A DNA stretch of 64,000 bases, from assembly GCA_000721275.1 (NCBI GenBank), contig JOFO01000023.1, positions 1 through 64,000 of the forward strand, read 5' to 3'. Of the stretch, positions 1 to 64,000 are shown one piece after another. Within the stretch, counting starts at the first letter, position 1. Each line of letters starts with the position of its first letter. The notes beneath the pieces are model-generated. The model saw only the letters and a list, made by a program, of their open reading frames with translations, made no database searches and was not told the DNA's origin. The translations under genes were made by a program, and so were the position numbers. Source of the stretch: Microtetraspora glauca. Its GTDB lineage: Bacteria; Actinomycetota; Actinomycetes; Streptomycetales; Streptomycetaceae.

Positions 1-136
1 TCGATCCGCAGCCGCCCCCGCCGCCGCTGGACCAGCCGCCGCCCCCCTTCCGCCGGCCCCCGCCCGAGGACCCCGCGCCCACCACGATCATGCCGACCAC
101 CACCACGACGACCACCACCGCGATCACCAGCTCCAT
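1..136 (-). CDS. Small Gly-rich membrane-anchored protein (C-terminus outside window)
   Basis: Reading leftwards from an ATG there is a 45-residue partial protein that continues past the window edge. Residues 3-20 are a run of Val/Ile with one Gly and one Met, long enough for a single membrane segment. They are followed by a Gly/Ser/Arg/Lys-rich tail with one Cys near the cut end. A purine-rich ribosome site (GGGGGAG) lies 6-7 bases before the ATG. It is transcribed away from the aminotransferase gene. No family is recognised; only a membrane anchor followed by a low-complexity, probably disordered tail can be stated. Confidence 0.5.
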   Translation of the reverse strand, partial: MELVIAVVVVVVVVGMIVVGAGSSGGGRRKGGGGWSSGGGGGCGS

Positions 137-243
137 CGCCGTCTCCCCCGTTTCCGGCGGCCCGTCGCCGCCTCTGCCCGGGGGATGCCCGTCCCGCCCG
201 GCGCCCAAAGCGCACTTGAGCAAGTCCAGAGCTTCGGCCCAGG

Positions 244-1416
244 ATGGCCGCCATGAAGCGAATCCACGGCAGGCTGGCCGAGTTCGGCACCACGATCTTC
301 GCGGAGATGTCCGCGCTCGCCGCCAGGACCGGGGCGATCAACCTCGGCCAGGGCTTCCCCGACACGGACGGCCCCGAGGAGATCCGCGAGGCGGCGGTAC
401 GGGCCCTGCGCGACGGCCGCGGCAACCAGTACCCGCCCGGCCCCGGCGTCCCGGAGCTCCGCCGGGCGATCGCCGACCACCAGCGCGACCGCTACGGCCT
501 GGCGTACGACCCCGACACCGAGGTCCTGGTCACGGCCGGCGCCACCGAGGCCATCGCCGCGGCCCTGCTGGCCCTGGTCGGGCCCGGCGACGAGGTCATC
601 GCCCTGGAGCCGTACTACGACTCGTACGCGGCCTGCGTGGCGATGGCCGGCGGCACCCGCGTGCCCGTCACCCTCCGCCCGCACGAGGACGGCTTCGTCC
701 TCGACCTCGACGAGCTGCAGGCCGCCGTCACCCCCCGCACCCGGCTGATCCTCCTCAACACCCCGCACAACCCCACCGGCACCGTCCTCACCCGCGCCGA
801 ACTCACCGCGGTCGCCGAACTCGCCGCCGAGCACGACCTGCTGGTCGTCACCGACGAGGTGTACGAGCACCTGGTCTTCGACGACGCCGAGCACCTGCCG
901 ATCGCGTCCCTCCCCGGCATGCGGGACCGGACCGTCACCATCGGCTCGGCCGGCAAGACGTACTCCTTCACCGGCTGGAAGGTCGGCTGGACCACCGCGA
1001 GCCCCGAGCTGACCGCCGCCGTCCGCTCGGCCAAGCAGTTCCTCACCTACGTCTCCTCCGGCCCGTTCCAGTACGCCGTCGCCGAGGCCCTGCGCCTGCC
1101 CGACTCCTACTACGACGACCTGCGCGCCGGACTCCGGGCCCGGCGGGACCTGCTGAGCGACGGGCTCGCGGAGGCCGGCTTCGCGGTCCACCGGCCGCGC
1201 GGCACCTACTTCGTCACCACCGACATCCGGCCCCTCGGCGAGCGCGACGGCATCGCGTTCTGCCGCGCGCTGCCCGAACGGGCCGGCGTCGTCGCCATCC
1301 CGAACGCCGTCTTCTACGACGACCGCGAGGCCGGCGCCCCCTTCGTCCGCTTCGCCTTCTGCAAGCGCGCCGACGTCCTCCAGGAGGCCGTGGACCGCCT
1401 CAAGCGGCTCGCCTGA
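244..1416 (+). CDS. PLP-dependent class I/II aminotransferase
   Basis: A cytoplasmic fold-type I aminotransferase of 390 residues, the normal length for the AspC/KAT/YbdL-like group. Visible landmarks are the N-terminal INLGQGFPD motif (residues 32-40), LNTPHNPTG (about 171-179), TDEVYEHL with the aspartate that contacts the PLP pyridine nitrogen (about 203-210), and SAGKTYSFTGWKVGW with the Schiff-base lysine near residue 238. Family knowledge places it with aspartate, methionine or kynurenine aminotransferases; the amino donor cannot be told from sequence. An ATG nine bases downstream (253) has better spacing from an AGGA site and may be the true start. A terminator hairpin follows at once, and the next gene is convergent. 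Confidence 0.9.
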   Translation: MAAMKRIHGRLAEFGTTIFAEMSALAARTGAINLGQGFPDTDGPEEIREAAVRALRDGRGNQYPPGPGVPELRRAIADHQRDRYGLAYDPDTEVLVTAGATEAIAAALLALVGPGDEVIALEPYYDSYAACVAMAGGTRVPVTLRPHEDGFVLDLDELQAAVTPRTRLILLNTPHNPTGTVLTRAELTAVAELAAEHDLLVVTDEVYEHLVFDDAEHLPIASLPGMRDRTVTIGSAGKTYSFTGWKVGWTTASPELTAAVRSAKQFLTYVSSGPFQYAVAEALRLPDSYYDDLRAGLRARRDLLSDGLAEAGFAVHRPRGTYFVTTDIRPLGERDGIAFCRALPERAGVVAIPNAVFYDDREAGAPFVRFAFCKRADVLQEAVDRLKRLA

Positions 1417-1440
1417 CCCGCCCGGCCCCCGGGAACGCCG

Positions 1441-1471
1441 GAGGCCGGGCCCCCGTGGGGGACCCGGCCTC
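1441..1471. terminator. Bidirectional terminator hairpin
   Basis: A G+C-rich inverted repeat (gaggccggg ... cccggcctc, with an inner CCCCC/GGGGG pairing) sits between the 3' ends of the convergent aminotransferase and YbjN-like genes. There is no T-tract, as is usual for Streptomyces terminators. Confidence 0.7.
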
Positions 1472-1492
1472 GGCGCGGGCGCGGCGGGGCGG

Positions 1493-2026
1493 TCAGCCCT
1501 CGTCGCCGCCCTCGGTCTTCTCCTCCGCGGAGGCCAGACCGAACTGCTCGACGATCCACTTGTCGAACTCGATGGAGGCGCGGACCCAGCTCACCGTGGA
1601 GGACACGAAGTGCTCCAGGGCGACGCCGGTGCCGATCAGCATCTGCGCCTCGCCGATGAGGCGGAGGGTGGCGGAGCCGTCCTCCTCCTCGTGCAGGTGG
1701 GTGTAGACCTTCGGCCACAGGGTGCGGCGGTTCCAGTCGTCGATCGCGTCGAGGACCTTCGCCCGGTCGTCGGCGGAGTGCGGACGGTCGTAGAACGTGC
1801 GCACCGAGAACACCTGCTGCTCCGCCTCGCCGCGGAACATGAAGTACGTGCGGAACTCCTCCCACGGCGCCGCGAGGTCACCCTCGTCGTCGACGACGTA
1901 CTTCAGCTCCATCTGGTCCAGCAGCTGCTTCACCAGCTCCTGGTCGGGGACGACGGGGCCCGCCGGTCCTGCCTGCGGCTGGGGCTGGGCCCCGAAATTC
2001 GGAATCGAGGACGGGTCGATGCTCAC
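1493..2026 (-). CDS. YbjN domain-containing protein (type III secretion chaperone-like fold)
   Basis: The protein has 177 residues. The GTG start follows an AAGGG site and begins MSIDPSSIPNFGAQP. After a Pro/Gln-rich stretch of about 25 residues there is a mixed alpha/beta domain with the pattern KQLLDQMELKYVVDDEGDLA...FMFRGE...VFSVRTFYDR, then DDWNRRTLWPKVY and a C-terminal EHFVSSTVSWVRASIEFDKWI segment. This pattern is typical of the YbjN / sensory-transduction-regulator family, which resembles secretion chaperones. Members are small soluble proteins of unclear function. It lies convergent to the aminotransferase gene and downstream of clpB on the same strand, but 186 bases away, so co-transcription is doubtful. 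Confidence 0.75.
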   Translation of the reverse strand: MSIDPSSIPNFGAQPQPQAGPAGPVVPDQELVKQLLDQMELKYVVDDEGDLAAPWEEFRTYFMFRGEAEQQVFSVRTFYDRPHSADDRAKVLDAIDDWNRRTLWPKVYTHLHEEEDGSATLRLIGEAQMLIGTGVALEHFVSSTVSWVRASIEFDKWIVEQFGLASAEEKTEGGDEG

Positions 2027-2211
2027 CGGGTGTTTCCCTTCGTACGGATGTCGCCATCCTCCCCCATCCCGGCCCGTCCCTGGCAAGCCCCGCCGGTGCG
2101 GATCCGCTGCGGGCTGACATGATCTCCGCCCGCGGAGGACACGAACCGGCCGAATCGGCGCCGGCGGGGGCGTACGAGGACGGCGGCACCGGCCTCGTAC
2201 GCCCCCGCGCG

Positions 2212-4797
2212 TCACTCCGCGCGGCCGACGATCAGGCCGTCCTCGAAGCGGTCCACCCGGACGGTGTCGCCGTCGCGGACCTCGCCGGCCAGGATCTCCC
2301 GGGCGAGCCGGTCGCCGATGGAGGTCTGGATGAGGCGGCGCAGCGGCCGGGCGCCGTACGCCGGGTCGTTGCCCTCGTCGGCCAGCCACTCCAGGGCCGC
2401 CGGGGTGACGTCCAGGGTGAGCCGGCGGTCGGCGAGCCGCTTGGCGAGCCGGTCGATCTGCAGGCGCGCGATGCGGCCCAGCTCGGCGCGGTCGAGCGCG
2501 GAGAAGACCACCAGGTCGTCGAGGCGGTTCAGGAACTCGGGCTTGAAGCTGGCCCGGACGACCTCCAGGACCTGCTGCTTCTTCTCCTCGTCGCTCGTCA
2601 GCGGCTCCACCAGGTACTGGCTGCCGAGGTTGGAGGTGAGGATCAGGATGGTGTTGCGGAAGTCGACCGTGCGGCCCTGGCCGTCGGTGAGCCGGCCGTC
2701 GTCGAGGACCTGGAGCAGGATGTCGAAGACCTCCGGGTGCGCCTTCTCCACCTCGTCGAGGAGCACGACGCTGTACGGGCGGCGGCGGACGGCCTCGGTG
2801 AGCTGGCCGCCCTCCTCGTAGCCGACGTAGCCGGGGGGCGCGCCGACCAGGCGGGCCACCGAGTGCTTCTCGCTGTACTCCGACATGTCGATGCGGACCA
2901 TGGCCCGCTCGTCGTCGAAGAGGAAGTCGGCGAGCGCCTTCGCCAGCTCGGTCTTGCCGACGCCGGTGGGGCCGAGGAAGAGGAAGGAGCCGGTGGGCCG
3001 GTCGGGGTCGGCGATTCCGGCGCGGGTGCGGCGCACGGCGTCGGAGACGGCCCGGACGGCCTCGGTCTGGCCGATGAGCCGGCGGCCCAGCTCGTCCTCC
3101 ATGCGGAGCAGCTTCTGGGTCTCGCCCTCCAGGAGACGGCCGGCCGGGATGCCGGTCCAGGCGCCGACGACGTCGGCGATGTCGTCGGGGCCGACCTCCT
3201 CCTTGACCATGGTGTCCTTCTGGACCTCGCGCTCGGCCTCGGTGGCCTCGGCCAGCTCGCGCTCCAGGGTCGGGATCTCGCCGTAGAGCAGCTTGGAGGC
3301 GGTGTCGAAGTCGCCGTCGCGCTGGGCGCGCTCGGCCCGGCCGCGGGTCTCGTCCAGGCGTTCCTTCAGCTCGCCGACCCGGTTGAGGGACTGCTTCTCC
3401 TTCTCCCAGCGGGCGGTGAGGCCGCGCAGCTCCTCCTCGCGGTCGGCGAGGTCGCGGCGCAGCTTCTCCAGGCGCTGGACGCTGGCGGGGTCGGTCTCCT
3501 TGGCGAGGGCCAGCTCCTCCATGCGGAGCCGGTCGACGGAGCGCTGGAGCTCGTCGATCTCCACCGGGGAGGAGTCGATCTCCATGCGGAGCCGGGACGC
3601 GGCCTCGTCGACGAGGTCGATGGCCTTGTCGGGGAGGAAGCGGGAGGTGATGTACCGGTCGGACAGGGTCGCGGCGGCCACCAGCGCGGAGTCGTTGATC
3701 TGCACCTTGTGGTGGGCCTCGTACCGGCCCTTGAGGCCGCGGAGGATGGCGACGGTGTCCTCGACGGACGGCTCGGCGACCAGGACCTGCTGGAAGCGGC
3801 GCTCCAGGGCGGGGTCCTTCTCGATCCGCTCGCGGTACTCGTCCAGGGTGGTGGCGCCGACCATGCGGAGCTCGCCGCGGGCCAGCATCGGCTTCAGCAT
3901 GTTGCCGGCGTCCATGGCGGAGTCGCCGCCGGCGCCCGCGCCGACGACGGTGTGCAGTTCGTCGATGAAGGTGATGATCTGGCCGTCGCTCTCCTTGATC
4001 TCGGAGAGGACGGTCTTCAGCCGCTCCTCGAACTCGCCGCGGTACTTGGCGCCGGCGACCATCGCGCCGAGGTCCAGGGAGACCAGCCGCTTGTTCCGCA
4101 GGGACTCGGGGACGTCGCCCTTCACGATCCGCTGGGCGAGGCCCTCCACGACGGCGGTCTTGCCGACGCCGGGCTCGCCGATGAGGACGGGGTTGTTCTT
4201 CGTACGCCGGGACAGGACCTGGACCACGCGCCGGATCTCGTGGTCGCGGCCGATCACGGGGTCGAGCCTGCCCTCGCGGGCGGCGGCGGTGAAGTCGGTG
4301 CCGAACTTCTCCAGGGCCTTGTACGAGCCCTCCGGGTCGGCGGTGGTCACGCGACGGCCTCCCCGGGCCTTCTCGAAGGCGTCCTGGAGCCGGCGGGCGG
4401 TGGCGCCCTGCCGGTCGAGGACCTGGCCGGCCTGCCCGCCCTTGGCGGCGAGGCCGATGAGCAGGTGCTCCGTGGACAGGAACTCGTCGCCGAGCTTCTT
4501 CGCGCGCTCGGCGGCGTCGGCGATGACGGCGAGCAGCTCGCGGTTGGGCTGCGGCGGGGCGACGGTCGCGCCGGTCACGCTGGGCAGGGCGGCGAGCAGC
4601 TGCTCGGCGCCGGAGCGGACGGCGGCCTGGTCGGCCTCGACGGCGGCGAGCAGGTCGGTGATGTTCTCGTTGTCCTGACCGGCCAGCAGCGCGAGAAGCA
4701 GATGGGCCGGGGTCAGGTCGGCGTGTCCCTGGGACACGGCGCGGCTGCTGGCCGCGTTCAGCGCGTCCCGGCTCCTGTTGGTCAGTTCGGCGTCCAC
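2212..4797 (-). CDS. clpB: ATP-dependent disaggregase ClpB
   Basis: A hexameric Hsp100 protein that pulls aggregated proteins apart together with DnaK/DnaJ/GrpE. It has 861 residues from a GTG start ([18 protein letters not shown]) preceded by AGGAGGA. Domains in order: double Clp_N repeat (about 1-145), AAA1 with Walker [11 protein letters not shown] and Walker [14 protein letters not shown], the long coiled-coil middle domain that separates ClpB from ClpA/C (about 395-530), then AAA2 with [15 protein letters not shown], and the C-terminal D2-small domain. An upstream in-frame ATG at 4884 overlaps the operator and was rejected as start. A HAIR operator lies upstream, so repression by HspR is expected, as established for clpB in Streptomyces. 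Confidence 0.97.
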
Positions 4798-4856
4798 GTG
4801 CGGGGTCTCCTCCTGTGCGGTGCTCCGGATCCTCTTCTGTACTGACTCATACAGCG

Positions 4857-4885
4857 TACATAAAGTTGAGTCTATTCCGCTCAAG
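4857..4885 (-). promoter_or_regulatory. clpB promoter with HspR operator (HAIR)
   Basis: On the minus strand TTGAGC-N7-ACTCAA (4866-4884) closely matches the HspR-associated inverted repeat CTTGAGT-N7-ACTCAAG. The left arm doubles as a -35 box (TTGAGC, 4879-4884), with a possible -10 TATGTA (4857-4862) after 16 bases. A bound repressor would cover the -35 region. The same site lies 38-58 bases upstream of the divergent PPOX gene. Confidence 0.8.
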
Positions 4886-4922
4886 GTATCGGAGGCGGAT
4901 CGCGCGGGGGTAGTTTCCGGGC

Positions 4923-5327
4923 ATGGCGACTGACCCGAGGAACCCCACGGACTCGTATCTCAGCTTCTGGCGCGAGTACCACATGTGCACGCTGACCACC
5001 CCGCGCCCGGACGGCACCCCGCACGTGGTGGCCGTCGGCGTCACGTACGACCCCGAGAACGGGCTGGCGCGGGTCATCACCAACAAGCACAGCCGGAAGG
5101 TCGCGAACGTCCTCGCGGCCGGCGCGGACGGGGCGCGGGTCGCGGTCTGCCAGGTCGACAAGGGGCGCTGGGCCACCCTGGAGGGCGTCGCGCACATCCG
5201 CACGGACGCCGAGACGGTCGCCGACGCGGTCGCCCGCTACGCGGACCGCTACGGCCGGGTCCCGAGCCCCAACCCGGACCGGGTCGTCATCGAGATCGCC
5301 CTCACCCGCGCGATGGGCCGCGCGTAG
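4923..5327 (+). CDS. PPOX-class / F420-dependent flavin-type oxidoreductase
   Basis: A 134-residue split-barrel protein of the pyridoxamine-5'-phosphate-oxidase-like superfamily. Its start [39 protein letters not shown] is followed by [15 protein letters not shown] and [17 protein letters not shown], the pattern of the short actinobacterial group that binds F420 or FMN. It probably acts as a soluble dimer that reduces small substrates or holds the cofactor; the substrate is unknown. It is divergent from clpB, and the HAIR operator lies between the two starts, so it could share HspR control. A strong hairpin closes the unit. Confidence 0.8.
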
Positions 5328-5348
5328 CACCCGACCGCACCCGGACAG

Positions 5349-5393
5349 CACAACGGCGCCATCGCGTTTCAGGTCCGCGATGGCGCCGTTGTG
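5349..5393. terminator. Strong bidirectional terminator
   Basis: A perfect 18-bp stem (cacaacggcgccatcgcg paired with 5376-5393) with a 9-base loop, placed between the PPOX gene and the convergent Rieske-like gene. Confidence 0.85.
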
Positions 5394-5435
5394 TGGGGGA
5401 AGCACCTGAGCGATCTACAACGACGGGGGAATCGC

Positions 5436-5765
5436 TCAGGCACTGCGGGGGGTGGCGGTGAGGGTCTCGGGCTCGAACCGCGCCTCGACCGGCTGGTGGT
5501 CGCGCTGGTCCAAGTTGACGAAGATCATGCCGTACCGGATGGCACAGCGGACGGGCTGGGGAGCGCCGCGGGGGCGGCGGAGGCAGCGATAGGCGCGGAC
5601 GTCCTCGTCCTGCTCCCTCGCCACGATCACCGGCTCTCCGAACAGGGTGACCTTCAGCGAGTCGCCACGATGGGGGATGGCCGTGACGAGATCGACGAAG
5701 TGCCACCCGGACCGGTAGGCCGAAGCCATTTCACGCCGGAACCTGGTGTCGTCAGGAACATTCAT
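5436..5765 (-). CDS. Short Rieske-like protein lacking cluster ligands
   Basis: A protein of 109 residues from an ATG (MNVPDDTRFRREMASAYRSG). The segment WHFVDLVTAIPHRGDSLKVTLFGEPVIVARE resembles the beta-barrel start of ring-hydroxylating-oxygenase Rieske domains, and RYGMIFVNLDQR resembles the strand that normally follows the cluster. Between them the expected CxH...CxxH ligands are gone: only YRCLRRPRGAPQPVRCA remains, with no histidine, and the second ligand loop appears deleted. It therefore should not hold a [2Fe-2S] cluster. The gene starts 8 bases after the DPGWH-peptide gene, so the two are almost certainly one operon; a role in handling or binding the peptide is inference. Homology rests on pattern reading only. 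Confidence 0.6.
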   Translation of the reverse strand: MNVPDDTRFRREMASAYRSGWHFVDLVTAIPHRGDSLKVTLFGEPVIVAREQDEDVRAYRCLRRPRGAPQPVRCAIRYGMIFVNLDQRDHQPVEARFEPETLTATPRSA

Positions 5766-5773
5766 GGGCCGAC

Positions 5774-5980
5774 TTAGCCCCAGTCGGGTTCGGAAGCGAC
5801 AGCAAGGTGCCAGCCCGGGTCCTGGGCAGGGGCAGCGTGCCAGCCGGGGTCGAGGAATGCGGCCTGCACCTGCGCCGGCTCCGAGTGCCAGCCCGGGTCG
5901 GTCACACCCACGACACCAAGCGCCGCCGCCGCGATGAAGGCGACTCCGGCCACCGTGCGTATGAGCTTCTTCATCATCAC
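5774..5980 (-). CDS. Secreted repeat peptide with three DPGWH motifs
   Basis: The product has 68 residues from GTG 5980 (GAGG site 7 bases upstream) or from one of the next two ATG codons. Residues 1-27 form a classic Sec-type signal (MMMKKLIRT, then a hydrophobic Ala/Val/Ile core). The mature part carries DPGWH at residues 28-32, 44-48 and 54-58 and ends EPDWG (64-68). The last three units have an exact 10-residue period. No cysteine is present, so it is not a disulfide or lanthionine peptide. It is divergent from a LuxR-type regulator 130 bases away and directly upstream of the Rieske-like gene. A second peptide ending DDHGWG lies at 52746-52928 beside a paralogous regulator. An exported signal or multi-core precursor peptide is inferred. 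Confidence 0.75.
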   Translation of the reverse strand: MMMKKLIRTVAGVAFIAAAALGVVGVTDPGWHSEPAQVQAAFLDPGWHAAPAQDPGWHLAVASEPDWG

Positions 5981-6070
5981 CGTGCAACCTCACTTGAAGG
6001 CAACGTCTGCTTTACCGACCCCCGCGGGAAAACGATGACTCACCTTCTGCGCCCGCACCACCAAACCCAG

Positions 6071-6090
6071 GCATCATGTTCCTGAGATGC
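6071..6090. promoter_or_regulatory. 20-bp inverted repeat between peptide and regulator genes
   Basis: GCATC-N10-GATGC, 20 bp in total, lies 20 bases before the regulator ATG and about 90 bases upstream of the peptide start. LuxR-type operators are commonly about 20-bp interrupted palindromes. The second cassette has its own 20-bp repeat at 53009-53028 with different arms. Assigning it to this regulator is inference. Confidence 0.35.
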
Positions 6091-6110
6091 AGGAGCCTGG
6101 GGGTGTACAA

Positions 6111-7094
6111 ATGCGGAAACAAGCGGACGAAACCGGTCACCCTCATTCCCACGTGGAGCTGTGCGAAGCGGGTTCCGCGTTGTACACGTCCGCCCTTCAG
6201 ACGGGGCGAATATCCCGGTCAGACGCGGTCGAGGCACCTTGCCTGCTCGATCTGTCCCTGCTCCACCCCGACCCCGACGACGCTCAGTGGCTGCGGCCTG
6301 TCCCGCCCTCCGCCGCGCTCGCGCAACTGCTCCAACCCATCGAGCGGGAGATCCTCGAGCGCCGGCGGCTCACCGTCGCCCTTTCCGACGCCTTCGAGCC
6401 CTTCATGGCCATCACCGCAATCGATTCGACGAGCACCCAGGCCATCACGGTCCTGGAGGGCATCGACCGCATCAACACGACGCTCGACCGCGTCGTCGCC
6501 AACTGCCAGAAGGAACTGCTCACCGTCCAGCCGGGCGGTGGCCGTCCCGCTCACGCGCTGAGCGAGGCCCTGCGCCGCGTCTCCCCGCTCCTCGGGCGCG
6601 GGATCGACATGCGGACCCTCTACCAACACACGGCGCGCCATACGGAACTGACGCTGAACTACCTCGAGCACGTCGGACCCGAAGTTCAGGTCCGCACGCT
6701 GGAGGAGATCATCGACCGGCTGATCATCGTCGACCGTGAGGTCGCCTTCATCCCCGCCCGCAGCGACCGCCAGGTGGCCCTCCAGCTGCGCCATCCGGGC
6801 CTTGTCGCCTACCTCGGCGGCGTCTTCGACCAGTTCTGGAACCTGGCCGTGCCGATCCGCGAGGAAATCCCCTACGACGCGAAGACCGACGACATCAGCG
6901 GGGTCCAGCGATCCATCGCCCGCCTCCTCGTCGAGGGCCACGTCGACGAGGCCATCGCCCGCCGCCTCGGGATGAACGTGCGGACCTGCCGGGCGCACAT
7001 CGCCAAGCTCGCCGCCACCCTCGGCAGCGGGAGCCGCGCGCAGCTCGGGTATCTGATCGCCCGGTCCGGCATCCTCGAACGGGACGAGGCGTGA
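6111..7094 (+). CDS. LuxR-type HTH regulator, paralogue of the gene at 53066
   Basis: A protein of 327 residues from the ATG (MRKQADETG) preceded by GGGGG; an ATG at 6087 has no ribosome site. The C-terminal 55 residues (about 269-320) form a LuxR/GerE helix-turn-helix: EGHVDEAIARRLGMNVRTC with a following LGSGSRAQLGYLIARSG helix. The middle holds TLYQHTARHTELTLNYLEHV and VRTLEEIIDRLIIVDREVAFIP, the effector or phospholipase-D-like region of the actinobacterial TrmB/LuxR hybrids. There is no receiver domain. Both central motifs recur in the second regulator, so the two are clear paralogues. Its location opposite the DPGWH-peptide gene suggests that it senses the peptide or controls it. Its stop overlaps the next gene (GTGA). 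Confidence 0.85.
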   Translation: MRKQADETGHPHSHVELCEAGSALYTSALQTGRISRSDAVEAPCLLDLSLLHPDPDDAQWLRPVPPSAALAQLLQPIEREILERRRLTVALSDAFEPFMAITAIDSTSTQAITVLEGIDRINTTLDRVVANCQKELLTVQPGGGRPAHALSEALRRVSPLLGRGIDMRTLYQHTARHTELTLNYLEHVGPEVQVRTLEEIIDRLIIVDREVAFIPARSDRQVALQLRHPGLVAYLGGVFDQFWNLAVPIREEIPYDAKTDDISGVQRSIARLLVEGHVDEAIARRLGMNVRTCRAHIAKLAATLGSGSRAQLGYLIARSGILERDEA

Positions 7095-7570
7095 CCGCGC
7101 CCGCCGCCGAGGTGCGGCTCGACGGCGCGGCCGGGACCGTGCGGGTCTCCGGGGACGGGCTGCCCGTCGTGGAGCTCGTCCGGGCCGCGGGGACGCCCGC
7201 CGACGCCCACGTGCCCGTCGGCACCCGCAGGGCCGCGCTGCTGACGCTCACCGTCGACGGTGCGCCCGCCGTGATCCGGCCGGCCCGCGGGCGCCTGCTG
7301 GTGCGGCGCTCGTACCGGGTGGACGTGCGGGCCGGCGGCGTCCGGTACCGGCTGGTGCCCTGCTCGTACGAGGAGAGCCGGTTCCTGCGGGACGGGCGGC
7401 GGCTCGGCACCCTGGTCTCCAGCGGCGACGGGCGGGTCATCGACACCTGGGACACCCCGCCGGAGCCGCTGGACCTCGCCGTCGGCACCGCGCTGGCCGC
7501 CGCCTTCGGGACCGGCGCCGCGCCGTGGTGGGACACGCTCGGCGACATCGTCGGCGAGCTGCTGGGCTGA
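7091..7570 (+). CDS. Conserved hypothetical beta-rich protein
   Basis: The product has 159 residues. Its GTG overlaps the stop of the regulator gene, so translation is coupled. No signal peptide or membrane segment is seen. Short alternating hydrophobic stretches (VRLDGAAGTVRVSGDG, LLVRRSYRVDVRAGGVRYRLVP, RLGTLVSSGDGRVIDTWD) predict an all-beta barrel, ending in a helical Ala/Gly-rich tail AVGTALAAAFGTGAAPWWD. I do not recognise the family. It is convergent with hspR and ends at a strong terminator. The coupling suggests that it works with the regulator, or that the regulator was inserted in front of an older gene of the heat-shock neighbourhood. Confidence 0.6.
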   Translation: MTAPAAEVRLDGAAGTVRVSGDGLPVVELVRAAGTPADAHVPVGTRRAALLTLTVDGAPAVIRPARGRLLVRRSYRVDVRAGGVRYRLVPCSYEESRFLRDGRRLGTLVSSGDGRVIDTWDTPPEPLDLAVGTALAAAFGTGAAPWWDTLGDIVGELLG

Positions 7571-7572
7571 AC

Positions 7573-7612
7573 GCGAAGGCCCCCGCCACGTCACCGTGGC
7601 GGGGGCCTTCGC
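7573..7612. terminator. Bidirectional terminator hairpin
   Basis: A perfect 18-bp stem (7573-7590 with 7595-7612, core GGCCCCCGCCACG) and a 4-base loop, between the convergent hypothetical gene and hspR. Confidence 0.9.
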
Positions 7613-7628
7613 GCGGTACGGAGTCCGG

Positions 7629-8072
7629 CTAGTGGTCGCGCTTGGGGCGCCAGACCACCAGCGCGCTCGCCTGCTGCACGTCCTGGTACGGCACCAGGTC
7701 GCGGCGGTACGAGGCGTGCACCTGGGCCTCGCGCTGACGCATCGCCGCGGCGGCGCCCTCGACGGCCGACGAGAGCTCGGCGACCCGGGCCTGGAGCGCG
7801 GCGACCTGGTTCTCCAGCTCGATGATGCGCTTGATACCGGCCAGGTTGATGCCCTCGTCCTGCGACAACTGCTGCACCTGGCGGAGCAGTTCGATGTCAC
7901 GGGCCGAGTAGCGGCGGCCCCGGCCGGCCGTGCGGTCCGGGGAGACCAGACCCAGGCGGTCGTACTGCCGCAGGGTCTGCGGGTGCAGACCGGACAGCTG
8001 GGCCGCCACCGAGATGACGTACACCGGGGTCTCGTCGGTCAGTTCATAGGGGTTCCGACGTCTTCCTTCCAC
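7629..8072 (-). CDS. hspR: Heat-shock repressor HspR (MerR family)
   Basis: The protein has 147 residues from a GTG start 4 bases after the dnaJ stop. The MerR-type winged helix (about 18-85) shows VYVISVAAQLSGLHPQTLRQYDRLGLV and RGRRYSARDIELLRQVQQL, followed by the dimer coiled coil NLAGIKRIIELENQVAALQARVAEL. In Streptomyces HspR binds HAIR sites (CTTGAGT-N7-ACTCAAG), with DnaK as co-repressor, and represses dnaK, clpB and lon. HAIR sites are visible here upstream of dnaK and clpB. As the last gene of its operon it is autoregulated through the dnaK promoter. Confidence 0.96.
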   Translation of the reverse strand: MEGRRRNPYELTDETPVYVISVAAQLSGLHPQTLRQYDRLGLVSPDRTAGRGRRYSARDIELLRQVQQLSQDEGINLAGIKRIIELENQVAALQARVAELSSAVEGAAAAMRQREAQVHASYRRDLVPYQDVQQASALVVWRPKRDH

Positions 8073-8076
8073 CGCG

Positions 8077-9249
8077 TCACGCTCCCTTCGCCGCCTGGAA
8101 CAGCTCGGCCCTGGGGTCCGTGGAGGCGGTCGCCTCCCGGTAGGTCTCCAGCGCCTCGCGGGCCTTGTCGTCGAGTTCGCCGGGCACCGCGACCTCCACC
8201 GTCACCAGCAGGTCGCCGCGCGTCCCGTCCTTGCGGACCGCGCCCTTGCCGCGGGCGCGCATGGTCCGGCCGTTGGGGGTGCCGGCGGGCAGCTTCAGCG
8301 TGACCGGGGGTCCGCCGAGGGTCGGCACCTTGATGTCGCCGCCGAGCGCCGCCTCCGGGTAGGAGACGGGCACGGTGATGGTGAGGTTGTCGTCCTTGCG
8401 GCCGAAGACCGGGTGGGCGTCGACGTGCACCACGACGAACAGGTCGCCGTTCGGCCCGCCGCGCTCGCCCGGGGCGCCCTTGCCGCGCAGCCGGATCTTC
8501 TGCCCGTCGGAGACGCCCGCCGGGATCCGGACCTGCATGGTCCGCGAGGACTTGGCCCGGCCGGAGCCCTTGCAGACCTCGCAGGGGTTCTCGGCGATCA
8601 GGCCGCGGCCCTTGCAGTCCACGCACGGGTCGGTCAGCGAGAAGCCGCCGCCGCTGCCGCGCGAGACCTGTCCGGTGCCGACGCAGGTCGGGCACACCCG
8701 GGGGGTGCCGTTCTTGTCGCCGGTGCCGGAACAGGCCGTGCAGGGCTGCTGGCTGGACATCCGCAGGGGCACGGTCGCGCCCTCGATGGCCTCGGTGAAG
8801 CTGAGCGTCACCTCGGACTCGATGTCCTGGCCCCGGCGGGGCTGGGTGCGGGCACCCGCGCCGCCGCCGCGGTTGAACAGTCCGCCGAAGACGTCCCCGA
8901 GGCCGCCACCGCCGAAACCGCCGGCCCCACCCTGGGCACCGCCGAAGAGGTCGCCCAGGTCGAAGTTGAACGAGCCGCCCGCGCCGGGACCGCCGGCCCG
9001 GAAGCCGCCGTTCCCGAACAGCGCGCGCGCCTCGTCGTACTCCTTGCGCTTCTTGGGGTCGCCGAGGACGTCGTTCGCCTCGGAGATCTCTTTGAAGCGC
9101 TCCTCCGCCTTGGTGTCGCCCTTGTTGGCGTCCGGATGGTTCTCGCGGGCGAGCTTCCGGTACGCCTTCTTGATCTCGGCCTCGGTGGCGTCCTTGGGGA
9201 CGCCGAGGACCTTGTAGTAGTCCTTCTCGACGAAGTCCTTCGTGCTCAT
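8077..9249 (-). CDS. dnaJ: Chaperone DnaJ
   Basis: The Hsp40 co-chaperone that delivers substrates to DnaK and stimulates its ATPase; 390 residues. The J domain is at about 10-75, with the HPD motif at residues 38-40. A long G/F region (about 80-145, GGFGGGGLGDVFGGLF) follows, then four zinc-finger repeats CTACSGTG, CPTCVGTG, CVDCKGRG and CEVCKGSG, and the two C-terminal substrate-binding barrels. All domains of a type I DnaJ are present. The gene is third in the dnaK-grpE-dnaJ-hspR operon, 33 bases after grpE. Confidence 0.97.
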   Translation of the reverse strand: MSTKDFVEKDYYKVLGVPKDATEAEIKKAYRKLARENHPDANKGDTKAEERFKEISEANDVLGDPKKRKEYDEARALFGNGGFRAGGPGAGGSFNFDLGDLFGGAQGGAGGFGGGGLGDVFGGLFNRGGGAGARTQPRRGQDIESEVTLSFTEAIEGATVPLRMSSQQPCTACSGTGDKNGTPRVCPTCVGTGQVSRGSGGGFSLTDPCVDCKGRGLIAENPCEVCKGSGRAKSSRTMQVRIPAGVSDGQKIRLRGKGAPGERGGPNGDLFVVVHVDAHPVFGRKDDNLTITVPVSYPEAALGGDIKVPTLGGPPVTLKLPAGTPNGRTMRARGKGAVRKDGTRGDLLVTVEVAVPGELDDKAREALETYREATASTDPRAELFQAAKGA

Positions 9250-9282
9250 CGACGTCCCTCCTCCCGCACGCGGGTACGGCTG

Positions 9283-11869
<2,587 letters not shown>

Positions 11870-12020
11870 TCTTCGCCCGTTCCGTCGCTCAAAGAGACGC
11901 AGAGGGCGCGTCGCTGCCTGACGCGGAGCCCCGGAGGTGGCAGAGTCCTGATGCCCTTTGCCGGGCAAAGCAGGCATATCCCACGAACATCCCATGATCT
12001 CAGCCGGAGGGTTCCGGGGC

Positions 12021-12542
12021 ATGACGGCGAACCACCGCAGTGTCGACCTCAAGCGGGCCTTCGACCTCGTGGGGGGCACGGCGCTGCTGGTGCTGCTCTC
12101 CCCCGTCCTCGCCGCGACCGCGCTCCTGCTCTCGCTCGCCCAGGAGGGCCCCGCCCTGCGCCGCCGCACGGTCGCCGGACGGCACGGGCGCCCCTTCACG
12201 ATGCTGACCTTCCGGACCCGCAGTCCGCTGGCGGCGCTGCCGCTGCTGCTGCACGTCGTCCGGGGCCAGATGTCGCTCGTCGGCCCCTGCCCGCTCTCCC
12301 CCACCCACCGGGAGTGCGTCGGCGAGGCCCGGCGCCGGCTCTCGGTCCGCCCCGGCGTCACCGGACCCTGGCAGATCAGCGACCGCTCCGACCTGCCGTG
12401 GGAGGAACGCGAGCTGCTGGACCTCCACTATGTGGACCACCACTGGCTCGGCATGGATCTGGCCGTTCTGGCGCGTACGCTTCCAGCAGTCCGCCGTCGT
12501 CGTCTCCGGCGCGCCCCGGCCCGTCCGGCAAGGCTTGCCTGA
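12021..12542 (+). CDS. Bacterial sugar transferase (WcaJ/undecaprenyl-phosphate type)
   Basis: The start is chosen at the ATG after GGAGG, giving 173 residues; an ATG at 11958 would add 21 unconserved residues. The pattern is that of polyprenyl-phosphate glycosyl-1-phosphate transferases: KRAFDLVGGTALLVLLSPVLAATALLLSL (re-entrant membrane helix), RRTVAGRHGRPFTMLTFRT, GQMSLVGPCPLSPTH, RPGVTGPWQIS and DLHYVDHHW. Such enzymes move a sugar phosphate from a UDP-sugar to a lipid carrier at the inner face of the membrane, starting exopolysaccharide synthesis. It is short, comprising only the catalytic core. No other polysaccharide genes are near, so the glycan is unknown. Confidence 0.8.
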   Translation: MTANHRSVDLKRAFDLVGGTALLVLLSPVLAATALLLSLAQEGPALRRRTVAGRHGRPFTMLTFRTRSPLAALPLLLHVVRGQMSLVGPCPLSPTHRECVGEARRRLSVRPGVTGPWQISDRSDLPWEERELLDLHYVDHHWLGMDLAVLARTLPAVRRRRLRRAPARPARLA

Positions 12543-12699
12543 GCGACACAGATCACCGCGAGGTCCGCTACAAGTGGAGCGCCCCGCCCGGTAATCTCAG
12601 CACGGACTAGATAAGTTACCGCTTAGTAGGCTCAGGGCGAGGGTGAGGCGAGGAAGAGGCCGCGCCAGCCGCGCCCCAGGCCCGCCCGAGGAGCCCGTC

Positions 12700-14958
12700 A
12701 TGCAACTCGCCGCGATCATCGTGTCGCTGACGCTGACCGTGGTCGGCGTTGCCCTGCTCGCTCGCGCCATCGGCCAGTTCGTCCGGTACTTCAAGCTCGG
12801 CCAGCCGGTCCCGGCCGGCACCCGTACCGACAACCCCTACCAGCGCAGCGTGACGCTGGTCCGGGAGTTCCTGGGCCACACCCGGATGAACCGCTGGGGG
12901 ATCGTCGGCTTCGCCCACTGGTTCGTCGCCATCGGCTTCCTGACCCTGCCGCCGACCATCGTCACGGCGTACGGCCAGCTCTTCCAGGCCGACTGGACGC
13001 TGCCGGTCATCGGCGGCTTCGTGCCGTACGAGATGTACATCGAGTTCATCGGCTCGATGACCATCCTCGGCATCGCCACCCTGATGGTCATCCGGCTGCT
13101 GAACCTGCCGTCCCGCCCCGGCCGCAAGTCCCGCTTCGCCGGCTCCAAGGCCGGCCAGGCGTACTTCGTCGAGTGGGTCATCCTCACCATCGGCCTGGCC
13201 ATCTACGTGCTGCGCGGCCTGGAAGGCGCCCTGCACCACGTCGACCACTACGAGGCCGCCTACTTCGCCTCGTACCCGCTGGTCCTGCTCTTCAAGGGCA
13301 TGTCGGTGGCGACGCTCCAGACGCTCGTCTACCTCTTCGCCATGATCAAGCTCAGCACCACCATGATCTGGATGATCACGGTCTCGCTGAACACCAACAT
13401 GGGCGTCGCCTGGCACCGCTTCCTCGGCTTCCCGAACATCTGGTTCAAGCGCAACGCCACCGGCGAGACCGCCCTCGGCGCGCTCCAGCCGATGACGACC
13501 GGCGGCAAGCCGATCGACTTCGAGGACCCGGGCGAGGACGACGTCTACGGCGTCTCCCAGGTCGAGCAGTTCTCCTGGAAGGGCCTCCTCGACTTCTCCA
13601 CCTGCACCGAGTGCGGCCGCTGCCAGTCGCAGTGCCCCGCCTGGAACACCGGCAAGCCCCTCTCCCCCAAGCTCCTGATCATGTCGCTGCGCGACCACGC
13701 GCACGCCAAGGCGCCGTACCTGCTGGCGGGCGGCGGCAAGGACATGGAGGGCAACGAGAAGGCCACGGCCGAGCAGCTGAAGGACGTCCCCGCCTCGGCC
13801 CTGGCCGAGGCCGAGCGCCCGCTGATCGGCACCGTCGAGGAGAACGGCGTCATCGACCCGGACGTCCTGTGGTCCTGCACCACCTGCGGCGCCTGCGTCG
13901 AGCAGTGCCCGGTCGACATCGAGCACATCGACCACATCGTCGACATGCGCCGCTACCAGGTCATGATCGAGTCCGCCTTCCCGTCGGAGGCCGGCACGAT
14001 GCTGAAGAACCTGGAGAAGAAGGGCAACCCCTGGGGCCTGGCCAAGAAGCAGCGCGTCGAGTGGACCAAGGAGGTCGACTTCGAGGTCCCGATCGTCGGC
14101 AAGGACGTCGAGGACCTGTCCGAGGTCGACTACCTCTACTGGGTCGGCTGCGCCGGCGCCCTGGAGGACCGCGCCAAGAAGACCACCAAGGCCTTCGCGG
14201 AGCTGCTGCACATCGCGGGCGTCAAGTTCGCGATCATGGGCGGCGAGGAGAAGTGCACGGGTGACTCCCCGCGCCGTCTGGGCAACGAGCCGCTGTTCCA
14301 GCAGCTCGGCCAGGAGAACGTCGCCATGCTGAACATGGCGTTCGGCGAGGACGACGAGGACGAGTCGACGAAGAAGCCGAAGTCGGCCAAGAAGATCGTC
14401 TCGACCTGCCCGCACTGCTTCAACACCATCGCCAACGAGTACCCGCAGCTCGGCGGCGAGTACGAGGTCATCCACCACACCCAGCTGCTCCAGCACCTCA
14501 TCGACGAGGGCAGGCTGATCCCGGTGACCCCGGTCGACGGCCTCATCACCTACCACGACCCGTGCTACCTGGGCCGGCACAACAAGGTCTACACGCCGCC
14601 GCGCGAGATCATGTCCGCCGTCCCCGGCCTGCGCCAGCAGGAGATGCACCGCCACAAGGAGCGCGGCTTCTGCTGCGGCGCCGGCGGCGCGCGGATGTGG
14701 ATGGAGGAGCGGATCGGCAAGCGCATCAACACCGAGCGCGTCGACGAGGCGCTGTCCCTCAACCCGGACATCGTCTCCACCGCCTGCCCGTTCTGCCTCG
14801 TCATGCTCACGGACTCCGTGAACGGCAAGAAGAACGACGGCAAGGCGAAGGAATCGCTCCAGGTCGTGGACGTGGCCCAGCTGCTGCTGGACTCGGTGAA
14901 GACCCCGGTCGACCCCGAGCCGGAGACCCCGGCGGAGGAGCCGGAGCCGGTCGCGTAA
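12700..14958 (+). CDS. Membrane Fe-S oxidoreductase, EtfD/heterodisulfide-reductase-like
   Basis: A protein of 752 residues from ATG 12700 (GAGGAG upstream). The N-terminal half (about 1-290) has five to six membrane helices of the nitrate-reductase-gamma/HdrE type, followed by two 4Fe-4S binding motifs (CTECGRCQSQCP and CTTCGACVEQCP). The C-terminal half carries CCG domains (CTGDSPRRLG, STCPHCFNTIANEYP, HDPCYLGRHNKVY, GFCCGAGGARMWMEE, TACPFCLVML). In mycobacteria the same architecture (EtfD) passes electrons from ETF, and hence from acyl-CoA dehydrogenases, to menaquinone. That is the likely role here. It stands alone and ends at a strong terminator. Confidence 0.88.
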   Translation: MQLAAIIVSLTLTVVGVALLARAIGQFVRYFKLGQPVPAGTRTDNPYQRSVTLVREFLGHTRMNRWGIVGFAHWFVAIGFLTLPPTIVTAYGQLFQADWTLPVIGGFVPYEMYIEFIGSMTILGIATLMVIRLLNLPSRPGRKSRFAGSKAGQAYFVEWVILTIGLAIYVLRGLEGALHHVDHYEAAYFASYPLVLLFKGMSVATLQTLVYLFAMIKLSTTMIWMITVSLNTNMGVAWHRFLGFPNIWFKRNATGETALGALQPMTTGGKPIDFEDPGEDDVYGVSQVEQFSWKGLLDFSTCTECGRCQSQCPAWNTGKPLSPKLLIMSLRDHAHAKAPYLLAGGGKDMEGNEKATAEQLKDVPASALAEAERPLIGTVEENGVIDPDVLWSCTTCGACVEQCPVDIEHIDHIVDMRRYQVMIESAFPSEAGTMLKNLEKKGNPWGLAKKQRVEWTKEVDFEVPIVGKDVEDLSEVDYLYWVGCAGALEDRAKKTTKAFAELLHIAGVKFAIMGGEEKCTGDSPRRLGNEPLFQQLGQENVAMLNMAFGEDDEDESTKKPKSAKKIVSTCPHCFNTIANEYPQLGGEYEVIHHTQLLQHLIDEGRLIPVTPVDGLITYHDPCYLGRHNKVYTPPREIMSAVPGLRQQEMHRHKERGFCCGAGGARMWMEERIGKRINTERVDEALSLNPDIVSTACPFCLVMLTDSVNGKKNDGKAKESLQVVDVAQLLLDSVKTPVDPEPETPAEEPEPVA

Positions 14959-14974
14959 GACGATGTAAGACCAT

Positions 14975-15013
14975 GAGAAAGGGCCGTCCCACCCGGTGGG
15001 ACGGCCCTTTCTC
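14975..15013. terminator. Bidirectional terminator hairpin
   Basis: A near-continuous stem GAGAAAGGGCCGTCCCACC against its complement, ending CCCTTTCTC, between the EtfD-like gene and the convergent secreted-protein gene. The U-rich ends on both strands make it a good intrinsic terminator. Confidence 0.9.
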
Positions 15014-15019
15014 ACGCTC

Positions 15020-15682
15020 TCAGCGCTGCTGGGCGTGGGCGTGGTACGTCGCGACGAGCCTGCCGTTCAGGTCGTAGACCCAGCTGTCGCCGCCCTGCTT
15101 CGGGGCGTCGATGACGACGAAGCGGTACGGGTGCTTGCCGGGCTGCACGGCGAGCTTGTACGTCCAGCCGTGGTGCCGGACGGTGAGGTGCTGCGCGTCG
15201 ACGGTGGCGAGGCGCTTGCCGTTGACGGCGGCGACCTGGACGCGCGGGCCGTCCTTGACGTTCTTGGCGAAGGTGGCGACGGTCCCGTCGGGAAGCGCGA
15301 CCTGCGCAGGCTTCGGGTCCGGCTGGGGCGCGGGGACCCGGTCCAGCCACGAGCGGACGGTCCCGTCGGGGCGGAGCACGATGTGGAGCCCGTTGTTCTC
15401 CCCGTACGCGGGCTTCCCGTCGGTGCTGCGGAGGGTGCCGAGCAGCTGCCCGCCCCCGTAGACGTCGGCGGAGAAGCGCCCGGGACCGTCCTGGTACACC
15501 TTGGCGAGCGAGCCGTCGGCGAGGTCGACGTTCCGCCAGAAGACAGCCTGGCCGGCAGGCGCCTGGTCACTCACGGCCTGGTCGCTCGCGAAGGCGGCGG
15601 CGGCCGGGAGGAGGAGGGCGGCGGAGGTGCCGGCGGCGACGGCGGCGGTACGGAGGACGCGGGCACGGCGGTTGAGGCGCAT
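15020..15682 (-). CDS. Secreted protein of unknown function
   Basis: The protein has 220 residues. The start MRLNRRARVLRTAAVAAG leads into a hydrophobic stretch and a likely AxA cleavage site (AAAAFASDQA, about residue 32). The mature part has repeated short beta segments (GRFSADVYGGGQLLGTLRSTDG, HIVLRPDGTVRSWLDR, GWTYKLAVQPGKHPYRFVVIDAP) and one Pro-rich linker near residue 118. No catalytic motif or cell-wall anchor is seen, and there are no cysteines. It is convergent with the EtfD-like gene. The family is not recognised beyond a Streptomyces-type exported hypothetical. Confidence 0.75.
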   Translation of the reverse strand: MRLNRRARVLRTAAVAAGTSAALLLPAAAAFASDQAVSDQAPAGQAVFWRNVDLADGSLAKVYQDGPGRFSADVYGGGQLLGTLRSTDGKPAYGENNGLHIVLRPDGTVRSWLDRVPAPQPDPKPAQVALPDGTVATFAKNVKDGPRVQVAAVNGKRLATVDAQHLTVRHHGWTYKLAVQPGKHPYRFVVIDAPKQGGDSWVYDLNGRLVATYHAHAQQR

Positions 15683-15874
15683 GGAGAACTCCAGGGGGTT
15701 TCGCTGCTGACCCCACCGACGCTACGGACCACACATTGAGGCGATACGTCCGTTTTGTAACAGCCGCCCGGCGCCCACCGCACGGCCCCGTCACGGCTCA
15801 GGGGTCCCCTAGGGGATGTCACAGGTCAGCCGCAATGGAGCGGGCCCGCCGCGGAAGCGGGTACGTTCAATGAC

Positions 15875-16711
15875 GTGGCTGGATTCAGGAACGGACGCGG
15901 CCGGGACAACCGCCCCCCGCAGCAGCATCGACCGCAGCAGGCGCCGTACGGGTACGACGCGCCCCCGCAGGGGTACCCGCCGCAGCAGCAGTGGCAGCAA
16001 CAGCCACCGCGGCAGCAGCAGCCGTACGGGGAGCCCGAGTACTTCGGCGACCCGCACGCGCAGCACCCGCACGCGGCGACGGCGAACAACCCGGGCCACA
16101 CCCAGATGTTCAGCGTCGACGACCCGTACGCCCAGCAGGGCGGCTACCAGGCGCCCCCGGCCCCTGCCGGCCCCCGGCTGCCCTGGAAGGCCCTCCTGAG
16201 CGGCATCGTGCTGCGCCCGGCGGACACCTTCCTCCAGATGCGCGACCACGCGGTGTGGGGCCCGGCGCTGATCGTCACCTTCCTCTACGGCCTGCTGGCG
16301 ATCTTCGGCTTCGACCAGGCCCGCGACGAGGTGCTGAACGCGACGATCTCCAGCACCATCCCGTACGTGCTGATGACCGGCGTCGGCTTCGTCCTCGCCG
16401 GCCTGATCCTGGGCGCGGTCACCCACACCCTCGCCCGCCAGCTCGGCGGCGACGGCACCTGGCAGCCCACGGTCGGCCTGTCGATGCTGATCATGTCGCT
16501 CACCGACGCCCCCCGCCTCCTCTTCGCCCTCTTCCTGGGCGGCGAGAACGGCCTGGTCCAGATGATCGGCTGGGTCACCTGGGGCGCGGCCGGCGCGCTC
16601 TTCACCCTCATGGTCGGCCGCTCCCACGACCTCCCGTGGCCCAAGGCCCTGGGCGCCTCCGCGATCCAGCTGATCGCCCTGCTGAGCCTGATCAAACTGG
16701 GCACGCTGTAG
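15875..16711 (+). CDS. Yip1-family membrane protein
   Basis: The protein has 278 residues from a GTG start. The first 95 residues are Pro/Gln/Tyr-rich and probably disordered (repeats of PPQQ, QQQP and YGEP). The C-terminal part contains about five membrane helices, beginning LPWKALLSGIVLRPADTFLQMRDH and including LIVTFLYGLLAIFGFDQARDEV, YVLMTGVGFVLAGLILGAVTH and LIGWVTWGAAGALFTLMVG-like segments. This organisation matches Yip1/YIP-domain membrane proteins common in actinomycetes, whose function in bacteria is unknown. A terminator follows, and the next gene is convergent. Confidence 0.8.
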   Translation: MAGFRNGRGRDNRPPQQHRPQQAPYGYDAPPQGYPPQQQWQQQPPRQQQPYGEPEYFGDPHAQHPHAATANNPGHTQMFSVDDPYAQQGGYQAPPAPAGPRLPWKALLSGIVLRPADTFLQMRDHAVWGPALIVTFLYGLLAIFGFDQARDEVLNATISSTIPYVLMTGVGFVLAGLILGAVTHTLARQLGGDGTWQPTVGLSMLIMSLTDAPRLLFALFLGGENGLVQMIGWVTWGAAGALFTLMVGRSHDLPWPKALGASAIQLIALLSLIKLGTL

Positions 16712-16730
16712 CCCGCACGCACCCGCACAC

Positions 16731-16768
16731 GAAAGAGCCCCCACCGAACACCCGGCGGGGGCTCTTTC
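16731..16768. terminator. Bidirectional terminator hairpin
   Basis: A 12-bp perfect stem, GAAAGAGCCCCC (16731-16742) with GGGGGCTCTTTC (16757-16768), between the Yip1 gene and the convergent phosphoribosyltransferase gene. Confidence 0.85.
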
Positions 16769-16784
16769 ACGTGTCGATGTGCCC

Positions 16785-17282
16785 TCAGGCGTCGAGGACC
16801 TGGCCCTCGCGCTTGACGACGGGGGGCTCGACGGACCAGGGGAAGTTGATCCACTCGTCCGTCTTCTTCCAGACGTACTCGCACTTCACGAGGGAGTGGG
16901 ACTTCTCGTAGATGACGGCGGAGCGGACCTCGGCGACGTGGTCGACGCAGAAGTCGTGGACGAGCTTGAGGGTCTTGCCGGTGTCGGCGACGTCGTCGGC
17001 GATCAGGACCTTCTTGTCGGAGAAGTCGATCGCGTTCGGGACGGGCGCGAGCATGACCGGCATCTCGAGGGTCGTCCCCACGCCGGTGTAGAACTCCACG
17101 TTCACGAGGTGGATGTTCTTGCAGTCCAGCGCGTAGGCGAGCCCGCCGGCGACGAAGACGCCGCCGCGGGCGATCGACAGCACGATGTCGGGCTCGTAGC
17201 CGTCGTCGGCGATGGTCTGGGCGAGCTCGCGGACGGCGGTCCCGAAGCCCTCGTACGTCAGGTTCTCGCGTACTTCACTCAT
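16785..17282 (-). CDS. Purine-type phosphoribosyltransferase
   Basis: A 165-residue type I PRTase. The PRPP-binding loop is VLIADDVADTGKTL (about 93-106). IVLSIARGGVFVAGGLAYAL supplies the PPi loop, and KTDEWINFPWSV is the C-terminal hood motif seen in xanthine/guanine-type enzymes. It probably salvages hypoxanthine, guanine or xanthine with PRPP, although similar proteins are annotated only as phosphoribosyltransferase. The start MSEVRENLTYEGFG lies 14 bases after the dcd stop, so the two nucleotide-metabolism genes form one unit. Confidence 0.85.
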   Translation of the reverse strand: MSEVRENLTYEGFGTAVRELAQTIADDGYEPDIVLSIARGGVFVAGGLAYALDCKNIHLVNVEFYTGVGTTLEMPVMLAPVPNAIDFSDKKVLIADDVADTGKTLKLVHDFCVDHVAEVRSAVIYEKSHSLVKCEYVWKKTDEWINFPWSVEPPVVKREGQVLDA

Positions 17283-17296
17283 GTCCGGCTACCGCC

Positions 17297-17872
17297 TCAC
17301 ACCTGGGTCCGATGGAAGTTCATGTACGAGCGGGAGGCCGTCGGCCCCCGCTGGCCCTGGTACCGGGAGCCGTACCGCTCGCTGCCGTACGGGAACTCGG
17401 CGGGCGAGCTCAGCCGGAACATGCACAGCTGCCCGATCTTCATCCCCGGCCAGAGCTTGATGGGGAGGGTCGCGAGGTTCGACAGCTCCAGCGTCACGTG
17501 CCCCGAGAAGCCGGGGTCGATGAACCCGGCGGTGGAGTGCGTGACGAGCCCGAGCCGCCCGAGGGAACTCTTCCCCTCCAGCCGGGACGCGATGTCGTCC
17601 GGCAGGGTGATGACCTCGTAGGTCGAGGCGAGCACGAACTCGCCGGGGTGCAGGATGAACGCCTCGTCGCCCTCCGGCTCCACCTCGCGCGTCAGATCGA
17701 GCTGCTCGATGGCCGGATCGATGTGCGGGTAGCGGTGGTTCTCGAACACCCGGAAGAAGCGGTCGAGACGCACGTCGATGCTGGACGGCTGCACCATGGA
17801 TTCGTCGTACGGGTCGATGCGCACCCGCCCGGCGTCGATCTCGGCCCGGATGTCCTTGTCTGAGAGAAGCAC
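17297..17872 (-). CDS. dcd: dCTP deaminase
   Basis: Deaminates dCTP to dUTP for thymidylate synthesis. It has 191 residues, the usual length of the actinobacterial enzyme, from the GTG giving [19 protein letters not shown]. Signature segments are [58 protein letters not shown] with the catalytic Glu in the following [17 protein letters not shown] region, and the C-terminal [21 protein letters not shown] cap. The ORF can be extended upstream by 12 codons without conserved sequence, so the GTG is preferred. It precedes the phosphoribosyltransferase gene on the same strand. Confidence 0.96.
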
Positions 17873-17933
17873 GCCCCCACGATACGCAGAGGGCGCGAGC
17901 CGCCCCAATCGGGACCGCCCGCGCCCGCCCAGG

Positions 17934-18107
17934 TCAGCGCTGCCGCGCCTCCACCGGCACCGCCTGCCTCAGCCGCGCGCACCGCGGGCACCGGAGGAGC
18001 CGCCCGGGCCCGATCCGCCCGGCACCGAGCTGCTGAAGCGGAAACGAGGCGGTACTGAACACGTGCCCTTCGGCACAGCGGACGACGGTGCGCTCCACGG
18101 AACCCAT
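17934..18107 (-). CDS. Small zinc-ribbon-like protein
   Basis: The product has 57 residues from an ATG ([17 protein letters not shown]) with an AAGGGA site. The pattern CAEGH...CPRC (Cys, His, then a CxxC knuckle: [13 protein letters not shown] ... [14 protein letters not shown]) suggests one zinc-binding ribbon. It is strongly basic and lacks membrane segments. This tiny protein resembles one common in Streptomyces next to tRNA-Gly and dcd; no function is known to me. Its own promoter region lies towards the tRNA gene. Confidence 0.6.
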
Positions 18108-18272
18108 CAAGTCCCTTCCCCTACACACATGCTGGACGAGACAGCCACATTAGGGGATCAACAGGACAGCCCTCCACGCGGCACTCCGACCCGCCGAAGA
18201 GAGACGGACTACGCCACCCGTGGCGCATGGGGTACAGTGTGCAACGATGCGACCGGCTCATCCGGCCGCTGT

Positions 18273-18343
18273 GCGGATGTAGTTTAATGGTAGAACATGA
18301 GCTTCCCAAGCTTATAGCGCGGGTTCGATTCCCGTCATCCGCT
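18273..18343 (+). tRNA. tRNA-Gly, anticodon CCC
   Basis: The 71-base cloverleaf folds fully: acceptor GCGGATG/CATCCGC, D arm with GG in TTTAATGGTAGAAC, anticodon stem TGAGC/GCTTA with the 7-base loop TTCCCAA (anticodon CCC, reads GGG), and T arm GCGGG-TTCGATT-CCCGT. The discriminator base is T and CCA is not encoded. A terminator hairpin follows at 18349-18381. Its 3' half and the terminator are duplicated at 21600-21682. Confidence 0.97.
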
Positions 18344-18384
18344 CTTCCACGAAGCCCCAGGTCAGCGACCTGGGGCTTCGTCGT
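18303..18384. repeat. Left copy of tRNA 3'-end/terminator duplication (attL-like)
   Basis: An 82-base segment covering the anticodon loop, T arm, acceptor 3' side and terminator stem (acgaagccccaggtc, loop agc). It matches 21600-21682 with only two substitutions and one inserted base. This copy belongs to the intact tRNA. The arrangement is what integration into a tRNA 3' end leaves behind. Confidence 0.85.
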
Positions 18385-18402
18385 CGTCCAGGGCGGTGCC
18401 GC

Positions 18403-18879
18403 CTACGGGGAGTGCGGGAGTTCGGCGAGGAGGATCTTGGCGGCCTGGGTGACATTGCCGGCGTGGACGGCGCGGGCCATGGCCGTGCGGGCGGCCTCGG
18501 GCGTCGTGGCGGGCGGGACGACCATGAGGGAGAAGTGGTCGCCGTCGCCGCGGGTGATCAGCACGGTGTCGTCGCCGACGGGGAAGGAGTCGAGGTGCAC
18601 GACCCGGTCGTCGACGATCAGACGAACCGGGATGTCGTTCCAGGCCGAGGCGTCCAGGCCGACCCGGGTGAGGGGTCCGAGGTGTGCGGTCAGGGCGGTG
18701 ATCAGCGGCGGGAGTTCGCGCTCGACGTCGCGTGAGCGCGGCCACCAGGCCCCGTCGAGGAGACTCTGCCGGGACCCCGTCGTCTCCAGTCGGAGGAGCG
18801 CGGTGCCCGGTCCGACGGCCCGGTGGATCTCGTCCGGCAGGAGGCGCGGGGGTGTGCGGGGAATGTCTGTGTCGGTCAT
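18403..18879 (-). CDS. DUF5994-like protein
   Basis: The protein has 158 residues (MTDTDIPRTPPRLLPDEIH). It carries the block LLRLETTGSRQSLLDGAWWPRSRDVERELPPLITAL, which aligns closely with SLAGLLDGAWWPYTRDLAAELPPLAEAL in the gene at 20879. Both continue with a WNDIPVRL / PWPVALRK strand, a LDSFPVGDDTVLI / HVGWFIDQAPDTMILL strand, and the ending VPPATTPEAARTAMARA / IPPETEPSSAARLMTAA. The proteins are soluble, with no known catalytic residues. The family is common in Streptomyces; its function is unknown to me. The ribosome site is weak, so the start is not certain. Confidence 0.7.
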   Translation of the reverse strand: MTDTDIPRTPPRLLPDEIHRAVGPGTALLRLETTGSRQSLLDGAWWPRSRDVERELPPLITALTAHLGPLTRVGLDASAWNDIPVRLIVDDRVVHLDSFPVGDDTVLITRGDGDHFSLMVVPPATTPEAARTAMARAVHAGNVTQAAKILLAELPHSP

Positions 18880-19100
18880 GGTCGGTCCGTCCGTCCACGG
18901 GTGATGCCGCTGCCGCCCGGACCGGTGCCACGGCGGACGCCGGGCCGGTGAGCGGGGCGGCGGCCCCGTTCTTTCACCGTACTCCGGGAGGACCCGCGGA
19001 CGCGCCGTCCCCACCGCGGAACCGATCGGCGCCGGACTTCCGGACGTACCGTGGACGTACGGAGGCCTGACCCCAGCCCGGCCTCCGACGAGAAAGGACG

Positions 19101-19382
19101 GTGCCGTTCTTGGACCGCAGCGAGCCAGAAGCCGAGGCCCTGCCGCCGCCGGGGCACGCCGAAGTCCGCATCGTCGCCGCCACCCCGGACGCCGCACGGA
19201 TGGTGGCCGACGTCCTCCGCCGCTGCTTCGCCGGCGGCGAGCAGCGCAGCTATCCCGCCCCGGGCGGGGGCACCCGCCTCCACCTCACCGTCGACACCGC
19301 CCGCACCGCCGAACCGGCCCGGTCCTGGCTGGCCAGCAGCAGGCCCCCGAGCGGCGCCGGGCCCCACTCCGAGGAACCCTGA
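19101..19382 (+). CDS. Small conserved hypothetical protein
   Basis: The product has 93 residues from GTG 19101; a TTG at 19110 has better spacing from AAAGGA and may be the real start (LDRSEPEAEALPPPGHAEVR). The central part HAEVRIVAATPDAARMVADVLRRCF suggests one strand-helix unit, followed by a Gly/Pro loop, the strand RLHLTVDTAR and a helix. There is no signal peptide. The gene sits alone between a divergent DUF5994-like gene and the SpoIIE phosphatase gene. No function can be given. Confidence 0.5.
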   Translation: MPFLDRSEPEAEALPPPGHAEVRIVAATPDAARMVADVLRRCFAGGEQRSYPAPGGGTRLHLTVDTARTAEPARSWLASSRPPSGAGPHSEEP

Positions 19383-19522
19383 CCGGGCGACCGGAGCCGC
19401 CGGGCGCGCGTGGCATCCCCGGGCGCCGCGGAGCATCCTGGAAGCCGCACCACGATGCCGACGGATCGGCCCGTCGGCACCGGACCAGGGTGTCGCCCCG
19501 CCGCCCGCCTGGAGGCCCCCGG

Positions 19523-20734
19523 ATGACCGTCGGACCGCACGAGGACGGGAATCCCGACCGCTCGGAGAGCTTCGGGGAGATGCTGCTGGGCGGGCTCCTG
19601 GATCACGCCCACGCGCTGCCGCCCGACCGGGTGGCGCCCGCCCTCGCCGACGTCCTCGCCCGGATCGGCGGCCGGGATCCGCAGATCCTGCTCCAGGACT
19701 ACGGGCAGCAGAGCTTGGTCCCCCTCGCCGGGGACGGACTGGCGGGCGGCGATCCCGTGCGCATCGACGGTTCGGCGGCCGGTCGCTGCTTCCTCACCTC
19801 GCGTCCGGTCGAGGTGCCGGCGGCCGACGGCGTACGGGTTCATGTGCCGCTGCTCGACGGCGGCGACCAGGCCGGCGTCCTGGGCGTCACCCTGGACACG
19901 GTCGACGACGACGCCCGCCGTCTCCTGCGCAGGCTCGCGGCCCTGGCCGCCGACACCATCCGGACCAAGAACGGCTACACCGACCTCTTCTTCCGCACCC
20001 GCCGCGGCGAACCGATGAGCGTCGCCGCCGAGATCCAGTGGTCGCTCCTGCCACCCCTCGCCATGACGATGCCCCGCGTCGCCGTCGCTGGAGTCCTGGA
20101 ACCCGCCTACGACGTGGCCGGCGACAGCTTCGACTACGCCCTGAACGGCGACGTCCTCCACCTCGCCATGATCGACGCCATGGGCCACGGCCTGGACGCG
20201 GCGACCATGGCGACCGTCGCCATCGGCGCGTACCGGCACGCCCGCCGCACCAGCGTCGAGCTCTCCGAGATCTACCTCTTCATGGACCGGGCCGTCGCCG
20301 AACAGTTCGCCCCCGACCACTTCGTCACCGCGCAGATGCTGCGGCTCGACACCGGCACCGGCCGCCTCCAGTGGGTCAACGCCGGACACCCCGCCCCCAT
20401 GCTGATCCGCGAGCATCGCGTCGTACGCCGCCTCGACAGCCCCACCACCCTCCCCGTCGGTTTCGGCGGAGACCAGCCGCAGGTCAGCGAGGTGGCGCTC
20501 GAACCCGGGGACCGGATCCTCTGCTTCACCGACGGTCTGATCGAGGAACACGAGAGCGGGCAGGAGGAGTTCGGCGAGGACCAGCTGATCGACTGGGTCC
20601 ATCGGCTGGACCGGGCCGACCGGGGCGTACGGGCCGTGGCACGCGACCTGTCCCACACGCTCCGGCGGGCCCGCGGCGGGGCCACCACCGACGACGCGAC
20701 CCTCGTCCTCGTGGAGTGGCGCGGACGAGGGTGA
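19523..20734 (+). CDS. PP2C-type SpoIIE phosphatase with N-terminal sensor domain
   Basis: The protein has 403 residues from the ATG after GGAGG (MTVGPHEDGNPDRSESFG). The N-terminal ~165 residues look like a degenerate GAF domain. The SpoIIE/RsbU catalytic domain follows with AAEIQWSLLPP, GVLEPAYDVAGDSFDYAL, LAMIDAMGHGLDAATMATVAIGAYRHA, WVNAGHPAPMLI, LPVGFGGDQPQ, DRILCFTDGLIE and DDATLVLVEW, with the metal-binding aspartates in the GDSFD, DAMGHG and FTDG blocks. Such enzymes dephosphorylate anti-anti-sigma factors and so release stress or development sigma factors. No partner anti-sigma gene is in the window. Confidence 0.88.
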   Translation: MTVGPHEDGNPDRSESFGEMLLGGLLDHAHALPPDRVAPALADVLARIGGRDPQILLQDYGQQSLVPLAGDGLAGGDPVRIDGSAAGRCFLTSRPVEVPAADGVRVHVPLLDGGDQAGVLGVTLDTVDDDARRLLRRLAALAADTIRTKNGYTDLFFRTRRGEPMSVAAEIQWSLLPPLAMTMPRVAVAGVLEPAYDVAGDSFDYALNGDVLHLAMIDAMGHGLDAATMATVAIGAYRHARRTSVELSEIYLFMDRAVAEQFAPDHFVTAQMLRLDTGTGRLQWVNAGHPAPMLIREHRVVRRLDSPTTLPVGFGGDQPQVSEVALEPGDRILCFTDGLIEEHESGQEEFGEDQLIDWVHRLDRADRGVRAVARDLSHTLRRARGGATTDDATLVLVEWRGRG

Positions 20735-20878
20735 CGGGGACCCGGCGCGTCCGGCCCCGCCGCGGAGTACGTTGGAGGTACCGGGAGCACCTCGCACACC
20801 CGCCACCACGCGGACGTCGTTCCCGGCGCTCACTAGGCCGGGGCACCCGCGGGCGCCCCGGGGACGGGTCCCGGTCTC

Positions 20879-21442
20879 ATGACCAGCACCACCGCTCCCA
20901 CGCGCCAGGCACGCCTGGCACTGACCCCGATCACCTCTCTGGCTGGCCTGCTCGACGGCGCCTGGTGGCCTTACACACGCGATCTCGCCGCCGAGCTGCC
21001 GCCCCTGGCGGAGGCGCTGCGGGACCGCTTCGGACGCGTCACGCGCATCACCGCGAACCCGGCCCCCTGGCCTGTTGCTTTGCGCAAGGTCCCCGTCGGC
21101 GGCTACGCCGTGCACGTCGGCTGGTTCATCGACCAGGCCCCCGACACCATGATCCTGCTCTCGTACAGCCTCGGCCGCTGCGACCTGCTCGTGATCCCCC
21201 CGGAGACCGAACCCTCCTCCGCCGCGCGCCTGATGACCGCCGCGTCCATCCCGGGCAACGTCCACACCACCGGCACCCTGATGTCCGAGGAGAACGCGAC
21301 CGGTCGTCTCCTGCGGGAGGCAGGGGCCCGTGAGGACGCCTGGGAGACGGACGGCGGCGCCTCCCCGCAGCCCCGTCCCCACCCCCACCCCGTCGTCGGG
21401 GCACGCATGATCTACCCGCCGCCCCAGGGCATGCGGAGATGA
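20879..21442 (+). CDS. DUF5994-like protein, paralogue of the gene at 18403
   Basis: A protein of 187 residues. LAGLLDGAWWPYTRDLAAELPPLAEALRDRFG is nearly the same as the block in the gene at 18403, and the strand and helix order is also shared. It has a C-terminal extension rich in Pro and His (PQPRPHPHPVVGARMIYPPP) that the paralogue lacks. It lies 144 bases after the phosphatase gene on the same strand, so the two may be co-transcribed. The ribosome site before the ATG is weak. Function is unknown. Confidence 0.72.
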   Translation: MTSTTAPTRQARLALTPITSLAGLLDGAWWPYTRDLAAELPPLAEALRDRFGRVTRITANPAPWPVALRKVPVGGYAVHVGWFIDQAPDTMILLSYSLGRCDLLVIPPETEPSSAARLMTAASIPGNVHTTGTLMSEENATGRLLREAGAREDAWETDGGASPQPRPHPHPVVGARMIYPPPQGMRR

Positions 21443-21599
21443 CACCTGCTGCGCCCCGCTCTCCGCTCCCGTGCCCCATCCGTGCCCTTGGTGGCGGTGA
21501 ACAGCGGTCGAAACGGGCGCCCACCGAGCTGGCGGAAAGCCGACGCAAGGGCGCGTTTCCCCAGGTCAGACGCTAGATGATCGAGATGGGCGTCGGTGA

Positions 21600-21682
21600 T
21601 TCCCGAGCTTATAGCGCGGGTTCGATCCCCGTCATCCGCTCTTGCCACGAAGCCCCAGGTCAGCGACCTGGGGCTTCGTCGT
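21600..21682. repeat. Right copy of tRNA-Gly 3'-end and terminator (attR-like)
   Basis: 83 bases match 18303-18384 (two substitutions, one insertion). The copy contains the anticodon-loop end, T arm, acceptor 3' strand and the full terminator (stem 21647-21661 with 21665-21679), but no 5' half of a tRNA, so it cannot give a tRNA. Apart from it I see nothing in the 300-base gap 21443-21744. Confidence 0.85.
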
Positions 21683-21744
21683 TGCCCAGACATGCGAGTG
21701 TCAACGCACGACGGAGAGCTGCGGCCTACGGAAGGCGGACACAC

Positions 21745-21876
21745 GTGAGGCGCTGCAAGGAATGCGACCGAGCGCTCGATGAGCACCGGAACTGGCGCCG
21801 GCCGAACCGGTTCTGCCGGCAGTGGCACCGGGTGAAGTACTGGCTGAAGCTGATGGCGGAGCTGGTCTTCAGCTAG
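21745..21876 (+). CDS. 43-residue Cys/His-rich peptide, possible zinc knuckle
   Basis: A GTG with a GGAAGG site 9 bases upstream opens a 43-residue reading frame, MRRCKECDRALDEHRNW..., ending YWLKLMAELVFS. CxxC near the start and a later FCRQWH give Cys3/His1, a possible zinc knuckle, and the peptide is very basic. It lies just outside the right repeat. Its small size makes the call uncertain; the good ribosome site and the Cys spacing are the only support. Confidence 0.4.
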   Translation: MRRCKECDRALDEHRNWRRPNRFCRQWHRVKYWLKLMAELVFS

Positions 21877-21898
21877 CCGCCTCGGTCCGCGTGTGGCG

Positions 21899-22813
21899 TC
21901 ACGTGGGGATCAGGCCCGTGCGCAGCAGGTCCAGGAAAGCGGTGGCCGCGGGGGTGGAGGGGCCGTCGGCGCGCCAGGCCAGGGCCACTCGGCCGCGGAG
22001 GCGGGGCTCGGTGATCCGGAGCGTGCGGAGGCCCAGGGCCGACGCCGTCTCGGCGGGGAGGGCCGGGACCACCGCGACGCCGAGGCCGCGGGCGGCGAGC
22101 TGGGCGAGGAACAGCGGGGCGGCCGCCTCGAAGGCGATGCGGGGCGGGAACCCCGCCCGCGCGCACGCGCGGTCGAGGACCCCGCGCAGCCCCGTGCCGC
22201 GCGGCAGGCTGATCAGCGGGCGGTCGCGGAGTTCGGCCAGCGGGATGTCGGTGCGGTCCGGGGGCGTGAGGGCGGGGTCGTCCGGGGGGACGGCCGCGAC
22301 CAGGGGTTCGTCGACCAGGACCTGGAGGGAGACGCCCGGCGGGGGTTCCTCGGTCGCGAGGCCGATCACGGCGATGTCGAGTTCCCCCCGGCGCAGTGCG
22401 GCGAGCATCCGCTCCGAGGTGTCCTCGGTGACGGCGATCTCCACCTGGGGGTGGTCCTCGTGGAAGCCGGCCAGGAGCCCGGCGAGGTCGAACCGGTGGG
22501 CCGCCGCGGCCGCGCCCGCGACGAGGCCGAGGGTGACGTGTCCGCGCAGCAGGCCGGTGTACTCGTCCGCGGTCTGCCGTACCGCTTCGACGGCGGTGAT
22601 CGCGGCCCGCGCGTACGGCAGGACGGCCTCGCCCACCTCGGTCAGGGTCACCGACCGGCCGGAGCGGTCGAGCAGCTGGTGCCCGAGTTCCTTCTCCAGT
22701 CGGCGGACCTGGGCACTCAGCCCCGGCTGCGCGAGGTGCAGACGGGCGGCGGCTCGGGTGAAGTTGGCTTCCTCCGCGACGGTGACGAAGTACCGGAGCT
22801 GCCGAATGTCCAT
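21899..22813 (-). CDS. LysR-family transcriptional regulator
   Basis: A protein of 304 residues. The N-terminal winged HTH is typical: MDIRQLRYFVTVAEEANFTRAAARLHLAQPGLSAQVRRLEKELG (1-60), followed by the linker helix and the periplasmic-binding-like effector domain (about 90-300; GHVTLGLVAGAA, LISLPRGTGLR, ARGLGVAVVPALP). It is divergent from the mycothiol-dependent-enzyme gene with about 70 bases between the starts. LysR proteins usually control the divergent neighbour, so the adjacent gene is the likely target. The inducer is unknown. Confidence 0.93.
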   Translation of the reverse strand: MDIRQLRYFVTVAEEANFTRAAARLHLAQPGLSAQVRRLEKELGHQLLDRSGRSVTLTEVGEAVLPYARAAITAVEAVRQTADEYTGLLRGHVTLGLVAGAAAAAHRFDLAGLLAGFHEDHPQVEIAVTEDTSERMLAALRRGELDIAVIGLATEEPPPGVSLQVLVDEPLVAAVPPDDPALTPPDRTDIPLAELRDRPLISLPRGTGLRGVLDRACARAGFPPRIAFEAAAPLFLAQLAARGLGVAVVPALPAETASALGLRTLRITEPRLRGRVALAWRADGPSTPAATAFLDLLRTGLIPT

Positions 22814-22884
22814 AACTGATCATGCTAGGTGCGAGACGGGCAAACTCTTGGACTTATGGCGGGGCTACCGAAAGCCTGGGAGGT

Positions 22885-23535
22885 ATGGGGAACACGACGG
22901 GCAGGATGCCGGCGGCGGACATCAGAGCGGCGATCGCGGGCGAACGCCGGGAGCTGGCGGCCGTGTTGGACGGCCTGGCGACGGAGGAGTGGGACGCGCC
23001 GAGCCTGTGCGGGGGGTGGCGGGTGCGGGAGGTCGCGGCCCACATGTCGATGGGCTTCCGGTACGCGTTCCCCAGGATGGCGTGGGAATTGGTCAGGGCG
23101 CGAGGGAACCTGCACCGGATGACCGACCGGTGCGCCCGCGCGGACGCGGCCGCCCACGCGCCGCGTGAACTCGCCGCGTTCCTGCGGGACAACGCGGAGC
23201 ACCCCTGGAAGCCGCCGGTCGGCGGGATCGTGGCGGCGCTGGGGCACGACGTGGTCCACGGCCTGGACATCACCGTCGCGCTGGGCCTCGGGCGCCGCGT
23301 CCCCGAGGACCGCGTGCGCGTCCTCCTGGAGAGCGTCGACGCGAGGACCGTCCGGTTCTTCGGGGCCGACCTCGGCGGCGTCGCACTCCGCGCCGACGAC
23401 CTCGACTGGTCCTTCGGCACCGGAACGCCCGTGACCGGCGCCGCACAGGACCTCCTCCTCGTCGCGTACGGCCGGCGGCTCCCCCCGGGGCACCTGCGCG
23501 GTGCGCGGGCCGATCGCTTCCAGGCATCCGCGTGA
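22885..23535 (+). CDS. Maleylpyruvate-isomerase-family, mycothiol-dependent enzyme
   Basis: The product has about 216 residues from ATG 22885; an ATG at 22906 is equally possible, and neither has ideal ribosome-site spacing. RRELAAVLDGLATEEWDAPSLCGGWRVREVAAHM is the signature of the DinB-like TIGR03083 family, whose His residues (in AAHM, and later GHDVVHGLDI) bind a metal that activates mycothiol. The four-helix bundle is followed by a short C-terminal domain. It probably detoxifies or isomerises a small electrophile; the substrate cannot be told. A DUF1772 gene follows 11 bases after its stop. Confidence 0.82.
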   Translation: MGNTTGRMPAADIRAAIAGERRELAAVLDGLATEEWDAPSLCGGWRVREVAAHMSMGFRYAFPRMAWELVRARGNLHRMTDRCARADAAAHAPRELAAFLRDNAEHPWKPPVGGIVAALGHDVVHGLDITVALGLGRRVPEDRVRVLLESVDARTVRFFGADLGGVALRADDLDWSFGTGTPVTGAAQDLLLVAYGRRLPPGHLRGARADRFQASA

Positions 23536-23546
23536 GGGGGCCCGCC

Positions 23547-24083
23547 ATGGAGTTCACGCACCCGCGCGTCCGTCTCGTCCACGCCGTCGCCCTGCTCGCC
23601 ACCGGGCTCCTCGCCGGCGCGTTCGGCTACGGCGCCGCCAACCTCGTCCCCACCTTCGACGCGGTACCGCTCGACATGCGGCTGTCCTTCCACGCCGAGC
23701 TGATGAAGAGGAACGGCATCACCGTGCAGGCCGCGATGGCGGTGTCGACGCTGAGCTCCCTCGCTCTCGCGGCCCTGAGCCGCGGCCGGGCCCGGCTGAT
23801 CGCGGGGACCGCGGGGCTGCTGACCCTCGCGTCGTTCCTGACGACCCGGCTCGGCAATGTGCCGATCAACGGCCGGATCAAGGAATGGGCGGTCACCTCG
23901 GCGCCGGTCGATCACGCGGAGATCCTGGGGCGCTGGGAACTCTTCAACAACCTGCGCACGCTCACCGCCCTCACCGCGTTCGCCCTGCTGATCGTCCTCG
24001 CCCTGTGGCCGCCGCGGGGCGTCGTACCGACGCGGGAGGGCGCGGGCGCAGCTCGGGGCGGCGCATTCCCGGGCGTCGAATAA
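23547..24083 (+). CDS. DUF1772 (anthrone-oxygenase-like) membrane protein
   Basis: The protein has 178 residues from an ATG six bases after GAGGGGG (MEFTHPRVRLVHAVALLATG). A GTG that overlaps the previous stop is an alternative start. There are four hydrophobic helices: about 10-35, 65-85 (VQAAMAVSTLSSLALAAL), 90-108 and 140-160. The NxxxTxxLGNVPINGRIKEW block (here FLTTRLGNVPINGRIKEWAV) followed by a later RWELFNNLRTLTAL is diagnostic of DUF1772. Some fungal relatives oxidise anthrones; the bacterial role is unknown. It is co-transcribed with the mycothiol-dependent enzyme. Confidence 0.75.
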   Translation: MEFTHPRVRLVHAVALLATGLLAGAFGYGAANLVPTFDAVPLDMRLSFHAELMKRNGITVQAAMAVSTLSSLALAALSRGRARLIAGTAGLLTLASFLTTRLGNVPINGRIKEWAVTSAPVDHAEILGRWELFNNLRTLTALTAFALLIVLALWPPRGVVPTREGAGAARGGAFPGVE

Positions 24084-24356
24084 CTGCGTTCGCGAAGCGA
24101 GATTTCAGCCGGTGCCACCGTGAGGTTTTTTATCGGCGGCGCGCACGGAAGAATACGAAACCCGCACGGCGCGTTCCGGCGTGCTACTGTCGAATCAGTT
24201 GCAGTTTTGGTACCCGAAATTTTCAGGTGTCCCCGTCCGGCCGCGCGCCGGGCGGAGACATCGTGCGTTCCGGTCTTTTTCCGGGCAGGGAATCATCGCG
24301 GCGACACGGAATTCGCAGGTCGCGTTTTCCGCTGCACTTCCCGAAGGAGAAAAGAC
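24084..24356 (+). promoter_or_regulatory. Long, relatively A+T-rich leader of the cold-shock gene
   Basis: This 273-base gene-free stretch has unusually many A/T runs for this genome (gttttttatc, tggtacccgaaattttcagg, gttttccgc), ending in GAAGGAGA before the csp ATG. Cold-shock genes commonly have long structured leaders. No specific promoter boxes can be fixed. Confidence 0.4.
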
Positions 24357-24560
24357 ATGGCTGCCGGTACCGTCAAGTGGTTCAACGCGGAAAAGGGTTT
24401 TGGCTTCATCGAGCAGGAGGGTGGCGGTCCTGACGTGTTCGCCCACTACTCGAACATCGCCACCCAGGGCTTCCGCGAGCTCCAGGAGGGCCAGAAGGTC
24501 TCCTTCGACGTCGCGCAGGGCCAGAAGGGCCCGACGGCGGAGAACATCGTTCCCGCCTGA
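24357..24560 (+). CDS. Cold-shock protein (CspA family)
   Basis: The product has 67 residues, [23 protein letters not shown], with the RNP1 motif KGFGFI and RNP2 DVFAHYSNI of the five-strand OB fold. It binds single-stranded RNA/DNA and melts mRNA structure. The Streptomyces genome type carries several such genes; this one resembles the SC7.0/CspA group. AAGGAG is well placed, and a long leader (273 bases) and a strong terminator frame it as a single-gene transcript. Confidence 0.95.
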
Positions 24561-24587
24561 CGCTGACGCGCCACAAGCACCTTGAGC

Positions 24588-24625
24588 AGCTGGGGCCCGC
24601 ATCCTTCGGGGTGCGGGCCCCAGCT
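24588..24625 (+). terminator. Terminator of the cold-shock gene
   Basis: A stem AGCTGGGGCCCGCA(TCC) against (GGG)TGCGGGCCCCAGCT with a short TTC-type loop, 28 bases after the csp stop. Confidence 0.9.
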
Positions 24626-24744
24626 CTCTGCGTTTCCGAAGAGTGCAGAGAAAAGAATGCGCGGCGGCGCGCGGTGTTCCGGCGGGACCGTCGCCTGAGC
24701 CCCGTACGGTCCGGACGCCGATCCACCACCTCAGGAGGCCCGCT

Positions 24745-25044
24745 GTGACACCTGCCGCCGCCCCGTTCCCTCCGGCCGGCCCGGCGCTGACCGCCGGTTC
24801 CCCGGACCCGAACGGACCGCAGGTCTGCGACGACATGACCGTGGAAGTGGCCCTGGCCGTCATGGCCGGAGCCCGTACCGGCCATCTGATCGTCTGCGAC
24901 CACGACGATCAGCGCACCGGCCTGGTCACCCGGGCCCAGCTCACCACCGCCCGCGCCGGCGCCGCCTACACCGACCGGCTCCGGCTGCGCGACCTCCGCG
25001 TCGACGGCGGCCCGGTACCGGCGCCCCGTCCCCGGGCCGCCTGA
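24745..25044 (+). CDS. Single-CBS-domain-like small protein
   Basis: The product has 99 residues from a GTG seven bases after AGGAGG. A Pro/Ala-rich start is followed by VCDDMTVEVALAVMAGARTGHLIVCDHDDQRTGLVTRAQL, which has the spacing of one CBS repeat (MTV..ALAVM...HLIVCD..D...GLVTR). CBS motifs normally pair to bind adenine nucleotides, so a homodimer would be needed. It is placed between the cold-shock gene and another small gene on the same strand. Function is unknown. Confidence 0.6.
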   Translation: MTPAAAPFPPAGPALTAGSPDPNGPQVCDDMTVEVALAVMAGARTGHLIVCDHDDQRTGLVTRAQLTTARAGAAYTDRLRLRDLRVDGGPVPAPRPRAA

Positions 25045-25144
25045 AACCGGTCCCGAGTCGCGCGGCGGTCCCGACGGTCCCGACTTCCGCGCCCCGCCCC
25101 GCGGCGGGCCGCCCCCACTCCTTCCCTCTCCCCTGTGAGGTCTC

Positions 25145-25402
25145 GTGCGCTGTGTCATCGCCCGCTTCCCCTTCGAACTCGACCAGGCCGGCGTCCTGGA
25201 GGCCATGAGGGGCGTCGAGCCCGAGGAGGTCACCGGCGAGTCCGTGGTCATCGGCCGCCGTACCTACCCCGTCAAACAGGTCGGCCAGGTCGTCACCCGT
25301 CAGGACCGCCGCGACTTCACCGCCCGTGAGGTCGTCCTCGCCATGACCAAGCTCGGCTTCACCTGCGGCAGGGGTCCCGCCGCGCAGCGCGGGCGGGTGT
25401 GA
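25145..25402 (+). CDS. Small conserved Streptomyces protein (SCO5918-like)
   Basis: The product has 85 residues from a GTG (MRCVIARFPFELDQAGVLEAMRG). The text IGRRTYPVKQVGQVVTRQDRRDFTAREVVLAMTKLGFTC is highly charged and basic, with no membrane segment. I recall such proteins as a short conserved family found near cold-shock and DEAD-box helicase genes in Streptomyces, but I cannot check the family name. An RNA-related role would fit the neighbours but is inference. A large terminator follows. Confidence 0.65.
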   Translation: MRCVIARFPFELDQAGVLEAMRGVEPEEVTGESVVIGRRTYPVKQVGQVVTRQDRRDFTAREVVLAMTKLGFTCGRGPAAQRGRV

Positions 25403-25410
25403 ACCGGGGT

Positions 25411-25469
25411 CCGTGAACGCGGAAGGGCCCGACCGGCACCAGCCGGTCGGGCCCTTCCCCGTTCACGGA
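25411..25469. terminator. Large bidirectional terminator
   Basis: A long stem: outer CCGTGAACG/CGTTCACGG and inner GGAAGGGCCCGACCGGC with its complement, loop ACCA. It separates the small basic protein gene from the convergent gene at 25492. Confidence 0.9.
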
Positions 25470-25491
25470 CGGGTCCTCCGCCGCGCCCGGC

Positions 25492-25851
25492 TCAGTGGTC
25501 GGAGTAGCTGACGTCGCCCATCGTCCAGGCGCTGACGTCCGCGATCGAGACGCGGTACATGCCGCCCGTCTCCGGGATGCCCACCGTGCCCTGGAGGATC
25601 CGCGCCAGGTGGAAGTGCAGGTGGGTGGGCGACGACTCGCCCTTCGGCGCGGCGGCGAAGACCGCGGAGAAGTCGGCCAGGTGGTCGGAGTCCGCCAGGA
25701 CCTCCGACACCCGCTGCCGCCACACCGCCTCGGGCGCCAGCCGGCCTGTGATGACCGCGCCGCCGGCGACGACGGTCAGGGACATCTGGTTGCTGCGCCC
25801 GGACTCCACCAGCCGGGCGATGTCAACGAGCAGCTCGTCAGTCTTCGACAT
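25492..25851 (-). CDS. Conserved hypothetical protein
   Basis: The product has 119 residues from an ATG (MSKTDELLVDIARLVESG). The pattern NQMSLTVVAGGAVITGRLAPEAVWRQRVSEVL and THLHFHLARILQGTVGIPETGGMYRVSIADVSAWTMGD predicts an LSm-like or beta-sandwich fold. There is no signal and there are no cysteines. The HLHFH segment could bind a metal, but the spacing matches no enzyme known to me. The gene is a single unit, divergent from the MerR-type gene at 26138. Confidence 0.65.
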   Translation of the reverse strand: MSKTDELLVDIARLVESGRSNQMSLTVVAGGAVITGRLAPEAVWRQRVSEVLADSDHLADFSAVFAAAPKGESSPTHLHFHLARILQGTVGIPETGGMYRVSIADVSAWTMGDVSYSDH

Positions 25852-26137
25852 GGAAACCGATCCTACGGGTCGCCCCGCCTCCTGCCCCAGTCCTCCCTCG
25901 CGGGCGGGACGGACGGCGGGTCGATCACCCCAGTCGGCGACGGCGGTTCGGCGACCGAGGTGCGGCGACGAGCCTCGGCGACCGCGATCCCGGCGCGCCC
26001 GGCAGCGGCCGGGCCGGGCGGGCGGACCCCGGACGCCGGCGCTCCCTCAGGGCCCGCAGGTGGTGTAGTAGTTCCCTCAGGCCCTGATGCCCCGACTGGC
26101 ACCAGGGCCCCTCTATGCACGTCACGGAGAGGTGCTC

Positions 26138-26476
26138 ATGACAGCAGACGACTCGTACGACCGTCTCGACGACGACGACTACCCTGCCTACACCATGGGC
26201 AGGGCCGCCGAGATGATCGGCGCCACCCAGGGCTTCCTCCGCGCCCTCGGCGAAGCCCGCCTGATCACTCCGCTGCGTTCCGCGGGCGGCCACCGCCGCT
26301 ACTCCCGCTACCAGCTCCGCATCGCCGCCCGAGCCCGCGAACTCGTCGACCAGGGAACGCCGATCGAGGCCGCCTGCCGGATCATCATCCTCGAGGACCA
26401 GCTGGAGGAGGCGCAGCGCATCAACGCGGAGTACCGCCGCGCCGCCGAGTCCCGTACGCCCTCGGACCAGGCGTGA
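26138..26476 (+). CDS. Short MerR-type DNA-binding protein
   Basis: A product of 112 residues from ATG after GGAGAGG (MTADDSYDRLDDDDYPAYTM). YTMGRAAEMIGATQGFLRALGEARLI and SAGGHRRYSRYQLRIAARARELVDQGTPIEAACRIIILEDQLEEAQRIN form a MerR HTH with a short coiled coil. The sequence ends there with no effector domain, so it acts as a simple DNA-binding dimer. The N-terminal acidic patch is unusual. The 286-base region before it holds two CCCTCAGG direct repeats close to the start; nothing else is recognised there. Confidence 0.78.
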   Translation: MTADDSYDRLDDDDYPAYTMGRAAEMIGATQGFLRALGEARLITPLRSAGGHRRYSRYQLRIAARARELVDQGTPIEAACRIIILEDQLEEAQRINAEYRRAAESRTPSDQA

Positions 26477-26677
26477 GCCGCACCCGCCCGGCCGCCCTCG
26501 CCGCGCACGTCCCTCCCTCCGACCTGACAGAGCCCGCCCCGTCCTGACCGGCCGCCGGCCGGGCCGACGCCGTGGGCTTCCGGACCCCGGCCGCCGATCA
26601 CCGGGCCGGCACGGCGAGCGGAGTCCTACCCTCCAGTAGCATCGCTGCTTCGATCGGCTGCACGGGGGAAGTGTGGG

Positions 26678-27517
26678 ATGGCTGGACAGGGACGCGGTAC
26701 CGGGATCAGTGCTGGTCAGAGGGCCGGTGGGGCGGTGACGGGAGAGGTCGTCGGGCTGGCGGTGCTGCTGCGGAGCTGGCGGGGGCGGGCCGGGGAGCGG
26801 CGAGGGCTCGGAGGGCCGCTGCCGCAGACCGAGGTGGCCGGCGAGATCGGCATGAGCGAGCGGTGGTACCGGGACCTGGAGCGCGGCGCGATCCCGCGCC
26901 TCGACCCGCGCGTGCTCGCCCGGCTGGCGGACGTCCTCGGCCTCGACGCGGACGAGCGCGCCGCGCTGCACTTCCACGTCTTCGGGGGGACCCCGTACGC
27001 GCCCCGGCCGGACGCCGGCGACCCGACCGTGCTGCCCGCGCTCCAGCAGCAGGTCGACCGGCAGCTGCCGCGCCCCGCCTATGTGACGGACACCCGCTGG
27101 GACATCGTCACGTACAACCGGGCCATGGCCGAGTGGTTCCCCTGGGTCCTCGCCCCGGACGCCAACCTCATCCGGTGGGGGCTGACCACCCAGGAGGCCC
27201 GGGAGCAGATGGTGGACTGGCCCCGGCACGCGTACGTCTACCTCGCCATGATCCGTTTCGCCATGGCCGAGCGGCCCGGCGAGCCGGGGCTCTCGGCGCT
27301 GCTGCGGGAGGTCCTGCAGGACCCCGTCTGCCGGCGCCTGTGGGAGGAGCGGACGTGCATCGTCGGCAACCGGGACGGGCACCGCTTCCGGCTGCGCCTT
27401 CCGCACGTCTCGTCCGGCACCGTCGACGTGCAGACCCAGGTGCTGCTGCCGGCAGGGCATCCGGGACTGCGATTCGTCGTTCTCGGGGCGGTTCCGCCGT
27501 CGCCCGCCGACGACTGA
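26678..27517 (+). CDS. XRE-family regulator with MmyB-like sensor domain
   Basis: A protein of 279 residues from an ATG preceded by a purine-rich site; a GTG at 26735 is an alternative start. The N-terminal HTH shows LLRSWRGRAGERRGLGGPLPQTEVAGEIGMSERWYRDLERGAIPRLDPRVLARLADVLGL. The C-terminal MmyB-like PAS-type domain follows: YVTDTRWDIVTYNRAMAEWFPWVL, ANLIRWGLTTQEAREQMVDWPRHAYVYLAMIRFA and FRLRLPHVSSGTVDVQTQVLLP. Such proteins in actinomycetes usually control a neighbouring oxidoreductase or biosynthesis gene and bind fatty-acid-like ligands. The two palindromic sites just downstream make the operon starting at 27704 a likely target. Confidence 0.9.
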   Translation: MAGQGRGTGISAGQRAGGAVTGEVVGLAVLLRSWRGRAGERRGLGGPLPQTEVAGEIGMSERWYRDLERGAIPRLDPRVLARLADVLGLDADERAALHFHVFGGTPYAPRPDAGDPTVLPALQQQVDRQLPRPAYVTDTRWDIVTYNRAMAEWFPWVLAPDANLIRWGLTTQEAREQMVDWPRHAYVYLAMIRFAMAERPGEPGLSALLREVLQDPVCRRLWEERTCIVGNRDGHRFRLRLPHVSSGTVDVQTQVLLPAGHPGLRFVVLGAVPPSPADD

Positions 27518-27557
27518 TCACACACCACCGGAACCCCGCCGATCAAGAGGCGGCGAG

Positions 27558-27615
27558 CGGCAAAGATCTGCCGGTCGAGCCCTTTCCCACCGGCAGATCT
27601 TTGCCGGTGGGAAAG
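27558..27615. promoter_or_regulatory. Pair of 16-bp palindromic operators plus overlapping hairpin, upstream of the oxoamine-synthase operon
   Basis: CGGCA-N6-TGCCG occurs at 27558-27573 and 27591-27606, the two copies being exact inverse complements and 33 bp apart (about three helical turns). The region also folds as a 17-bp hairpin (27559-27575 with 27589-27605). An alternative hairpin CTTTCCCACC/GGTGGGAAAG (27582-27591 with 27606-27615) excludes the first. A TTGACA box follows at 27618-27623, but no clear -10 is seen. The sites fit a double operator; an attenuator is also possible. Confidence 0.6.
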
Positions 27616-27703
27616 CGTTGACACCTCGAACTTCCGGCGGGTTTTCTCGAATCTCCGGGGCGCTTTCCGACCGTCCCGTCGAGAGAGAATCCGGAGATCG
27701 GCG

Positions 27704-28702
27704 TTGCGGGTGTTCACGGACAACGAGAAGACATTCCTGGGAGGCGGCGGCTGGGGCGCCCCGACCGGCGGCCCCGCGGGCGGCGCCCTCCCGGCCGGGG
27801 ACGCGGACGCCGCCCGCGAGGCCGCCGGACGGCCGGACCCCGCCGCCCGCCCCGTCCGGCGCGTCGGCGTGGTCGGCTCGGGCACGATGGGCAGCGGCAT
27901 CGTCGAACTGTGCGCCCTGCGCGGCCTCGACGTCCGGCTCGCGGTGTCCCGGGAGACCTCGCTGGTCTCCGCGCCGCGCCGCCTCGCCGCGTCCCTGGAC
28001 CGGGGCGTGGCCAAGGGCCGGCTCTCCGCGGCGGACCGGGACGCGGCGCTGGCCAGGGTCTCCGTCACCGCCGACCTCGCGGACCTGAGCGACCGCGAGC
28101 TCGTGATCGAGGCCGTCCCGGAGGACGAGCAGCTGAAGCTCGACCTGTTCGCCACGCTCGACAAGGTCGTCGCCGAGGACGCGGTCCTGGCCTCGACGAC
28201 CTCGGCGATCAGCATCACCCGGCTGGCCCGCGCCACGGCGCACCCGGGCCGGCTGATCGGCATCCACTTCTTCAACCCGGTCGTCACGCTGCCCCTGGTG
28301 GAGCTCGTCCCCACGCTGCTCACCGACCCGGACGTGCTCCGGCGCGCGGAGGCCTTCGTCGCCGGGACGCTCGGCAAGGACCCGATCCCCGCCGGGGACC
28401 GCGCCGGTTTCGTGGTCAACGCGCTGCTCGTCCCGTACCTGCTGGCGGCCGTCCGCATGGTCGAGTCGGGGTACGCGTCGGCCGAGCACGTCGACCGCGG
28501 CATGGAACGCGGCTGCGCCCACCCCATGGGCCCGCTGCGGCTGTGCGACCTCATCGGTCTCGACGTCGTCGCGGCGGCGGCCGATTCCCTGTACGCGGAG
28601 TTCAAGGAGCCTCTTTACGCTCCGCCGTCGCTGCTGACGCGCATGGTGCAGTCCGGCCTCCTCGGCAGGAAGTCGGGCCGCGGGTTCTACGCGTACGCGT
28701 AG
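27704..28702 (+). CDS. 3-hydroxyacyl-CoA dehydrogenase family protein
   Basis: A protein of 332 residues from TTG 27704 with GGAG 7 bases upstream (GTG 27710 is an alternative). After a Gly/Ala-rich leader of about 45 residues comes the Rossmann motif RVGVVGSGTMGSGIVELCALRG. Next come the nucleotide-domain block ISITRLARATAHPGRLIGIHFFNPVVTLPLVEL with the catalytic His in GIHFFNP, and the C-terminal dimer domain with NALLVPYLLAAVRMVESGYAS and GPLRLCDLIGLDVV. This is the layout of 3-hydroxybutyryl-CoA dehydrogenase (NAD/NADP). As first gene of the operon it probably sets the oxidation state of the acyl-CoA used by the following synthase. The short glycine-rich N-terminal extension is unusual. 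Confidence 0.88.
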   Translation: MRVFTDNEKTFLGGGGWGAPTGGPAGGALPAGDADAAREAAGRPDPAARPVRRVGVVGSGTMGSGIVELCALRGLDVRLAVSRETSLVSAPRRLAASLDRGVAKGRLSAADRDAALARVSVTADLADLSDRELVIEAVPEDEQLKLDLFATLDKVVAEDAVLASTTSAISITRLARATAHPGRLIGIHFFNPVVTLPLVELVPTLLTDPDVLRRAEAFVAGTLGKDPIPAGDRAGFVVNALLVPYLLAAVRMVESGYASAEHVDRGMERGCAHPMGPLRLCDLIGLDVVAAAADSLYAEFKEPLYAPPSLLTRMVQSGLLGRKSGRGFYAYA

Positions 28703-28833
28703 CCCGGACGAAGGAAAGCGGTCCGGCTCCCGGAGGAGGACGCCGTCCCGTTCGCCGGACAGACCTCCGTCCCTCTCGCCGAAAAACCCTCAGCCCGCTC
28801 GCAGTCCCGTTCACGGATTTCAGGAGCATACGC

Positions 28834-30048
28834 ATGCACGCGTATATGAACATCAAGAAGTCGGCGCGCATCAGCCACGACTTCTGGGAGACCACCACCG
28901 AGGCCGGCATGTTCGACATCGTCGCGGCCGGCCTGGGCGGGGGGCGCCACCGGTCGCTCGCCGACGGGCACGAGTTCGTCAACATGTCCTCGTACTCGTA
29001 CCTCGGCCTGGACACCCATCCGAAGATCGTCCAGGGCGCCGTCGACGCCGTGCTGGCGGAAGGCGCGCTGAACACCTCGACCTCCCGCATGCGGATACGT
29101 TTCGCCGCGCTGCGGGACGCCGAGGACGCCCTGTCGGAGCTGTTCGACGTGGAGGCCGTCACCGTGGCCTCCTGCGCCGCGGCGGCCTGGGCGAGCCTGC
29201 CCCTGCTCGCCTCCGGCCTCCTCACCGGCGGCGAGCCGCCGCTCATGGTCTTCGACAAGAACGCGCACTTCTGCCTCAACGCGATGAAGGCGAACGTCGC
29301 CGACGAGGCCCCCCTCACCACGATCCGGCACAACGACGTCGAGGCCCTGGAAGACCTCTGCAGGAAGCACCCGCAGGTCGCGTACGTCGCCGACGGCGTC
29401 TACAGCACCGGCGGGAAGGCGCCGATCGCCGAACTGCTGCGGCTCCAGGAGAAGTACGGCCTGTTCCTGTTCTTCGACGAGGCGCACGGCATCTCCACCG
29501 TCGGCGAACGCGGCCGGGGCGCCGTCCTGGAGGCCATGGACGGCCGGATCGGCGACCGGACGCTGATCATCACCTCCCTCAACAAGGGCTTCGGCGCCTC
29601 GGGCGGCGCGATCTTCCTCGGCCGCAAGGGGTCGCGCGACCGGCGCGACACCGCCCTGCGCAACGGCGGCCCGCTGATGTGGTCGCAGCGCATCAACACC
29701 GCCGGCCTCGGCGCCGTCCTGGCCTCGGTCGAACTGCACCGCTCGGACGAGCTCCCGGCACTCCAGCGCCGGCTCCAGGCGAACGTCGACCTCTTCGACA
29801 GCCTGCTCCCGACCGGGCTCAGCGGTGACGGACTGCCGATCCGCTTCGTGGACATCGGCTCCGAGGACGCGACCGTCCGCCTCGCCCAGGCGCTGCTGGA
29901 GCGCGGCTACTACGCCTCCCCGATCTTCTTCCCCGTCATCGCCCGCGGGAAGGCCGGCCTGCGGCTGATGCTCCGCGCGAACATGACCACCGCCGAGATC
30001 GAGGACTTCTGCCGGCAGCTGAAGGAACTGCGGGACCGGCATGCCTGA
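28834..30048 (+). CDS. Alpha-oxoamine synthase (AONS/KBL/SPT family)
   Basis: A PLP enzyme of 404 residues joining an amino acid with an acyl-CoA with loss of CO2, giving an alpha-aminoketone. Landmarks: NMSSYSYLGLDTHPKI (50-65), LNTSTSRMRIRF (79-90), DKNAHF with the PLP-stacking His near 145, FFDEAHG (about 213-219) and TSLNKGFGASGG with the Schiff-base Lys near 251. It is not a plain biotin gene: no other bio genes are near and the RIRF/SYSYLGL variants differ from BioF. Context (a carboxylase and a hydroxyacyl dehydrogenase) suggests a special acyl-CoA partner. The start has AGGAG; the exporter gene overlaps its end by 8 bases. Confidence 0.88.
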   Translation: MHAYMNIKKSARISHDFWETTTEAGMFDIVAAGLGGGRHRSLADGHEFVNMSSYSYLGLDTHPKIVQGAVDAVLAEGALNTSTSRMRIRFAALRDAEDALSELFDVEAVTVASCAAAAWASLPLLASGLLTGGEPPLMVFDKNAHFCLNAMKANVADEAPLTTIRHNDVEALEDLCRKHPQVAYVADGVYSTGGKAPIAELLRLQEKYGLFLFFDEAHGISTVGERGRGAVLEAMDGRIGDRTLIITSLNKGFGASGGAIFLGRKGSRDRRDTALRNGGPLMWSQRINTAGLGAVLASVELHRSDELPALQRRLQANVDLFDSLLPTGLSGDGLPIRFVDIGSEDATVRLAQALLERGYYASPIFFPVIARGKAGLRLMLRANMTTAEIEDFCRQLKELRDRHA

Positions 30049-31294
30049 GGACCGCTCCCCCGGCACCCCGCCGCCGGCCGGCGCGCCCGCCGCCCGGCTG
30101 GAGCGCCGCACGATGGCCGTCGGCTGTCTGCTGGTGTTCATGGCGCAGATGGCCACCACCATCTACCTGCCGTCCCTCCCCGCCGTCCAGCACGACCTGG
30201 GCGTCTCCCGCAGCACCGCCGCGCTGTCGGTGTCCCTCTTCGTCATCGGCGCCGCGGCGCCCGTGGTCCTGTGGGGGCGGGCGGCGGACCGGTACGGGCG
30301 CCGCGCCTCGCTGCTCGCGTCGCTCGCGCTGTTCGTCGGCTCCAGCGCCCTGCTGGCCGTGAACTCCTCCGCCGAGGCCCTGCTGGTCCTGCGCTGCGTG
30401 CAGGGCGTCGGCGCCGGCGGCGCCGCCATCATCGCCCGCATCTTCGTCCGCGACCTCGGCGGCGGCGACGCGCTCGCCCGGCGGCTGTCGGTGCTGTCGA
30501 TCGCCTTCGTCACCGCCCTCGGCGGCGGCCAGTTCCTCGGCGGCCTCATCGGCACGTACGCGCACTGGAAGGCGGGTTTCGCCGTGCTGGCCGCGGTCGG
30601 GGCCGTCGGCGCCCTCGGGGCGGCGACGCTGCCGCTGGACCCCGGCCGGGGGCGCGCCGAGCAGGCGAACATGCTGCGGATCTACCTGGGCATCCTGACC
30701 GTTCCGGCGTTCCTGCTGCCCACCGTCGCCGGCGGGCTCGGCTTCGCCACGATCGTCCTCCTCCAGGAGGTCGCGCCGTACGTCTTCCAGGACCAGTTCG
30801 GCCTGGGCGCGGACGCGTACGGGTCGATGGGGCTGCTGTTCGGGCTGGCGTACTTCGCGGGCGCGGTCATGGTGAACCGGCGCGTCGCCACGGCCGGTTC
30901 GGGCCGGCTCATGCGGACCGGCGCCCTGATCATGACCGGTGCCGGCGTGCTCACGGTCGGCCTGTGGCTGCTGCCGTCCGTGCCGCTGCGCGCCGCGCTC
31001 GTGGTGTTCACGGTGCTGTACTGCGCCGTCACCTTCGGGCAGGCGGCGCTGTTCCCGAGCAGCATGGCCGTCGCGGTGAGCGCCGTGAAGGACCACGGCG
31101 CCTACGCCGTCGCGCTGTGCGGGTTCCTGGCCCAGTCGATCGCCGGCGTCGTGGCGACCTTCGCGGCCCTGCTGCACGCCAACCTCGTCTGGGCGGGCGT
31201 CGCCACGGCGCTCAGCGCCCTCGCCTACGTCCTCGTACGCCGTGACGCCTCCGCGCCGCGCACGGCGGCCGTCCCCGACCGCGGCGCGACCTGA
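30041..31294 (+). CDS. MFS exporter, Bcr/CflA type
   Basis: A 417-residue, 12-helix major facilitator. The antiporter motif A appears as LWGRAADRYGRRASLLASLALF after helix 2, and motif C-like LGGGQFLGGLIGTYAHWKAGFAVLAAVGAVGALGAATLPLD in helix 5. The N-terminus is Pro-rich, then AVGCLLVFMAQMATTIYLPSLPAVQHDL, the start typical of the Bcr/CflA drug-export subfamily. Its translation overlaps the oxoamine-synthase gene (start ATG inside the previous coding end). Probably exports the product of the operon and gives self-resistance. Confidence 0.88.
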   Translation: MPEDRSPGTPPPAGAPAARLERRTMAVGCLLVFMAQMATTIYLPSLPAVQHDLGVSRSTAALSVSLFVIGAAAPVVLWGRAADRYGRRASLLASLALFVGSSALLAVNSSAEALLVLRCVQGVGAGGAAIIARIFVRDLGGGDALARRLSVLSIAFVTALGGGQFLGGLIGTYAHWKAGFAVLAAVGAVGALGAATLPLDPGRGRAEQANMLRIYLGILTVPAFLLPTVAGGLGFATIVLLQEVAPYVFQDQFGLGADAYGSMGLLFGLAYFAGAVMVNRRVATAGSGRLMRTGALIMTGAGVLTVGLWLLPSVPLRAALVVFTVLYCAVTFGQAALFPSSMAVAVSAVKDHGAYAVALCGFLAQSIAGVVATFAALLHANLVWAGVATALSALAYVLVRRDASAPRTAAVPDRGAT

Positions 31295-31304
31295 CCAGAG
31301 AACC

Positions 31305-32909
31305 ATGACGATACTTCGCTCCCACATCGACACCTCGTCCGAGGTGTTCCACCGCAACGCCGAGGCGTTCGAGAGCAAGCGGCGGATCATCGCCGACGCG
31401 CGGGCCGCCGCCGTCGCCGGCGGGGACGCCCGCGCGCACCGCCGCCACGCCGAACGCGGCAAACTCACCGCCCGCACGCGGGTCTTCCAGCTGCTCGACC
31501 CCGGCACCCCGTTCCTGGAGGTCGGGCAGCTGGCCGGGCACGACGTCTACGGCGAACCCGTCCCGTCGGCCGCGCTGGTCACCGGGATCGGCGTGGTCGG
31601 CGGCCGGCCGGTGATGGTCTTCGCCAACGACGCGACCGTGAAGGGCGGCACGTACTTCCCGCTCACGGTGCAGAAGCACCTGCGCGCCCAGAAGATCGCC
31701 CGTGAGAACGGCCTGCCCTGCGTCTACCTGGTGGACTCCGGCGGCATCTACCTGCCGCTGCAGGAGGACCTGTTCCCCGACGAGTACCACCTGGGGCGCA
31801 TCTTCCGGAACATCGCCGAGCTGTCGGCGCTCGGACTGCCCCAGATCGCGGCCGTCATGGGCTCGTGCACCGCCGGAGGCGCGTACATCCCCGCGATGTG
31901 CGACGAGGCGGTCATCGTCCGCGGCAACGGCACGATCTTCCTCGGCGGCCCGCAGCTGGTCCGCGCGGCCACCGGCGAGGTCGTCGACGCGGAGACCCTG
32001 GGCGGTGCGGACCTGCACACCCGGGTGACCGGCGTCGCCGACCACCTGGCCGAGAACGACGACCACGCCCTGGAGCTGGTACGGGACATCGTGCGGCGCA
32101 CCGGCCCCGGCACGGTGTCGGCGCCGCCGCGGGCCCCCCGGCCGCCGCTGTACGACCCGGCCGAGCTGCCCGGGATCCTCAGCGCCGACCTGCGCGAGCA
32201 CATCCCCGCCCGCGAGATCCTCGCGCGGCTCCTCGACGGCAGCGAGTTCACCGAGTACCGGGCCCGCTACGGCCCCACCCTGGTCTGCGGCACCGGCCAC
32301 ATCGGCGGCTACCCGGTCGGAGTGGTGATCAACGACGGGGTGCTGTTCCCGGAGAGCGCGCAGAAGGGCGCGAACTTCATCGAGCTGTGCGCCCAGCGCG
32401 GCATCCCGCTGCTGTTCCTGCACAACATCAACGGCTTCATGGTCGGCGCCGAGTACGAGGCCGACGGCATCGCCAAGCACGGCGCGAAGCTCGTCAACGC
32501 CGTCTCGTGCGCCCAGGTGCCGAAGTTCAGCCTGGTGGTCGGCGGCAGCTTCGGGGCGGGCAACTTCGCGATGTGCGGCCGGTCCATGGGCCCCCGGATG
32601 ATGGCCATGTGGCCGAACGCCAAGTCCACCGCCGTCGGCGCGGAGCAGACCGCGACCGTGATGGCGCTGATCCGCGGCGACCAGCTCGCCAAGGAGGGAA
32701 AGACCCTCTCCGCCGAGGAGGAGGAGTCGATCCGGCGCCCCATCATCGAGACGTACGAACGGCAGTCCCATCCGCTGTACTACGCCGCCCGGCTGTGGGT
32801 GGACGCCGTGGTGGACCCGACCGACACCCGTGAATGGCTGACGCTCTGTCTGGCGACCGCCGCGGACGCCCCCCAGCAGGAGACGCGCTTCGGCGTGTTC
32901 AGGATGTGA
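31305..32909 (+). CDS. Acyl-CoA carboxylase beta subunit, methylcrotonyl-CoA type
   Basis: The carboxyltransferase component, 534 residues, moving CO2 from biotin to an acyl-CoA. It has both crotonase-like halves, with KGGTYFPLTVQKHLRAQKIARENGLPCVYLVDSGGIYLPLQ, MGSCTAGGAYIPAMCDE, FLHNINGFMVGAEYEADGIAKHGAKL and GGSFGAGNFAMCGRSMGPRMMAMWPNA. Spacing and text agree with the methylcrotonyl-/geranyl-CoA carboxylase group rather than PccB. The residues after DSGG are IYLPLQ instead of the usual ANLPRQ, which may change the acyl pocket. It pairs with the biotin subunit 8 bases downstream. The start ATG follows CCAGAGAACC. Confidence 0.88.
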   Translation: MTILRSHIDTSSEVFHRNAEAFESKRRIIADARAAAVAGGDARAHRRHAERGKLTARTRVFQLLDPGTPFLEVGQLAGHDVYGEPVPSAALVTGIGVVGGRPVMVFANDATVKGGTYFPLTVQKHLRAQKIARENGLPCVYLVDSGGIYLPLQEDLFPDEYHLGRIFRNIAELSALGLPQIAAVMGSCTAGGAYIPAMCDEAVIVRGNGTIFLGGPQLVRAATGEVVDAETLGGADLHTRVTGVADHLAENDDHALELVRDIVRRTGPGTVSAPPRAPRPPLYDPAELPGILSADLREHIPAREILARLLDGSEFTEYRARYGPTLVCGTGHIGGYPVGVVINDGVLFPESAQKGANFIELCAQRGIPLLFLHNINGFMVGAEYEADGIAKHGAKLVNAVSCAQVPKFSLVVGGSFGAGNFAMCGRSMGPRMMAMWPNAKSTAVGAEQTATVMALIRGDQLAKEGKTLSAEEEESIRRPIIETYERQSHPLYYAARLWVDAVVDPTDTREWLTLCLATAADAPQQETRFGVFRM

Positions 32910-32916
32910 CGACGAC

Positions 32917-34896
32917 ATGCTCAAGCGCCTTTTGATCGCGAACCGCGGCGAGATCGCCCGCCGCATCGCCCGCACCTGCCGCCGCCTCGGCGTCGAGTAC
33001 GTCACCGTGTACTCCGACGCCGACCGGTCCGCGCCCCACCTGGAGGGCGCCGTCGAGTCCGTGCGCCTCGGCCCGGAGGCCGCCGCCGACAGCTACCTGC
33101 ACATCGAGGCGGTCGTCGGTGCGGCGCTCCGGACCGGCTGCGACGCCGTCCACCCCGGCTACGGCTTCCTCTCCGAGAACCCACGGTTCGCGCAGGCGGT
33201 CGCCGACGCCGGCCTGGTCTTCGTCGGCCCGGACGCCGCGATGATCGCCGCCATGGGCGACAAGGCGACCGCCAGGGCCCTCATGGCCGAGGCGGGCGTC
33301 CCCGTCCTCCCCGGCTCCGAGGAGGCCACCGAGTCCGTCGAGCGGCTGGTCGCCGACGCCCGGCGCATCGGCTACCCCGTGATCCTCAAGCCCGTCGCCG
33401 GCGGCGGCGGCAAGGGCATGCGGGTCGTCGAGGCCGAGGCCGGCATGCCGGACGCCGTCGCCGAGGCCGTACGCCTGGGCCGGGCCAACTTCGGCGACGG
33501 GCGGCTCCTCGCCGAGCGCTACGTGTCCCGCCCCCGGCACATCGAGGTCCAGGTCTTCGGCGACGTCCACGGCTCGGTGGTCCACCTCTTCGAGCGCGAG
33601 TGCTCGCTCCAGCGCCGCCACCAGAAGATCGTCGAGGAGGCCCCCGCCGTCGGCCTGGACCCCGCGGTCCGGGCGGCGCTGCTCGACGCGGCGGTCCGGG
33701 GCGCCGAGGCCCTGGGCTACGTCAACGCCGGGACCTTCGAGTTCATCCTCGACACCGACGGCCGCTTCTTCTTCCTGGAGGCCAACACGCGCCTCCAGGT
33801 CGAGCACCCGGTCACCGAGGAGATCACCGGCGTCGACCTCGTGGAATGGCAGCTGCGCGTGGCGGCCGGGGAACGCCTCCCGCTCGCCCAGCACGAGATC
33901 ACCGCCGTCGGGCACGCCGTCGAGTGCCGCGTCTACGCCGAGGACCCGGACGCCGGGTTCCGGCCCGCGCCCGGCCGGGCCGACGTCGTCGCGTGGCCCG
34001 CCGGCGTGCCCGACGTCCGCGTGGAGGCCGCCTTCGACACGTACGGCGACGTCCCCGCGTTCTACGACCCCATGATCGCCAAGCTGATCGCCCGCGGCCC
34101 GGACCGGGCGTCCGCGCTGCGGCGGCTGGCCGGCGCGGCACGCACCACCGCGGTCGTCGGCCTGACCACCAACCTCGGCTTCGTCGCGGACCTGCTCCGC
34201 GACCCGCGGGTCGTCGCGGGACGCCTCGACACCCACCTCGTCGACGCCTTCGTCGCCGAGAACCCGCCCCGCGCCCTGTCCGCCGAGGCCGCCGCCTGCG
34301 CGGCGGCCATGGAGGTCCCGCCGCCCGGCGACCCGGCCGCCTCGCCGTGGACCGGCACCGTCGGGCCCCTCGACCGCCCGTCCCTGGACCCCGACGCGCC
34401 CCTCGGCCGCCTCGTGCTGTGCGACGGCGGCCGGGAACTGGAGGCGCGGCTGACGGGCGTCCGCGACGGCGCGGTGCAGGTCCTGGTCCACGACCGCGCG
34501 TTCCGCGTCACCGTCTCCCACCGCGACGGACTCTTCCGCGGCAGAGTGGCCGACCGCGACTGGGCCGGCCGCCGCACCGCCGACGGCTTCGACCTGGTCC
34601 TCGACGGCCACCGGACGGCCCTGGCCACCCGGACGCACACCGAGAACGACACCGACGCCGCCGACAACACCGTGCGCTCCCCCATGCCCGGCACGGTCGT
34701 CGCCCTCTCCTGCGCGGTGGGCGACCGGGTCGAGAAGGGGGCGGTGCTCATGGTCGTCGAGGCCATGAAGATGGAGAACCGCGTCCTCGCGCCCCTCTCC
34801 GGAGTCGTCGAGGACGTCCGGTGCACCCTGAACGGCACGGTCTCGGCCGACCAGATCCTCGCCGTCGTGACCCCGGACCCGGAGCCCGACTCCTGA
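32917..34896 (+). CDS. Biotin carboxylase/BCCP alpha subunit of acyl-CoA carboxylase
   Basis: A protein of 659 residues. The ATP-grasp biotin carboxylase domain (about 1-445) shows LIANRGEIARRIARTCRRLGV, HPGYGFLSENPRFAQAV, ILKPVAGGGGKGM, ERECSLQRRHQKIVEEAPA, FFFLEANTRLQVEHPVTEEITGVDLVEWQLRVAAGE and YAEDPDAGF. A BT-type middle domain follows, then the biotinyl domain with VVEAMKMENRV, the biotin site being Lys near residue 618. The architecture is that of MccA. Its co-location with the MccB-like gene and the oxoamine synthase suggests it makes a carboxylated branched acyl-CoA for biosynthesis, although plain leucine breakdown cannot be excluded. Confidence 0.9.
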   Translation: MLKRLLIANRGEIARRIARTCRRLGVEYVTVYSDADRSAPHLEGAVESVRLGPEAAADSYLHIEAVVGAALRTGCDAVHPGYGFLSENPRFAQAVADAGLVFVGPDAAMIAAMGDKATARALMAEAGVPVLPGSEEATESVERLVADARRIGYPVILKPVAGGGGKGMRVVEAEAGMPDAVAEAVRLGRANFGDGRLLAERYVSRPRHIEVQVFGDVHGSVVHLFERECSLQRRHQKIVEEAPAVGLDPAVRAALLDAAVRGAEALGYVNAGTFEFILDTDGRFFFLEANTRLQVEHPVTEEITGVDLVEWQLRVAAGERLPLAQHEITAVGHAVECRVYAEDPDAGFRPAPGRADVVAWPAGVPDVRVEAAFDTYGDVPAFYDPMIAKLIARGPDRASALRRLAGAARTTAVVGLTTNLGFVADLLRDPRVVAGRLDTHLVDAFVAENPPRALSAEAAACAAAMEVPPPGDPAASPWTGTVGPLDRPSLDPDAPLGRLVLCDGGRELEARLTGVRDGAVQVLVHDRAFRVTVSHRDGLFRGRVADRDWAGRRTADGFDLVLDGHRTALATRTHTENDTDAADNTVRSPMPGTVVALSCAVGDRVEKGAVLMVVEAMKMENRVLAPLSGVVEDVRCTLNGTVSADQILAVVTPDPEPDS

Positions 34897-34932
34897 CGGG
34901 CGCGGGGCGGGCCGCCGGTAGGGTCCGGCGGT

Positions 34933-35268
34933 ATGACCGTCGCTCGTTCCGTCGCCCTGTTCGCCGTCGCCGCCCTCTTCGAGATCGGCGGGGCCTGGCT
35001 CGTGTGGCAGGGCGTCCGCGAGCACAAGGGGTGGGTCTGGATCGGCGCCGGGGTCATCGCCCTCGGCCTGTACGGCGTGGTGGCGACCTGGCAGCACGAC
35101 GACGACTTCGGGCGCATCCTCGCCGCGTACGGCGGGGTGTTCGTGGCCGGGTCGATCGCCTGGGGCATGGTCGCCGACGGCTACCGCCCCGACCGCTACG
35201 ACGTCATCGGCGCCCTGGTCTGCCTCGCCGGCATGGCCGTCATCATGTACGCCCCGCGCGGCCACTGA
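34933..35268 (+). CDS. YnfA/UPF0060 small membrane protein
   Basis: The product has 111 residues and four membrane helices: [56 protein letters not shown] and [15 protein letters not shown]. The [11 protein letters not shown] and [12 protein letters not shown] blocks are the UPF0060 signature, a family related to small multidrug-resistance transporters but of unproven function. It has its own transcript and ends at a G+C-rich hairpin. Confidence 0.9.
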
Positions 35269-35281
35269 GGAGCGCCGGGCC

Positions 35282-35317
35282 GGCCGGGGGCCGGACGGAC
35301 CCGCCCGGCCCCCGGCC
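35282..35317. terminator. Bidirectional terminator hairpin
   Basis: A 13-bp perfect stem GGCCGGGGGCCGG (35282-35294) with its complement (35305-35317), between the YnfA-like gene and the convergent VOC gene. Confidence 0.8.
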
Positions 35318-35325
35318 CGCACCGG

Positions 35326-35715
35326 CTACGACGGCCAGCCGCCGTACGGCACGGTGAGGAGTTCCATGGCGTGGCCCGCCGGATCCATGAAGTACACGCC
35401 ACGGCCGCCGTCGTTGTGGTTGACGGTGCCCGGCTGCTTCCGCTGCGGGTCGGCGTAGTGCTCGATGCCGCGCCCCCTGATCCGCGCGTACGCCGCGTCG
35501 AACTCCTCCTCGGAGACCAGGAACGCGTAGTGCTGGGGGGTGATGCTGTCCGCGGGGACGGTGGCGAAGTCCAGCGTGACGCCGTTGCCGAGGGCGACCG
35601 CGATGAACGGGCCCCATTCGGCGGTGATCTCAAGACCGAGCAGCTCCGCGAAGAACTCCGCGGACTCCCGGTTGTCCCGGGCGTGGACGATCGTGTGATT
35701 GAGCTCGACTGACAA
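35326..35715 (-). CDS. VOC/glyoxalase-family protein
   Basis: The product has 129 residues from a TTG start (MSVELNHTIVHARDN) with GGAGG six bases upstream; a start at 35775 would add an unconserved Arg-rich piece. The vicinal-oxygen-chelate beta-alpha-beta-beta-beta repeats are HTIVHARDNRESAEFFAELLGL and GRGVYFMDPAGHAMELLTVPYGG. His (HTIV), His (QHYAF) and Glu (MELLT) may bind a metal. Members include dioxygenases, fosfomycin or bleomycin resistance proteins and glyoxalases; this one resembles the dioxygenase-like type. The substrate is unknown. Confidence 0.85.
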   Translation of the reverse strand: MSVELNHTIVHARDNRESAEFFAELLGLEITAEWGPFIAVALGNGVTLDFATVPADSITPQHYAFLVSEEEFDAAYARIRGRGIEHYADPQRKQPGTVNHNDGGRGVYFMDPAGHAMELLTVPYGGWPS

Positions 35716-35842
35716 GGAATGCCTCCGACGGCATGTCCCGGCACCTCCATGCCTCACCCAGCCGGTGACCGACACGCGATGCCGCCGTGGACCTTAGCCC
35801 TGTCCGGGCCGGCGGGGCAACGGGGTTGCGGGGGAAGGCCGG

Positions 35843-36073
35843 TCACGTGGTCTTGGACGTGGTCGGGGTCTTGGTCTCCGCGAGGGTGTGGGCGACGAGG
35901 GCGTTGGCGTGGCCGTGACCGAGGGCGTGTTCGGACTTCAGCCAGGACACCAGGTCCATGTGCCGGGTCAGCGGAGAGGTGCGGATGAGGTGCTTCCATT
36001 CGGCGATCGGGCGGCCGTACTTCTTCTCGATGGACGGGAAGTAGCTGGCGGGACCCTTCACGGCGTCGGTCAT
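35843..36073 (-). CDS. DUF4287 small protein
   Basis: The product has 76 residues (MTDAVKGPASYFPSIEKKYGRPIAEWKHLIRTS). The SYFPSIEKKYG...WK start and LVSWLKSEHALGHGHANALVAHTLA are the DUF4287 pattern, seen often as the N-terminal part of DUF5655-type proteins. It is soluble and probably helical. It stands as a single gene next to the CMD-family gene. Function is unknown. Confidence 0.85.
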   Translation of the reverse strand: MTDAVKGPASYFPSIEKKYGRPIAEWKHLIRTSPLTRHMDLVSWLKSEHALGHGHANALVAHTLAETKTPTTSKTT

Positions 36074-36172
36074 GGTGGCCCTCTCTTGGGTGGTTGGCGT
36101 CGCTTCTTATGACCGGCCGTGGGGCGGGGAGTCATCGGTGGCGGGGTGTGGGGCGGGTCACATGGCGGGGGG

Positions 36173-36661
36173 TCAGGACCACTGCTGGTCGGCGAGGGTG
36201 GTGACCGGCTGGGGCTTGCCGATGACCGCCAGGGCGATGAAGAAGTTGATCTGGCCGATCGCGACAGTCAGGGTCGCCAGCGCCTTCTCGTCGTAGTGCC
36301 GCGCCGCCTCCGCGTACAGGTCGTCGGTGACGCGCTCGCGGCCGGGCGGGGCGGGCTGGAGGGTGGCCTCCACGAGGGCGAGGGCGGCGCGCTCGGCGGC
36401 GGTGAAGCAGAGGGCGTCCTGCCAGGAGGAGACGGCGGTGATGCGCTCCTCGGTCTCGCCGGCCTTGCGCAGGAAGCCGGTGTTCAGGGTCGTCAGGTAG
36501 GTGTTGCCGACGATCTGGCCGGCACGCAGGTGCACGAGGTTGATCGTGCCGCGCGGCACCGAGCGGTTGCCGGTGGCGCGGAAGAGGGCGGCGCTGACGT
36601 CGTTCAGCTCGGGCACGAGCGCGGTCGGGTCGGACATGCGGGAGATCGGGGTCTTCGTCAT
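36173..36661 (-). CDS. Carboxymuconolactone-decarboxylase-family protein without CxxC
   Basis: A product of 162 residues from the second ATG of the frame (MTKTPISRMSDPTALVPELNDV), with AAGGAAG upstream. The AhpD/CMD fold is seen from NLVHLRAGQIVGNTYLTTLNTGFLRKAGETEERITAVSSWQDALCFTAAERAALALVEA. In AhpD-like peroxidases this loop reads NGCAYCxDMH; here both cysteines are missing (VGNTYLTTLN), so thiol peroxidase chemistry is unlikely. It may be a decarboxylase-like or scaffold protein. It is divergent from the MerR-clamp regulator, whose operator lies between them. Confidence 0.75.
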   Translation of the reverse strand: MTKTPISRMSDPTALVPELNDVSAALFRATGNRSVPRGTINLVHLRAGQIVGNTYLTTLNTGFLRKAGETEERITAVSSWQDALCFTAAERAALALVEATLQPAPPGRERVTDDLYAEAARHYDEKALATLTVAIGQINFFIALAVIGKPQPVTTLADQQWS

Positions 36662-36797
36662 GGCGGTCGCTTCCTTCTTCGTCCGGGGCGCTCCGTCGGC
36701 GCCTTCGTCCCGTGGGTCGTTCGTCGTTCGTCGTGCGTCGTTCGTTGTCATGACGGAGCGGGGCGGGGAGATGTGACCGGGGAAGCGTTTTTTCTGC

Positions 36798-36828
36798 TTG
36801 ACCTTCGAGTGGGTCGAAGGTCGACCAT
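36798..36828 (+). promoter_or_regulatory. MerR-type promoter with 23-bp operator
   Basis: A perfect 9-bp inverted repeat GACCTTCGA-N5-TCGAAGGTC (36800-36822) lies between -35 TTGACC (36798-36803) and a -10-like GACCAT (36823-36828) with a long 19-base spacer, the classic layout of MerR-regulated promoters. The GTG of the regulator gene follows seven bases later, so the mRNA may be leaderless. Confidence 0.75.
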
Positions 36829-36834
36829 GGCGCC

Positions 36835-37926
36835 GTGTCCCCTTCCGAGCTCATGCCGATCGGGGTCTTCGCCCGGCGTACCGGGCTGACCGCGAGCGCC
36901 TTGCGTTTCTACGCCGATTCCGGGCTGCTGCCTCCCGCCGAGGTCGACCCGGTCACCGGGTACCGCTCCTACGCCGACGGGCAGGAGGAGCGGGCCGGTG
37001 TGCTGCGGCGGCTGCGGGAGATCGGGATGCCCCTCGCGGACGTCCGGGCGGTGCTCGACGGCTCGCCCGGGGAGGCGGCCCGGCGGATCGACGCGCACGT
37101 CGCGCGGGTCGTCGGGGAGGCCGCGGACGTGCGGCGGAAGGCCGCGGTCCTCACGGCGGGCCTCACCGCCGGCCTCGCGCCGGCGTGCGCGCCCGGGGAC
37201 GCGGGGCGGCTGCCGGTCGCCGCGCTGCGGGGGCCGGTGCTGGCGGACGCCGTCGAGCAGGTGCTGACCGCGACCGTGCGGGAGCCGGGGCTGCCGGTGC
37301 TCGGCGGGCTGCGCGTCGAGGCGGCGCCGGGGGCGGTGTCGCTGACCGCGACGGACCGGTACCGCCTCGCGACCCGGACCCTGGTCCCGGTGGAGGCGGG
37401 CGCGGGCACCTGGGCCGCCACCGTCGACGGCGACGCGCTGCGGGCCGCCGTCCCGGACGTCCGCCGCAGTCCTCTCGTACGCGTCGAGGCGACGCCGTAC
37501 GGGCTGTGGCTGCGGATGCCGGAACGGGAGGACCGGCACTGCCCGCTGCTGGCGGACGACTTCCCCGACCACCGGCTGATGCTCGCGTCGCTGCCCGCGG
37601 CCACGACCCGGGTGACGGTCGCCAAGGGCCCGCTGCTGCGGGCCCTGGAGGAGCAGCCGGACCCGTGCGTCACGCTGCGGGTGTCCCCCGGTGTCCTGGA
37701 CGTGTCGGGGGTGCCGCTGGACGCGGTCACGACCGGGCGGGAGCTGCGGATCCGCTTCGTGCTGACCACCCTCCACCCGGCCGTCAGCACCGCCCTCGGG
37801 CCCGACGTGATGCTGGACCTGCGCGGGCCGGACCGGCCCGTCACCGTCCGCTCCGCCGACCGGGGCGACCTCACCACCCTGGCCATGCCCGTACACGACC
37901 GAGAAGGACGAAGGAAGCGACGATGA
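36835..37926 (+). CDS. MerR regulator fused to a DNA-polymerase-III-beta (sliding-clamp)-like domain
   Basis: The protein has 363 residues from a GTG. The N-terminal MerR HTH (about 7-75) reads MPIGVFARRTGLTASALRFYADSGLL and YADGQEERAGVLRRLREIGMPLADVRAVLDG, followed by a short coiled coil. From about residue 120 the sequence matches DnaN-type clamp folds: LRGPVLADAVEQVLTATVREPGLPVLGGLRVEA, VSLTATDRYRLATRTL (cf. the ATDRYRLA motif of DnaN), LMLASLPAATTRVTVAKGPLLRAL and LRIRFVLTTLHPAVSTALG. It is too short for a three-domain clamp, with about two domain units. It may sense a ligand or a DNA end through the clamp fold. Its stop overlaps the TPR-like gene (ATGA). Confidence 0.8.
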   Translation: MSPSELMPIGVFARRTGLTASALRFYADSGLLPPAEVDPVTGYRSYADGQEERAGVLRRLREIGMPLADVRAVLDGSPGEAARRIDAHVARVVGEAADVRRKAAVLTAGLTAGLAPACAPGDAGRLPVAALRGPVLADAVEQVLTATVREPGLPVLGGLRVEAAPGAVSLTATDRYRLATRTLVPVEAGAGTWAATVDGDALRAAVPDVRRSPLVRVEATPYGLWLRMPEREDRHCPLLADDFPDHRLMLASLPAATTRVTVAKGPLLRALEEQPDPCVTLRVSPGVLDVSGVPLDAVTTGRELRIRFVLTTLHPAVSTALGPDVMLDLRGPDRPVTVRSADRGDLTTLAMPVHDREGRRKRR

Positions 37927-38432
37927 GCGGTAGCAGCACTCCCCCTCCCGACAGCACCATGGAGGCCATCGGCCGGGCCGTCGCCGACGGGCAGGGCGGT
38001 GACGCCGCCGGTGCCCGCGCGCGGCTGCTGGAGCTGTGGTCCGGGATCGGCGTCACCGGCGACCCGCTGCACCGGTGCACCCTCGCCCACCACCTGGCGG
38101 ACCTGTACGACGACCCCGCTCAGGCCCTGGCCTGGGACGTCCGCGCCCTGGACGCCGCCGACGCGCTCACCGAGCAGCGTCTCCAGGAGCACCACGCGGG
38201 GCTGGGCGTCGCCGGGCTCTACCCGTCGCTCCACCTCAACCTCGCCGACGCCTACCGCCGCCTCGGCTCGTTCGAGACGGCCGCCGGGCACCTCGCCGCG
38301 GCCCGCGAGCACGCCCCCGCGCTCCCCGGCGGGTACGGCGCGCTGATCCGTACCACCCTCGACGAGGTGGCGGAGGCGGTCGCCCGGCGCGACACCGCGC
38401 GCCGGGCCTCGGCGCCCGGTGCCGGGCGGTAG
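37923..38432 (+). CDS. TPR-like helical protein
   Basis: The product has 169 residues, its ATG overlapping the previous stop. A helix-pair pattern is visible (LHRCTLAHHLADLYDDPAQALAWDVRALDAADAL; LHLNLADAYRRLGSFETAAGHLAAAREHAPAL) with the TPR-like A-x-x-x-L-G-x-x-x-x-A spacing. It is soluble and ends in a basic tail. Probably a partner or target protein of the MerR-clamp regulator. No enzymatic motif is seen. Confidence 0.7.
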   Translation: MSGSSTPPPDSTMEAIGRAVADGQGGDAAGARARLLELWSGIGVTGDPLHRCTLAHHLADLYDDPAQALAWDVRALDAADALTEQRLQEHHAGLGVAGLYPSLHLNLADAYRRLGSFETAAGHLAAAREHAPALPGGYGALIRTTLDEVAEAVARRDTARRASAPGAGR

Positions 38433-38437
38433 CGCCG

Positions 38438-39697
38438 CTACGCGACGTGGAAGACGATGGCGTCCGCCAGGGTCTCGCAGCGGCGCACGGCGTCCTCGCG
38501 GGTGGGGGCGGTCGCGAAGACGTAGCCCCGGTCGGAGGAGAGCAGCGAGTCCATCGCCGACACCTCGTCGCCGGGGTGCTTGCCGATCACCGCTCCGGCG
38601 TCCGCGTCCGCGAAGTCCTTGAGGTACGGGATCATGTGCGGCGCGCGTTCGCCGGCCGGGACCCGGCGGACCGGGACGGGCAGGTCGTCGGCGCCGGTGA
38701 TCGCGGTGATCCGGCCCGGGGCAGCGTCCAGGAAGCGGATGGCCGCGCCCTGCCGGGGCTCCGGGGCCGTGCCGGGCAGCCGGTCGATGCCGAGCGGGAC
38801 GGTGAGGAAGAGCCGCGCCGGGTCCCAGCCGGTGGCCCGGTGCACCATCTCGGGGATGCCGGCGCCCGACAGGCGGTTGTGGGTCTCCAGGAGGCGCGGG
38901 CCCGCCGGGGTGAGGACGAACTCGCTGTGCGAGGGGCCGTCGGTGAGGCCGACGGCGTCCAGCACGCCGGCGGTGAGCGCGTGCAGCTCCGCCAGGACCG
39001 GGCGGGCCGCGTCGCTGGGGACGCTGCACTCCCACTCGACGAAGTGCTCGTTCACCCGGTACTCGCTGACGCCCAGCACGACGTGGCGGCCCTCGTGGGA
39101 GAACGCCTCGACGCTGACGACCGGGCCGTCCAGGTACTCCTCGGCGAGCACGCCGCCGTACCCGAACTCCTCGATCTCCCGGAAGGCGCGGGCGGCGTCC
39201 ACCGGGTCCGCGACCACGTTGATGTGCAGGCTGCCGGCGCCCTGGCCGGGCTTCAGCACGATCCGGTCGCCGACCTCCGCCAGGAACGCGGCGGCCTCGT
39301 CGGCGGTGTGGACGCGGCGGTGCCGGACGGGGCTGAGGCCGGCCCGGTCCAGGGCCTGCCGGGTGAGGGCCTTGTCCTGGATGGTCCGGGACACCTCGGG
39401 CGGGGTGCCGGGCAGGCCCAGCTTCTCGTTGACCTCGCCGACCGGCACGGCGGACAGCTCGGTGGTGGTGAGGATCCGGTCGAACGGCGCGGCCTCGTGC
39501 AGCGGGCGCAGCAGTTCCAGCAGCGCGCCGGTGTCGGTGATGTCGCAGGTGAGGATGGAGACGACGTGCGGTTCGGCCTCGGCGCGGTCGAACTGGCCCT
39601 CGGTGTGGACGAGGGTGACGTCGATGCCGAGGTCGCGGGCTCCGTGGACGGGGGCGGGACGGCCTCCGACGACGGCGATGCGGGGCCGTGTGGTCAT
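38438..39697 (-). CDS. ATP-grasp ligase (last gene of the LysW operon)
   Basis: The protein has 419 residues; its ATG overlaps the previous stop as ATGA. N-terminal Rossmann-like part RIAVVGGRPAPVHGARDLGIDVTLVH, then the ATP-grasp core: DKALTRQALDRAGLSPVRHRRV, DRIVLKPGQGAGSLHINVV, YGGVLAEEYLDGPVVSVEAFSHEG, PRLLETHNRLSGAGIPEM. A C-terminal lid domain follows (RRVPAGERAPHMIPYLKDF). It joins a carboxylate to an amine through an acyl phosphate. The layout matches L-amino-acid ligase/carnosine-synthase-like enzymes of non-NRPS peptide assembly. Likely couples the carrier-made amino acid with another amino acid; substrates are unknown. Confidence 0.85.
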   Translation of the reverse strand: MTTRPRIAVVGGRPAPVHGARDLGIDVTLVHTEGQFDRAEAEPHVVSILTCDITDTGALLELLRPLHEAAPFDRILTTTELSAVPVGEVNEKLGLPGTPPEVSRTIQDKALTRQALDRAGLSPVRHRRVHTADEAAAFLAEVGDRIVLKPGQGAGSLHINVVADPVDAARAFREIEEFGYGGVLAEEYLDGPVVSVEAFSHEGRHVVLGVSEYRVNEHFVEWECSVPSDAARPVLAELHALTAGVLDAVGLTDGPSHSEFVLTPAGPRLLETHNRLSGAGIPEMVHRATGWDPARLFLTVPLGIDRLPGTAPEPRQGAAIRFLDAAPGRITAITGADDLPVPVRRVPAGERAPHMIPYLKDFADADAGAVIGKHPGDEVSAMDSLLSSDRGYVFATAPTREDAVRRCETLADAIVFHVA

Positions 39698-40014
39698 CGC
39701 GGTGCTCTTTCCGTGGCAGGGGTCAGGGTGCTCAGGGGGGTGCTCGGGTGGACCTCGCGTTCGACGCGCGGCAGGATCTCGGGGACGTAGATCTCCTGGA
39801 TGGCGGCGCCCTCGCCGTGCGCCTCCCAGTGGGCGCGGCTCGCCCAGCGCTCGACGAGGACGAAGCGGAGGGGGTCCGCGTCGGAGCGGTACGCCTCCCA
39901 GGCGACGCAGCCGTCCTCGGCGAGGCACAGCGGGCGCATCCGGCGCAGCGCGTCGGCGACGGGTCCGGCGTCGGCCGGGTCGGGGACGCGGACGATGACG
40001 ATCAGGTCGAACAT
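39694..40014 (-). CDS. Antibiotic biosynthesis monooxygenase (ABM) domain protein
   Basis: The product has 106 residues. The dimeric alpha-beta barrel pattern MFDLIVIVRVPDPADAGPVADALRRM, CVAWEAYRSDADPLRFVLVERWASRAHWEAHGE is typical of the ABM/YgiN group. Some members oxygenate polycyclic substrates without cofactor, others are regulators or unknown. Its start overlaps the SDR stop by one base and its own stop overlaps the ATP-grasp start, so it is translated as part of the operon. Role in the pathway unproven. Confidence 0.85.
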   Translation of the reverse strand: MFDLIVIVRVPDPADAGPVADALRRMRPLCLAEDGCVAWEAYRSDADPLRFVLVERWASRAHWEAHGEGAAIQEIYVPEILPRVEREVHPSTPLSTLTPATERAPR

Positions 40015-40982
40015 CAGGCGGCTCCCCCGGCGGGCTGCGCGGCGGCGGCGATCCGGACGATCTCCGGGAGCCAGTCGCGGATCGCGGCGAGGTCCGCGCC
40101 GAGGGCGAGGGCCCGGGCGGGGTCGACGCCGAAGTCGGCGGGGCAGGAGTACGGGGAGAGCGCGGGGTCGCCGGCCGGGTCGTCCTTTTCGACGACGGCG
40201 GTCGCCTTCCCGGTGGCGCGCTCCACGGCCGCGCACACGTCGTACACGTCGGCCGTGTCGGGCGAGGCGACGTTGAAGACGCCTCCGTCGGGGGCGAGTT
40301 CGCCGGTGGCGGCGCGGGCGAGGAACGCGGCGGCGTCCGGGGCGTGCACCAGGGACGTGCGGCCCGGGCGGGCGTGGGCGGTGACGGGTTCGCCGGTGCG
40401 GGCGCGGTCGAGGTGGAAGTCCAGCCGGCCGGTGAAGTCGCCGGTGGCGGCGAGGACATGGGCGACGCGGGCGATCGTGACGGGCACGCGGGCGTGCCGC
40501 ACCAGGGCCGCCTCGGCCTGCCGCTTGCCCTCGCCGTAGTTGCGGCCGACGAAGTCGAGGTCGTGCCAGGGCAGTTCGGTGTCGTACGCGTACTCCTCCG
40601 GCCGGAGCTCGTCCTCGCGGGCGAAGGCGCTCATGGGCGGCGCCGGGATCCGGTGCCGGAAGGTGTCGGCGTTGTACACCTCCATGCTGCTGGTGAGCAC
40701 GAACCGGCCGGCGCGGGCGCCGAAGGCCGTCGCGGCCTCCAGGGCGGCGGCCGGGGTGTAGCACGCCTGGTGGACCACGGCGTCGAACCGTTCGCCGGCG
40801 ACGGCGGCGGCCAGCTCGCCCGGCCGGGTGACGTCGGCGGTCAGCCGGCGGACGGCCGTGCCGAACGGGTCGGGGGTGCGGCCCCGGGTGACGAGCGTGA
40901 CCCGGTGGCCCTCGTCGAGCAGCCGGCGCACCAGGAGCTTCCCGAAGAAGCGGGTTCCTCCGATGACGCAGATCTCTGCCAT
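40014..40982 (-). CDS. NAD-dependent epimerase/reductase (extended SDR)
   Basis: A protein of 322 residues. The nucleotide loop GGTRFFGKLLVRRLLDEGHRV, the TLVTRGRTPDP segment and NYGEGKRQAEAAL with the catalytic Tyr-x-x-x-Lys pair are present. FNVASPDTADVYDVC forms the C-terminal substrate domain. The group resembles isoflavone-reductase-like or UDP-glucose-4-epimerase-like SDRs of secondary metabolism. In this operon it could reduce or epimerise the carrier-made hydroxyketone or the released amino acid. A 44-base gap separates it from the MFS gene, one of only a few gaps in the operon. Confidence 0.85.
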   Translation of the reverse strand: MAEICVIGGTRFFGKLLVRRLLDEGHRVTLVTRGRTPDPFGTAVRRLTADVTRPGELAAAVAGERFDAVVHQACYTPAAALEAATAFGARAGRFVLTSSMEVYNADTFRHRIPAPPMSAFAREDELRPEEYAYDTELPWHDLDFVGRNYGEGKRQAEAALVRHARVPVTIARVAHVLAATGDFTGRLDFHLDRARTGEPVTAHARPGRTSLVHAPDAAAFLARAATGELAPDGGVFNVASPDTADVYDVCAAVERATGKATAVVEKDDPAGDPALSPYSCPADFGVDPARALALGADLAAIRDWLPEIVRIAAAAQPAGGAA

Positions 40983-41026
40983 CTCTCGCTGTCTCTCTTC
41001 CCTGTCTCTCTCTTCCCCGGGAGGGG

Positions 41027-42280
41027 TCAGGCCTTGACCGGTTCGGCGGACGACGGTTCGGCGTCGCCGGCGGCGTCCGCGGGGCGGTCCTCGTCGCGGC
41101 TGGCGAAGCAGATGACGGCGCACAGCGCGGCGACGGCCGCGGCCACGTACCAGTTGGCGCCCGGCAGTCCGGCGGAGACCGAGACGTCGAACATGACGCC
41201 GGCGAGCAGCGCGCCGGCCATGTTCCCGGCGCTGCGGAAGAAGTGCATGGCGCCCATGGCGCGGGCGAGCTGCTGCTCGGGCACCTTGCGGGCGACCCAC
41301 ATGTCGAAGGACGGCACGAAGAGGATCTCGCCGAAGACGACGACGAAGCAGCCGGCGACGACGGCCCACAGCGCGGCCGGGCCGGCGCCGAAGAGGGCGA
41401 AGGCGACGGCCATGGCGGTCAGGCCGATGCCCATGACCACGCCCGGGCGCAGGTGCTTGATCGCCAGCTTGAAGACCGGGTACTGGAGGACGAGCAGGCT
41501 GAGGCCGGTGATCCAGAAGGGCGCGGAGGGCGCCCAGCCGGGCACGTACTTCCCCATGTGCAGCGGGATGCCGACGACGAAGCACAGGGACAGGAACCAG
41601 AACACCGCCGACAGCAGGAAGTAGCGGGTGGCGCCGCCGACCTCGACGGACTTCAGCCCGGCGAGGCTGAACAGCGGGGCCCGCTCCGCGCCGGCGTCCT
41701 TGCGGGGGGCGGCGGTGCCGTCGGCCTGGAAGCCGTCGCGGGGGATGAACAGCGACGCCGACAGGCAGAAGCCGAGGAAGAGCACGAAGACGGCGGTGAA
41801 CACGACCCGCAGGTCCATGCCGAGGAGCAGACCGCCGGCGAGCGCGCCGCCGAACAGGCCGACCTGCGCGGACATCTGGAACGTCGAGAACGCCTTGGCG
41901 CGCTCGTCCTCCGGGTACGACACCAGGATGTTCTTCAGGCCGGGGAAGGCCGTGCCGGAGCCGAAGCCGATGAACAGGGCCAGCAGGCTGTAGACGAGGA
42001 CGCCGCTGGTGAAGCCCATGAGGCCCAGCGAGACCGCCTCCAGGCCGGTGCCGACGAACACCGCGCCGCGGATGCCGAGCCGGTCGGCGAAGCCCTCGTA
42101 GGAGAAGGTCGCGGCCAGCCGCCCGACGTACGTCATGCACATGACGACGCCGGCCCAGAAGCCGCTGTCGCTGTCGCCCAGCGAGGCCACCAGGATGGGG
42201 AACCAGATGAAGTTCCCGATGTGGGCGAGGAAGATCCCCGCGTTGAGCCCGAAGAGGGCGCTTCTGCGCTGGCTGGTCAC
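41027..42280 (-). CDS. MFS transporter of the LysW cluster
   Basis: The protein has 417 residues from a GTG that overlaps the amidohydrolase stop (GTGA). Twelve helices are seen, beginning RSALFGLNAGIFLAHIGNFIWFPILVASLG. The motif A-like loop FSYEGFADRLGIRGAVFVG and a matching one after helix 8 mark the MFS. A charged central loop (IPRDGFQADGTAAPRKDAGAERAPL) parts the halves. It probably exports the small product of the operon and confers self-protection. Confidence 0.88.
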   Translation of the reverse strand: MTSQRRSALFGLNAGIFLAHIGNFIWFPILVASLGDSDSGFWAGVVMCMTYVGRLAATFSYEGFADRLGIRGAVFVGTGLEAVSLGLMGFTSGVLVYSLLALFIGFGSGTAFPGLKNILVSYPEDERAKAFSTFQMSAQVGLFGGALAGGLLLGMDLRVVFTAVFVLFLGFCLSASLFIPRDGFQADGTAAPRKDAGAERAPLFSLAGLKSVEVGGATRYFLLSAVFWFLSLCFVVGIPLHMGKYVPGWAPSAPFWITGLSLLVLQYPVFKLAIKHLRPGVVMGIGLTAMAVAFALFGAGPAALWAVVAGCFVVVFGEILFVPSFDMWVARKVPEQQLARAMGAMHFFRSAGNMAGALLAGVMFDVSVSAGLPGANWYVAAAVAALCAVICFASRDEDRPADAAGDAEPSSAEPVKA

Positions 42281-43605
42281 AGGACTGCCTTTCCGTTCGT
42301 GGGGGCCGAGCGGAGCTCGGAGATCGCGCGGGCGACGGCGGCCCGGTCGACCGGCACACCGCGGACGACGGTGGCCAGGGGCAGCGCCGACAGCGGGCCG
42401 CCGGGGGTGTGGAGGTTGAAGGTGGCGGGGGCGCCGGTCCGCAGCGGCGGCCGCGGGTCGCGGACGCCGCTCAGCGCGTCGAAGTGGCGGCGGCCGGTGA
42501 CGGTGGCCTGCCGGCGCAGCTCCTCGGCGAGCCCGTCGTCGTCGCCGGCGAGCAGGGCGAGCTCGCTGAGGAACGAGTAGCCGTGGTAGGCGCCGAGGTT
42601 GCCGGAGTCGGTGCCGATGAGGAGGTCGCCGCGGCGCAGCGCCGCCAGCGCGTTGCGGCGCATGTCGGCGAGGGCGGCGGTACGGGTCTCCTGGCAGCCG
42701 TACGCGATGCCGAAGGGCTGCTCGACGGTGCGGACGAACTCCAGGTTCGCGGGGTCCTGGGTGTCGAGGAAGCCCTCGCGGCCGTACTCCTCCAGGAACT
42801 CCTCCCGCGTCATGATCATCGACCGGAGGCCGGCGAGCGTGGAGACGAACCGGGCGCCGTCCAGCTCCTTCCAGTCGGCGTCGTCGAGGGTGCGGTCGCG
42901 GACGGTGTGGGCGAAGAGCCGGAAGCCGCAGTCGTACGCGAACCGGGTCTCCTCCAGGGTGTTGCAGTCGACGACGGCCGTGACGCCGCGCTCGGCGGCG
43001 ATCCGGGCGGTGAAGCGCAGCACCCGCTCCGAGAGCCGGGAGAAACGGACCGGGCTGCCGGGCTGCTCGGTGCCGTCGGTGAACATGACCTTGAGGAAGG
43101 TGCCGCCGCGTTCGGCGTTGGACCGCAGCGCGTGCTCCAGGTCGGCCTCGACGCCGAGCATGTGGACCGGCGCGGGGAACTCCACGCCGTGCCCGGTGCG
43201 CCCGGCCGCGTCGGTCATCGCCGTCACCGCGTACCCGCAGTGGACGACCTCGGGGTACGGCCACGGGGACGCCTCCCGGCCGGCCCGCCAGGCGTCGTCC
43301 ACCAGCGGGAAGCCGAACATGTCCACGACATGGGTGACCCCGTGGTAGAGGTACTGGAGGGCGACGATCCGCGGGTCGTCCACCGAGTCGTCCCAGTTGG
43401 CGGGGAGCGAGACGTGGGCGTGGGTCTCGGTGTAGCCGGGCCACAGCTCGGGCTCCGAGCCGGTGCGGCGGCCGGCCGGGACGAAGGCGGTGAAGACGCC
43501 GTCCTCGGCCGTCACGTCGTACAGCGCCTCGTCGTCGAGGAGGGGGACCGCGACCCCCCGGACGGTGAGGGTCCCCGCCTCCTGCCGGATCGGAGCCGCG
43601 CTCAC
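42277..43605 (-). CDS. Amidohydrolase-superfamily protein with altered metal site
   Basis: The protein has 442 residues from a GTG overlapping the next ATP-grasp stop. N-terminal beta-sandwich, then the metal motif WPGYTETHAHVSLPAN (HxH), GGTFLKVMFTDG with the usual carbamylated Lys, FAHTVRDRTLDD and LIGTDSGNLGAY with the catalytic Asp. The strand that normally carries the VHAH ligand reads VVDCNTLEETRFAYDCG, so one His is replaced (Asp/Cys/Asn). The fold is that of imidazolonepropionase/Xaa-Pro dipeptidase-like hydrolases. It may cyclise or cleave an amide of the product. Confidence 0.8.
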   Translation of the reverse strand: MSAAPIRQEAGTLTVRGVAVPLLDDEALYDVTAEDGVFTAFVPAGRRTGSEPELWPGYTETHAHVSLPANWDDSVDDPRIVALQYLYHGVTHVVDMFGFPLVDDAWRAGREASPWPYPEVVHCGYAVTAMTDAAGRTGHGVEFPAPVHMLGVEADLEHALRSNAERGGTFLKVMFTDGTEQPGSPVRFSRLSERVLRFTARIAAERGVTAVVDCNTLEETRFAYDCGFRLFAHTVRDRTLDDADWKELDGARFVSTLAGLRSMIMTREEFLEEYGREGFLDTQDPANLEFVRTVEQPFGIAYGCQETRTAALADMRRNALAALRRGDLLIGTDSGNLGAYHGYSFLSELALLAGDDDGLAEELRRQATVTGRRHFDALSGVRDPRPPLRTGAPATFNLHTPGGPLSALPLATVVRGVPVDRAAVARAISELRSAPTNGKAVL

Positions 43606-44855
43606 CGGGCGACCTCGACCCGCATGCGCAGCTCGATCCGGCCCAGGGCGTCCTCGCAGCGCTCGTTGACCTGGGCGCGGTCCTCGCCGGTGAAGATGAG
43701 GTGGCCGATCCAGTCGAAGTTGCTCTTGGCGAGCCGGTCGACGGCGGTGCCGGGCTTCTTGTACGCCTGCGCGCTGTGGAAGCCGGGCAGGCCGGCGAGG
43801 GCGTCGAAGCCGATGGACTCGACGGTGCCGGCGATCGGGGCGCCGAACCAGTGGCCGCCGGCCGTGGTGCCGCCGGGGAAGGGGAGTTCGGGGCGCTCGC
43901 CGAGGGCCTGCCGGATGACCTCCAGGTAGGCGTCGACGCCGGAGGAGATCTTCATCAGGGTCGGCACGATGCCGCCGATCAGCCGGCCGTTGACCTCGCA
44001 GAGCACCGGGCCGTCGGGGCCGAGCAGGAACTCGGTGTGGATGAAGCCGAAGTCGACGCCCAGCTCGTTCAGGACCTGCGTGGTCATGGCGAACAGCTCG
44101 TCCTGGAGCGGGTGGCCGTCGAAGTAGGTGGCGCCCATCTCGATGAAGTGCGGGAAGCCGCTGAGCGGGCGGTCGGTGAGGCCGAGGTTGACGACCTCGC
44201 CGCCGGCCAGCACGCAGGACTCGACGGAGATCAGCTCGCCCTCGACGAACTCCTCGATGAGGATGTCGGGGATGCGGACGACGCCGCGCCCGTAGTCGGT
44301 GACGCGCTCCAGCTCGGCGAGGTAGTCGCGCAGGTCCTGCTCGTCCCTGAGGTGGAGGACGTGGAGGCTGGCGGTGCCGTCGGACGGCTTGACGACGCAC
44401 GGGAAGCCGATCTCGCGGACGGCGGCCTCGACCTTCGCCGGGTCGTCGACGTGCGCGAAGCGCGGCTGGCGGACGCCGGTGCCGTCGAGGGTGAGGCGGG
44501 TGCGGTGCTTGTGGCGGGCGTTGAGAGCGCCGTCGACGCTCATGCCGGGCAGGCCGAGGGAGCGGGCCACGGTCGCGGTGTGCACGGTGTGGTACTCGCT
44601 GTAGGTGGTGACGCCGTGCACCGGGTTGCCGGCGTGGATCTCCTTGGCGATCCGCTCCAGCTCGTCGATCGAGAACGCCTGGTCGCTCTTCACGACCTGG
44701 CAGCGGGGGTGCGCGAAGGCGTCCTTCGCGAGCGGCGAGGCCGCCAGGTAGAAGTCGGGGTCGGCGGAGACGAGGGTGACGTCGTGGCCCAGCTCCAGGG
44801 CGTTGGCGATGCCCTGGATGCCGTTCGGGTTGCACTCGATCATCAGGACGTGCAT
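43602..44855 (-). CDS. Second ATP-grasp ligase of the LysW operon
   Basis: The protein has 417 residues; its ATG follows AAGGAG. MHVLMIECNPNGIQGIANALELGHDVTLVSADPDFY begins the pre-ATP-grasp domain. The core shows HKHRTRLTLDGTGVRQPRFAH, FPCVVKPSDGTASLHVLHL, ILIEEFVEGELISVESCVL and LCEVNGRLIGGIVPTLMKISSGVDAYL. Like the enzyme at 38438 it belongs to the carboxylate-amine ligase group (BacD/TabS-like). Two such ligases in one operon suggest a di- or tripeptide product. A 41-base gap separates it from the transketolase gene. Confidence 0.85.
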   Translation of the reverse strand: MHVLMIECNPNGIQGIANALELGHDVTLVSADPDFYLAASPLAKDAFAHPRCQVVKSDQAFSIDELERIAKEIHAGNPVHGVTTYSEYHTVHTATVARSLGLPGMSVDGALNARHKHRTRLTLDGTGVRQPRFAHVDDPAKVEAAVREIGFPCVVKPSDGTASLHVLHLRDEQDLRDYLAELERVTDYGRGVVRIPDILIEEFVEGELISVESCVLAGGEVVNLGLTDRPLSGFPHFIEMGATYFDGHPLQDELFAMTTQVLNELGVDFGFIHTEFLLGPDGPVLCEVNGRLIGGIVPTLMKISSGVDAYLEVIRQALGERPELPFPGGTTAGGHWFGAPIAGTVESIGFDALAGLPGFHSAQAYKKPGTAVDRLAKSNFDWIGHLIFTGEDRAQVNERCEDALGRIELRMRVEVAR

Positions 44856-44896
44856 GGCGGGACTCCTTGCGGACGTGGGGTGGTGGGGGCGGCGGG

Positions 44897-45829
44897 TCAG
44901 GGGGTGGCGGCGGCGAGGACGGCGTCGGTGGTGAGGCCGAGGCGGGCCATCACCTCGTGGTGGTCGCCGCCCTCGTAGGGCCAGTCGTGGCCGGCGTTGA
45001 CGCCGACGACCTCGCTGCCGGGCAGCAGCAGCGCCAGCGCCTCGGCGGCGCCGCCCTCGCCGCGGTGCTCCTCGACGACCACGAACCGGCGGTGCAGACC
45101 GGCCAGTTCGGCCGCGGAGCGGGCGAGCCGCGCGTGGTCGACGTGGACCAGGTGGGCGTGGGCCAGCTCGGGGCGCCGCTCGCGGGCGGCGAGCGCGAGG
45201 CGGGTGCCCTCCTCGCCGACGGACACCAGGCAGGGCGTGTCGGCGTCGCCCCGGGCGTCCCACACCACGGGCGGCAGGGCGTCGCCGCCGGGCAGCGAGG
45301 CGTACGCGGCGTTCCGGCCGGTCCGGATGTACGTGGGCGTGCCGGTGCGGGCCGCCTCGCGGACCACCGCCCGGGTCTCGGCCTCGCCGTACGGGGCGGC
45401 GACGGCGACACCGGGGATGCTGCGCAGGACCGCCAGGTCCTCCAGGCAGTGGTGGGTGGTGCCGAACCAGGCGCCGGACACCCCGGCGTACGGGGCGACG
45501 ACGGTGACGCCGGCCTTCAGGTAGCCCAGCGTCAGCTTGAGGCTCTCGGCGGCGCGCAGCGCGGCGAAGGGCGCGAAGGTGGAGACGAACGGGCGGTAGC
45601 CGGCGGCGGCGAGCCCGGTCGCCATGTCGATCATGGCGCCCTCGGCGATGCCGAGGTTGAAGAAGCGGTCCGGGTGGGCGAGCTGGAAGGGGTGCTTCTT
45701 GCCGCCGAGGTCCGCTTCGAGGCAGACGATCCGCGGGTCGCGGGCGGCGAGTTCGGTGAGCTCGGCGCGGTAGGCGTCGCGTCCGCTGAGGACGGCCGCG
45801 GGCGGCGGCGTGAGGGTCGTCGGGGTCAT
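44897..45829 (-). CDS. Transketolase C-terminal subunit (split enzyme)
   Basis: A protein of 310 residues carrying the pyrimidine-binding and C-terminal domains: ADLGGKKHPFQLAHPDRFFNLGIAEGAMIDMATGLAAAGYRPFVSTFAPFAALRA with the Glu that activates thiamine diphosphate (GIAEG), then GVSGAWFGTTHHCLEDLAVLRSIPG and ATRTGTPTYIRTGR-like segments. It works with the N-terminal subunit encoded directly upstream (ATGA overlap). Split transketolases of this kind serve carrier-protein pathways, where they add a two-carbon ketol unit to the glutamate semialdehyde held on LysW. Confidence 0.88.
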   Translation of the reverse strand: MTPTTLTPPPAAVLSGRDAYRAELTELAARDPRIVCLEADLGGKKHPFQLAHPDRFFNLGIAEGAMIDMATGLAAAGYRPFVSTFAPFAALRAAESLKLTLGYLKAGVTVVAPYAGVSGAWFGTTHHCLEDLAVLRSIPGVAVAAPYGEAETRAVVREAARTGTPTYIRTGRNAAYASLPGGDALPPVVWDARGDADTPCLVSVGEEGTRLALAARERRPELAHAHLVHVDHARLARSAAELAGLHRRFVVVEEHRGEGGAAEALALLLPGSEVVGVNAGHDWPYEGGDHHEVMARLGLTTDAVLAAATP

Positions 45830-46653
45830 CGGATGGCTCGCTTCCACTGCGCGGCGCGGGCCGCGTCGATCGTCACGTAGTGCGAGGCCGCCTTGCCCTC
45901 GACGGCGCGGACGCCCTTGCCCTTGACGGTGTCGGCGAGGACGGCGAGCGGCCGGACGGCGTCCGCGCGGTCGCCGGCGAACACCTCGGTGAGGGCGGCC
46001 AGGTCGTGGCCGTCGACGGTGACGGTGTCGAAGCCGAAGGCGTCGAAGCGCTCGGCCAGCCGGGGCAGCGGGGAGATGTCGGCGACGAGCCCGTCGTTCT
46101 GCCCGCCGTTGCGGTCCACGACGAGGACGAAGGTGCCGAGCCGCTGGGCGGCGGCGACCTGGACGGTCTCCCAGACCAGGCCCTCCTGGAGCTCGCCGTC
46201 GCCGGCGACCGCGATCCCGAGGCCGCCCTGTCCGCCGAGCCGGCGGGCCATGGCCCAGCCGGCCGCGTACGGCACGCCGTGGCCGAGGCTGCCGGTGGGG
46301 AACCGGACGCCGGGGACCTTCGGCCCGGGGTGCCCTGTGTACGGGTGCCCGGCGAGGCCGTACAGCGGCGCCGGGTTCTCCGGCAGGACGCCGCTGACGT
46401 GCAGCGCGGCGTACAGTCCGGCGGCGGCGTGGCCCTTGCTGAGCACGACCTCGGTGCCGTCGCCGCGCCCGGCGCGGTGCAGGGCCGCGATCAGGATGTC
46501 CAGGACGGACAGGCTGCCGCCGAGGTGGCAGCCGCGGGGGCTCGCGGCCATGTCGACGACGAGCCGCCGGGCCTCCCGGGCCCGCTCGGCGAGCAGGGCG
46601 ACGGTCGCGTCCTCGGTGCCGGTACGCGCCGGGGCGTCGTGGACGGCGGTCAC
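45826..46653 (-). CDS. Transketolase N-terminal subunit (split enzyme)
   Basis: A protein of 275 residues; the GTG overlaps the preceding stop. The thiamine-diphosphate/Mg motif is VAGDGELQEGLVWETVQVAAAQRLGTFVLVVDRNGGQND, preceded by SPRGCHLGGSLSVLDILIAALHRAG and VLSKGHAAAGLYAAL with the His residues that contact the cofactor. LADTVKGKGVRAVEGKAASHYVTID ends the domain. It forms an alpha2beta2 enzyme with the next gene. Central-metabolism transketolases are single chains of about 690 residues, so this pair is specialised. Confidence 0.88.
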   Translation of the reverse strand: MTAVHDAPARTGTEDATVALLAERAREARRLVVDMAASPRGCHLGGSLSVLDILIAALHRAGRGDGTEVVLSKGHAAAGLYAALHVSGVLPENPAPLYGLAGHPYTGHPGPKVPGVRFPTGSLGHGVPYAAGWAMARRLGGQGGLGIAVAGDGELQEGLVWETVQVAAAQRLGTFVLVVDRNGGQNDGLVADISPLPRLAERFDAFGFDTVTVDGHDLAALTEVFAGDRADAVRPLAVLADTVKGKGVRAVEGKAASHYVTIDAARAAQWKRAIR

Positions 46654-48509
46654 CGGGTGCTCCCCTCGCCGAGGGCGAACCAGCGGTTCACGGCGTCCGC
46701 GAGGACCGAGCGGGCGGTGCGGTACTCCATGCTGCCGATCCGCTCCTCGTCGGTGTGGTCGAGGGCCGAGTCGCCCGGGCCGTACGCCACCATGGGGACG
46801 CCCTTCCAGGTCGTGGCCAGGGTGTTCATGTCGGAGGTGCCCTTCTTCACCACGAACCGGGGCCGGATGCCGGCCTGCGCGAAGGCGCGGGTGAAGACCT
46901 TGACGAGGCCGGTCGCCCGGCCGCCCGCGTGGCCGGGGGTGGCCCGCAGGACCTCGGTCTCGACGCCGTCCCGGCCGGCGGCGGCGCCGAGCGCGGCGGC
47001 GCGCAGCACCTCCAGGTCGGCGCCGGGGGGCACCCGGAAGTTGAGGACGCCGACGGCCCGGTGCCGGGCGCGGCCGGTCTCGCAGCGGATGTCGATGACG
47101 GCGCTGAGCGCCTCGGGCGCCTCCTTGAGGACCGCCGCGCGGACGGCGTCGAGGACGTCGGTCAGCAGGTCGGGGGCGGTGACGGCGTCCATGCCGGCCG
47201 AGTGGCCGCTGGCGACCGACGCGGTGACGCGCAGCTTGAACAGGCCGAAGTAGCCGAGGGTCAGGGTCTCCGCGCCGCTGGGCTCGCCGATGACGACGGC
47301 GTCGGCGGGGTAATGGTCGCGGGCGTGGAAGGCGCCCTTGGAGGAGGACACCTCCTCCTCGACGGCGCCGACGACGCGCAGCTGCCCGTCCTCGGGGATG
47401 TCGGCGTGGGCGAGGACCTCCAGGAAGTTCGCGAGGCTGCCCTTGGCGTCGACGCTGCCGCGGCCCCACAGCTCCTCGCCGCGCCACTCGGCGGGCCGCA
47501 GGTGCGGCACCGTGTCGAGGTGGCCGAGGAGCAGCATCCGGCGGGGGCCGTCGCCGCGGGTGGCGACGAGGTTGCCGGCGGCGTCGACCTCGGCGTCGAT
47601 GCCGCGCTCGCGGCACCAGTCGGCGAGGTAGACGGCGAGTTCGGCCTCGTCGCCGGAGACGGACGGCACGGAGACGACCTTGGTGAGCAGCCCGAGGTCG
47701 GCGCCGGGTTCGCGGGTGCGCCAGAAGCGGGTCCACTTCTCCGGTTCGGCCATGGTGTGGGGGCCGGTGATGGCGACGTCGGCGCTGCCGGCGAGGGCCA
47801 TCTCGGCGGCCCGGACCTTCTGCCGCATCCGGCCGCCGGCGTACCGGGCGCCGTCGCCGGGGTAGGCGTTGGGCAGGGTGGAGGCGGGGTCGGCGGGGTC
47901 GGTGAGGAGTCCGGCGGTGCCGGTGACGAGCCGCAGGTGGTCGGCGTCGAGGGCGACGCTGAGGGCGGCGGCGAGGACGTCGGCGTCGACGTTGAGCGGC
48001 GCGCCGCCGGCCTCGTCGTGCACCGGCGGGGAGACGCAGACGACGTCGTAGGCGTCGAGGAGCGCGGTGAGCCGGGCGGTGTCGACGTCCGCGGGGACGC
48101 CGGCCCGGTGGTCGCGGACGACGACCGGGCGGCCGTCGTCGTTGAGGGCCTTCAGCGGCCGGTTGGCGCGGCCGGAGACGAGCCGGTTGCGGGCGGCGAC
48201 GGAGGTGAAGACGCGCAGGCCGTGGGCGGCCAGGTCCTGCTCGACGGCGGGCAGGGTGACCTGCTCGTACGCGTCGACCAGGTGCCGCATCTCCTCCGGC
48301 GGGCAGTAGCGGACCTCGTCGCCGTTGGCGAGCCGGAGCCGGGGCATCGGGCGGCCGGCGGAGCGGTAGTGCCGCTCGATGCCGGTGGCGCCGCCGGCCA
48401 CCAGGAGCACCCGGGCGCCGCGGGCGGCGAGGGCGGCGATCTCCTGGTGGACGGTGCCGAGGTCGAGGGTGGCGCTGCCCGCCTTGATCACGTACAGGGG
48501 CCTGGTCAC
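46650..48509 (-). CDS. LysZ-LysK fusion: carrier-bound substrate kinase plus carrier-releasing hydrolase
   Basis: A single chain of 619 residues from a GTG overlapping the reductase stop. Residues 1 to about 250 are an amino-acid-kinase domain (LYVIKAGSATLDLG, LLVAGGATGIERHYRSAG, RNRLVSGRANRPLKAL, GGRMRQKVRAAEMALAG) like LysZ, which phosphorylates the carrier-bound side chain. From about 258 on it is an M20 metallopeptidase like LysK (LLTKVVSVPSVSGDE, LLLGHLDTVPHLR, GRGSVDAKGSLANFL, VGAVEEEVSSSKGA, IGEPSGAETLTL, KKGTSDMNTL), which cuts the finished amino acid from LysW. Start and end steps are thus joined in one protein; I see no stop or frameshift between them. Confidence 0.88.
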   Translation of the reverse strand: MTRPLYVIKAGSATLDLGTVHQEIAALAARGARVLLVAGGATGIERHYRSAGRPMPRLRLANGDEVRYCPPEEMRHLVDAYEQVTLPAVEQDLAAHGLRVFTSVAARNRLVSGRANRPLKALNDDGRPVVVRDHRAGVPADVDTARLTALLDAYDVVCVSPPVHDEAGGAPLNVDADVLAAALSVALDADHLRLVTGTAGLLTDPADPASTLPNAYPGDGARYAGGRMRQKVRAAEMALAGSADVAITGPHTMAEPEKWTRFWRTREPGADLGLLTKVVSVPSVSGDEAELAVYLADWCRERGIDAEVDAAGNLVATRGDGPRRMLLLGHLDTVPHLRPAEWRGEELWGRGSVDAKGSLANFLEVLAHADIPEDGQLRVVGAVEEEVSSSKGAFHARDHYPADAVVIGEPSGAETLTLGYFGLFKLRVTASVASGHSAGMDAVTAPDLLTDVLDAVRAAVLKEAPEALSAVIDIRCETGRARHRAVGVLNFRVPPGADLEVLRAAALGAAAGRDGVETEVLRATPGHAGGRATGLVKVFTRAFAQAGIRPRFVVKKGTSDMNTLATTWKGVPMVAYGPGDSALDHTDEERIGSMEYRTARSVLADAVNRWFALGEGSTR

Positions 48510-49555
48510 GGCGACACCGCCGTGGTGGGCAGGCCCGCGGTCTCGTCGAAGCCGCAGATCAGGTTCATGGCCTGGATGGCCTGGCCGGCGGCGCCCTTGA
48601 CGAGGTTGTCGAGCGCGGCGACGGCGACGCACTGCCCGTCGCGGACGGCGACGGCGACCTCGGCGACGTTGGAGCCGACGACGGCCTTCAGCATCGGGAA
48701 GTCCTGCGGGGCCTTCGGCGCGGTCCGCACCCGGACGAACGGCTTGCCGACGTACGCCTTGGCGTAGGCCCGCTTGACGTCGAGCGGCGAGACGCCGGGC
48801 AGCAGGTCGGTGTAGGCGGTGACCATGATGCCGCGGGCCACGTCGAGGCTGTGGGTGGAGAAGCGCAGGTCCATGGCGGCGCCGGTGAACTCGGCGATGG
48901 CCTGGCTGATCTCCGGCGCGTGCCGGTGGCCGTACAGCTTGTGGACCCGGAAGTTGCCGCTGCGCTCGGCCGGCGGTTCGCCGCTGCCGCGTCCGCCGCC
49001 GGTGGAGCCGGTCTTGGCGTCGACGACGACCCGGTGGTCGACGAGGGAGGCGGCGAAGAGCGGGTAGAGGGCGTAGACGGTGGTGACGGCCATGCAGCCG
49101 GGCAGGCTGATGAACCGGCTCTCCGGGACGGCGGTGCTCAGCTCCGGCACGTAGTAGGCGAAGTCCTCGAACGGCGGGTTCTTCGCGGTCTTCGGGTAGT
49201 ACGACTCCACCTCGGCCCGGTCGCGGAGCCGGAAGTCGCCGCCGAGGTTGAGGACCCGCTTGGCGCGCTCGGCGACGAGCGGCAGCCGCTCGGGCAGCGC
49301 CCCGGTGGGGAGGCAGCCGAAGGCGATGTCCACGTCCTCCAGTTCCTCCAGCGGACGGAACCTGAGACCGGCGGCGGCCGGGTGGTTGCGCAGCCAGGGG
49401 TGGACGGAGCCGAGGGTGGCGCCGGCGTTGCGCTCCGCGGACAGGAAGGCGAGTTCGACGCCGGGATGCTCCAGGAGCAGCCGGATGACCTCGCCGCCGG
49501 TGTAGCCGCTGGCGCCGATGACGGCGACGCGGACCTTCTGGTCGGTGTCAGCCAA
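48506..49555 (-). CDS. LysY/ArgC-type carrier-bound acyl-phosphate reductase
   Basis: The protein has 349 residues. The start is a TTG inside the end of the aminotransferase gene (8-base overlap; AAGGCGG upstream); no ATG or GTG lies near. VRVAVIGASGYTGGEVIRLLLEHPGVEL is the NADP motif, ISLPGCMAVTTVYALYPLF holds the catalytic Cys, and GSTGGGRGSGEPPAERSGNFRVHKLYGHRHAPEISQ holds the active-site His. It turns the LysW-bound gamma/delta-glutamyl phosphate into the semialdehyde, the acceptor for the transketolase. Confidence 0.88.
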   Translation of the reverse strand: MADTDQKVRVAVIGASGYTGGEVIRLLLEHPGVELAFLSAERNAGATLGSVHPWLRNHPAAAGLRFRPLEELEDVDIAFGCLPTGALPERLPLVAERAKRVLNLGGDFRLRDRAEVESYYPKTAKNPPFEDFAYYVPELSTAVPESRFISLPGCMAVTTVYALYPLFAASLVDHRVVVDAKTGSTGGGRGSGEPPAERSGNFRVHKLYGHRHAPEISQAIAEFTGAAMDLRFSTHSLDVARGIMVTAYTDLLPGVSPLDVKRAYAKAYVGKPFVRVRTAPKAPQDFPMLKAVVGSNVAEVAVAVRDGQCVAVAALDNLVKGAAGQAIQAMNLICGFDETAGLPTTAVSP

Positions 49556-50867
49556 GGCGGGCCGCCTTCTCGTACGGGCGGCGGTGGTCGCCGTTCTCCA
49601 CGAGCTTGCGGATGGCGTCGGGTCGCCGGGCGACCTTGCGGAAGGCGTCGGCGTACCGCAGGGCGCGCTCGTACTCGACGGGGGAGCGCAGCTCGCGGCA
49701 GAGCACCAGGGTGCTGTCGAGCATGCCGAGCGTCACCGGGAAGTCCTCGGGGCGGTGGTCGCGGACGGCGCCGGGGTTGAGGGTGAAGGGGTGGCCGTTG
49801 CCGAAGCCGTCGCGGTGGACGAAGGGCAGGTGGCAGGGGATGGGGGTGTTCTGCCACTCGCGGGCGGGCACGCCCTCGGCGACGAGGAGTTCGTGCACGG
49901 CCTCCTTGACGGCGTGCACGGGCAGGTCGCCGAGGCCGACGGCCTCCGGGTGGAGGGTGACTCGGTACATGTTGTACGCGTGGGTGTGGCCTTCGGGGAC
50001 GTGCGGCGGGGTGAACAGGCCGGTGCCGTCGAGGGCTTCGCCGAGGAGGGCGGCGTTGCGGGCGCGGATCGCGTCGTAGTACGGGAGCCGCTTGAGCTGG
50101 CTGCTGCCGAAGGCGGCGGCGACCCAGGACATGCCGTAGTCGATGCCGTGCCGCTCCAGGTAGGCGGCGGCGCGGTCGTACGCCTCCTCGGTGGCGAAGA
50201 ACGCGATGCCGCCCTCGCCGCCGAGCGGGAAGTTCTTGTCGGCCATGAGGCTCTGGCCGGCGGCGTCGCCGAAGGAGCCGGCGACCTGGTCGCCGATCTT
50301 CGCCGAGTGGGCGTGCGAGGCGTCCTCGACGAGGGCGATGCCGTGCCGGTCGGCGAGCGCCCGCAGGGCGGGCACGTCGGCCGGGAGGCCGTGGACGTGC
50401 ACCGGCATGAGGGCGCGGGTGCGGTCGGTGATCGCCGCGGCGGCGGCCTCCGGGTCCATGCAGTACGTGACCGGGTCGATGTCCACGAAGACGGGGACGG
50501 CGTGCGCGGCGACGACCGCCTGGGCGGTGGCGATGAAGGTGAACGCCGGGACGATGACCTCGTCGCCGGGCTGGACGCCGGCGCCGACGAGCGCCATGTG
50601 CAGGCTGGAGGTGCCGCTGGCGGTCGGCAGCGCGTGGGCGGCGCCGACGTACGCGCGGTACGCCTCGGCGAAGTCGGCGACGACCTTCTCCGGGGCCTGG
50701 CGCTGGGCCAGCATCAGATTGAAGACGTCTTCCTTGGTGATGACCGGGAAGAGGGTGCGGCGCAGGGCCTTGGGGATGAGGGCGTCGCCGCCGAGCGCGG
50801 CGAGCTCGGTGTCGAGCTCGGCCTCGGACGGGAGGGGCAGCGGCGCTGCCGGGAAGTCAGTGATCAC
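49548..50867 (-). CDS. DegT/DnrJ/EryC1/StrS aminotransferase
   Basis: The protein has 439 residues; the GTG overlaps the preceding stop (GTGA). FAEAYRAYVGAAHALPTASGTSSLHMALVGAGVQPGDEVIVPAFTFIATAQAV is the StrS-type start. LVEDASHAHSAKIGDQVAG carries the PLP-binding Asp, and SLMADKNFPLGGEGGIAFF carries the Schiff-base Lys (near residue 211). It probably aminates the C6 ketone left by the transketolase, as known for carrier-protein pathways; sugar amination is less likely here. The C-terminus is longer than in typical sugar aminotransferases. Confidence 0.88.
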   Translation of the reverse strand: MITDFPAAPLPLPSEAELDTELAALGGDALIPKALRRTLFPVITKEDVFNLMLAQRQAPEKVVADFAEAYRAYVGAAHALPTASGTSSLHMALVGAGVQPGDEVIVPAFTFIATAQAVVAAHAVPVFVDIDPVTYCMDPEAAAAAITDRTRALMPVHVHGLPADVPALRALADRHGIALVEDASHAHSAKIGDQVAGSFGDAAGQSLMADKNFPLGGEGGIAFFATEEAYDRAAAYLERHGIDYGMSWVAAAFGSSQLKRLPYYDAIRARNAALLGEALDGTGLFTPPHVPEGHTHAYNMYRVTLHPEAVGLGDLPVHAVKEAVHELLVAEGVPAREWQNTPIPCHLPFVHRDGFGNGHPFTLNPGAVRDHRPEDFPVTLGMLDSTLVLCRELRSPVEYERALRYADAFRKVARRPDAIRKLVENGDHRRPYEKAARLG

Positions 50868-51502
50868 GAGTGTGCTCCGAGAGAGGCGGCCGGCCGGACC
50901 GCGTGGGTGAGGGCCATCCGCGCGCAGGCGGCCACGAGCGGGCTGAGCCGGTAGTTGAACTGGACGCCGGGCACCAGCTCCGCGTCGGCCTCCTCCTGGG
51001 TCCACATGGTCCGCAGGTCGTAGGCGCCGAAGATCTTCAGGCGCTCGGCGCGCGCCCAGACGTCGGGGGAGTCGGTGAGGACGGCGGCGGCCGGGCCGAA
51101 GCCGAGGCCGGTGAGGTCCACCACCAGGACGGGGGCGGTGGCCGCGGCGGCGAGTTCGGGCAGCCGGTCGGCGTTCTCCGCCGTGAGCTCCACGTAGTCG
51201 TACGCGACGGGCTCGCCGGCCCCGGCGGACTCGGCGGTCAGGCCGAGCCAGGCGAGGAACGCGAGGGTGGGGCGGTCGGTGTGGGGCACGGTCACGGTGT
51301 CGCCGTGGCCGAGGCCCTGGCCGGCGAGGGCGCCGTGCAGGGCGCCGGTGCGGCTGTTGAAGAGGGCCGCCCTGGCGCGGCCGGTGCGCTTGGTGAGCAG
51401 CCGCTCCAGGCCGGGCAGCTCCCGGTCGCTCTTCTCGATGCTCATGACGACGCCCGAGGTGAGGACGCGGGTGAGCACGGTCGCGGTGTCGAACAGTTCC
51501 AT
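50864..51502 (-). CDS. Short DegT-like protein lacking the PLP lysine
   Basis: A protein of 212 residues (MELFDTATVLTRVLTSGVVMS) with a GGAGAAG site. LPGLERLLTKRTGRARAALFNSRTGALHGALAGQGLGHGDTVTVPHTDRPTLAFL follows the same order as the start of DegT enzymes (E-x-x-F/L...G...A.FNSGTxALHxAL...G.GPGDxVxVP). It then ends where the lysine region would be (KIFGAYDLRTMWTQEEADAELVPGVQFNYRLSPLVAACARMAL), and no GGEGG/Lys motif is seen. It is probably a catalytically dead partner of the adjacent aminotransferase. Its start is 38 bases after the LysX stop. Confidence 0.65.
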   Translation of the reverse strand: MELFDTATVLTRVLTSGVVMSIEKSDRELPGLERLLTKRTGRARAALFNSRTGALHGALAGQGLGHGDTVTVPHTDRPTLAFLAWLGLTAESAGAGEPVAYDYVELTAENADRLPELAAAATAPVLVVDLTGLGFGPAAAVLTDSPDVWARAERLKIFGAYDLRTMWTQEEADAELVPGVQFNYRLSPLVAACARMALTHAVRPAASLGAHS

Positions 51503-51540
51503 GGTCTTCTCCGGGTGTCTCCGTCGCGGGGTGCGCGCGC

Positions 51541-52425
51541 TCAGGCGGCGGTCGGCGCGACGGCGGTGCGCCCGAGCAACTCCGTGACGTAGGTGGCGAG
51601 ATGACCGGCCACGTCGACGCCGTGCTGGGCGGAGGAGCGGGCGAATTCGGGGTTGGCGTTGACTTCGAGCACCAGCAGTTCCCCGGTGGTGCGGTCCTCG
51701 ACGAGGTCGACCCCGTAGAAGCCGTCGCCGAGGGCGTCGACGACCTGGGCGCAGAGCTTCTCGATCTCCGGTGTGATCTCGGTGCGGCGGACCTCCGCGC
51801 CGAGGTGGGTGTTGGTGCGGAAATCGGGCGAGACCCGCTGGATCGCGACGACCGGGGTGCGGCCGACGACGACCACGCGCAGGTCGTGGCCGGGCTTGTC
51901 GATGTACTGCTGGACGACGACCGGGAACAGCTTCCCGGCGGCGTCGGTGGACTCGCGCCCGCCGACCCAGGCGTCGACGCACTCGGGGTTGACCATCCGG
52001 GTGACACCGCGGCCCCAGGAGCCGCTGACGGGCTTGACGACGGTCGGCAGCCCCATCCGCGCGACGGTCTCGCGGACCTGGTCGTAGCTGAAGGCGTGCA
52101 GGGTGTGCGGGTGCGGGATGCCGTGCCGGGCGAAGGTGAGGGCCTGGAGGCCCTTGTCGTTGCAGGTCTCGATGGTGGCGGCGCGGTTGAGGGTGGCGAC
52201 GCCGCGGTGTTCGAGCCGGCGGGAGACGCTGACGGCGTCCTGGTGGGAGAGGTTCCTGATGAGGGCGAGGCCGGGCGGGCGCGTGTCGCCCGCCACCACC
52301 CCCGCGAGGTCTTCCCGGAGCAGCGGAGCCGCCTTCAGTCCCTTGGCCCGCAGGGCCTGGAGAAGGAGCTTCTCGTCCGGCCTCAGCATGGTCGCCGAGA
52401 CGAGGACCTCTGCGTGTTGGTTCAC
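51541..52425 (-). CDS. LysX-type ATP-grasp ligase for LysW
   Basis: The protein has 294 residues from a GTG that overlaps the lysW stop. ATP-grasp motifs: CNDKGLQALTFARHGIPHPHTLHAF, LPTVVKPVSGSWGRGVTRMVN, VVVQQYIDKPGHDLRVVVVGRTPVVAIQRVS, YGVDLVEDRTTGELLVLEVNANPEFARSSAQHGVDVAGHLATYV. In LysX/ArgX this enzyme joins the alpha-amino group of glutamate or alpha-aminoadipate to the C-terminal Glu side chain of LysW. I cannot decide between the two amino acids from the sequence. Confidence 0.9.
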   Translation of the reverse strand: MNQHAEVLVSATMLRPDEKLLLQALRAKGLKAAPLLREDLAGVVAGDTRPPGLALIRNLSHQDAVSVSRRLEHRGVATLNRAATIETCNDKGLQALTFARHGIPHPHTLHAFSYDQVRETVARMGLPTVVKPVSGSWGRGVTRMVNPECVDAWVGGRESTDAAGKLFPVVVQQYIDKPGHDLRVVVVGRTPVVAIQRVSPDFRTNTHLGAEVRRTEITPEIEKLCAQVVDALGDGFYGVDLVEDRTTGELLVLEVNANPEFARSSAQHGVDVAGHLATYVTELLGRTAVAPTAA

Positions 52426-52610
52426 TCGCCCCAGTCCTCCTCGACCTCGGGCGCGAGGTCCAGGCGGACCAGGTCACCGGTCTTCTCCAGGACCTCGTGC
52501 TCCTGCCCGCAGGCAGTGCATTCGGTGATCTCGCCCTTTTCCCAGTCGGCCTGCACCTCGAATTCCGAGTCGCATACCAGGCACGTGGGCGCGGCAATGG
52601 CGGTGGTCAT
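52422..52610 (-). CDS. Amino-group carrier protein LysW
   Basis: The product has 62 residues from an ATG eight bases after AAGGAG. Zinc ribbon CLVC (10-13) and CTACGQEH (31-38), with an acidic middle and the fixed C-terminal EDWGE. The last Glu (62) holds the substrate through its gamma-carboxyl group. LysW shields the alpha-amino group during chain elongation. It is the first gene of the operon and the best marker that the whole cluster is a carrier-protein pathway. Lysine or arginine primary pathways in actinomycetes do not use LysW, so a specialised product is expected. Confidence 0.93.
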   Translation of the reverse strand: MTTAIAAPTCLVCDSEFEVQADWEKGEITECTACGQEHEVLEKTGDLVRLDLAPEVEEDWGE

Positions 52611-52658
52611 TGTGGAGACTCCTTACGAAAATCGGCATGGCGGTGCTGTCCGCGCATT

Positions 52659-52694
52659 ACCGATCGGTGAGATATCCGCCGGGATTTCCGGCGG
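52659..52694 (-). promoter_or_regulatory. Palindrome and short hairpin between peptide 2 and lysW
   Basis: ACCGATCGGT (52659-52668), a perfect 10-bp palindrome, lies 48 bases before the lysW ATG. Just upstream is a CCGCCGG/CCGGCGG hairpin (52676-52682 with 52688-52694, 5-base loop). They could be an operator of the carrier operon and an attenuator after the peptide gene. No convincing -35/-10 pair is seen. Confidence 0.35.
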
Positions 52695-52745
52695 AGGTGA
52701 TGTCGGTGTCGTCCCGGACGGAGGTCGCGGCGACGGGGCGACCGA

Positions 52746-52928
52746 TCAGCCCCAGCCGTGGTCGTCCTGGGCGCCGGCCAGGACGGTCACGGTGTCCGCG
52801 GCCGTCGTGGCGGCGAGGACACCGCGCTCCGTGTCGCCCTGAGCGGCGAAGACGCCGGTCGCCGCCACGACGGCGAAAGCGGCGACGGCGAAAGCCTTCA
52901 TGGCGTTCAGGAAAACACTGCTCTTCAT
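52746..52928 (-). CDS. Second secreted peptide, C-terminus DDHGWG
   Basis: The product has 60 residues from an ATG preceded by GGGGGAA. A Sec signal MKSSVFLNAMKAFAVAAFAV to about residue 29 (GVFAAQGD) is followed by a short mature part, DTERGVLAATTAADTVTVLA, ending AQDDHGWG. Only the end resembles peptide 1 (DPGWH, EPDWG): an acidic residue, Gly/His, then Trp. It is divergent from the paralogous regulator and faces lysW, 135 bases ahead, on the same strand. It could therefore be the first gene of the carrier-protein operon. Function (signal or precursor) is inferred. Confidence 0.7.
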   Translation of the reverse strand: MKSSVFLNAMKAFAVAAFAVVAATGVFAAQGDTERGVLAATTAADTVTVLAGAQDDHGWG

Positions 52929-53008
52929 TTCCGGTTCCCCCCGGTTCTTCGGTCCACCAGCCGCTGCTGGTTTCTTCATGAAGAGCATGCCCCGGGGCGG
53001 CGCTTGCG

Positions 53009-53028
53009 TGAAGCGATCACAGGCTTCA
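53009..53028. promoter_or_regulatory. 20-bp inverted repeat in the second cassette
   Basis: TGAAGC-N8-GCTTCA, 20 bp, lies 38 bases before the regulator ATG and 80 bases upstream of peptide 2. A second palindrome CTTCATGAAG starts at 52974. Both lie between the divergent genes. Size and symmetry fit a LuxR-type operator; the link is inference. Confidence 0.4.
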
Positions 53029-53065
53029 GGATCAGGCGTTGCAGAAACATGAGGGGGGACAAGCA

Positions 53066-54127
53066 ATGTGCTCCATAGCCGACAAGCCGGACAAGCCGGC
53101 GGGCGGACCTGACATACTCGACGGGCCCGGCGGGAATGCGGCCGTTCCGCCGCTCCACACCAGCGTCTGTCCCGAGGGTCTCGCCTATTACGAGGCGGCG
53201 CTCACGACCGGTTCCGCCCAGGGCGAGCCGCCCGCCTGCCTGGCGGCGCTGGGGCTGCTGGCGCCCGCGGCCGACGCCCCGGACACGCTCGTCCCCGTGC
53301 CCCCCGACGTCGCCGCCGCGGCCCTGGCCCACCCCGTGGAGCGGGCCATCATGGAGCAGCAGCAGGCCCTGAACGCCATGCGGACCGCGATGTCCCGGGT
53401 CGAGAGCGTCTACCGCAGCACCCGCCGCGACACGTCCGTCGCCATCCAGCGGCTGTACGGGCCCGCGGTCATCAGCGCCGCGCTGGAGGAGGCCGCGCAG
53501 TCCTGCACGACCGAGTCCCTGACCGCGCACCCCGGCGGCGGGCGGCCCGCGGAGATCCTGGCCGAGGCGCTGCCCCGGGCGCTGGAGGCGCGCGACCGCG
53601 GCGTCGCCCAGCGCACGCTGTACCAGCACACCGTGCGGGCCCACGGCCCCACGCTCGACTACATCCGGCGCGTCACCGAGGTCGGCGTCGAGGTGCGCAC
53701 CATCGACGAGGTCTTCGAGCGGCTGATCATCTACGACCGTTCCGTGGCGTTCATCCCCGACAACCAGGGCGCCCGCCACCTGTCCGCCATCATGATCCGG
53801 GACCCCGGGATCGTGCACTACCTGGCGTCGGTTTTAGAACACGCATGGGAGCGGGCGGAGCCGGTCACGTACCGCTCGGACCACCAGAGGCCCGAACTCC
53901 TCACCGAGGCCACGCGGTTGAACGTGCTGCGGCTCATGGTCGACGGCTACACGGACGCGGCCATCGCCAGCCGCCTCGGCATGAGCCCGCGGACGGTCGC
54001 CGCGCACATGAAGAAGGCGTCGGACCTGCTCGGCAGCAACAGCCGCGCCCAGCTCGCGTACCTCATCGCCCAGGCGGGTCTGCTGGATCCGGCGGGGCCG
54101 CGCGACCGGGCGCCGGACGGGGCGTGA
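53066..54127 (+). CDS. LuxR-type HTH regulator, paralogue of the gene at 6111
   Basis: A protein of 353 residues from ATG (MCSIADKPDKPAGG) after GAGGGGGG; an earlier ATG at 53039 has no site. HTH at about 286-335: VDGYTDAAIASRLGMSPRTVAAHMKKASDLLGSNSRAQLAYLIAQAGLL. Middle motifs AHPGGGRPAEILAEALPRALE, RTLYQHTVRAHGPTLDYI and VRTIDEVFERLIIYDRSVAFIP align step by step with those of the first regulator. There is no receiver or kinase domain. It is opposite the DDHGWG-peptide gene, and both it and the peptide are next to the LysW operon, so it is a good candidate for the cluster regulator. Confidence 0.86.
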   Translation: MCSIADKPDKPAGGPDILDGPGGNAAVPPLHTSVCPEGLAYYEAALTTGSAQGEPPACLAALGLLAPAADAPDTLVPVPPDVAAAALAHPVERAIMEQQQALNAMRTAMSRVESVYRSTRRDTSVAIQRLYGPAVISAALEEAAQSCTTESLTAHPGGGRPAEILAEALPRALEARDRGVAQRTLYQHTVRAHGPTLDYIRRVTEVGVEVRTIDEVFERLIIYDRSVAFIPDNQGARHLSAIMIRDPGIVHYLASVLEHAWERAEPVTYRSDHQRPELLTEATRLNVLRLMVDGYTDAAIASRLGMSPRTVAAHMKKASDLLGSNSRAQLAYLIAQAGLLDPAGPRDRAPDGA

Positions 54128-54214
54128 CGGGCGTCACCCTTCCGGCGGGCGTCCCGCTGTCACGTACGGGCCTCCTGTCCAACCTCCGCTGGTGACGACA
54201 CCAGGAGGTTGACC

Positions 54215-55129
54215 ATGAGGATCCTGCTCGCCGGCGCGACCGGCGCCATCGGCCGTCCGCTGACCCGGGCCCTGGTCCGGGAGGGGCACGAGGTGCTGGC
54301 CCTGGCCCGTTCCGACGCCTCGGCCGGGGCGGTACGGGCCCTGGGCGGGACGCCCGTCCGCGCGGACGCGCTCGACCGGGAGGGCCTGCTGCGGGCCCTG
54401 GACGGGCTGTCCGCCGACGCGGTCGTCCACCAGCTGACCGCGCTCGGCTCGCCGAAGCTGCGGCTCACCGAGGACGACCCGAGCAACGTGCTCCGCGTCC
54501 GCGGCACCGACCACCTGCTGGAGGCGGCGGGCGTGCTGGGCGCGGGCCGGTTCGTCACCCAGTCGCTGGTCCTGGGGTACGGCTACCGCGACCACGGGCC
54601 CCGGCCGGTCACCGAGGACGATCCGTTCGGCGTCCGGAACGGCACCGTCGCCGACCACGTGATCACGGGCCTCGTCGAGGCGGAGGGCCGGCTGTTCGCC
54701 GCCGGCCACGTGGCCGGCACGGCGCTGCGGTACGGCGTCTTCTACGGCCCCGGCACCTGGTTCGACCCGGCGCCCGGCAGCCGCCCGTTCCCGGTGCCGC
54801 GGGGCGGCGGCGGCACCATGTCGTGGATCCACGTCGAGGACGCGGCGGAGGCGACGGTCGCCGCGCTGGAGCGGGGCGGCGCGGGCGAGGCGTACAACAT
54901 CGTCGACGACCGCCCGTCGACCTGGGGCGAGCTGGCCGCCGCCCGCGGCTCCCGGCTGCGGGTCCCCGGCCGGCTGCTCCGCCTCGCCGTCCCCTACCTG
55001 GGCGCCCTCATGCTCGACACGCAGCTGCGGGTCTCGCACGCGAAGGCCACCCGCGACCTCGGCTGGACGCCCCGGTACGGCGACCACCGGGCCGGGATGC
55101 GGGCGGTCAGGCCGTCGCCCTCGCGATGA
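54215..55129 (+). CDS. NAD-dependent epimerase/dehydratase family protein
   Basis: The protein has 304 residues from an ATG six bases after AGGAGG. MRILLAGATGAIGRPLTRALVREGHEVLAL is the Rossmann motif, and GRFVTQSLVLGYGYRD and GTMSWIHVEDAAEATVAALERG are the substrate-domain marks of an extended SDR. The usual YxxxK is not obvious. It resembles short-chain epimerases of the NAD(P)H-binding/nucleoside-diphosphate-sugar group. It stands alone and is convergent with the DUF1801-like gene, overlapping it by 23 bases. Confidence 0.82.
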   Translation: MRILLAGATGAIGRPLTRALVREGHEVLALARSDASAGAVRALGGTPVRADALDREGLLRALDGLSADAVVHQLTALGSPKLRLTEDDPSNVLRVRGTDHLLEAAGVLGAGRFVTQSLVLGYGYRDHGPRPVTEDDPFGVRNGTVADHVITGLVEAEGRLFAAGHVAGTALRYGVFYGPGTWFDPAPGSRPFPVPRGGGGTMSWIHVEDAAEATVAALERGGAGEAYNIVDDRPSTWGELAAARGSRLRVPGRLLRLAVPYLGALMLDTQLRVSHAKATRDLGWTPRYGDHRAGMRAVRPSPSR

Positions 55130-55610
55130 GCGCCTCGATGCGGGCCTCGACCTCGGGGGTGAGGGCGGCGAGGGCGAAGGCCGTGGGCCACATGTCGCCG
55201 TCGTCGAGGGTGGCGGAGTCGTTGAAGCCGAGCGTGGCGTAGCGGGCCTTGAACTTGGCGGCGCTCTGGAAGAAGAGCACGACCTTGCCGTCCTTGGCGT
55301 AGGCCGGCATGCCGTACCAGGTCTTCGGGGTCAGGCCGGGCGCGACCTTCTTGACCAGGGCGTGGACGCCCTCGGCGAGGACCCGGTCCGCGTCGGGCAT
55401 CTCGGCGACCTTGGTGAGGAGGTCGGCCTCGCCGTCGGCGGCCTTGCCGCGCGAGGAGCGGGCCTTGGTGGCCTTCAGCTCCTTGGCGCGCTCCTTCATC
55501 GCCTCCCGCTCGTCCTCGGTGAAGCCGTCGTAGGACGCGGTGGCCTTGCCGGAGGCGGTCGCCGCGGTCTTGGCGGTGGTGCGGGTGGAGGCGGTGGTCT
55601 TGCCGGCCAT
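55107..55610 (-). CDS. DUF1801-type (YdhG-like) protein with basic Ala/Thr/Lys N-terminus
   Basis: The protein has 167 residues. The N-terminal 30 residues are Thr/Ala/Lys repeats (KTTASTRTTAKTAATASGKATA), probably disordered and positively charged. The domain follows as GFTEDEREAMKERAKELKA, VAPGLTPKTWYGMPAYAKDGKVVLFFQSAAKFKARYATLGF, the DUF1801 pattern (W-Y-G-M-P-x-Y) seen in the frataxin-like YdhG fold. Function in bacteria is unknown; iron binding has been proposed for relatives. The 3' end overlaps the convergent epimerase gene. Confidence 0.82.
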   Translation of the reverse strand: MAGKTTASTRTTAKTAATASGKATASYDGFTEDEREAMKERAKELKATKARSSRGKAADGEADLLTKVAEMPDADRVLAEGVHALVKKVAPGLTPKTWYGMPAYAKDGKVVLFFQSAAKFKARYATLGFNDSATLDDGDMWPTAFALAALTPEVEARIEALIARATA

Positions 55611-55763
55611 GCTGGTTCCCCTCGTCGCTGGCTGAGCTGCTGAGCTGGTCGGGATGGGCTTTCGCGGTGTGATTCCAGGCTAGGTTCCGGGTCCCCCCGG
55701 TGCTTCTCCGAAACTGACCGGCGGCCTCAGGAGAGCCGGACGCCGTCCCTCAGGGTGCGGTGG

Positions 55764-56006
55764 TCATGCGGTTCTCCCCCGGGTGGTGCGGAGTGCGGTG
55801 ACGAAGGCGTGCGGGCTCAGGCCGTACGCCTGGGTGAAGGCGCGGTGCAGCGTCCCGGCGGGCAGGCCGGCCGTCCGGGCCAGGGCCGGGACGTCCAGCG
55901 GCCGGGCGTACTCGCGGTCGATGCGGTCACGGACCCAGCGCAGCGTCCGCAGCCCCTGGAGCCGTACCGCCTCCGTGCGGGCCGCGGCCCATGCGGGCTG
56001 GCACAT
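55764..56006 (-). pseudogene. Truncated AraC-family regulator
   Basis: An 80-residue reading frame (EAVRLQGLRTLRWVRDRIDREYARPLDVPALARTAGLPAGTLHRAFTQAYGLSPHAFV) carries only the first half of the double HTH of AraC proteins, then ends in TALRTTRGRTA. Normal short AraC proteins of this type have about 50 further residues with the second HTH. It lies 20 bases after the VOC gene, its usual partner. A frameshift or truncation is likely, so it should not bind DNA normally. Confidence 0.65.
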
Positions 56007-56026
56007 GTCGGTCCCCCCCCTGGGAT

Positions 56027-56437
56027 TCAGCGCAGTTCCTGGATGCGGACGAGGTTGCCGGCCGGGTCGCGGAAGGCGCAGTCGCGGACGCCGTACGGCT
56101 GCTCGGTCGGCTCCTGCACGACCTCGGTGTCCCCGGCGGAGACCTTCTCGAAGACGGCGTCGAGGTCGGGCGTCGCCAGCAGGATCCAGCCGTACGTGCC
56201 CTTCGCCATCATCTCGGCGATGGTGCGGCGCTCGTCCTCGGTGATCCCCGGGTCGACGGCCGGCGGGGCGAGCAGGATCGACGTGCCGGGCTGCCCGGCG
56301 GGTCCGACGGTGATCCAGCGCATCCGGCCCTGGCCGACGTCGCTGCGGACCTCGAAGCCGAGGACGTCGCGGAAGAAGGCGAGGGAGGCGTCGGGGTCCT
56401 CGTGCGGGAGGACGGTGGTGTGGATGGTGATGTCCAT
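56027..56437 (-). CDS. VOC/glyoxalase-family protein paired with an AraC gene
   Basis: A product of 136 residues from ATG 56437 (a GTG three codons upstream is possible). VOC repeats MDITIHTTVLPHEDPDASLAFFRDVLGFEVR and EQPYGVRDCAFRDPAGNLVRIQEL are clear, with His (IHT), the second-site Gly-Arg and Glu (QEL). It is of the ring-cleavage/bleomycin-resistance-like type. Together with the AraC remnant on the same strand it forms a two-gene unit frequent in actinomycetes. Confidence 0.85.
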   Translation of the reverse strand: MDITIHTTVLPHEDPDASLAFFRDVLGFEVRSDVGQGRMRWITVGPAGQPGTSILLAPPAVDPGITEDERRTIAEMMAKGTYGWILLATPDLDAVFEKVSAGDTEVVQEPTEQPYGVRDCAFRDPAGNLVRIQELR

Positions 56438-56533
56438 GACGATCACGCTAGCGGCGCCGCCCCCGCCGCGCTTCTCGGATCCTGACCTCTGTTGATCTTC
56501 ACCGAGGGACGCGGGAGACCGGGGCGGGGTCCT

Positions 56534-57862
56534 TCACGGCGTACGAGCGCCGCTGACGCCCGGGGGCGGGGTCTCGCCGGTCCGCGGTTCCTCCGGGCCG
56601 GCCAGGAAGTCCGTCACCGCCAGAGCGAAGAGCAGCGCGAGGGCGAGGCCGACGACCACCCAGCCGGTCGGGTGCGGCCACAGGACGAAGGCCAGCGCGG
56701 CGCCCGCCACCAGGATCACCGTGATCCACCGGTGGAAGCGGCGCGCGAACGGGCCGACCGGGCCCAGCCGCAGCCCCGCCCGGTCCGCCGTCGCGCGGGT
56801 CGCGCCCACGCCCGAGCGCCACAGGCCGCGCACCAGGACGGCCGGGCGGCTCGGCCCGGACAGCCAGGCGGCCAGCGCCACGAGCACGCCGAGGACGGCG
56901 ACGACCCGGACCGAGGTGCGCAGGAAGCGGACCAGCGTGTCGTAGACCGCGCCGGCCGCCGCCGGGGAGACCGACGACGGCAGGGCGTCGAGGTAGACGG
57001 TACGGAAGACGGTCAGGGCGATCCCGAGGACGACCGCCGCCACCGCCAGGCCCAGGGCCCCGGCGACCAGCGCCCGCCGGCGGCGCACCGCGAGCAGCAC
57101 CCCGCCGGCCACGCAGAGCACGGAGATCACCGGCAGCCACGCGCCCATGGCCTGGAGCAGCGCGAAGCCGGTCTTCGCCTTCCCGATGTCGTCGGAGCGC
57201 AGCACGGTGAAGTCGGTGTGCACCTCGGGGACCTTCGCGGCGGCCGTGAGGCCGGCGTCGACGAGACGTTCCTTCACCCGCTCCACGACCGGCGCCAGGT
57301 CGACGGTGACCGCGTCCGTCTCGATCTTCACGGCCCCGTCCGGGTCACCGGTGAGGGCCCGGTCGAGGGAGGTGTGGACGGCGCGGTTGGCGTCGGTCCA
57401 GATCGTCTCGAAGGCCGGGGAGGCGACGACGTCCCCGGCGCGGTCGCGGACGAAGCCGGCGACCGCGCCCTCCAGCGAGCCGCCGAGCTTCCCGAGGGCC
57501 TTCTCCACCAGGGGCCGCTCGTCGGGGGCGACGCCTTCGAGGAGCGCCGGCAGGTCGACGTGGGCCGTCACGGCCGTGGTGACCCGGTCCGCGACGGCCG
57601 CCTGCACGTCCGGGTCGGCGGCGAGCGGCCGCACCGTCCGCACGTACCGGTCGGTGTCGCCGATCAGGTCCGAGGTCCAGACGGCGACCAGGGCGAGCGG
57701 CACGAGGAGGCAGCCGAGGACGACCAGCAGCCCGGAGAGGAAGGAGCGCCCGCGGTGGCGCTCCCGGCGCGGCGCCGCGGGTGCGGCGCCGGACTCCAGC
57801 GCGGCCACCCGGGCGCGCAGCCGGGTGAGTTCGTCGTCGGCGCCGCCGTCTGGTGCTCCCAT
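56534..57862 (-). CDS. Integral membrane protein of unknown function
   Basis: The protein has 442 residues. The N-terminus is a short coiled coil (DELTRLRARVAALESG), then a basic turn and the first helix FLSGLLVVLGCLLVPLALVAVW. A long outside domain of about 170 residues follows (TDRYVRTVRPLAADPDVQAAVADRVTTAV ... HTDFTVLRSDDIG), then four more helices, including LPVISVLCVAGGVLLAV, LVAGALGLAVAAVVLGIAL and ITVILVAGAALAFVLW. The same order is seen in many actinomycete membrane proteins of unknown role. Confidence 0.85.
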   Translation of the reverse strand: MGAPDGGADDELTRLRARVAALESGAAPAAPRRERHRGRSFLSGLLVVLGCLLVPLALVAVWTSDLIGDTDRYVRTVRPLAADPDVQAAVADRVTTAVTAHVDLPALLEGVAPDERPLVEKALGKLGGSLEGAVAGFVRDRAGDVVASPAFETIWTDANRAVHTSLDRALTGDPDGAVKIETDAVTVDLAPVVERVKERLVDAGLTAAAKVPEVHTDFTVLRSDDIGKAKTGFALLQAMGAWLPVISVLCVAGGVLLAVRRRRALVAGALGLAVAAVVLGIALTVFRTVYLDALPSSVSPAAAGAVYDTLVRFLRTSVRVVAVLGVLVALAAWLSGPSRPAVLVRGLWRSGVGATRATADRAGLRLGPVGPFARRFHRWITVILVAGAALAFVLWPHPTGWVVVGLALALLFALAVTDFLAGPEEPRTGETPPPGVSGARTP

Positions 57863-57951
57863 GGGGCCACTGTGGGGGCGGGGCGGGGTCCCGGCGCCCC
57901 GGGTGGGGCCGGACGGGTGACGCCGGGCGTCCCGTCGGCGATCATGCGGGC

Positions 57952-58923
57952 ATGACTTCTCTGCCGATCTGCGCCGTGCTCGACGACTACCAGGGCGCCG
58001 CCCTCGCCTCCGCCGACTGGAGCCCGCTGCGCGGGCGGGTGGAGGTGCGGGTGCTGCGCGAGCACCTGACGGACCGGGACGCGCTGGCCGCCGCCGTCGG
58101 CGACTGCGAGATCCTGGTCGTGATGCGGGAGCGGACGCCGCTCGACGCCGCCCTGCTCGACCGGCTGCCCCGGCTGCGGCTGGTCGTCACCTCGGGGATG
58201 CGGAACGCCTCGATCGACCTGGCCGCCTGCCGGGAGCGCGGGATCACCGTCTGCGGCACGGCCAGCGGCTCCGAGCCGCCCGCCGAGCTGACCTGGGCGC
58301 TGATCCTGGGCCTGGTCCGGCACGTGACGACGGAGGCGCGGGCGCTGCGCGAGGGCGGGCCGTGGCAGTCGACGGTCGGCGGTGACCTGGCGGGCCGCAC
58401 GCTGGGGCTGCTGGGCCTGGGGAAGATCGGCGGGCGGGTCGCCGCCGTCGGCCGCGCCTTCGGCATGGACGTGCTGGCGTGGAGCCCGAACCTGACGGAG
58501 GAGCGGGTCGCCGCGCACGGCGAGGGCGTGCGGCTGGCGAAGAGCAAGGAGGAGCTGTTCGCGGGGAGCGACGTGGTCTCGCTGCACCTGGTGCTGTCCG
58601 ACCGCACCCGCGGCGTCGTCGGCGAGCCGGAGCTGCGGGCGATGCGGCCGGGGGCGTACCTGGTGAACACCTCGCGGGCGGGGCTGGTGGACCAGGAGGC
58701 GCTGCTGCGGGCGCTGCGCGAGCGGTGGTTCGCGGGCGCGGGGCTCGACGTGTACGAGACGGAGCCGCTGCCGGCCGGCGACCCGCTGCGCACCCTCCCG
58801 AACGTGCTGGCCCTCCCCCACCTCGGGTACGTCTCCGAGGCGAACTACGCCCGCTACTTCGGGCAGGCGGTGGAGGACGTGGAGGCGTACCTGGCGGGGG
58901 CGCCGGTCCGCGTCCTCTCGTGA
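57952..58923 (+). CDS. D-2-hydroxyacid dehydrogenase family protein
   Basis: The protein has 323 residues from ATG 57952. NAD motif LGLLGLGKIGGRVAAVGRAFGMDVLAWSPN, the catalytic Arg in VNTSRAGLVDQEALLRAL, the Glu in GLDVYETEPLPAGDPL and the His in VLALPHLGYVS are all present. It reduces a 2-keto acid or oxidises a D-2-hydroxyacid (phosphoglycerate, glyoxylate or similar). Substrate not clear; the gene stands alone on the plus strand between minus-strand neighbours. Confidence 0.92.
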   Translation: MTSLPICAVLDDYQGAALASADWSPLRGRVEVRVLREHLTDRDALAAAVGDCEILVVMRERTPLDAALLDRLPRLRLVVTSGMRNASIDLAACRERGITVCGTASGSEPPAELTWALILGLVRHVTTEARALREGGPWQSTVGGDLAGRTLGLLGLGKIGGRVAAVGRAFGMDVLAWSPNLTEERVAAHGEGVRLAKSKEELFAGSDVVSLHLVLSDRTRGVVGEPELRAMRPGAYLVNTSRAGLVDQEALLRALRERWFAGAGLDVYETEPLPAGDPLRTLPNVLALPHLGYVSEANYARYFGQAVEDVEAYLAGAPVRVLS

Positions 58924-58939
58924 TCCGGGGGAGCGCGCT

Positions 58940-59296
58940 CTAGTCGAGGACGGTACGGGCGAGGGCGAGGAACTCCTCGTCGGTGAGGCCCTGTTCGCGG
59001 GCCTCGGCGGCGGCCTCGCGGAGCCGGGTGACGAGCCGAGCGCGGTCAGGGGCGGCGGCGCCGGGGACGACGATGGCGCCGCGGCCCCGCCGGAGCTCGA
59101 TCAGGCCCTCGTCGCGGAGCCGCTGGTAGCCGCGCAGGACGGTGTGGACGTTGACGCCGAGGGAGTCGGCGAGCTCGCGGGCGGCGGGGAGCCGTTCGCC
59201 GGGGGCGGCGGTGCCGTCGGCGAGGGCGCCGCGGACGCAGGCGGCGATCTGGTCGCCGAGCGGGACGGCGGAGGCGGGGTCGACACGGAAGAGCAC
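58940..59296 (-). CDS. GntR-family regulator, YtrA type
   Basis: A product of 118 residues from a GTG two bases after the neighbouring stop. Winged HTH VPLGDQIAACVRGALADGTAAPGERLPAARELADSLGVNVHTVLRGYQRLRDEGLIELRRGRGAIV, then a short helical C-terminal dimer part without an effector domain, typical of the YtrA subfamily. Such genes control membrane-protein neighbours; here the DUF1648 gene upstream in the same unit, through the 27-bp operator at 60292-60318. Confidence 0.9.
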   Translation of the reverse strand: MLFRVDPASAVPLGDQIAACVRGALADGTAAPGERLPAARELADSLGVNVHTVLRGYQRLRDEGLIELRRGRGAIVVPGAAAPDRARLVTRLREAAAEAREQGLTDEEFLALARTVLD

Positions 59297-59298
59297 GG

Positions 59299-60267
59299 TC
59301 AGAGCCTTCCACGGCGTTCGGTGAGGGTGTTGAGGAGGGCGGCGGCGGTCCGGGCGTCGGGCACGGTGACGGCGACCTCGCGGCCGTCGCCGCGCCGGAC
59401 GACCAGGGCCTCGCCGGAGCGGAGGATCACGCCGGTGCGGCGGGCGCGGACCCGGTAGCCCCAGCCGCCGAACTCGCCGAGGGCGGCGACGTCGCGCGCG
59501 TCGGCGCCGGTGACGTCGGCGAGCGGCACGTGCAGGCGGGGGCGGGGGGTGAGCGTCGAGCGGACGGTGAGGCCGTGGCGGTCGACGGTGACGCGGACCC
59601 GGGCGAGCGCGATGCCGGGGACGGCGACGAGGACGGCGAGCGGCAGCAGCGGCCAGGGCCCGAAGAGGGCGGCGACGGCCCCGGCGGTGAGGACCAGCAG
59701 GCCGAGGGCGGTGAGCGGGGCGGACGCGGTGGTGCGGGACCAGCCGGCGAGTTCGCCGTCGGCGAGGTCGAGCCGGGGTGCGTCCGGGCCGGGGCCGTCG
59801 CCGCCGGCGGCGGTGTCGTCCGGCGGGACGAGGCGGGACAGGGCGTGTCCGGCGAGGGCGCAGACGGCGCCGGCGGCGAGCGCGACGGCCACGTTCGACA
59901 GCGGGGAGCGGACGCCGGCGGCGTCGGCGGCGTCGAGGTTGTCCCGTACGAGGAGGCAGAGCAGCGTCCCGAGCAGGCCCGCCGTCAGCCAGGCGCCCCA
60001 CAGCGCGCCGCGCCGCGCGAGCGCGGTCCAGCCGGCGCCGAGGGCGAGCAGCAGCGCGCTGCCGGCGGCGGCGAAGGCGGTCCGGCCGGTGAAGCCGTCG
60101 GCGTCGCCGCCGGGGCCGAAGTGGGTGGCGAGCGGGTCGGGCAGCCGGTCCGCGTGGAGGACGAGGAGCAGCAGGTACGCGGCGGTGGCGAGCAGGAACG
60201 GGAGCGCGGCGAAGGCGCGGAGGCGGAGCGGGACGCGGAGCGCGGAGGCGCGTGGAGCGGTGGACAT
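59299..60267 (-). CDS. DUF1648 membrane protein
   Basis: The protein has 322 residues from an ATG after AGGGGAGGG. The first helix region LRAFAALPFLLATAAYLLLLVLHADRLPDPLATHFGPGGDADGF is the DUF1648 mark (LP..IP.HFG..G). Further helices follow at about 55-75, 80-100, 120-140 and 195-225, then a soluble C-terminal PH-like domain (VRVTVDRHGLTVRSTLTPRPRLHVPLADV...). Probably a membrane stress or envelope protein. The stop lies two bases before the GntR start, so both are co-expressed. Confidence 0.85.
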   Translation of the reverse strand: MSTAPRASALRVPLRLRAFAALPFLLATAAYLLLLVLHADRLPDPLATHFGPGGDADGFTGRTAFAAAGSALLLALGAGWTALARRGALWGAWLTAGLLGTLLCLLVRDNLDAADAAGVRSPLSNVAVALAAGAVCALAGHALSRLVPPDDTAAGGDGPGPDAPRLDLADGELAGWSRTTASAPLTALGLLVLTAGAVAALFGPWPLLPLAVLVAVPGIALARVRVTVDRHGLTVRSTLTPRPRLHVPLADVTGADARDVAALGEFGGWGYRVRARRTGVILRSGEALVVRRGDGREVAVTVPDARTAAALLNTLTERRGRL

Positions 60268-60291
60268 GGACCCTCCCCTGAGTCGCGGACT

Positions 60292-60318
60292 ACTTGTTTG
60301 CACTCTACTAGAACAAGT
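60292..60318 (-). promoter_or_regulatory. Operator of the DUF1648-GntR unit
   Basis: A perfect inverted repeat ACTTGTT-N13-AACAAGT lies 25 bases before the DUF1648 ATG. The centre CTACTAG resembles YtrA-type sites. Autoregulation by the GntR gene is expected. Confidence 0.65.
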
Positions 60319-60439
60319 CGGTTTACGGGGAGGGCCGACGGCCCCCGCCCTCCGGATGCGGGCCTGGGGAGCCGGTTGTTGAATGGGGCAAATCAGTGAC
60401 ATATCCGGACGTTTGTCACCGAAAAAGGGGAGAGACTTC

Positions 60440-61414
60440 ATGCGCCGTCGGTCCGCCGCCGCCCTCACCGCCCTCGCCGGCCTCACCGCCGTCCTCGCCA
60501 CCGGCTGCGGCAGCGGCGGCGACGACGAGCCGGACCCGATGCGGAACCAGCAGTGGGCACTGAACGCCCTGAAGCTCCCCGACGCCTGGCCCACCGCCCG
60601 GGGCGACGACACGGTGATCGCCGTCGTCGACACCGGCGTCGACTCCGGCCACCCCGACCTCGAGGGGCGGCTCGTGGACGGCTACGACTTCGTGGACGGC
60701 GACGACGACCCGAAGGACCTCAACGGCCACGGCACTCACGTGTCCGGCATCGCCGCCGCGCACACCGACAACGGCGTCGGGATCGCGGGCGGCGCGCCCG
60801 GCGCGAAGATCATGCCGGTCCGGGTGCTGGGCGCCGACGGCAGCGGCAGCGACGCGAACATCACCAAGGGGATCGTCTGGGCCGCCCAGCACGGCGCCGA
60901 CGTCATCAACCTGTCCCTCGGCGAGTCCGGCCTGATGGCCCGGCTGCTCAAGGGCGGCGTCCTCAACGAGGCGATCTCGGTGGCGAACGGCAAGGGGGCG
61001 GTGGTGATCGCCGCCGCCGGCAACGACGCGACCCTGCTCCAGCCGTACGAGCTGGAGACCCCGGTCCTCGTCGTGAACGCCGCCGACGCCGAGGGGCGGC
61101 CGGCCACCTTCACCAACTTCGGGGCGCGGAACGCGGTGGCGGCGCCCGGCGTGGACATCCTCTCCACGCTGCCGACCTACACGTCCAGGGAGACCCTGAA
61201 GAACACCACGGGGTACGGCAAGCTCTCCGGCACCTCGATGGCCTCCCCGTACGTCGCCGCCGTGGCCGCCGCGCTCCACCAGCAGGGGCTGAACCCCGAG
61301 GAGATCATGCGGACCATCCGCGACACGGCGAAGAACCCGTCGCAGAACCCCAAGCTGGGCCTCGGCAACGTGGACGCGGCCGCCGCCGTGAAGGCGGCGG
61401 CCGACCAGAACTGA
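60440..61414 (+). CDS. S8 subtilisin-like serine protease, lipoprotein
   Basis: The protein has 324 residues from the ATG that gives MRRRSAAALTALAGLTAVLATGCGSGG, a lipobox (LATGC) with the modified Cys near residue 22. Catalytic triad: Asp in VIAVVDTGVDSGHPD, His in NGHGTHVSGIAA and Ser in GTSMASPYVAAVAAALHQQG. AAAGNDATL is the oxyanion Asn block. It has no propeptide-like inhibitor domain and no extra C-terminal anchor. It is probably held on the outer face of the membrane. The gene stands alone. Confidence 0.93.
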   Translation: MRRRSAAALTALAGLTAVLATGCGSGGDDEPDPMRNQQWALNALKLPDAWPTARGDDTVIAVVDTGVDSGHPDLEGRLVDGYDFVDGDDDPKDLNGHGTHVSGIAAAHTDNGVGIAGGAPGAKIMPVRVLGADGSGSDANITKGIVWAAQHGADVINLSLGESGLMARLLKGGVLNEAISVANGKGAVVIAAAGNDATLLQPYELETPVLVVNAADAEGRPATFTNFGARNAVAAPGVDILSTLPTYTSRETLKNTTGYGKLSGTSMASPYVAAVAAALHQQGLNPEEIMRTIRDTAKNPSQNPKLGLGNVDAAAAVKAAADQN

Positions 61415-61465
61415 CCCGTGCCCTGAGCGGAACTGACCCGGGTCCTGAGCGGAACCGACCCCGGC

Positions 61466-62335
61466 TCAGCCCTCCAGGACCGCCCGCAGCGTCTTCGCGA
61501 ACTCCTCCGGCGCGCCCTGCTGCCCGAACTCCCCGCCCAGGAAGCCCGCGTGGTGGCTGGGGAAGACGGCGAGCGGGGTGCCGAGGCGGTCGGCGAGCGC
61601 GGCGGCGGCGCGGGCCGCGAGCTGCCCCCGGGACTCCTCGCCCGCGGCGGGCACGATCCGGGTGCCGGCCGCCCTCAGCGCCTCCACGTCGGGGGCGTAC
61701 GAGGTGCACAGGCGCAGGTTCCGGCCGAGCAGCGGGTCGTCGCGGCGCCCGTCGTCCTCGGCCGGCAGGCCGAAGGTCTCCGGCGGCGGCACCGGAAGCC
61801 CGGCCCAGTCCGCCGGGACCGGCCCCTCGTGGCTGGTGAGCGCGATGAACTTCGCCATGCCGGCGCCCCAGCCGTCCCGCTGGTAGACGGCGTGCACGTC
61901 CGCGCAGGCGGCCAGCGCCTCGGCGCCGTCCGGGACGATCCCGGCGGCGGGCGGCTCGTGGGCGACGAGGGTGTGCACCAGACCGGGGCGGCGGGCGACC
62001 AGGGCGAGGGCGTTGACGGCGCCGCCGCTGCTGGCGAAGACGTCCGCCGGGCCGGCGGCCAGGTCCTCGATCACCCGGGCCAGGTCGTCGGCGTGCTCCT
62101 CCGGCCGGATCTCGACCGGCCCGCCGTCGGCGGTCTCGCTGCGGCCGGTGCCCCGGGGGTCGTACGTGACGACGGTCCGGTCCCGGAAGTGCGAGGCCAG
62201 CGTGGTGAATCCGGTCGCGTCCATCGGGGAGCCGACGAGCAGCAGCGGACGGGGGTCCGTGCCGGTGCCGGGGCGGACGTCGTAGCGCAGGGTCGCGCCG
62301 TCGGTCTCCAGGGTGCGGGTGGTGGGCTCGGCCAT
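61466..62335 (-). CDS. Alpha/beta hydrolase
   Basis: The protein has 289 residues (MAEPTTRTLETDGATLRYDVRPGTG). Alpha/beta fold: LLLVGSPMDATGFTTLASHF, VVTYDPRGTGRSE, DVFASSGGAVNALALVAR with the nucleophile Ser in the SSGGA elbow, and the His in FPSHHAGFLGG near the C-terminus. It hydrolyses an unknown ester or amide or an epoxide-like bond. The adjacent MarR remnant was probably its regulator. Confidence 0.88.
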   Translation of the reverse strand: MAEPTTRTLETDGATLRYDVRPGTGTDPRPLLLVGSPMDATGFTTLASHFRDRTVVTYDPRGTGRSETADGGPVEIRPEEHADDLARVIEDLAAGPADVFASSGGAVNALALVARRPGLVHTLVAHEPPAAGIVPDGAEALAACADVHAVYQRDGWGAGMAKFIALTSHEGPVPADWAGLPVPPPETFGLPAEDDGRRDDPLLGRNLRLCTSYAPDVEALRAAGTRIVPAAGEESRGQLAARAAAALADRLGTPLAVFPSHHAGFLGGEFGQQGAPEEFAKTLRAVLEG

Positions 62336-62414
62336 CGTTCTCTCCTCCGTGCGGTGCGCTCGCAGGGGTAGACGGCGGCCGGGCCGGAAACTCATCGCCC
62401 GGCCCGGGTGCTCC

Positions 62415-62693
62415 CTACTCCTCGCCGCACTCGTGGGCGGACGGGTCGACCACCACGCGGTCGAGCAGACCCCGCAGCAGGGTGCGCTCCGCCTCCGTGA
62501 GGTCGGCGAAGAGCTCGCGCTCGGCCTCGCTGACGGCCTGGTCGATGCGCTCCAGGACGGCCGCGCCGGCCGGGGTGATCTCGACGATGTGCCGGCGCCG
62601 CTCCGCCGGGCCGCGGCTCCGCCCACCGACCCCCGTCCGGTCGGCGAAGCCCGCGGCCAGGGGACCCCTAGGCGCCCGCGTCCTCCGCGGCAC
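62415..62693 (-). pseudogene. MarR-family regulator remnant
   Basis: Only the C-terminal end of a MarR protein is recognised (RSRGPAERRRHIVEITPAGAAVLERIDQAVSEAERELFADLTEAERTLLRGLLDRVV). The N-terminal helices and recognition helix are missing: the frame before it is a Pro/Arg-rich sequence without homology, and the end of cobN begins there. Complete MarR proteins have about 145 residues. A deletion at the cobN boundary is the simplest reason. Confidence 0.7.
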
Positions 62694-64000
62694 CCTGGTC
62701 TTCGAGGTCGCCCTCCGTCTCCAGGAACACCTGGCGCAGCGCGGCCAGCGTCTCCGGGTCCGGCTTCTCCCACATGCCGCGCGACTCCGCCTCCAGCAGG
62801 CGCTCCGCGATGCCGTGCAGAGCCCAGGGGTTGGCCTCCTTGAGGAACGCCTGGTTCGTCTCGTCGAGGACGTACTCCTGCGTCAGCTTGTCGTACATCC
62901 AGTCGGCGACGACACCCGTCGTGGCGTCGTAGCCGAAGAGGTAGTCGACCGTCGCGGCCAGCTCGAACGCGCCCTTGTAGCCGTGGCGGCGCATCGCCTC
63001 GATCCAGCGCGGGTTCACCACCCGGGCCCGGAACACCCGGGACGTCTCCTCCACCAGCGTCCGGGTGCGGACCGTCTCCGGGCGGGTCGAGTCGCCGATG
63101 TACGCCTCGGGGGCGGTGCCCCGCAGCGCGCGGACGGTCGCCACCATGCCGCCGTGGTACTGGAAGTAGTCGTCCGAGTCCGCGATGTCGTGCTCACGGG
63201 TGTCCGTGTTCTTCGCCGCGACCGCGATCCGCTTGTACGCGGTCTCCATCTCGGCGCGCGCCGGCCGGCCCTCGAGCCCGCGCCCGTACGCGTACCCGCC
63301 CCACACCGTGTACACCTCGGCCAGGTCGGCGTCGGTGCGCCAGTCCCGCGAGTCGATCAGCTGGAGGATGCCCGCGCCGTAGGTGCCCGGGCGGGAGCCG
63401 AAGATGCGGGTGGTGGCGCGGCGCTCGTCGCCGTGCTCGGCGAGGTCGGCCTGGGCGTGCGCCCGCACGTAGTTGTCCGCCGCGGGCTCGTCGAGCCCCG
63501 CGACCAGCCGGACGGCGTCGTCGAGGAGGCCGATGACGTGCGGGAACGCGTCCCGGAAGAAGCCCGAGATGCGCAGCGTCACGTCGACGCGCGGGCGGCC
63601 CAGCTCGGCGAGCGGGATCGGCTCCAGGCCCTTCACCCGGCGCGACGCCTCGTCCCACAGCGGCCGGACGCCCAGCAGCGCCAGCGCCTCGGCGACGTCG
63701 TCGCCGGCGGTCCGCATCGCGCTCGTCCCCCACAGGGAGAGGCCGACGGAGGTCGGCCACGCACCGTTGTCGGTGCGGTAGCGCTCCAGCAGCGAGTCGG
63801 CGAGCGCCTGCCCGGTCTCCCAGGCGAGCCGCGACGGCACGGCCTTCGGGTCGACCGAGTAGAAGTTCCGGCCCGTCGGCAGCACGTTGACCAGGCCCCG
63901 CAGCGGCGAGCCGGACGGGCCGGCCGGCACGAAGCCGCCGTTCAGGGCGTGCACCGCGTGCGTCAGCTCGTCGGTGGTGGCCGCCAGCCGCGGCACGACC
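62668..64000 (-). CDS. cobN: Cobaltochelatase subunit CobN (5' part outside window)
   Basis: Only the C-terminal ~444 residues are in the window, with the frame open to the right edge. VLPTGRNFYSVDPKAVPSRLAWETGQALADSLLERY, GLSLWGTSAMRTAGDDVAEALALLGVRPLWD, SGFFRDAFPHVIGLLDDAVRLVAGLDEPA, GSRPGTYGAGILQLIDSRDWRTDADLAEVYTVWGGYAYG and TVDYLFGYDATTGVVADWMYDKLTQEYVLDE are CobN/ChlH signatures. CobN, with CobS and CobT-like partners, puts cobalt into hydrogenobyrinate a,c-diamide for cobalamin. The stop TAG is beside the MarR remnant. Confidence 0.95.
   Translation of the reverse strand, partial: VVPRLAATTDELTHAVHALNGGFVPAGPSGSPLRGLVNVLPTGRNFYSVDPKAVPSRLAWETGQALADSLLERYRTDNGAWPTSVGLSLWGTSAMRTAGDDVAEALALLGVRPLWDEASRRVKGLEPIPLAELGRPRVDVTLRISGFFRDAFPHVIGLLDDAVRLVAGLDEPAADNYVRAHAQADLAEHGDERRATTRIFGSRPGTYGAGILQLIDSRDWRTDADLAEVYTVWGGYAYGRGLEGRPARAEMETAYKRIAVAAKNTDTREHDIADSDDYFQYHGGMVATVRALRGTAPEAYIGDSTRPETVRTRTLVEETSRVFRARVVNPRWIEAMRRHGYKGAFELAATVDYLFGYDATTGVVADWMYDKLTQEYVLDETNQAFLKEANPWALHGIAERLLEAESRGMWEKPDPETLAALRQVFLETEGDLEDQGAAEDAGA

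Follow-up and report, generated by a model that had tools for sequence, protein, structure and literature searches.

Gene organization of the operon

The window, a 64,000-nucleotide stretch of Microtetraspora glauca contig JOFO01000023.1 (C23), contains 14 tightly packed minus-strand genes at 38438-52610, bounded by the start of a LysW gene at 52610 and the stop of a second ATP-grasp gene at 38438. An independent gene call returned the 14 genes and exactly the span first described. Ten of the 13 gene junctions overlap by 1-8 bp, and the remaining three measure 38, 41 and 44 bp. Families were assigned by Pfam and NCBIfam profile searches, which agree with the gene content of the initial annotation (LysW, LysX, LysY, LysZ-LysK, split transketolase, DegT, ATP-grasps, SDR, ABM). 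Two proteins had been left unnamed there, a 212-aa DegT-like protein (50864-51502) and an MFS exporter (41027-42280). The features are, in order of transcription:

52422-52610, minus: LysW-type amino-group carrier protein; 62 aa, zinc ribbon (Pfam Zn_ribbon_LysW, 44.3 bits)
51541-52425, minus: LysX-type ATP-grasp ligase, predicted loader of an amino acid onto LysW (LysX_arch, rimK_fam)
50864-51502, minus: small DegT-like protein (smDegT), 212 aa, probable non-catalytic aminotransferase partner
49548-50867, minus: DegT aminotransferase, predicted catalytic subunit (8y96 chain A, 534 bits over 1-439)
48506-49555, minus: LysY/ArgC-type acyl-phosphate reductase (argC, 294 bits, above cut-off)
46650-48509, minus: LysZ-type kinase (about 6-249) fused to a LysK-type M20 hydrolase (about 273-609) (AA_kinase, Peptidase_M20)
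45826-46653, minus: transketolase N-terminal half, ThDP binding (Transketolase_N)
44897-45829, minus: transketolase C-terminal half, pyrimidine binding (Transket_pyr)
43602-44855, minus: ATP-grasp L-amino acid ligase 1 (ATPg1), first tail gene (ATP-grasp_4, LAL_C2 above cut-off)
42277-43605, minus: amidohydrolase-fold protein (AmdH), tail gene (predicted fold)
41027-42280, minus: MFS exporter, tail gene (MFS_1, 106 bits)
40014-40982, minus: NAD-dependent epimerase/dehydratase-type SDR, optional tail gene (Epimerase, 54 bits)
39694-40014, minus: ABM-domain small protein, optional tail gene (ABM, 44 bits)
38438-39697, minus: ATP-grasp L-amino acid ligase 2, optional tail gene (ATPgrasp_N, ATP-grasp_4, LAL_C2 above cut-off)
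Outside the 14:
52746-52928, minus: small exported-peptide-like gene 5' of the operon, C-terminus DDHGWG
53066-54127, plus: divergent GerE/LuxR-type regulator (GerE, 34 bits), associated

Peptides passing the same filter precede LysW in 12 of 31 loci, compared with 8 of 3100 randomised copies, and relatives of the regulator adjoin the cassette in several loci. A scan for promoters and terminators yielded nothing clearly beyond chance (0 promoters; 3 terminators, 2.5 expected).

Enzymes of the carrier-protein cassette

Two CxxC pairs are present in LysW, whose C-terminus is EDWGE. The four cysteines, E58, W60, G61 and E62 are invariant in 32 of 32 aligned rows, and D59 in 31. LysX scores 219 bits against LysX_arch, below the cut-off of 275.6, and 199.7 bits against rimK_fam, above the cut-off of 143.4. 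Its [RK]TNT-LG motif is found in all 33 cassette rows, two of which are repeats of a contig (TNTHLG in 32, TNTTLG in locus L018). In the fusion protein, the LysK half exceeds the cut-off of TIGR01902 (dapE-lys-deAc) with 283.6 bits; the LysZ half belongs to the right family, though it falls below the NCBIfam equivalog cut-offs. Invariant in 34 of 34 sequences each are seven residues of the M20 domain, the GDG motif and two asparagines of the transketolase N-terminal half, and E63 of the C-terminal half.

Homologues of LysX, LysY, LysZ and LysK are thus all present together, as in a LysW/AmCP pathway, and the transketolase pair and DegT aminotransferase are present as in clusters for 2,6-diamino-5,7-dihydroxyheptanoate (DADH). 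LysW, LysX, LysY and LysZ-LysK would also be at hand for primary lysine or arginine synthesis. We rejected this barely credible option because, among 394 genomes of the family (Streptomycetaceae), 14 carry smDegT, a distribution too patchy for primary metabolism; the split transketolase and DegT pair, moreover, are not known to belong to the primary LysW pathways. The LysX/Y/Z/K set is shared by the vazabitide A, s56-p1, azinomycin and ficellomycin clusters. These resemble the operon in having a carrier protein, through which they make DADH. For azinomycin, two papers describe the carrier-protein route and the transketolase and aminotransferase steps leading to DADH (PMC9303977, PMC9570651). 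In contrast to the known DADH clusters, the operon includes a second, small DegT partner and ATP-grasp ligases, with no sulfotransferase or NRPS found nearby.

A probable two-protein DegT aminotransferase

The closest counterpart of the DegT proteins is an aminotransferase of Serratia sp. ATCC 39006 whose hetero-oligomeric structure has been solved (PDB 8y96, 8y98; also 8y97). Both of its chains have an equivalent here, encoded by adjacent genes: the full-length DegT matches 8y96 chain A with 534 bits, and the small partner matches the second chain of the same complex with 166 bits. In comparison, the full-length protein scores 246 bits against Fic25 of Streptomyces ficellus and is 37% identical to the DegT that the same genome encodes on contig C40, in an azinomycin-like cluster. 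K211 and D182 are invariant in 33 of 33 full-length sequences. The recognisable DegT part of the small protein stops before these positions, and a second ArnB stretch past the lysine (198-258) is not significant at 4.7 bits. Judged by these matches, the pair is of the two-protein type and belongs to a lineage apart from the azinomycin and ficellomycin DegT; it probably forms a hetero-oligomer in which the small chain is non-catalytic. Since it matches the solved Serratia enzyme, this part of the system is not new. The cassette had initially been related to the azinomycin and ficellomycin carrier sets, which stands for the LysW pathway, the split transketolase and the presence of a DegT; the DegT itself has to be reassigned to the two-protein type (534 bits, against 246 for Fic25).

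As the assignment of DADH does not draw on the substrate of the Serratia pair, it may err in stereochemistry or in carbon skeleton. The cassette might instead deliver a stereoisomer, or a skeleton derived from aminoadipate or made with a different ketol donor, with the rest of the route unchanged. Both the separate DegT lineage (37% identity to the C40 protein; 246 bits for Fic25 against 534 for Serratia) and a LysX motif that mixes features of solved relatives would agree with such a product. However, the encoded kinds of reaction are the same as those described for DADH, and LysX retains the WR-N feature of 3vpb. LysX shares an arginine with 3vpb where 3vpd and 5k2m have isoleucine, which leans towards glutamate as its substrate. 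We consider a product other than DADH unlikely, if the most serious of the alternatives.

NRPS and sulfation genes

The initial annotation had noted neither an NRPS nor a sulfotransferase nearby, and both absences are borne out. NRPS condensation domains were found at 21 places in the genome, all of them on contigs other than C23. A genome-wide search with Sulfotransfer_3 gave no hit at E 0.001. The only Sulfotransfer_5 match in the genome is on C40, in the separate azinomycin-like cluster, where an APS kinase, the sulfotransferase and an AlkZ-like protein stand beside a LysW, LysX and DegT of that cluster's own.

The C40 genes could in principle supply sulfation in trans, so that the operon would yield an azabicyclic (aziridine) compound. 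However, C40 has its own LysW, LysX and DegT, and none of its sulfation and AlkZ-like proteins has a match in the 22 relatives of the window operon, for each of which 13-21 kb were read. Among all loci read, the C40 sulfotransferase and AlkZ-like protein have no match outside C40, and the APS kinase matches C40 and L039 only. An aziridine route is thus very improbable, and with no sulfation genes in the relatives read we rejected it.

Tail proteins

The two ATP-grasp ligases form two separate clades. The solved sequences nearest to them are the L-amino acid ligases BL00235 and BacD, which they resemble in domain content and in having LAL_C2, although sequence similarity is low (E 6e-21 and 2e-16). 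For ligase 1 the nearest solved sequence is BL00235 (E 6e-21), and E287, N289 and R291 are invariant in 28 of 28 rows, one row being a distant Staphylococcus epidermidis ATP-grasp. Ligase 2 has an orthologue in five of 22 loci (L003, L004, L005, L018, L023). E271, N274 and R275 are invariant in its five aligned rows (window, L004, L005, L018, L023); the ATP-grasp from the different tail of L046, aligned with them, has Ala at a conserved position. LAL_C2 in both proteins and their likeness to solved amino acid ligases are consistent with the earlier proposal that they catalyse the likely peptide-forming step.

For AmdH, Pfam gives no match up to E 5, and a sequence search at E 0.001 finds no solved relative. 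The predicted structure of AmdH assigns it to the amidohydrolase TIM-barrel fold, with carboxypeptidases, prolidases and other amide hydrolases as the nearest folds. Asp213 is invariant (24 of 24 sequences in one alignment, 27 of 27 in another) and, from the known motif and strand 209-213 of the model, we take it to occupy the beta-5 His position, a probable metal ligand. Because Asp213 stands where this His is expected, we do not file AmdH as a prolidase; with that invariant Asp and no Pfam match, it differs from the prolidase, Arg-Lys carboxypeptidase, ochratoxinase and bottromycin amidohydrolase folds. It belongs to a closed family of 74 proteins whose full-length members are at least 55% identical in the list of matches and 54% in the alignment of 24. 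No match was found in plasmids, and Serratia and Prodigiosinella are absent by name among the 74, only part of which carry names. In the SDR, Y149 and K153 are invariant in 14 of 14 sequences. The SDR occurs in 12 of the 22 AmdH loci, and ABM in those same 12.

The operon might also produce a single modified or cyclised amino acid, the ring being closed by AmdH or the SDR and the ATP-grasps activating a carboxylate for another purpose. Ring closure could, for example, proceed through oxidation of the 5-hydroxyl and attack by N2 to give a pyrroline, or through lactam formation. In favour of this reading, AmdH has Asp for the expected beta-5 His and no solved sequence relative at E 0.001, and on a plasmid of S. 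camelliae the cassette is accompanied by an SDR and a permease and, in the stretch read, by no ATP-grasp besides LysX. Against this stand the LAL C-terminal domain of both ATP-grasps, their likeness to dipeptide ligases, and the carboxypeptidases, prolidases and other amide hydrolases among the nearest folds of AmdH. We hold a single amino acid to be an even less likely product than a peptide containing something other than DADH.

Distribution and exchange of modules

Eight of the 14 genes form a widespread cassette in the order LysW, LysX, smDegT, DegT, LysY, LysZ-LysK, transketolase N, transketolase C, and the remainder is an exchangeable tail. The cassette is found in this order in actinomycetes, in Chitinimonas and on Bacillota plasmids including one of S. 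epidermidis. The 22 AmdH loci, two of them truncated by contig ends, all keep this order on a single strand, as do four clusters with other tails and three plasmids. ATPg1, AmdH and MFS follow one another in all 22 loci found with AmdH, and in the window this tail continues with SDR, ABM and the second ATP-grasp. Locus gene tables were made by tblastn, which recovered ABM in L003 and L023 and several L022 genes that gene calling by itself had overlooked.

The AU test rejects a clade of actinomycete cassettes with the AmdH tail (p 4.5e-6). The concatenated tree omits L003 and L015, in which DegT and LysX, respectively, match piecewise (best-piece coverage 31% and 57%). In Chitinimonas, the cassette genes are 46-66% identical, ATPg1 73%, AmdH 55% and MFS 53%. 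For L021 the values are 69-82% for the cassette, 72% for ATPg1, 61% for AmdH and 53% for MFS. The AU test and the Chitinimonas identity pattern together indicate that tails have been exchanged. The 14 genes had been described as a single pathway; this view has to be given up, because a widespread eight-gene cassette with an exchangeable tail does not make one fixed pathway. On the cassette tree, the class-II label shows no clustering beyond that of shuffled labels: it needs 2 changes, where shuffling gives 2.5, and 221 of 500 shuffles are as low.

Four of the 13 other Streptomycetaceae genomes with smDegT have another tail. With the S. camelliae plasmid also lacking a further ATP-grasp in the stretch read, ligation is not an obligatory continuation of the cassette. 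At wider range, smDegT was found only in the window's own genome among 396 genomes of the phylum, and only in Chitinimonas among 369 genomes of its class. A PKS beside the tail in L006, L010, L011 and L014 was considered as a general part of the pathway and rejected, being absent there in the close relative L044; PKS domains were checked in L010 only.

Proposed pathway and implications

Taken together, our data favour, with a probability of about 0.6, a two-module, NRPS-free route to a small exported peptide, in which a DADH-type acid is made on LysW and then joined by ATP-grasp ligation. By analogy with the described systems, LysX would attach the amino group of glutamate to the C-terminal Glu of LysW, and the bound glutamate would be phosphorylated and reduced to the semialdehyde. 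The transketolase pair would add a two-carbon ketol unit, the DegT pair would aminate the extended intermediate, and the M20 domain would release a DADH-type amino acid from LysW. ATP-grasp ligase 1 may then couple this to another amino acid, the amidohydrolase-fold protein may act on the resulting peptide or on the amino acid, and export of the product may fall to the MFS protein. In the window's subtype, the SDR, ABM and ATP-grasp ligase 2 might carry out further modification or extension. Against this route count, besides the other tails, the S. camelliae plasmid and the possible error in DADH noted above, that AmdH departs from its nearest folds at the probable metal-ligand position and that LysX and the LysZ half remain below the equivalog cut-offs.

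More tentatively, at somewhat under even odds, these clusters may represent a class of natural products not yet described, namely di- or tripeptides that are made by ATP-grasp ligases, independently of NRPS and ribosome, and that include a diamino-dihydroxy acid built on the carrier protein and mimicking lysine or diaminopimelate. Cassette and tail would be modules that travel separately and can be exchanged, in Actinomycetota, Pseudomonadota and Bacillota, with a staphylococcal plasmid among the last. No published work on this cluster type was found in the open-licence literature, most subscription literature lying outside the scope of the search.

If our proposal is correct, the LysW carrier route is not bound to NRPS assembly or aziridine chemistry, and would serve, in several phyla, as a portable supply unit for peptide pathways based on ligases. 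The tails point to where different products may be sought, and clusters ending after MFS, such as the 11-gene one of Streptomyces sp. RKAG290 (L024), are the simplest for a first expression. The AmdH family, as a sharply bounded group, is usable as a handle for further clusters of the same type.

Operon architecture and conservation

Gene calling in the window gives a packed minus-strand unit of 14 genes running from 52610 to 38438, in exact agreement with the gene count and the span (38438-52610) proposed in the initial annotation. Ten of the 13 gene junctions are overlaps of 1-8 bp and three are gaps of 38-44 bp. Gene families were assigned by Pfam and NCBIfam.

Genes of the operon in order, by strand
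1, minus: LysW
2, minus: LysX
3, minus: DegT-like protein of 212 aa (smDegT)
4, minus: DegT
5, minus: LysY/ArgC
6, minus: LysZ-LysK fusion (LysZK)
7, minus: transketolase N half
8, minus: transketolase C half
9, minus: ATP-grasp ligase 1
10, minus: amidohydrolase-fold protein
11, minus: MFS transporter
12, minus: SDR
13, minus: ABM protein
14, minus: ATP-grasp ligase 2

The first eight genes are referred to as the cassette and the remainder as the window-type tail. Scanning genome contigs for the amidohydrolase yielded 22 loci (17 in Streptomyces and one each in Glycomyces, Actinorhabdospora, Kitasatospora, Sphaerimonospora and Chitinimonas). All 22 gave tblastn matches to smDegT, DegT, LysY, LysZK and both transketolase halves together with ligase 1, the amidohydrolase and the MFS transporter, counting a DegT that matches in pieces (L003) and an smDegT cut by a contig end (L013). 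LysW and LysX are found in 20/22, the two misses (L008, L013) lying at contig ends. Gene order and strand are unchanged throughout. Downstream of the MFS gene the loci vary, with SDR and ABM in 12/22 and ligase 2 in 5/22. In L010, SDR-ABM is immediately followed by a large gene for a modular PKS (13947-21311), as it is in L006, L011 and L014, with the domains verified for L010 alone; none occupies this position in the close relative L044.

The expected residues are retained across the aligned relatives: the LysW cysteines and final Glu (32/32 rows), the M20 residues of the LysK part (34/34), the transketolase GDG/Asn and Glu (34/34), DegT K211/D182 (33/33), the SDR Y/K (14/14) and the E/N/R of ligase 1 (28/28, one row being the distant Staphylococcus epidermidis ATP-grasp). 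Ligase 2 residues agree across five orthologues; the single deviating row of the first alignment was an ATP-grasp from L046, a locus with another tail. We conclude that this is a real, conserved and apparently intact secondary-metabolite operon. In LysX, TNT-LG follows Arg or Lys in the 33 cassette rows. Solved relatives include 3vpb with WRAN and 3vpd and 5k2m with WITN. ArgX (3vpb) uses glutamate, and the motif comparison leans towards glutamate as the LysX substrate.

Exchange of the tail

The tail is exchangeable between cassettes. smDegT occurs in 14/394 Streptomycetaceae genomes, including that of the window. Nine of the 13 others carry the window-type tail, three of which (G135, G144, G316) are L010, L012 and L014 by contig and position. 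The other four (L046, L047, L050, L051) have the eight cassette genes in identical order, with a different ATP-grasp before them and a solute-binding-type protein after them (PF00496, SBP_bac_5 type, as checked in L046). Three of these loci also encode a 444-446-aa protein, which in L046 has no Pfam family.

Tail classes were set by gene content before any tree was built. In a cassette tree of seven concatenated proteins and 29 rows (quick search, LG+G4), L046 and L047 group with window-type L020 (Kitasatospora), L045 and L048, five rows with support 100. Under a constraint uniting the 22 actinomycete window-type rows, a set that does not include Chitinimonas, the log-likelihood drops by 223 (AU p 4.5e-6; test picked after the DegT tree). 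Compared with the window, Chitinimonas shows 46-66% identity in cassette proteins, 73% in ligase 1, 55% in the amidohydrolase and 53% in MFS; the corresponding values for actinomycete L021 are 69-82%, 72%, 61% and 53%. The deep order of ligase clades was disregarded because of the long branches between them.

Plasmids of S. epidermidis NCCP 16828, Pseudalkalibacillus hwajinpoensis and Streptomyces camelliae carry cassettes in the same gene order. In both Bacillota plasmids an ATP-grasp with 23-25% identity to ligase 1 immediately follows; the S. camelliae cassette is instead followed by genes for a permease and for an SDR.

L054:12372-21092: eight-gene cassette and ATP-grasp gene, S. epidermidis NCCP 16828 plasmid NZ_CP043848.1

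This plasmid comes from a blood isolate, and no plasmid record other than NZ_CP043848.1 itself has near-identical DNA. Among the best 120 of 262 smDegT relatives are sequences named Paenibacillus, other Bacillaceae, Chromobacterium subtsugae, Staphylococcus aureus (standing for 129 member sequences) and Prodigiosinella confusarubida, presumably the Serratia strain of the hetero-oligomeric aminotransferase 8y96.

Small peptide genes and regulators

Two small genes in the window face GerE/LuxR-type or related regulators.

52746-52928, minus: exported-peptide-like small gene before LysW, ending DDHGWG
53066-54127, plus: GerE/LuxR-type regulator opposite it
5774-5980, minus: exported-peptide-like ORF of 68 aa, containing DPGWH three times and closing with EPDWG
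6180-7094, plus: regulator (39% to that at 53066), divergent from the 68-aa ORF

Peptides with a Trp close to the C-terminus precede LysW in 12/31 loci, compared with 8/3100 randomised copies and 0/31 reverse strands; their motifs include DPGWP, DPGWA, QDQGWA and DDRWG. The L009 peptide begins outside the locus bounds, as seen in L025. No such peptide was found before LysW in the four loci that have a SARP-like regulator as neighbour (L010, L011, L014, L044), in L018 and L045 despite a LuxR-like neighbour, or in 12 further loci. Elsewhere, 4 of 24 regulator relatives have a divergent peptide and 20 have none (randomised copies, 12/1200); two of the four peptides repeat a motif (DSVWS, GVIGWD). 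The peptide gene and its GerE/LuxR-type neighbour look like a peptide-signal and regulator pair, a type for which we found nothing relevant in open-licence publications.

Chemistry of the pathway

The initial annotation saw neither a sulfotransferase nor an NRPS in the window, and this holds: the window's contig has no match to an NRPS condensation domain, Sulfotransfer_3 has none in the whole genome, and the sole Sulfotransfer_5 match lies on another contig, C40, inside a separate LysW cluster. An aziridine route for the operon was rejected, with 0/22 amidohydrolase-locus relatives matching the C40 APS kinase, Sulfotransfer_5 or AlkZ-like protein within the 13-21 kb covered per locus. The C40 cluster (L033, L034), which encodes these three proteins (the last an AlkZ-like DNA glycosylase), an NRPS condensation domain and, judged by eye, a PKS-like protein, is azinomycin-like in its predicted gene content. 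A second LysW cluster in Streptomyces actinomycinicus (L039) has an APS-kinase-like protein, a LysZ-LysK fusion and transketolase halves, and no match to the window's DegT.

Work on vazabitide reportedly covers formation of 2,6-diamino-5,7-dihydroxyheptanoate (DADH). DADH formation by the carrier-protein pathway is described in PMC9303977 and PMC9570651, and another amino-group carrier protein cluster leading to a DADH-derived dipeptide in PMC13266690. The cassette probably works along the same DADH-forming lines. In the present operon, we infer that the product step would be peptide formation; the amidohydrolase would contribute a reaction to the pathway, and SDR and ABM would supply steps of their own. 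No description of the cassette with an exchangeable ligase/amidohydrolase/MFS tail was found in open-licence publications. The DegT pair and the carrier chemistry belong to known kinds, and the cassette joined to this exchangeable tail is a variant.
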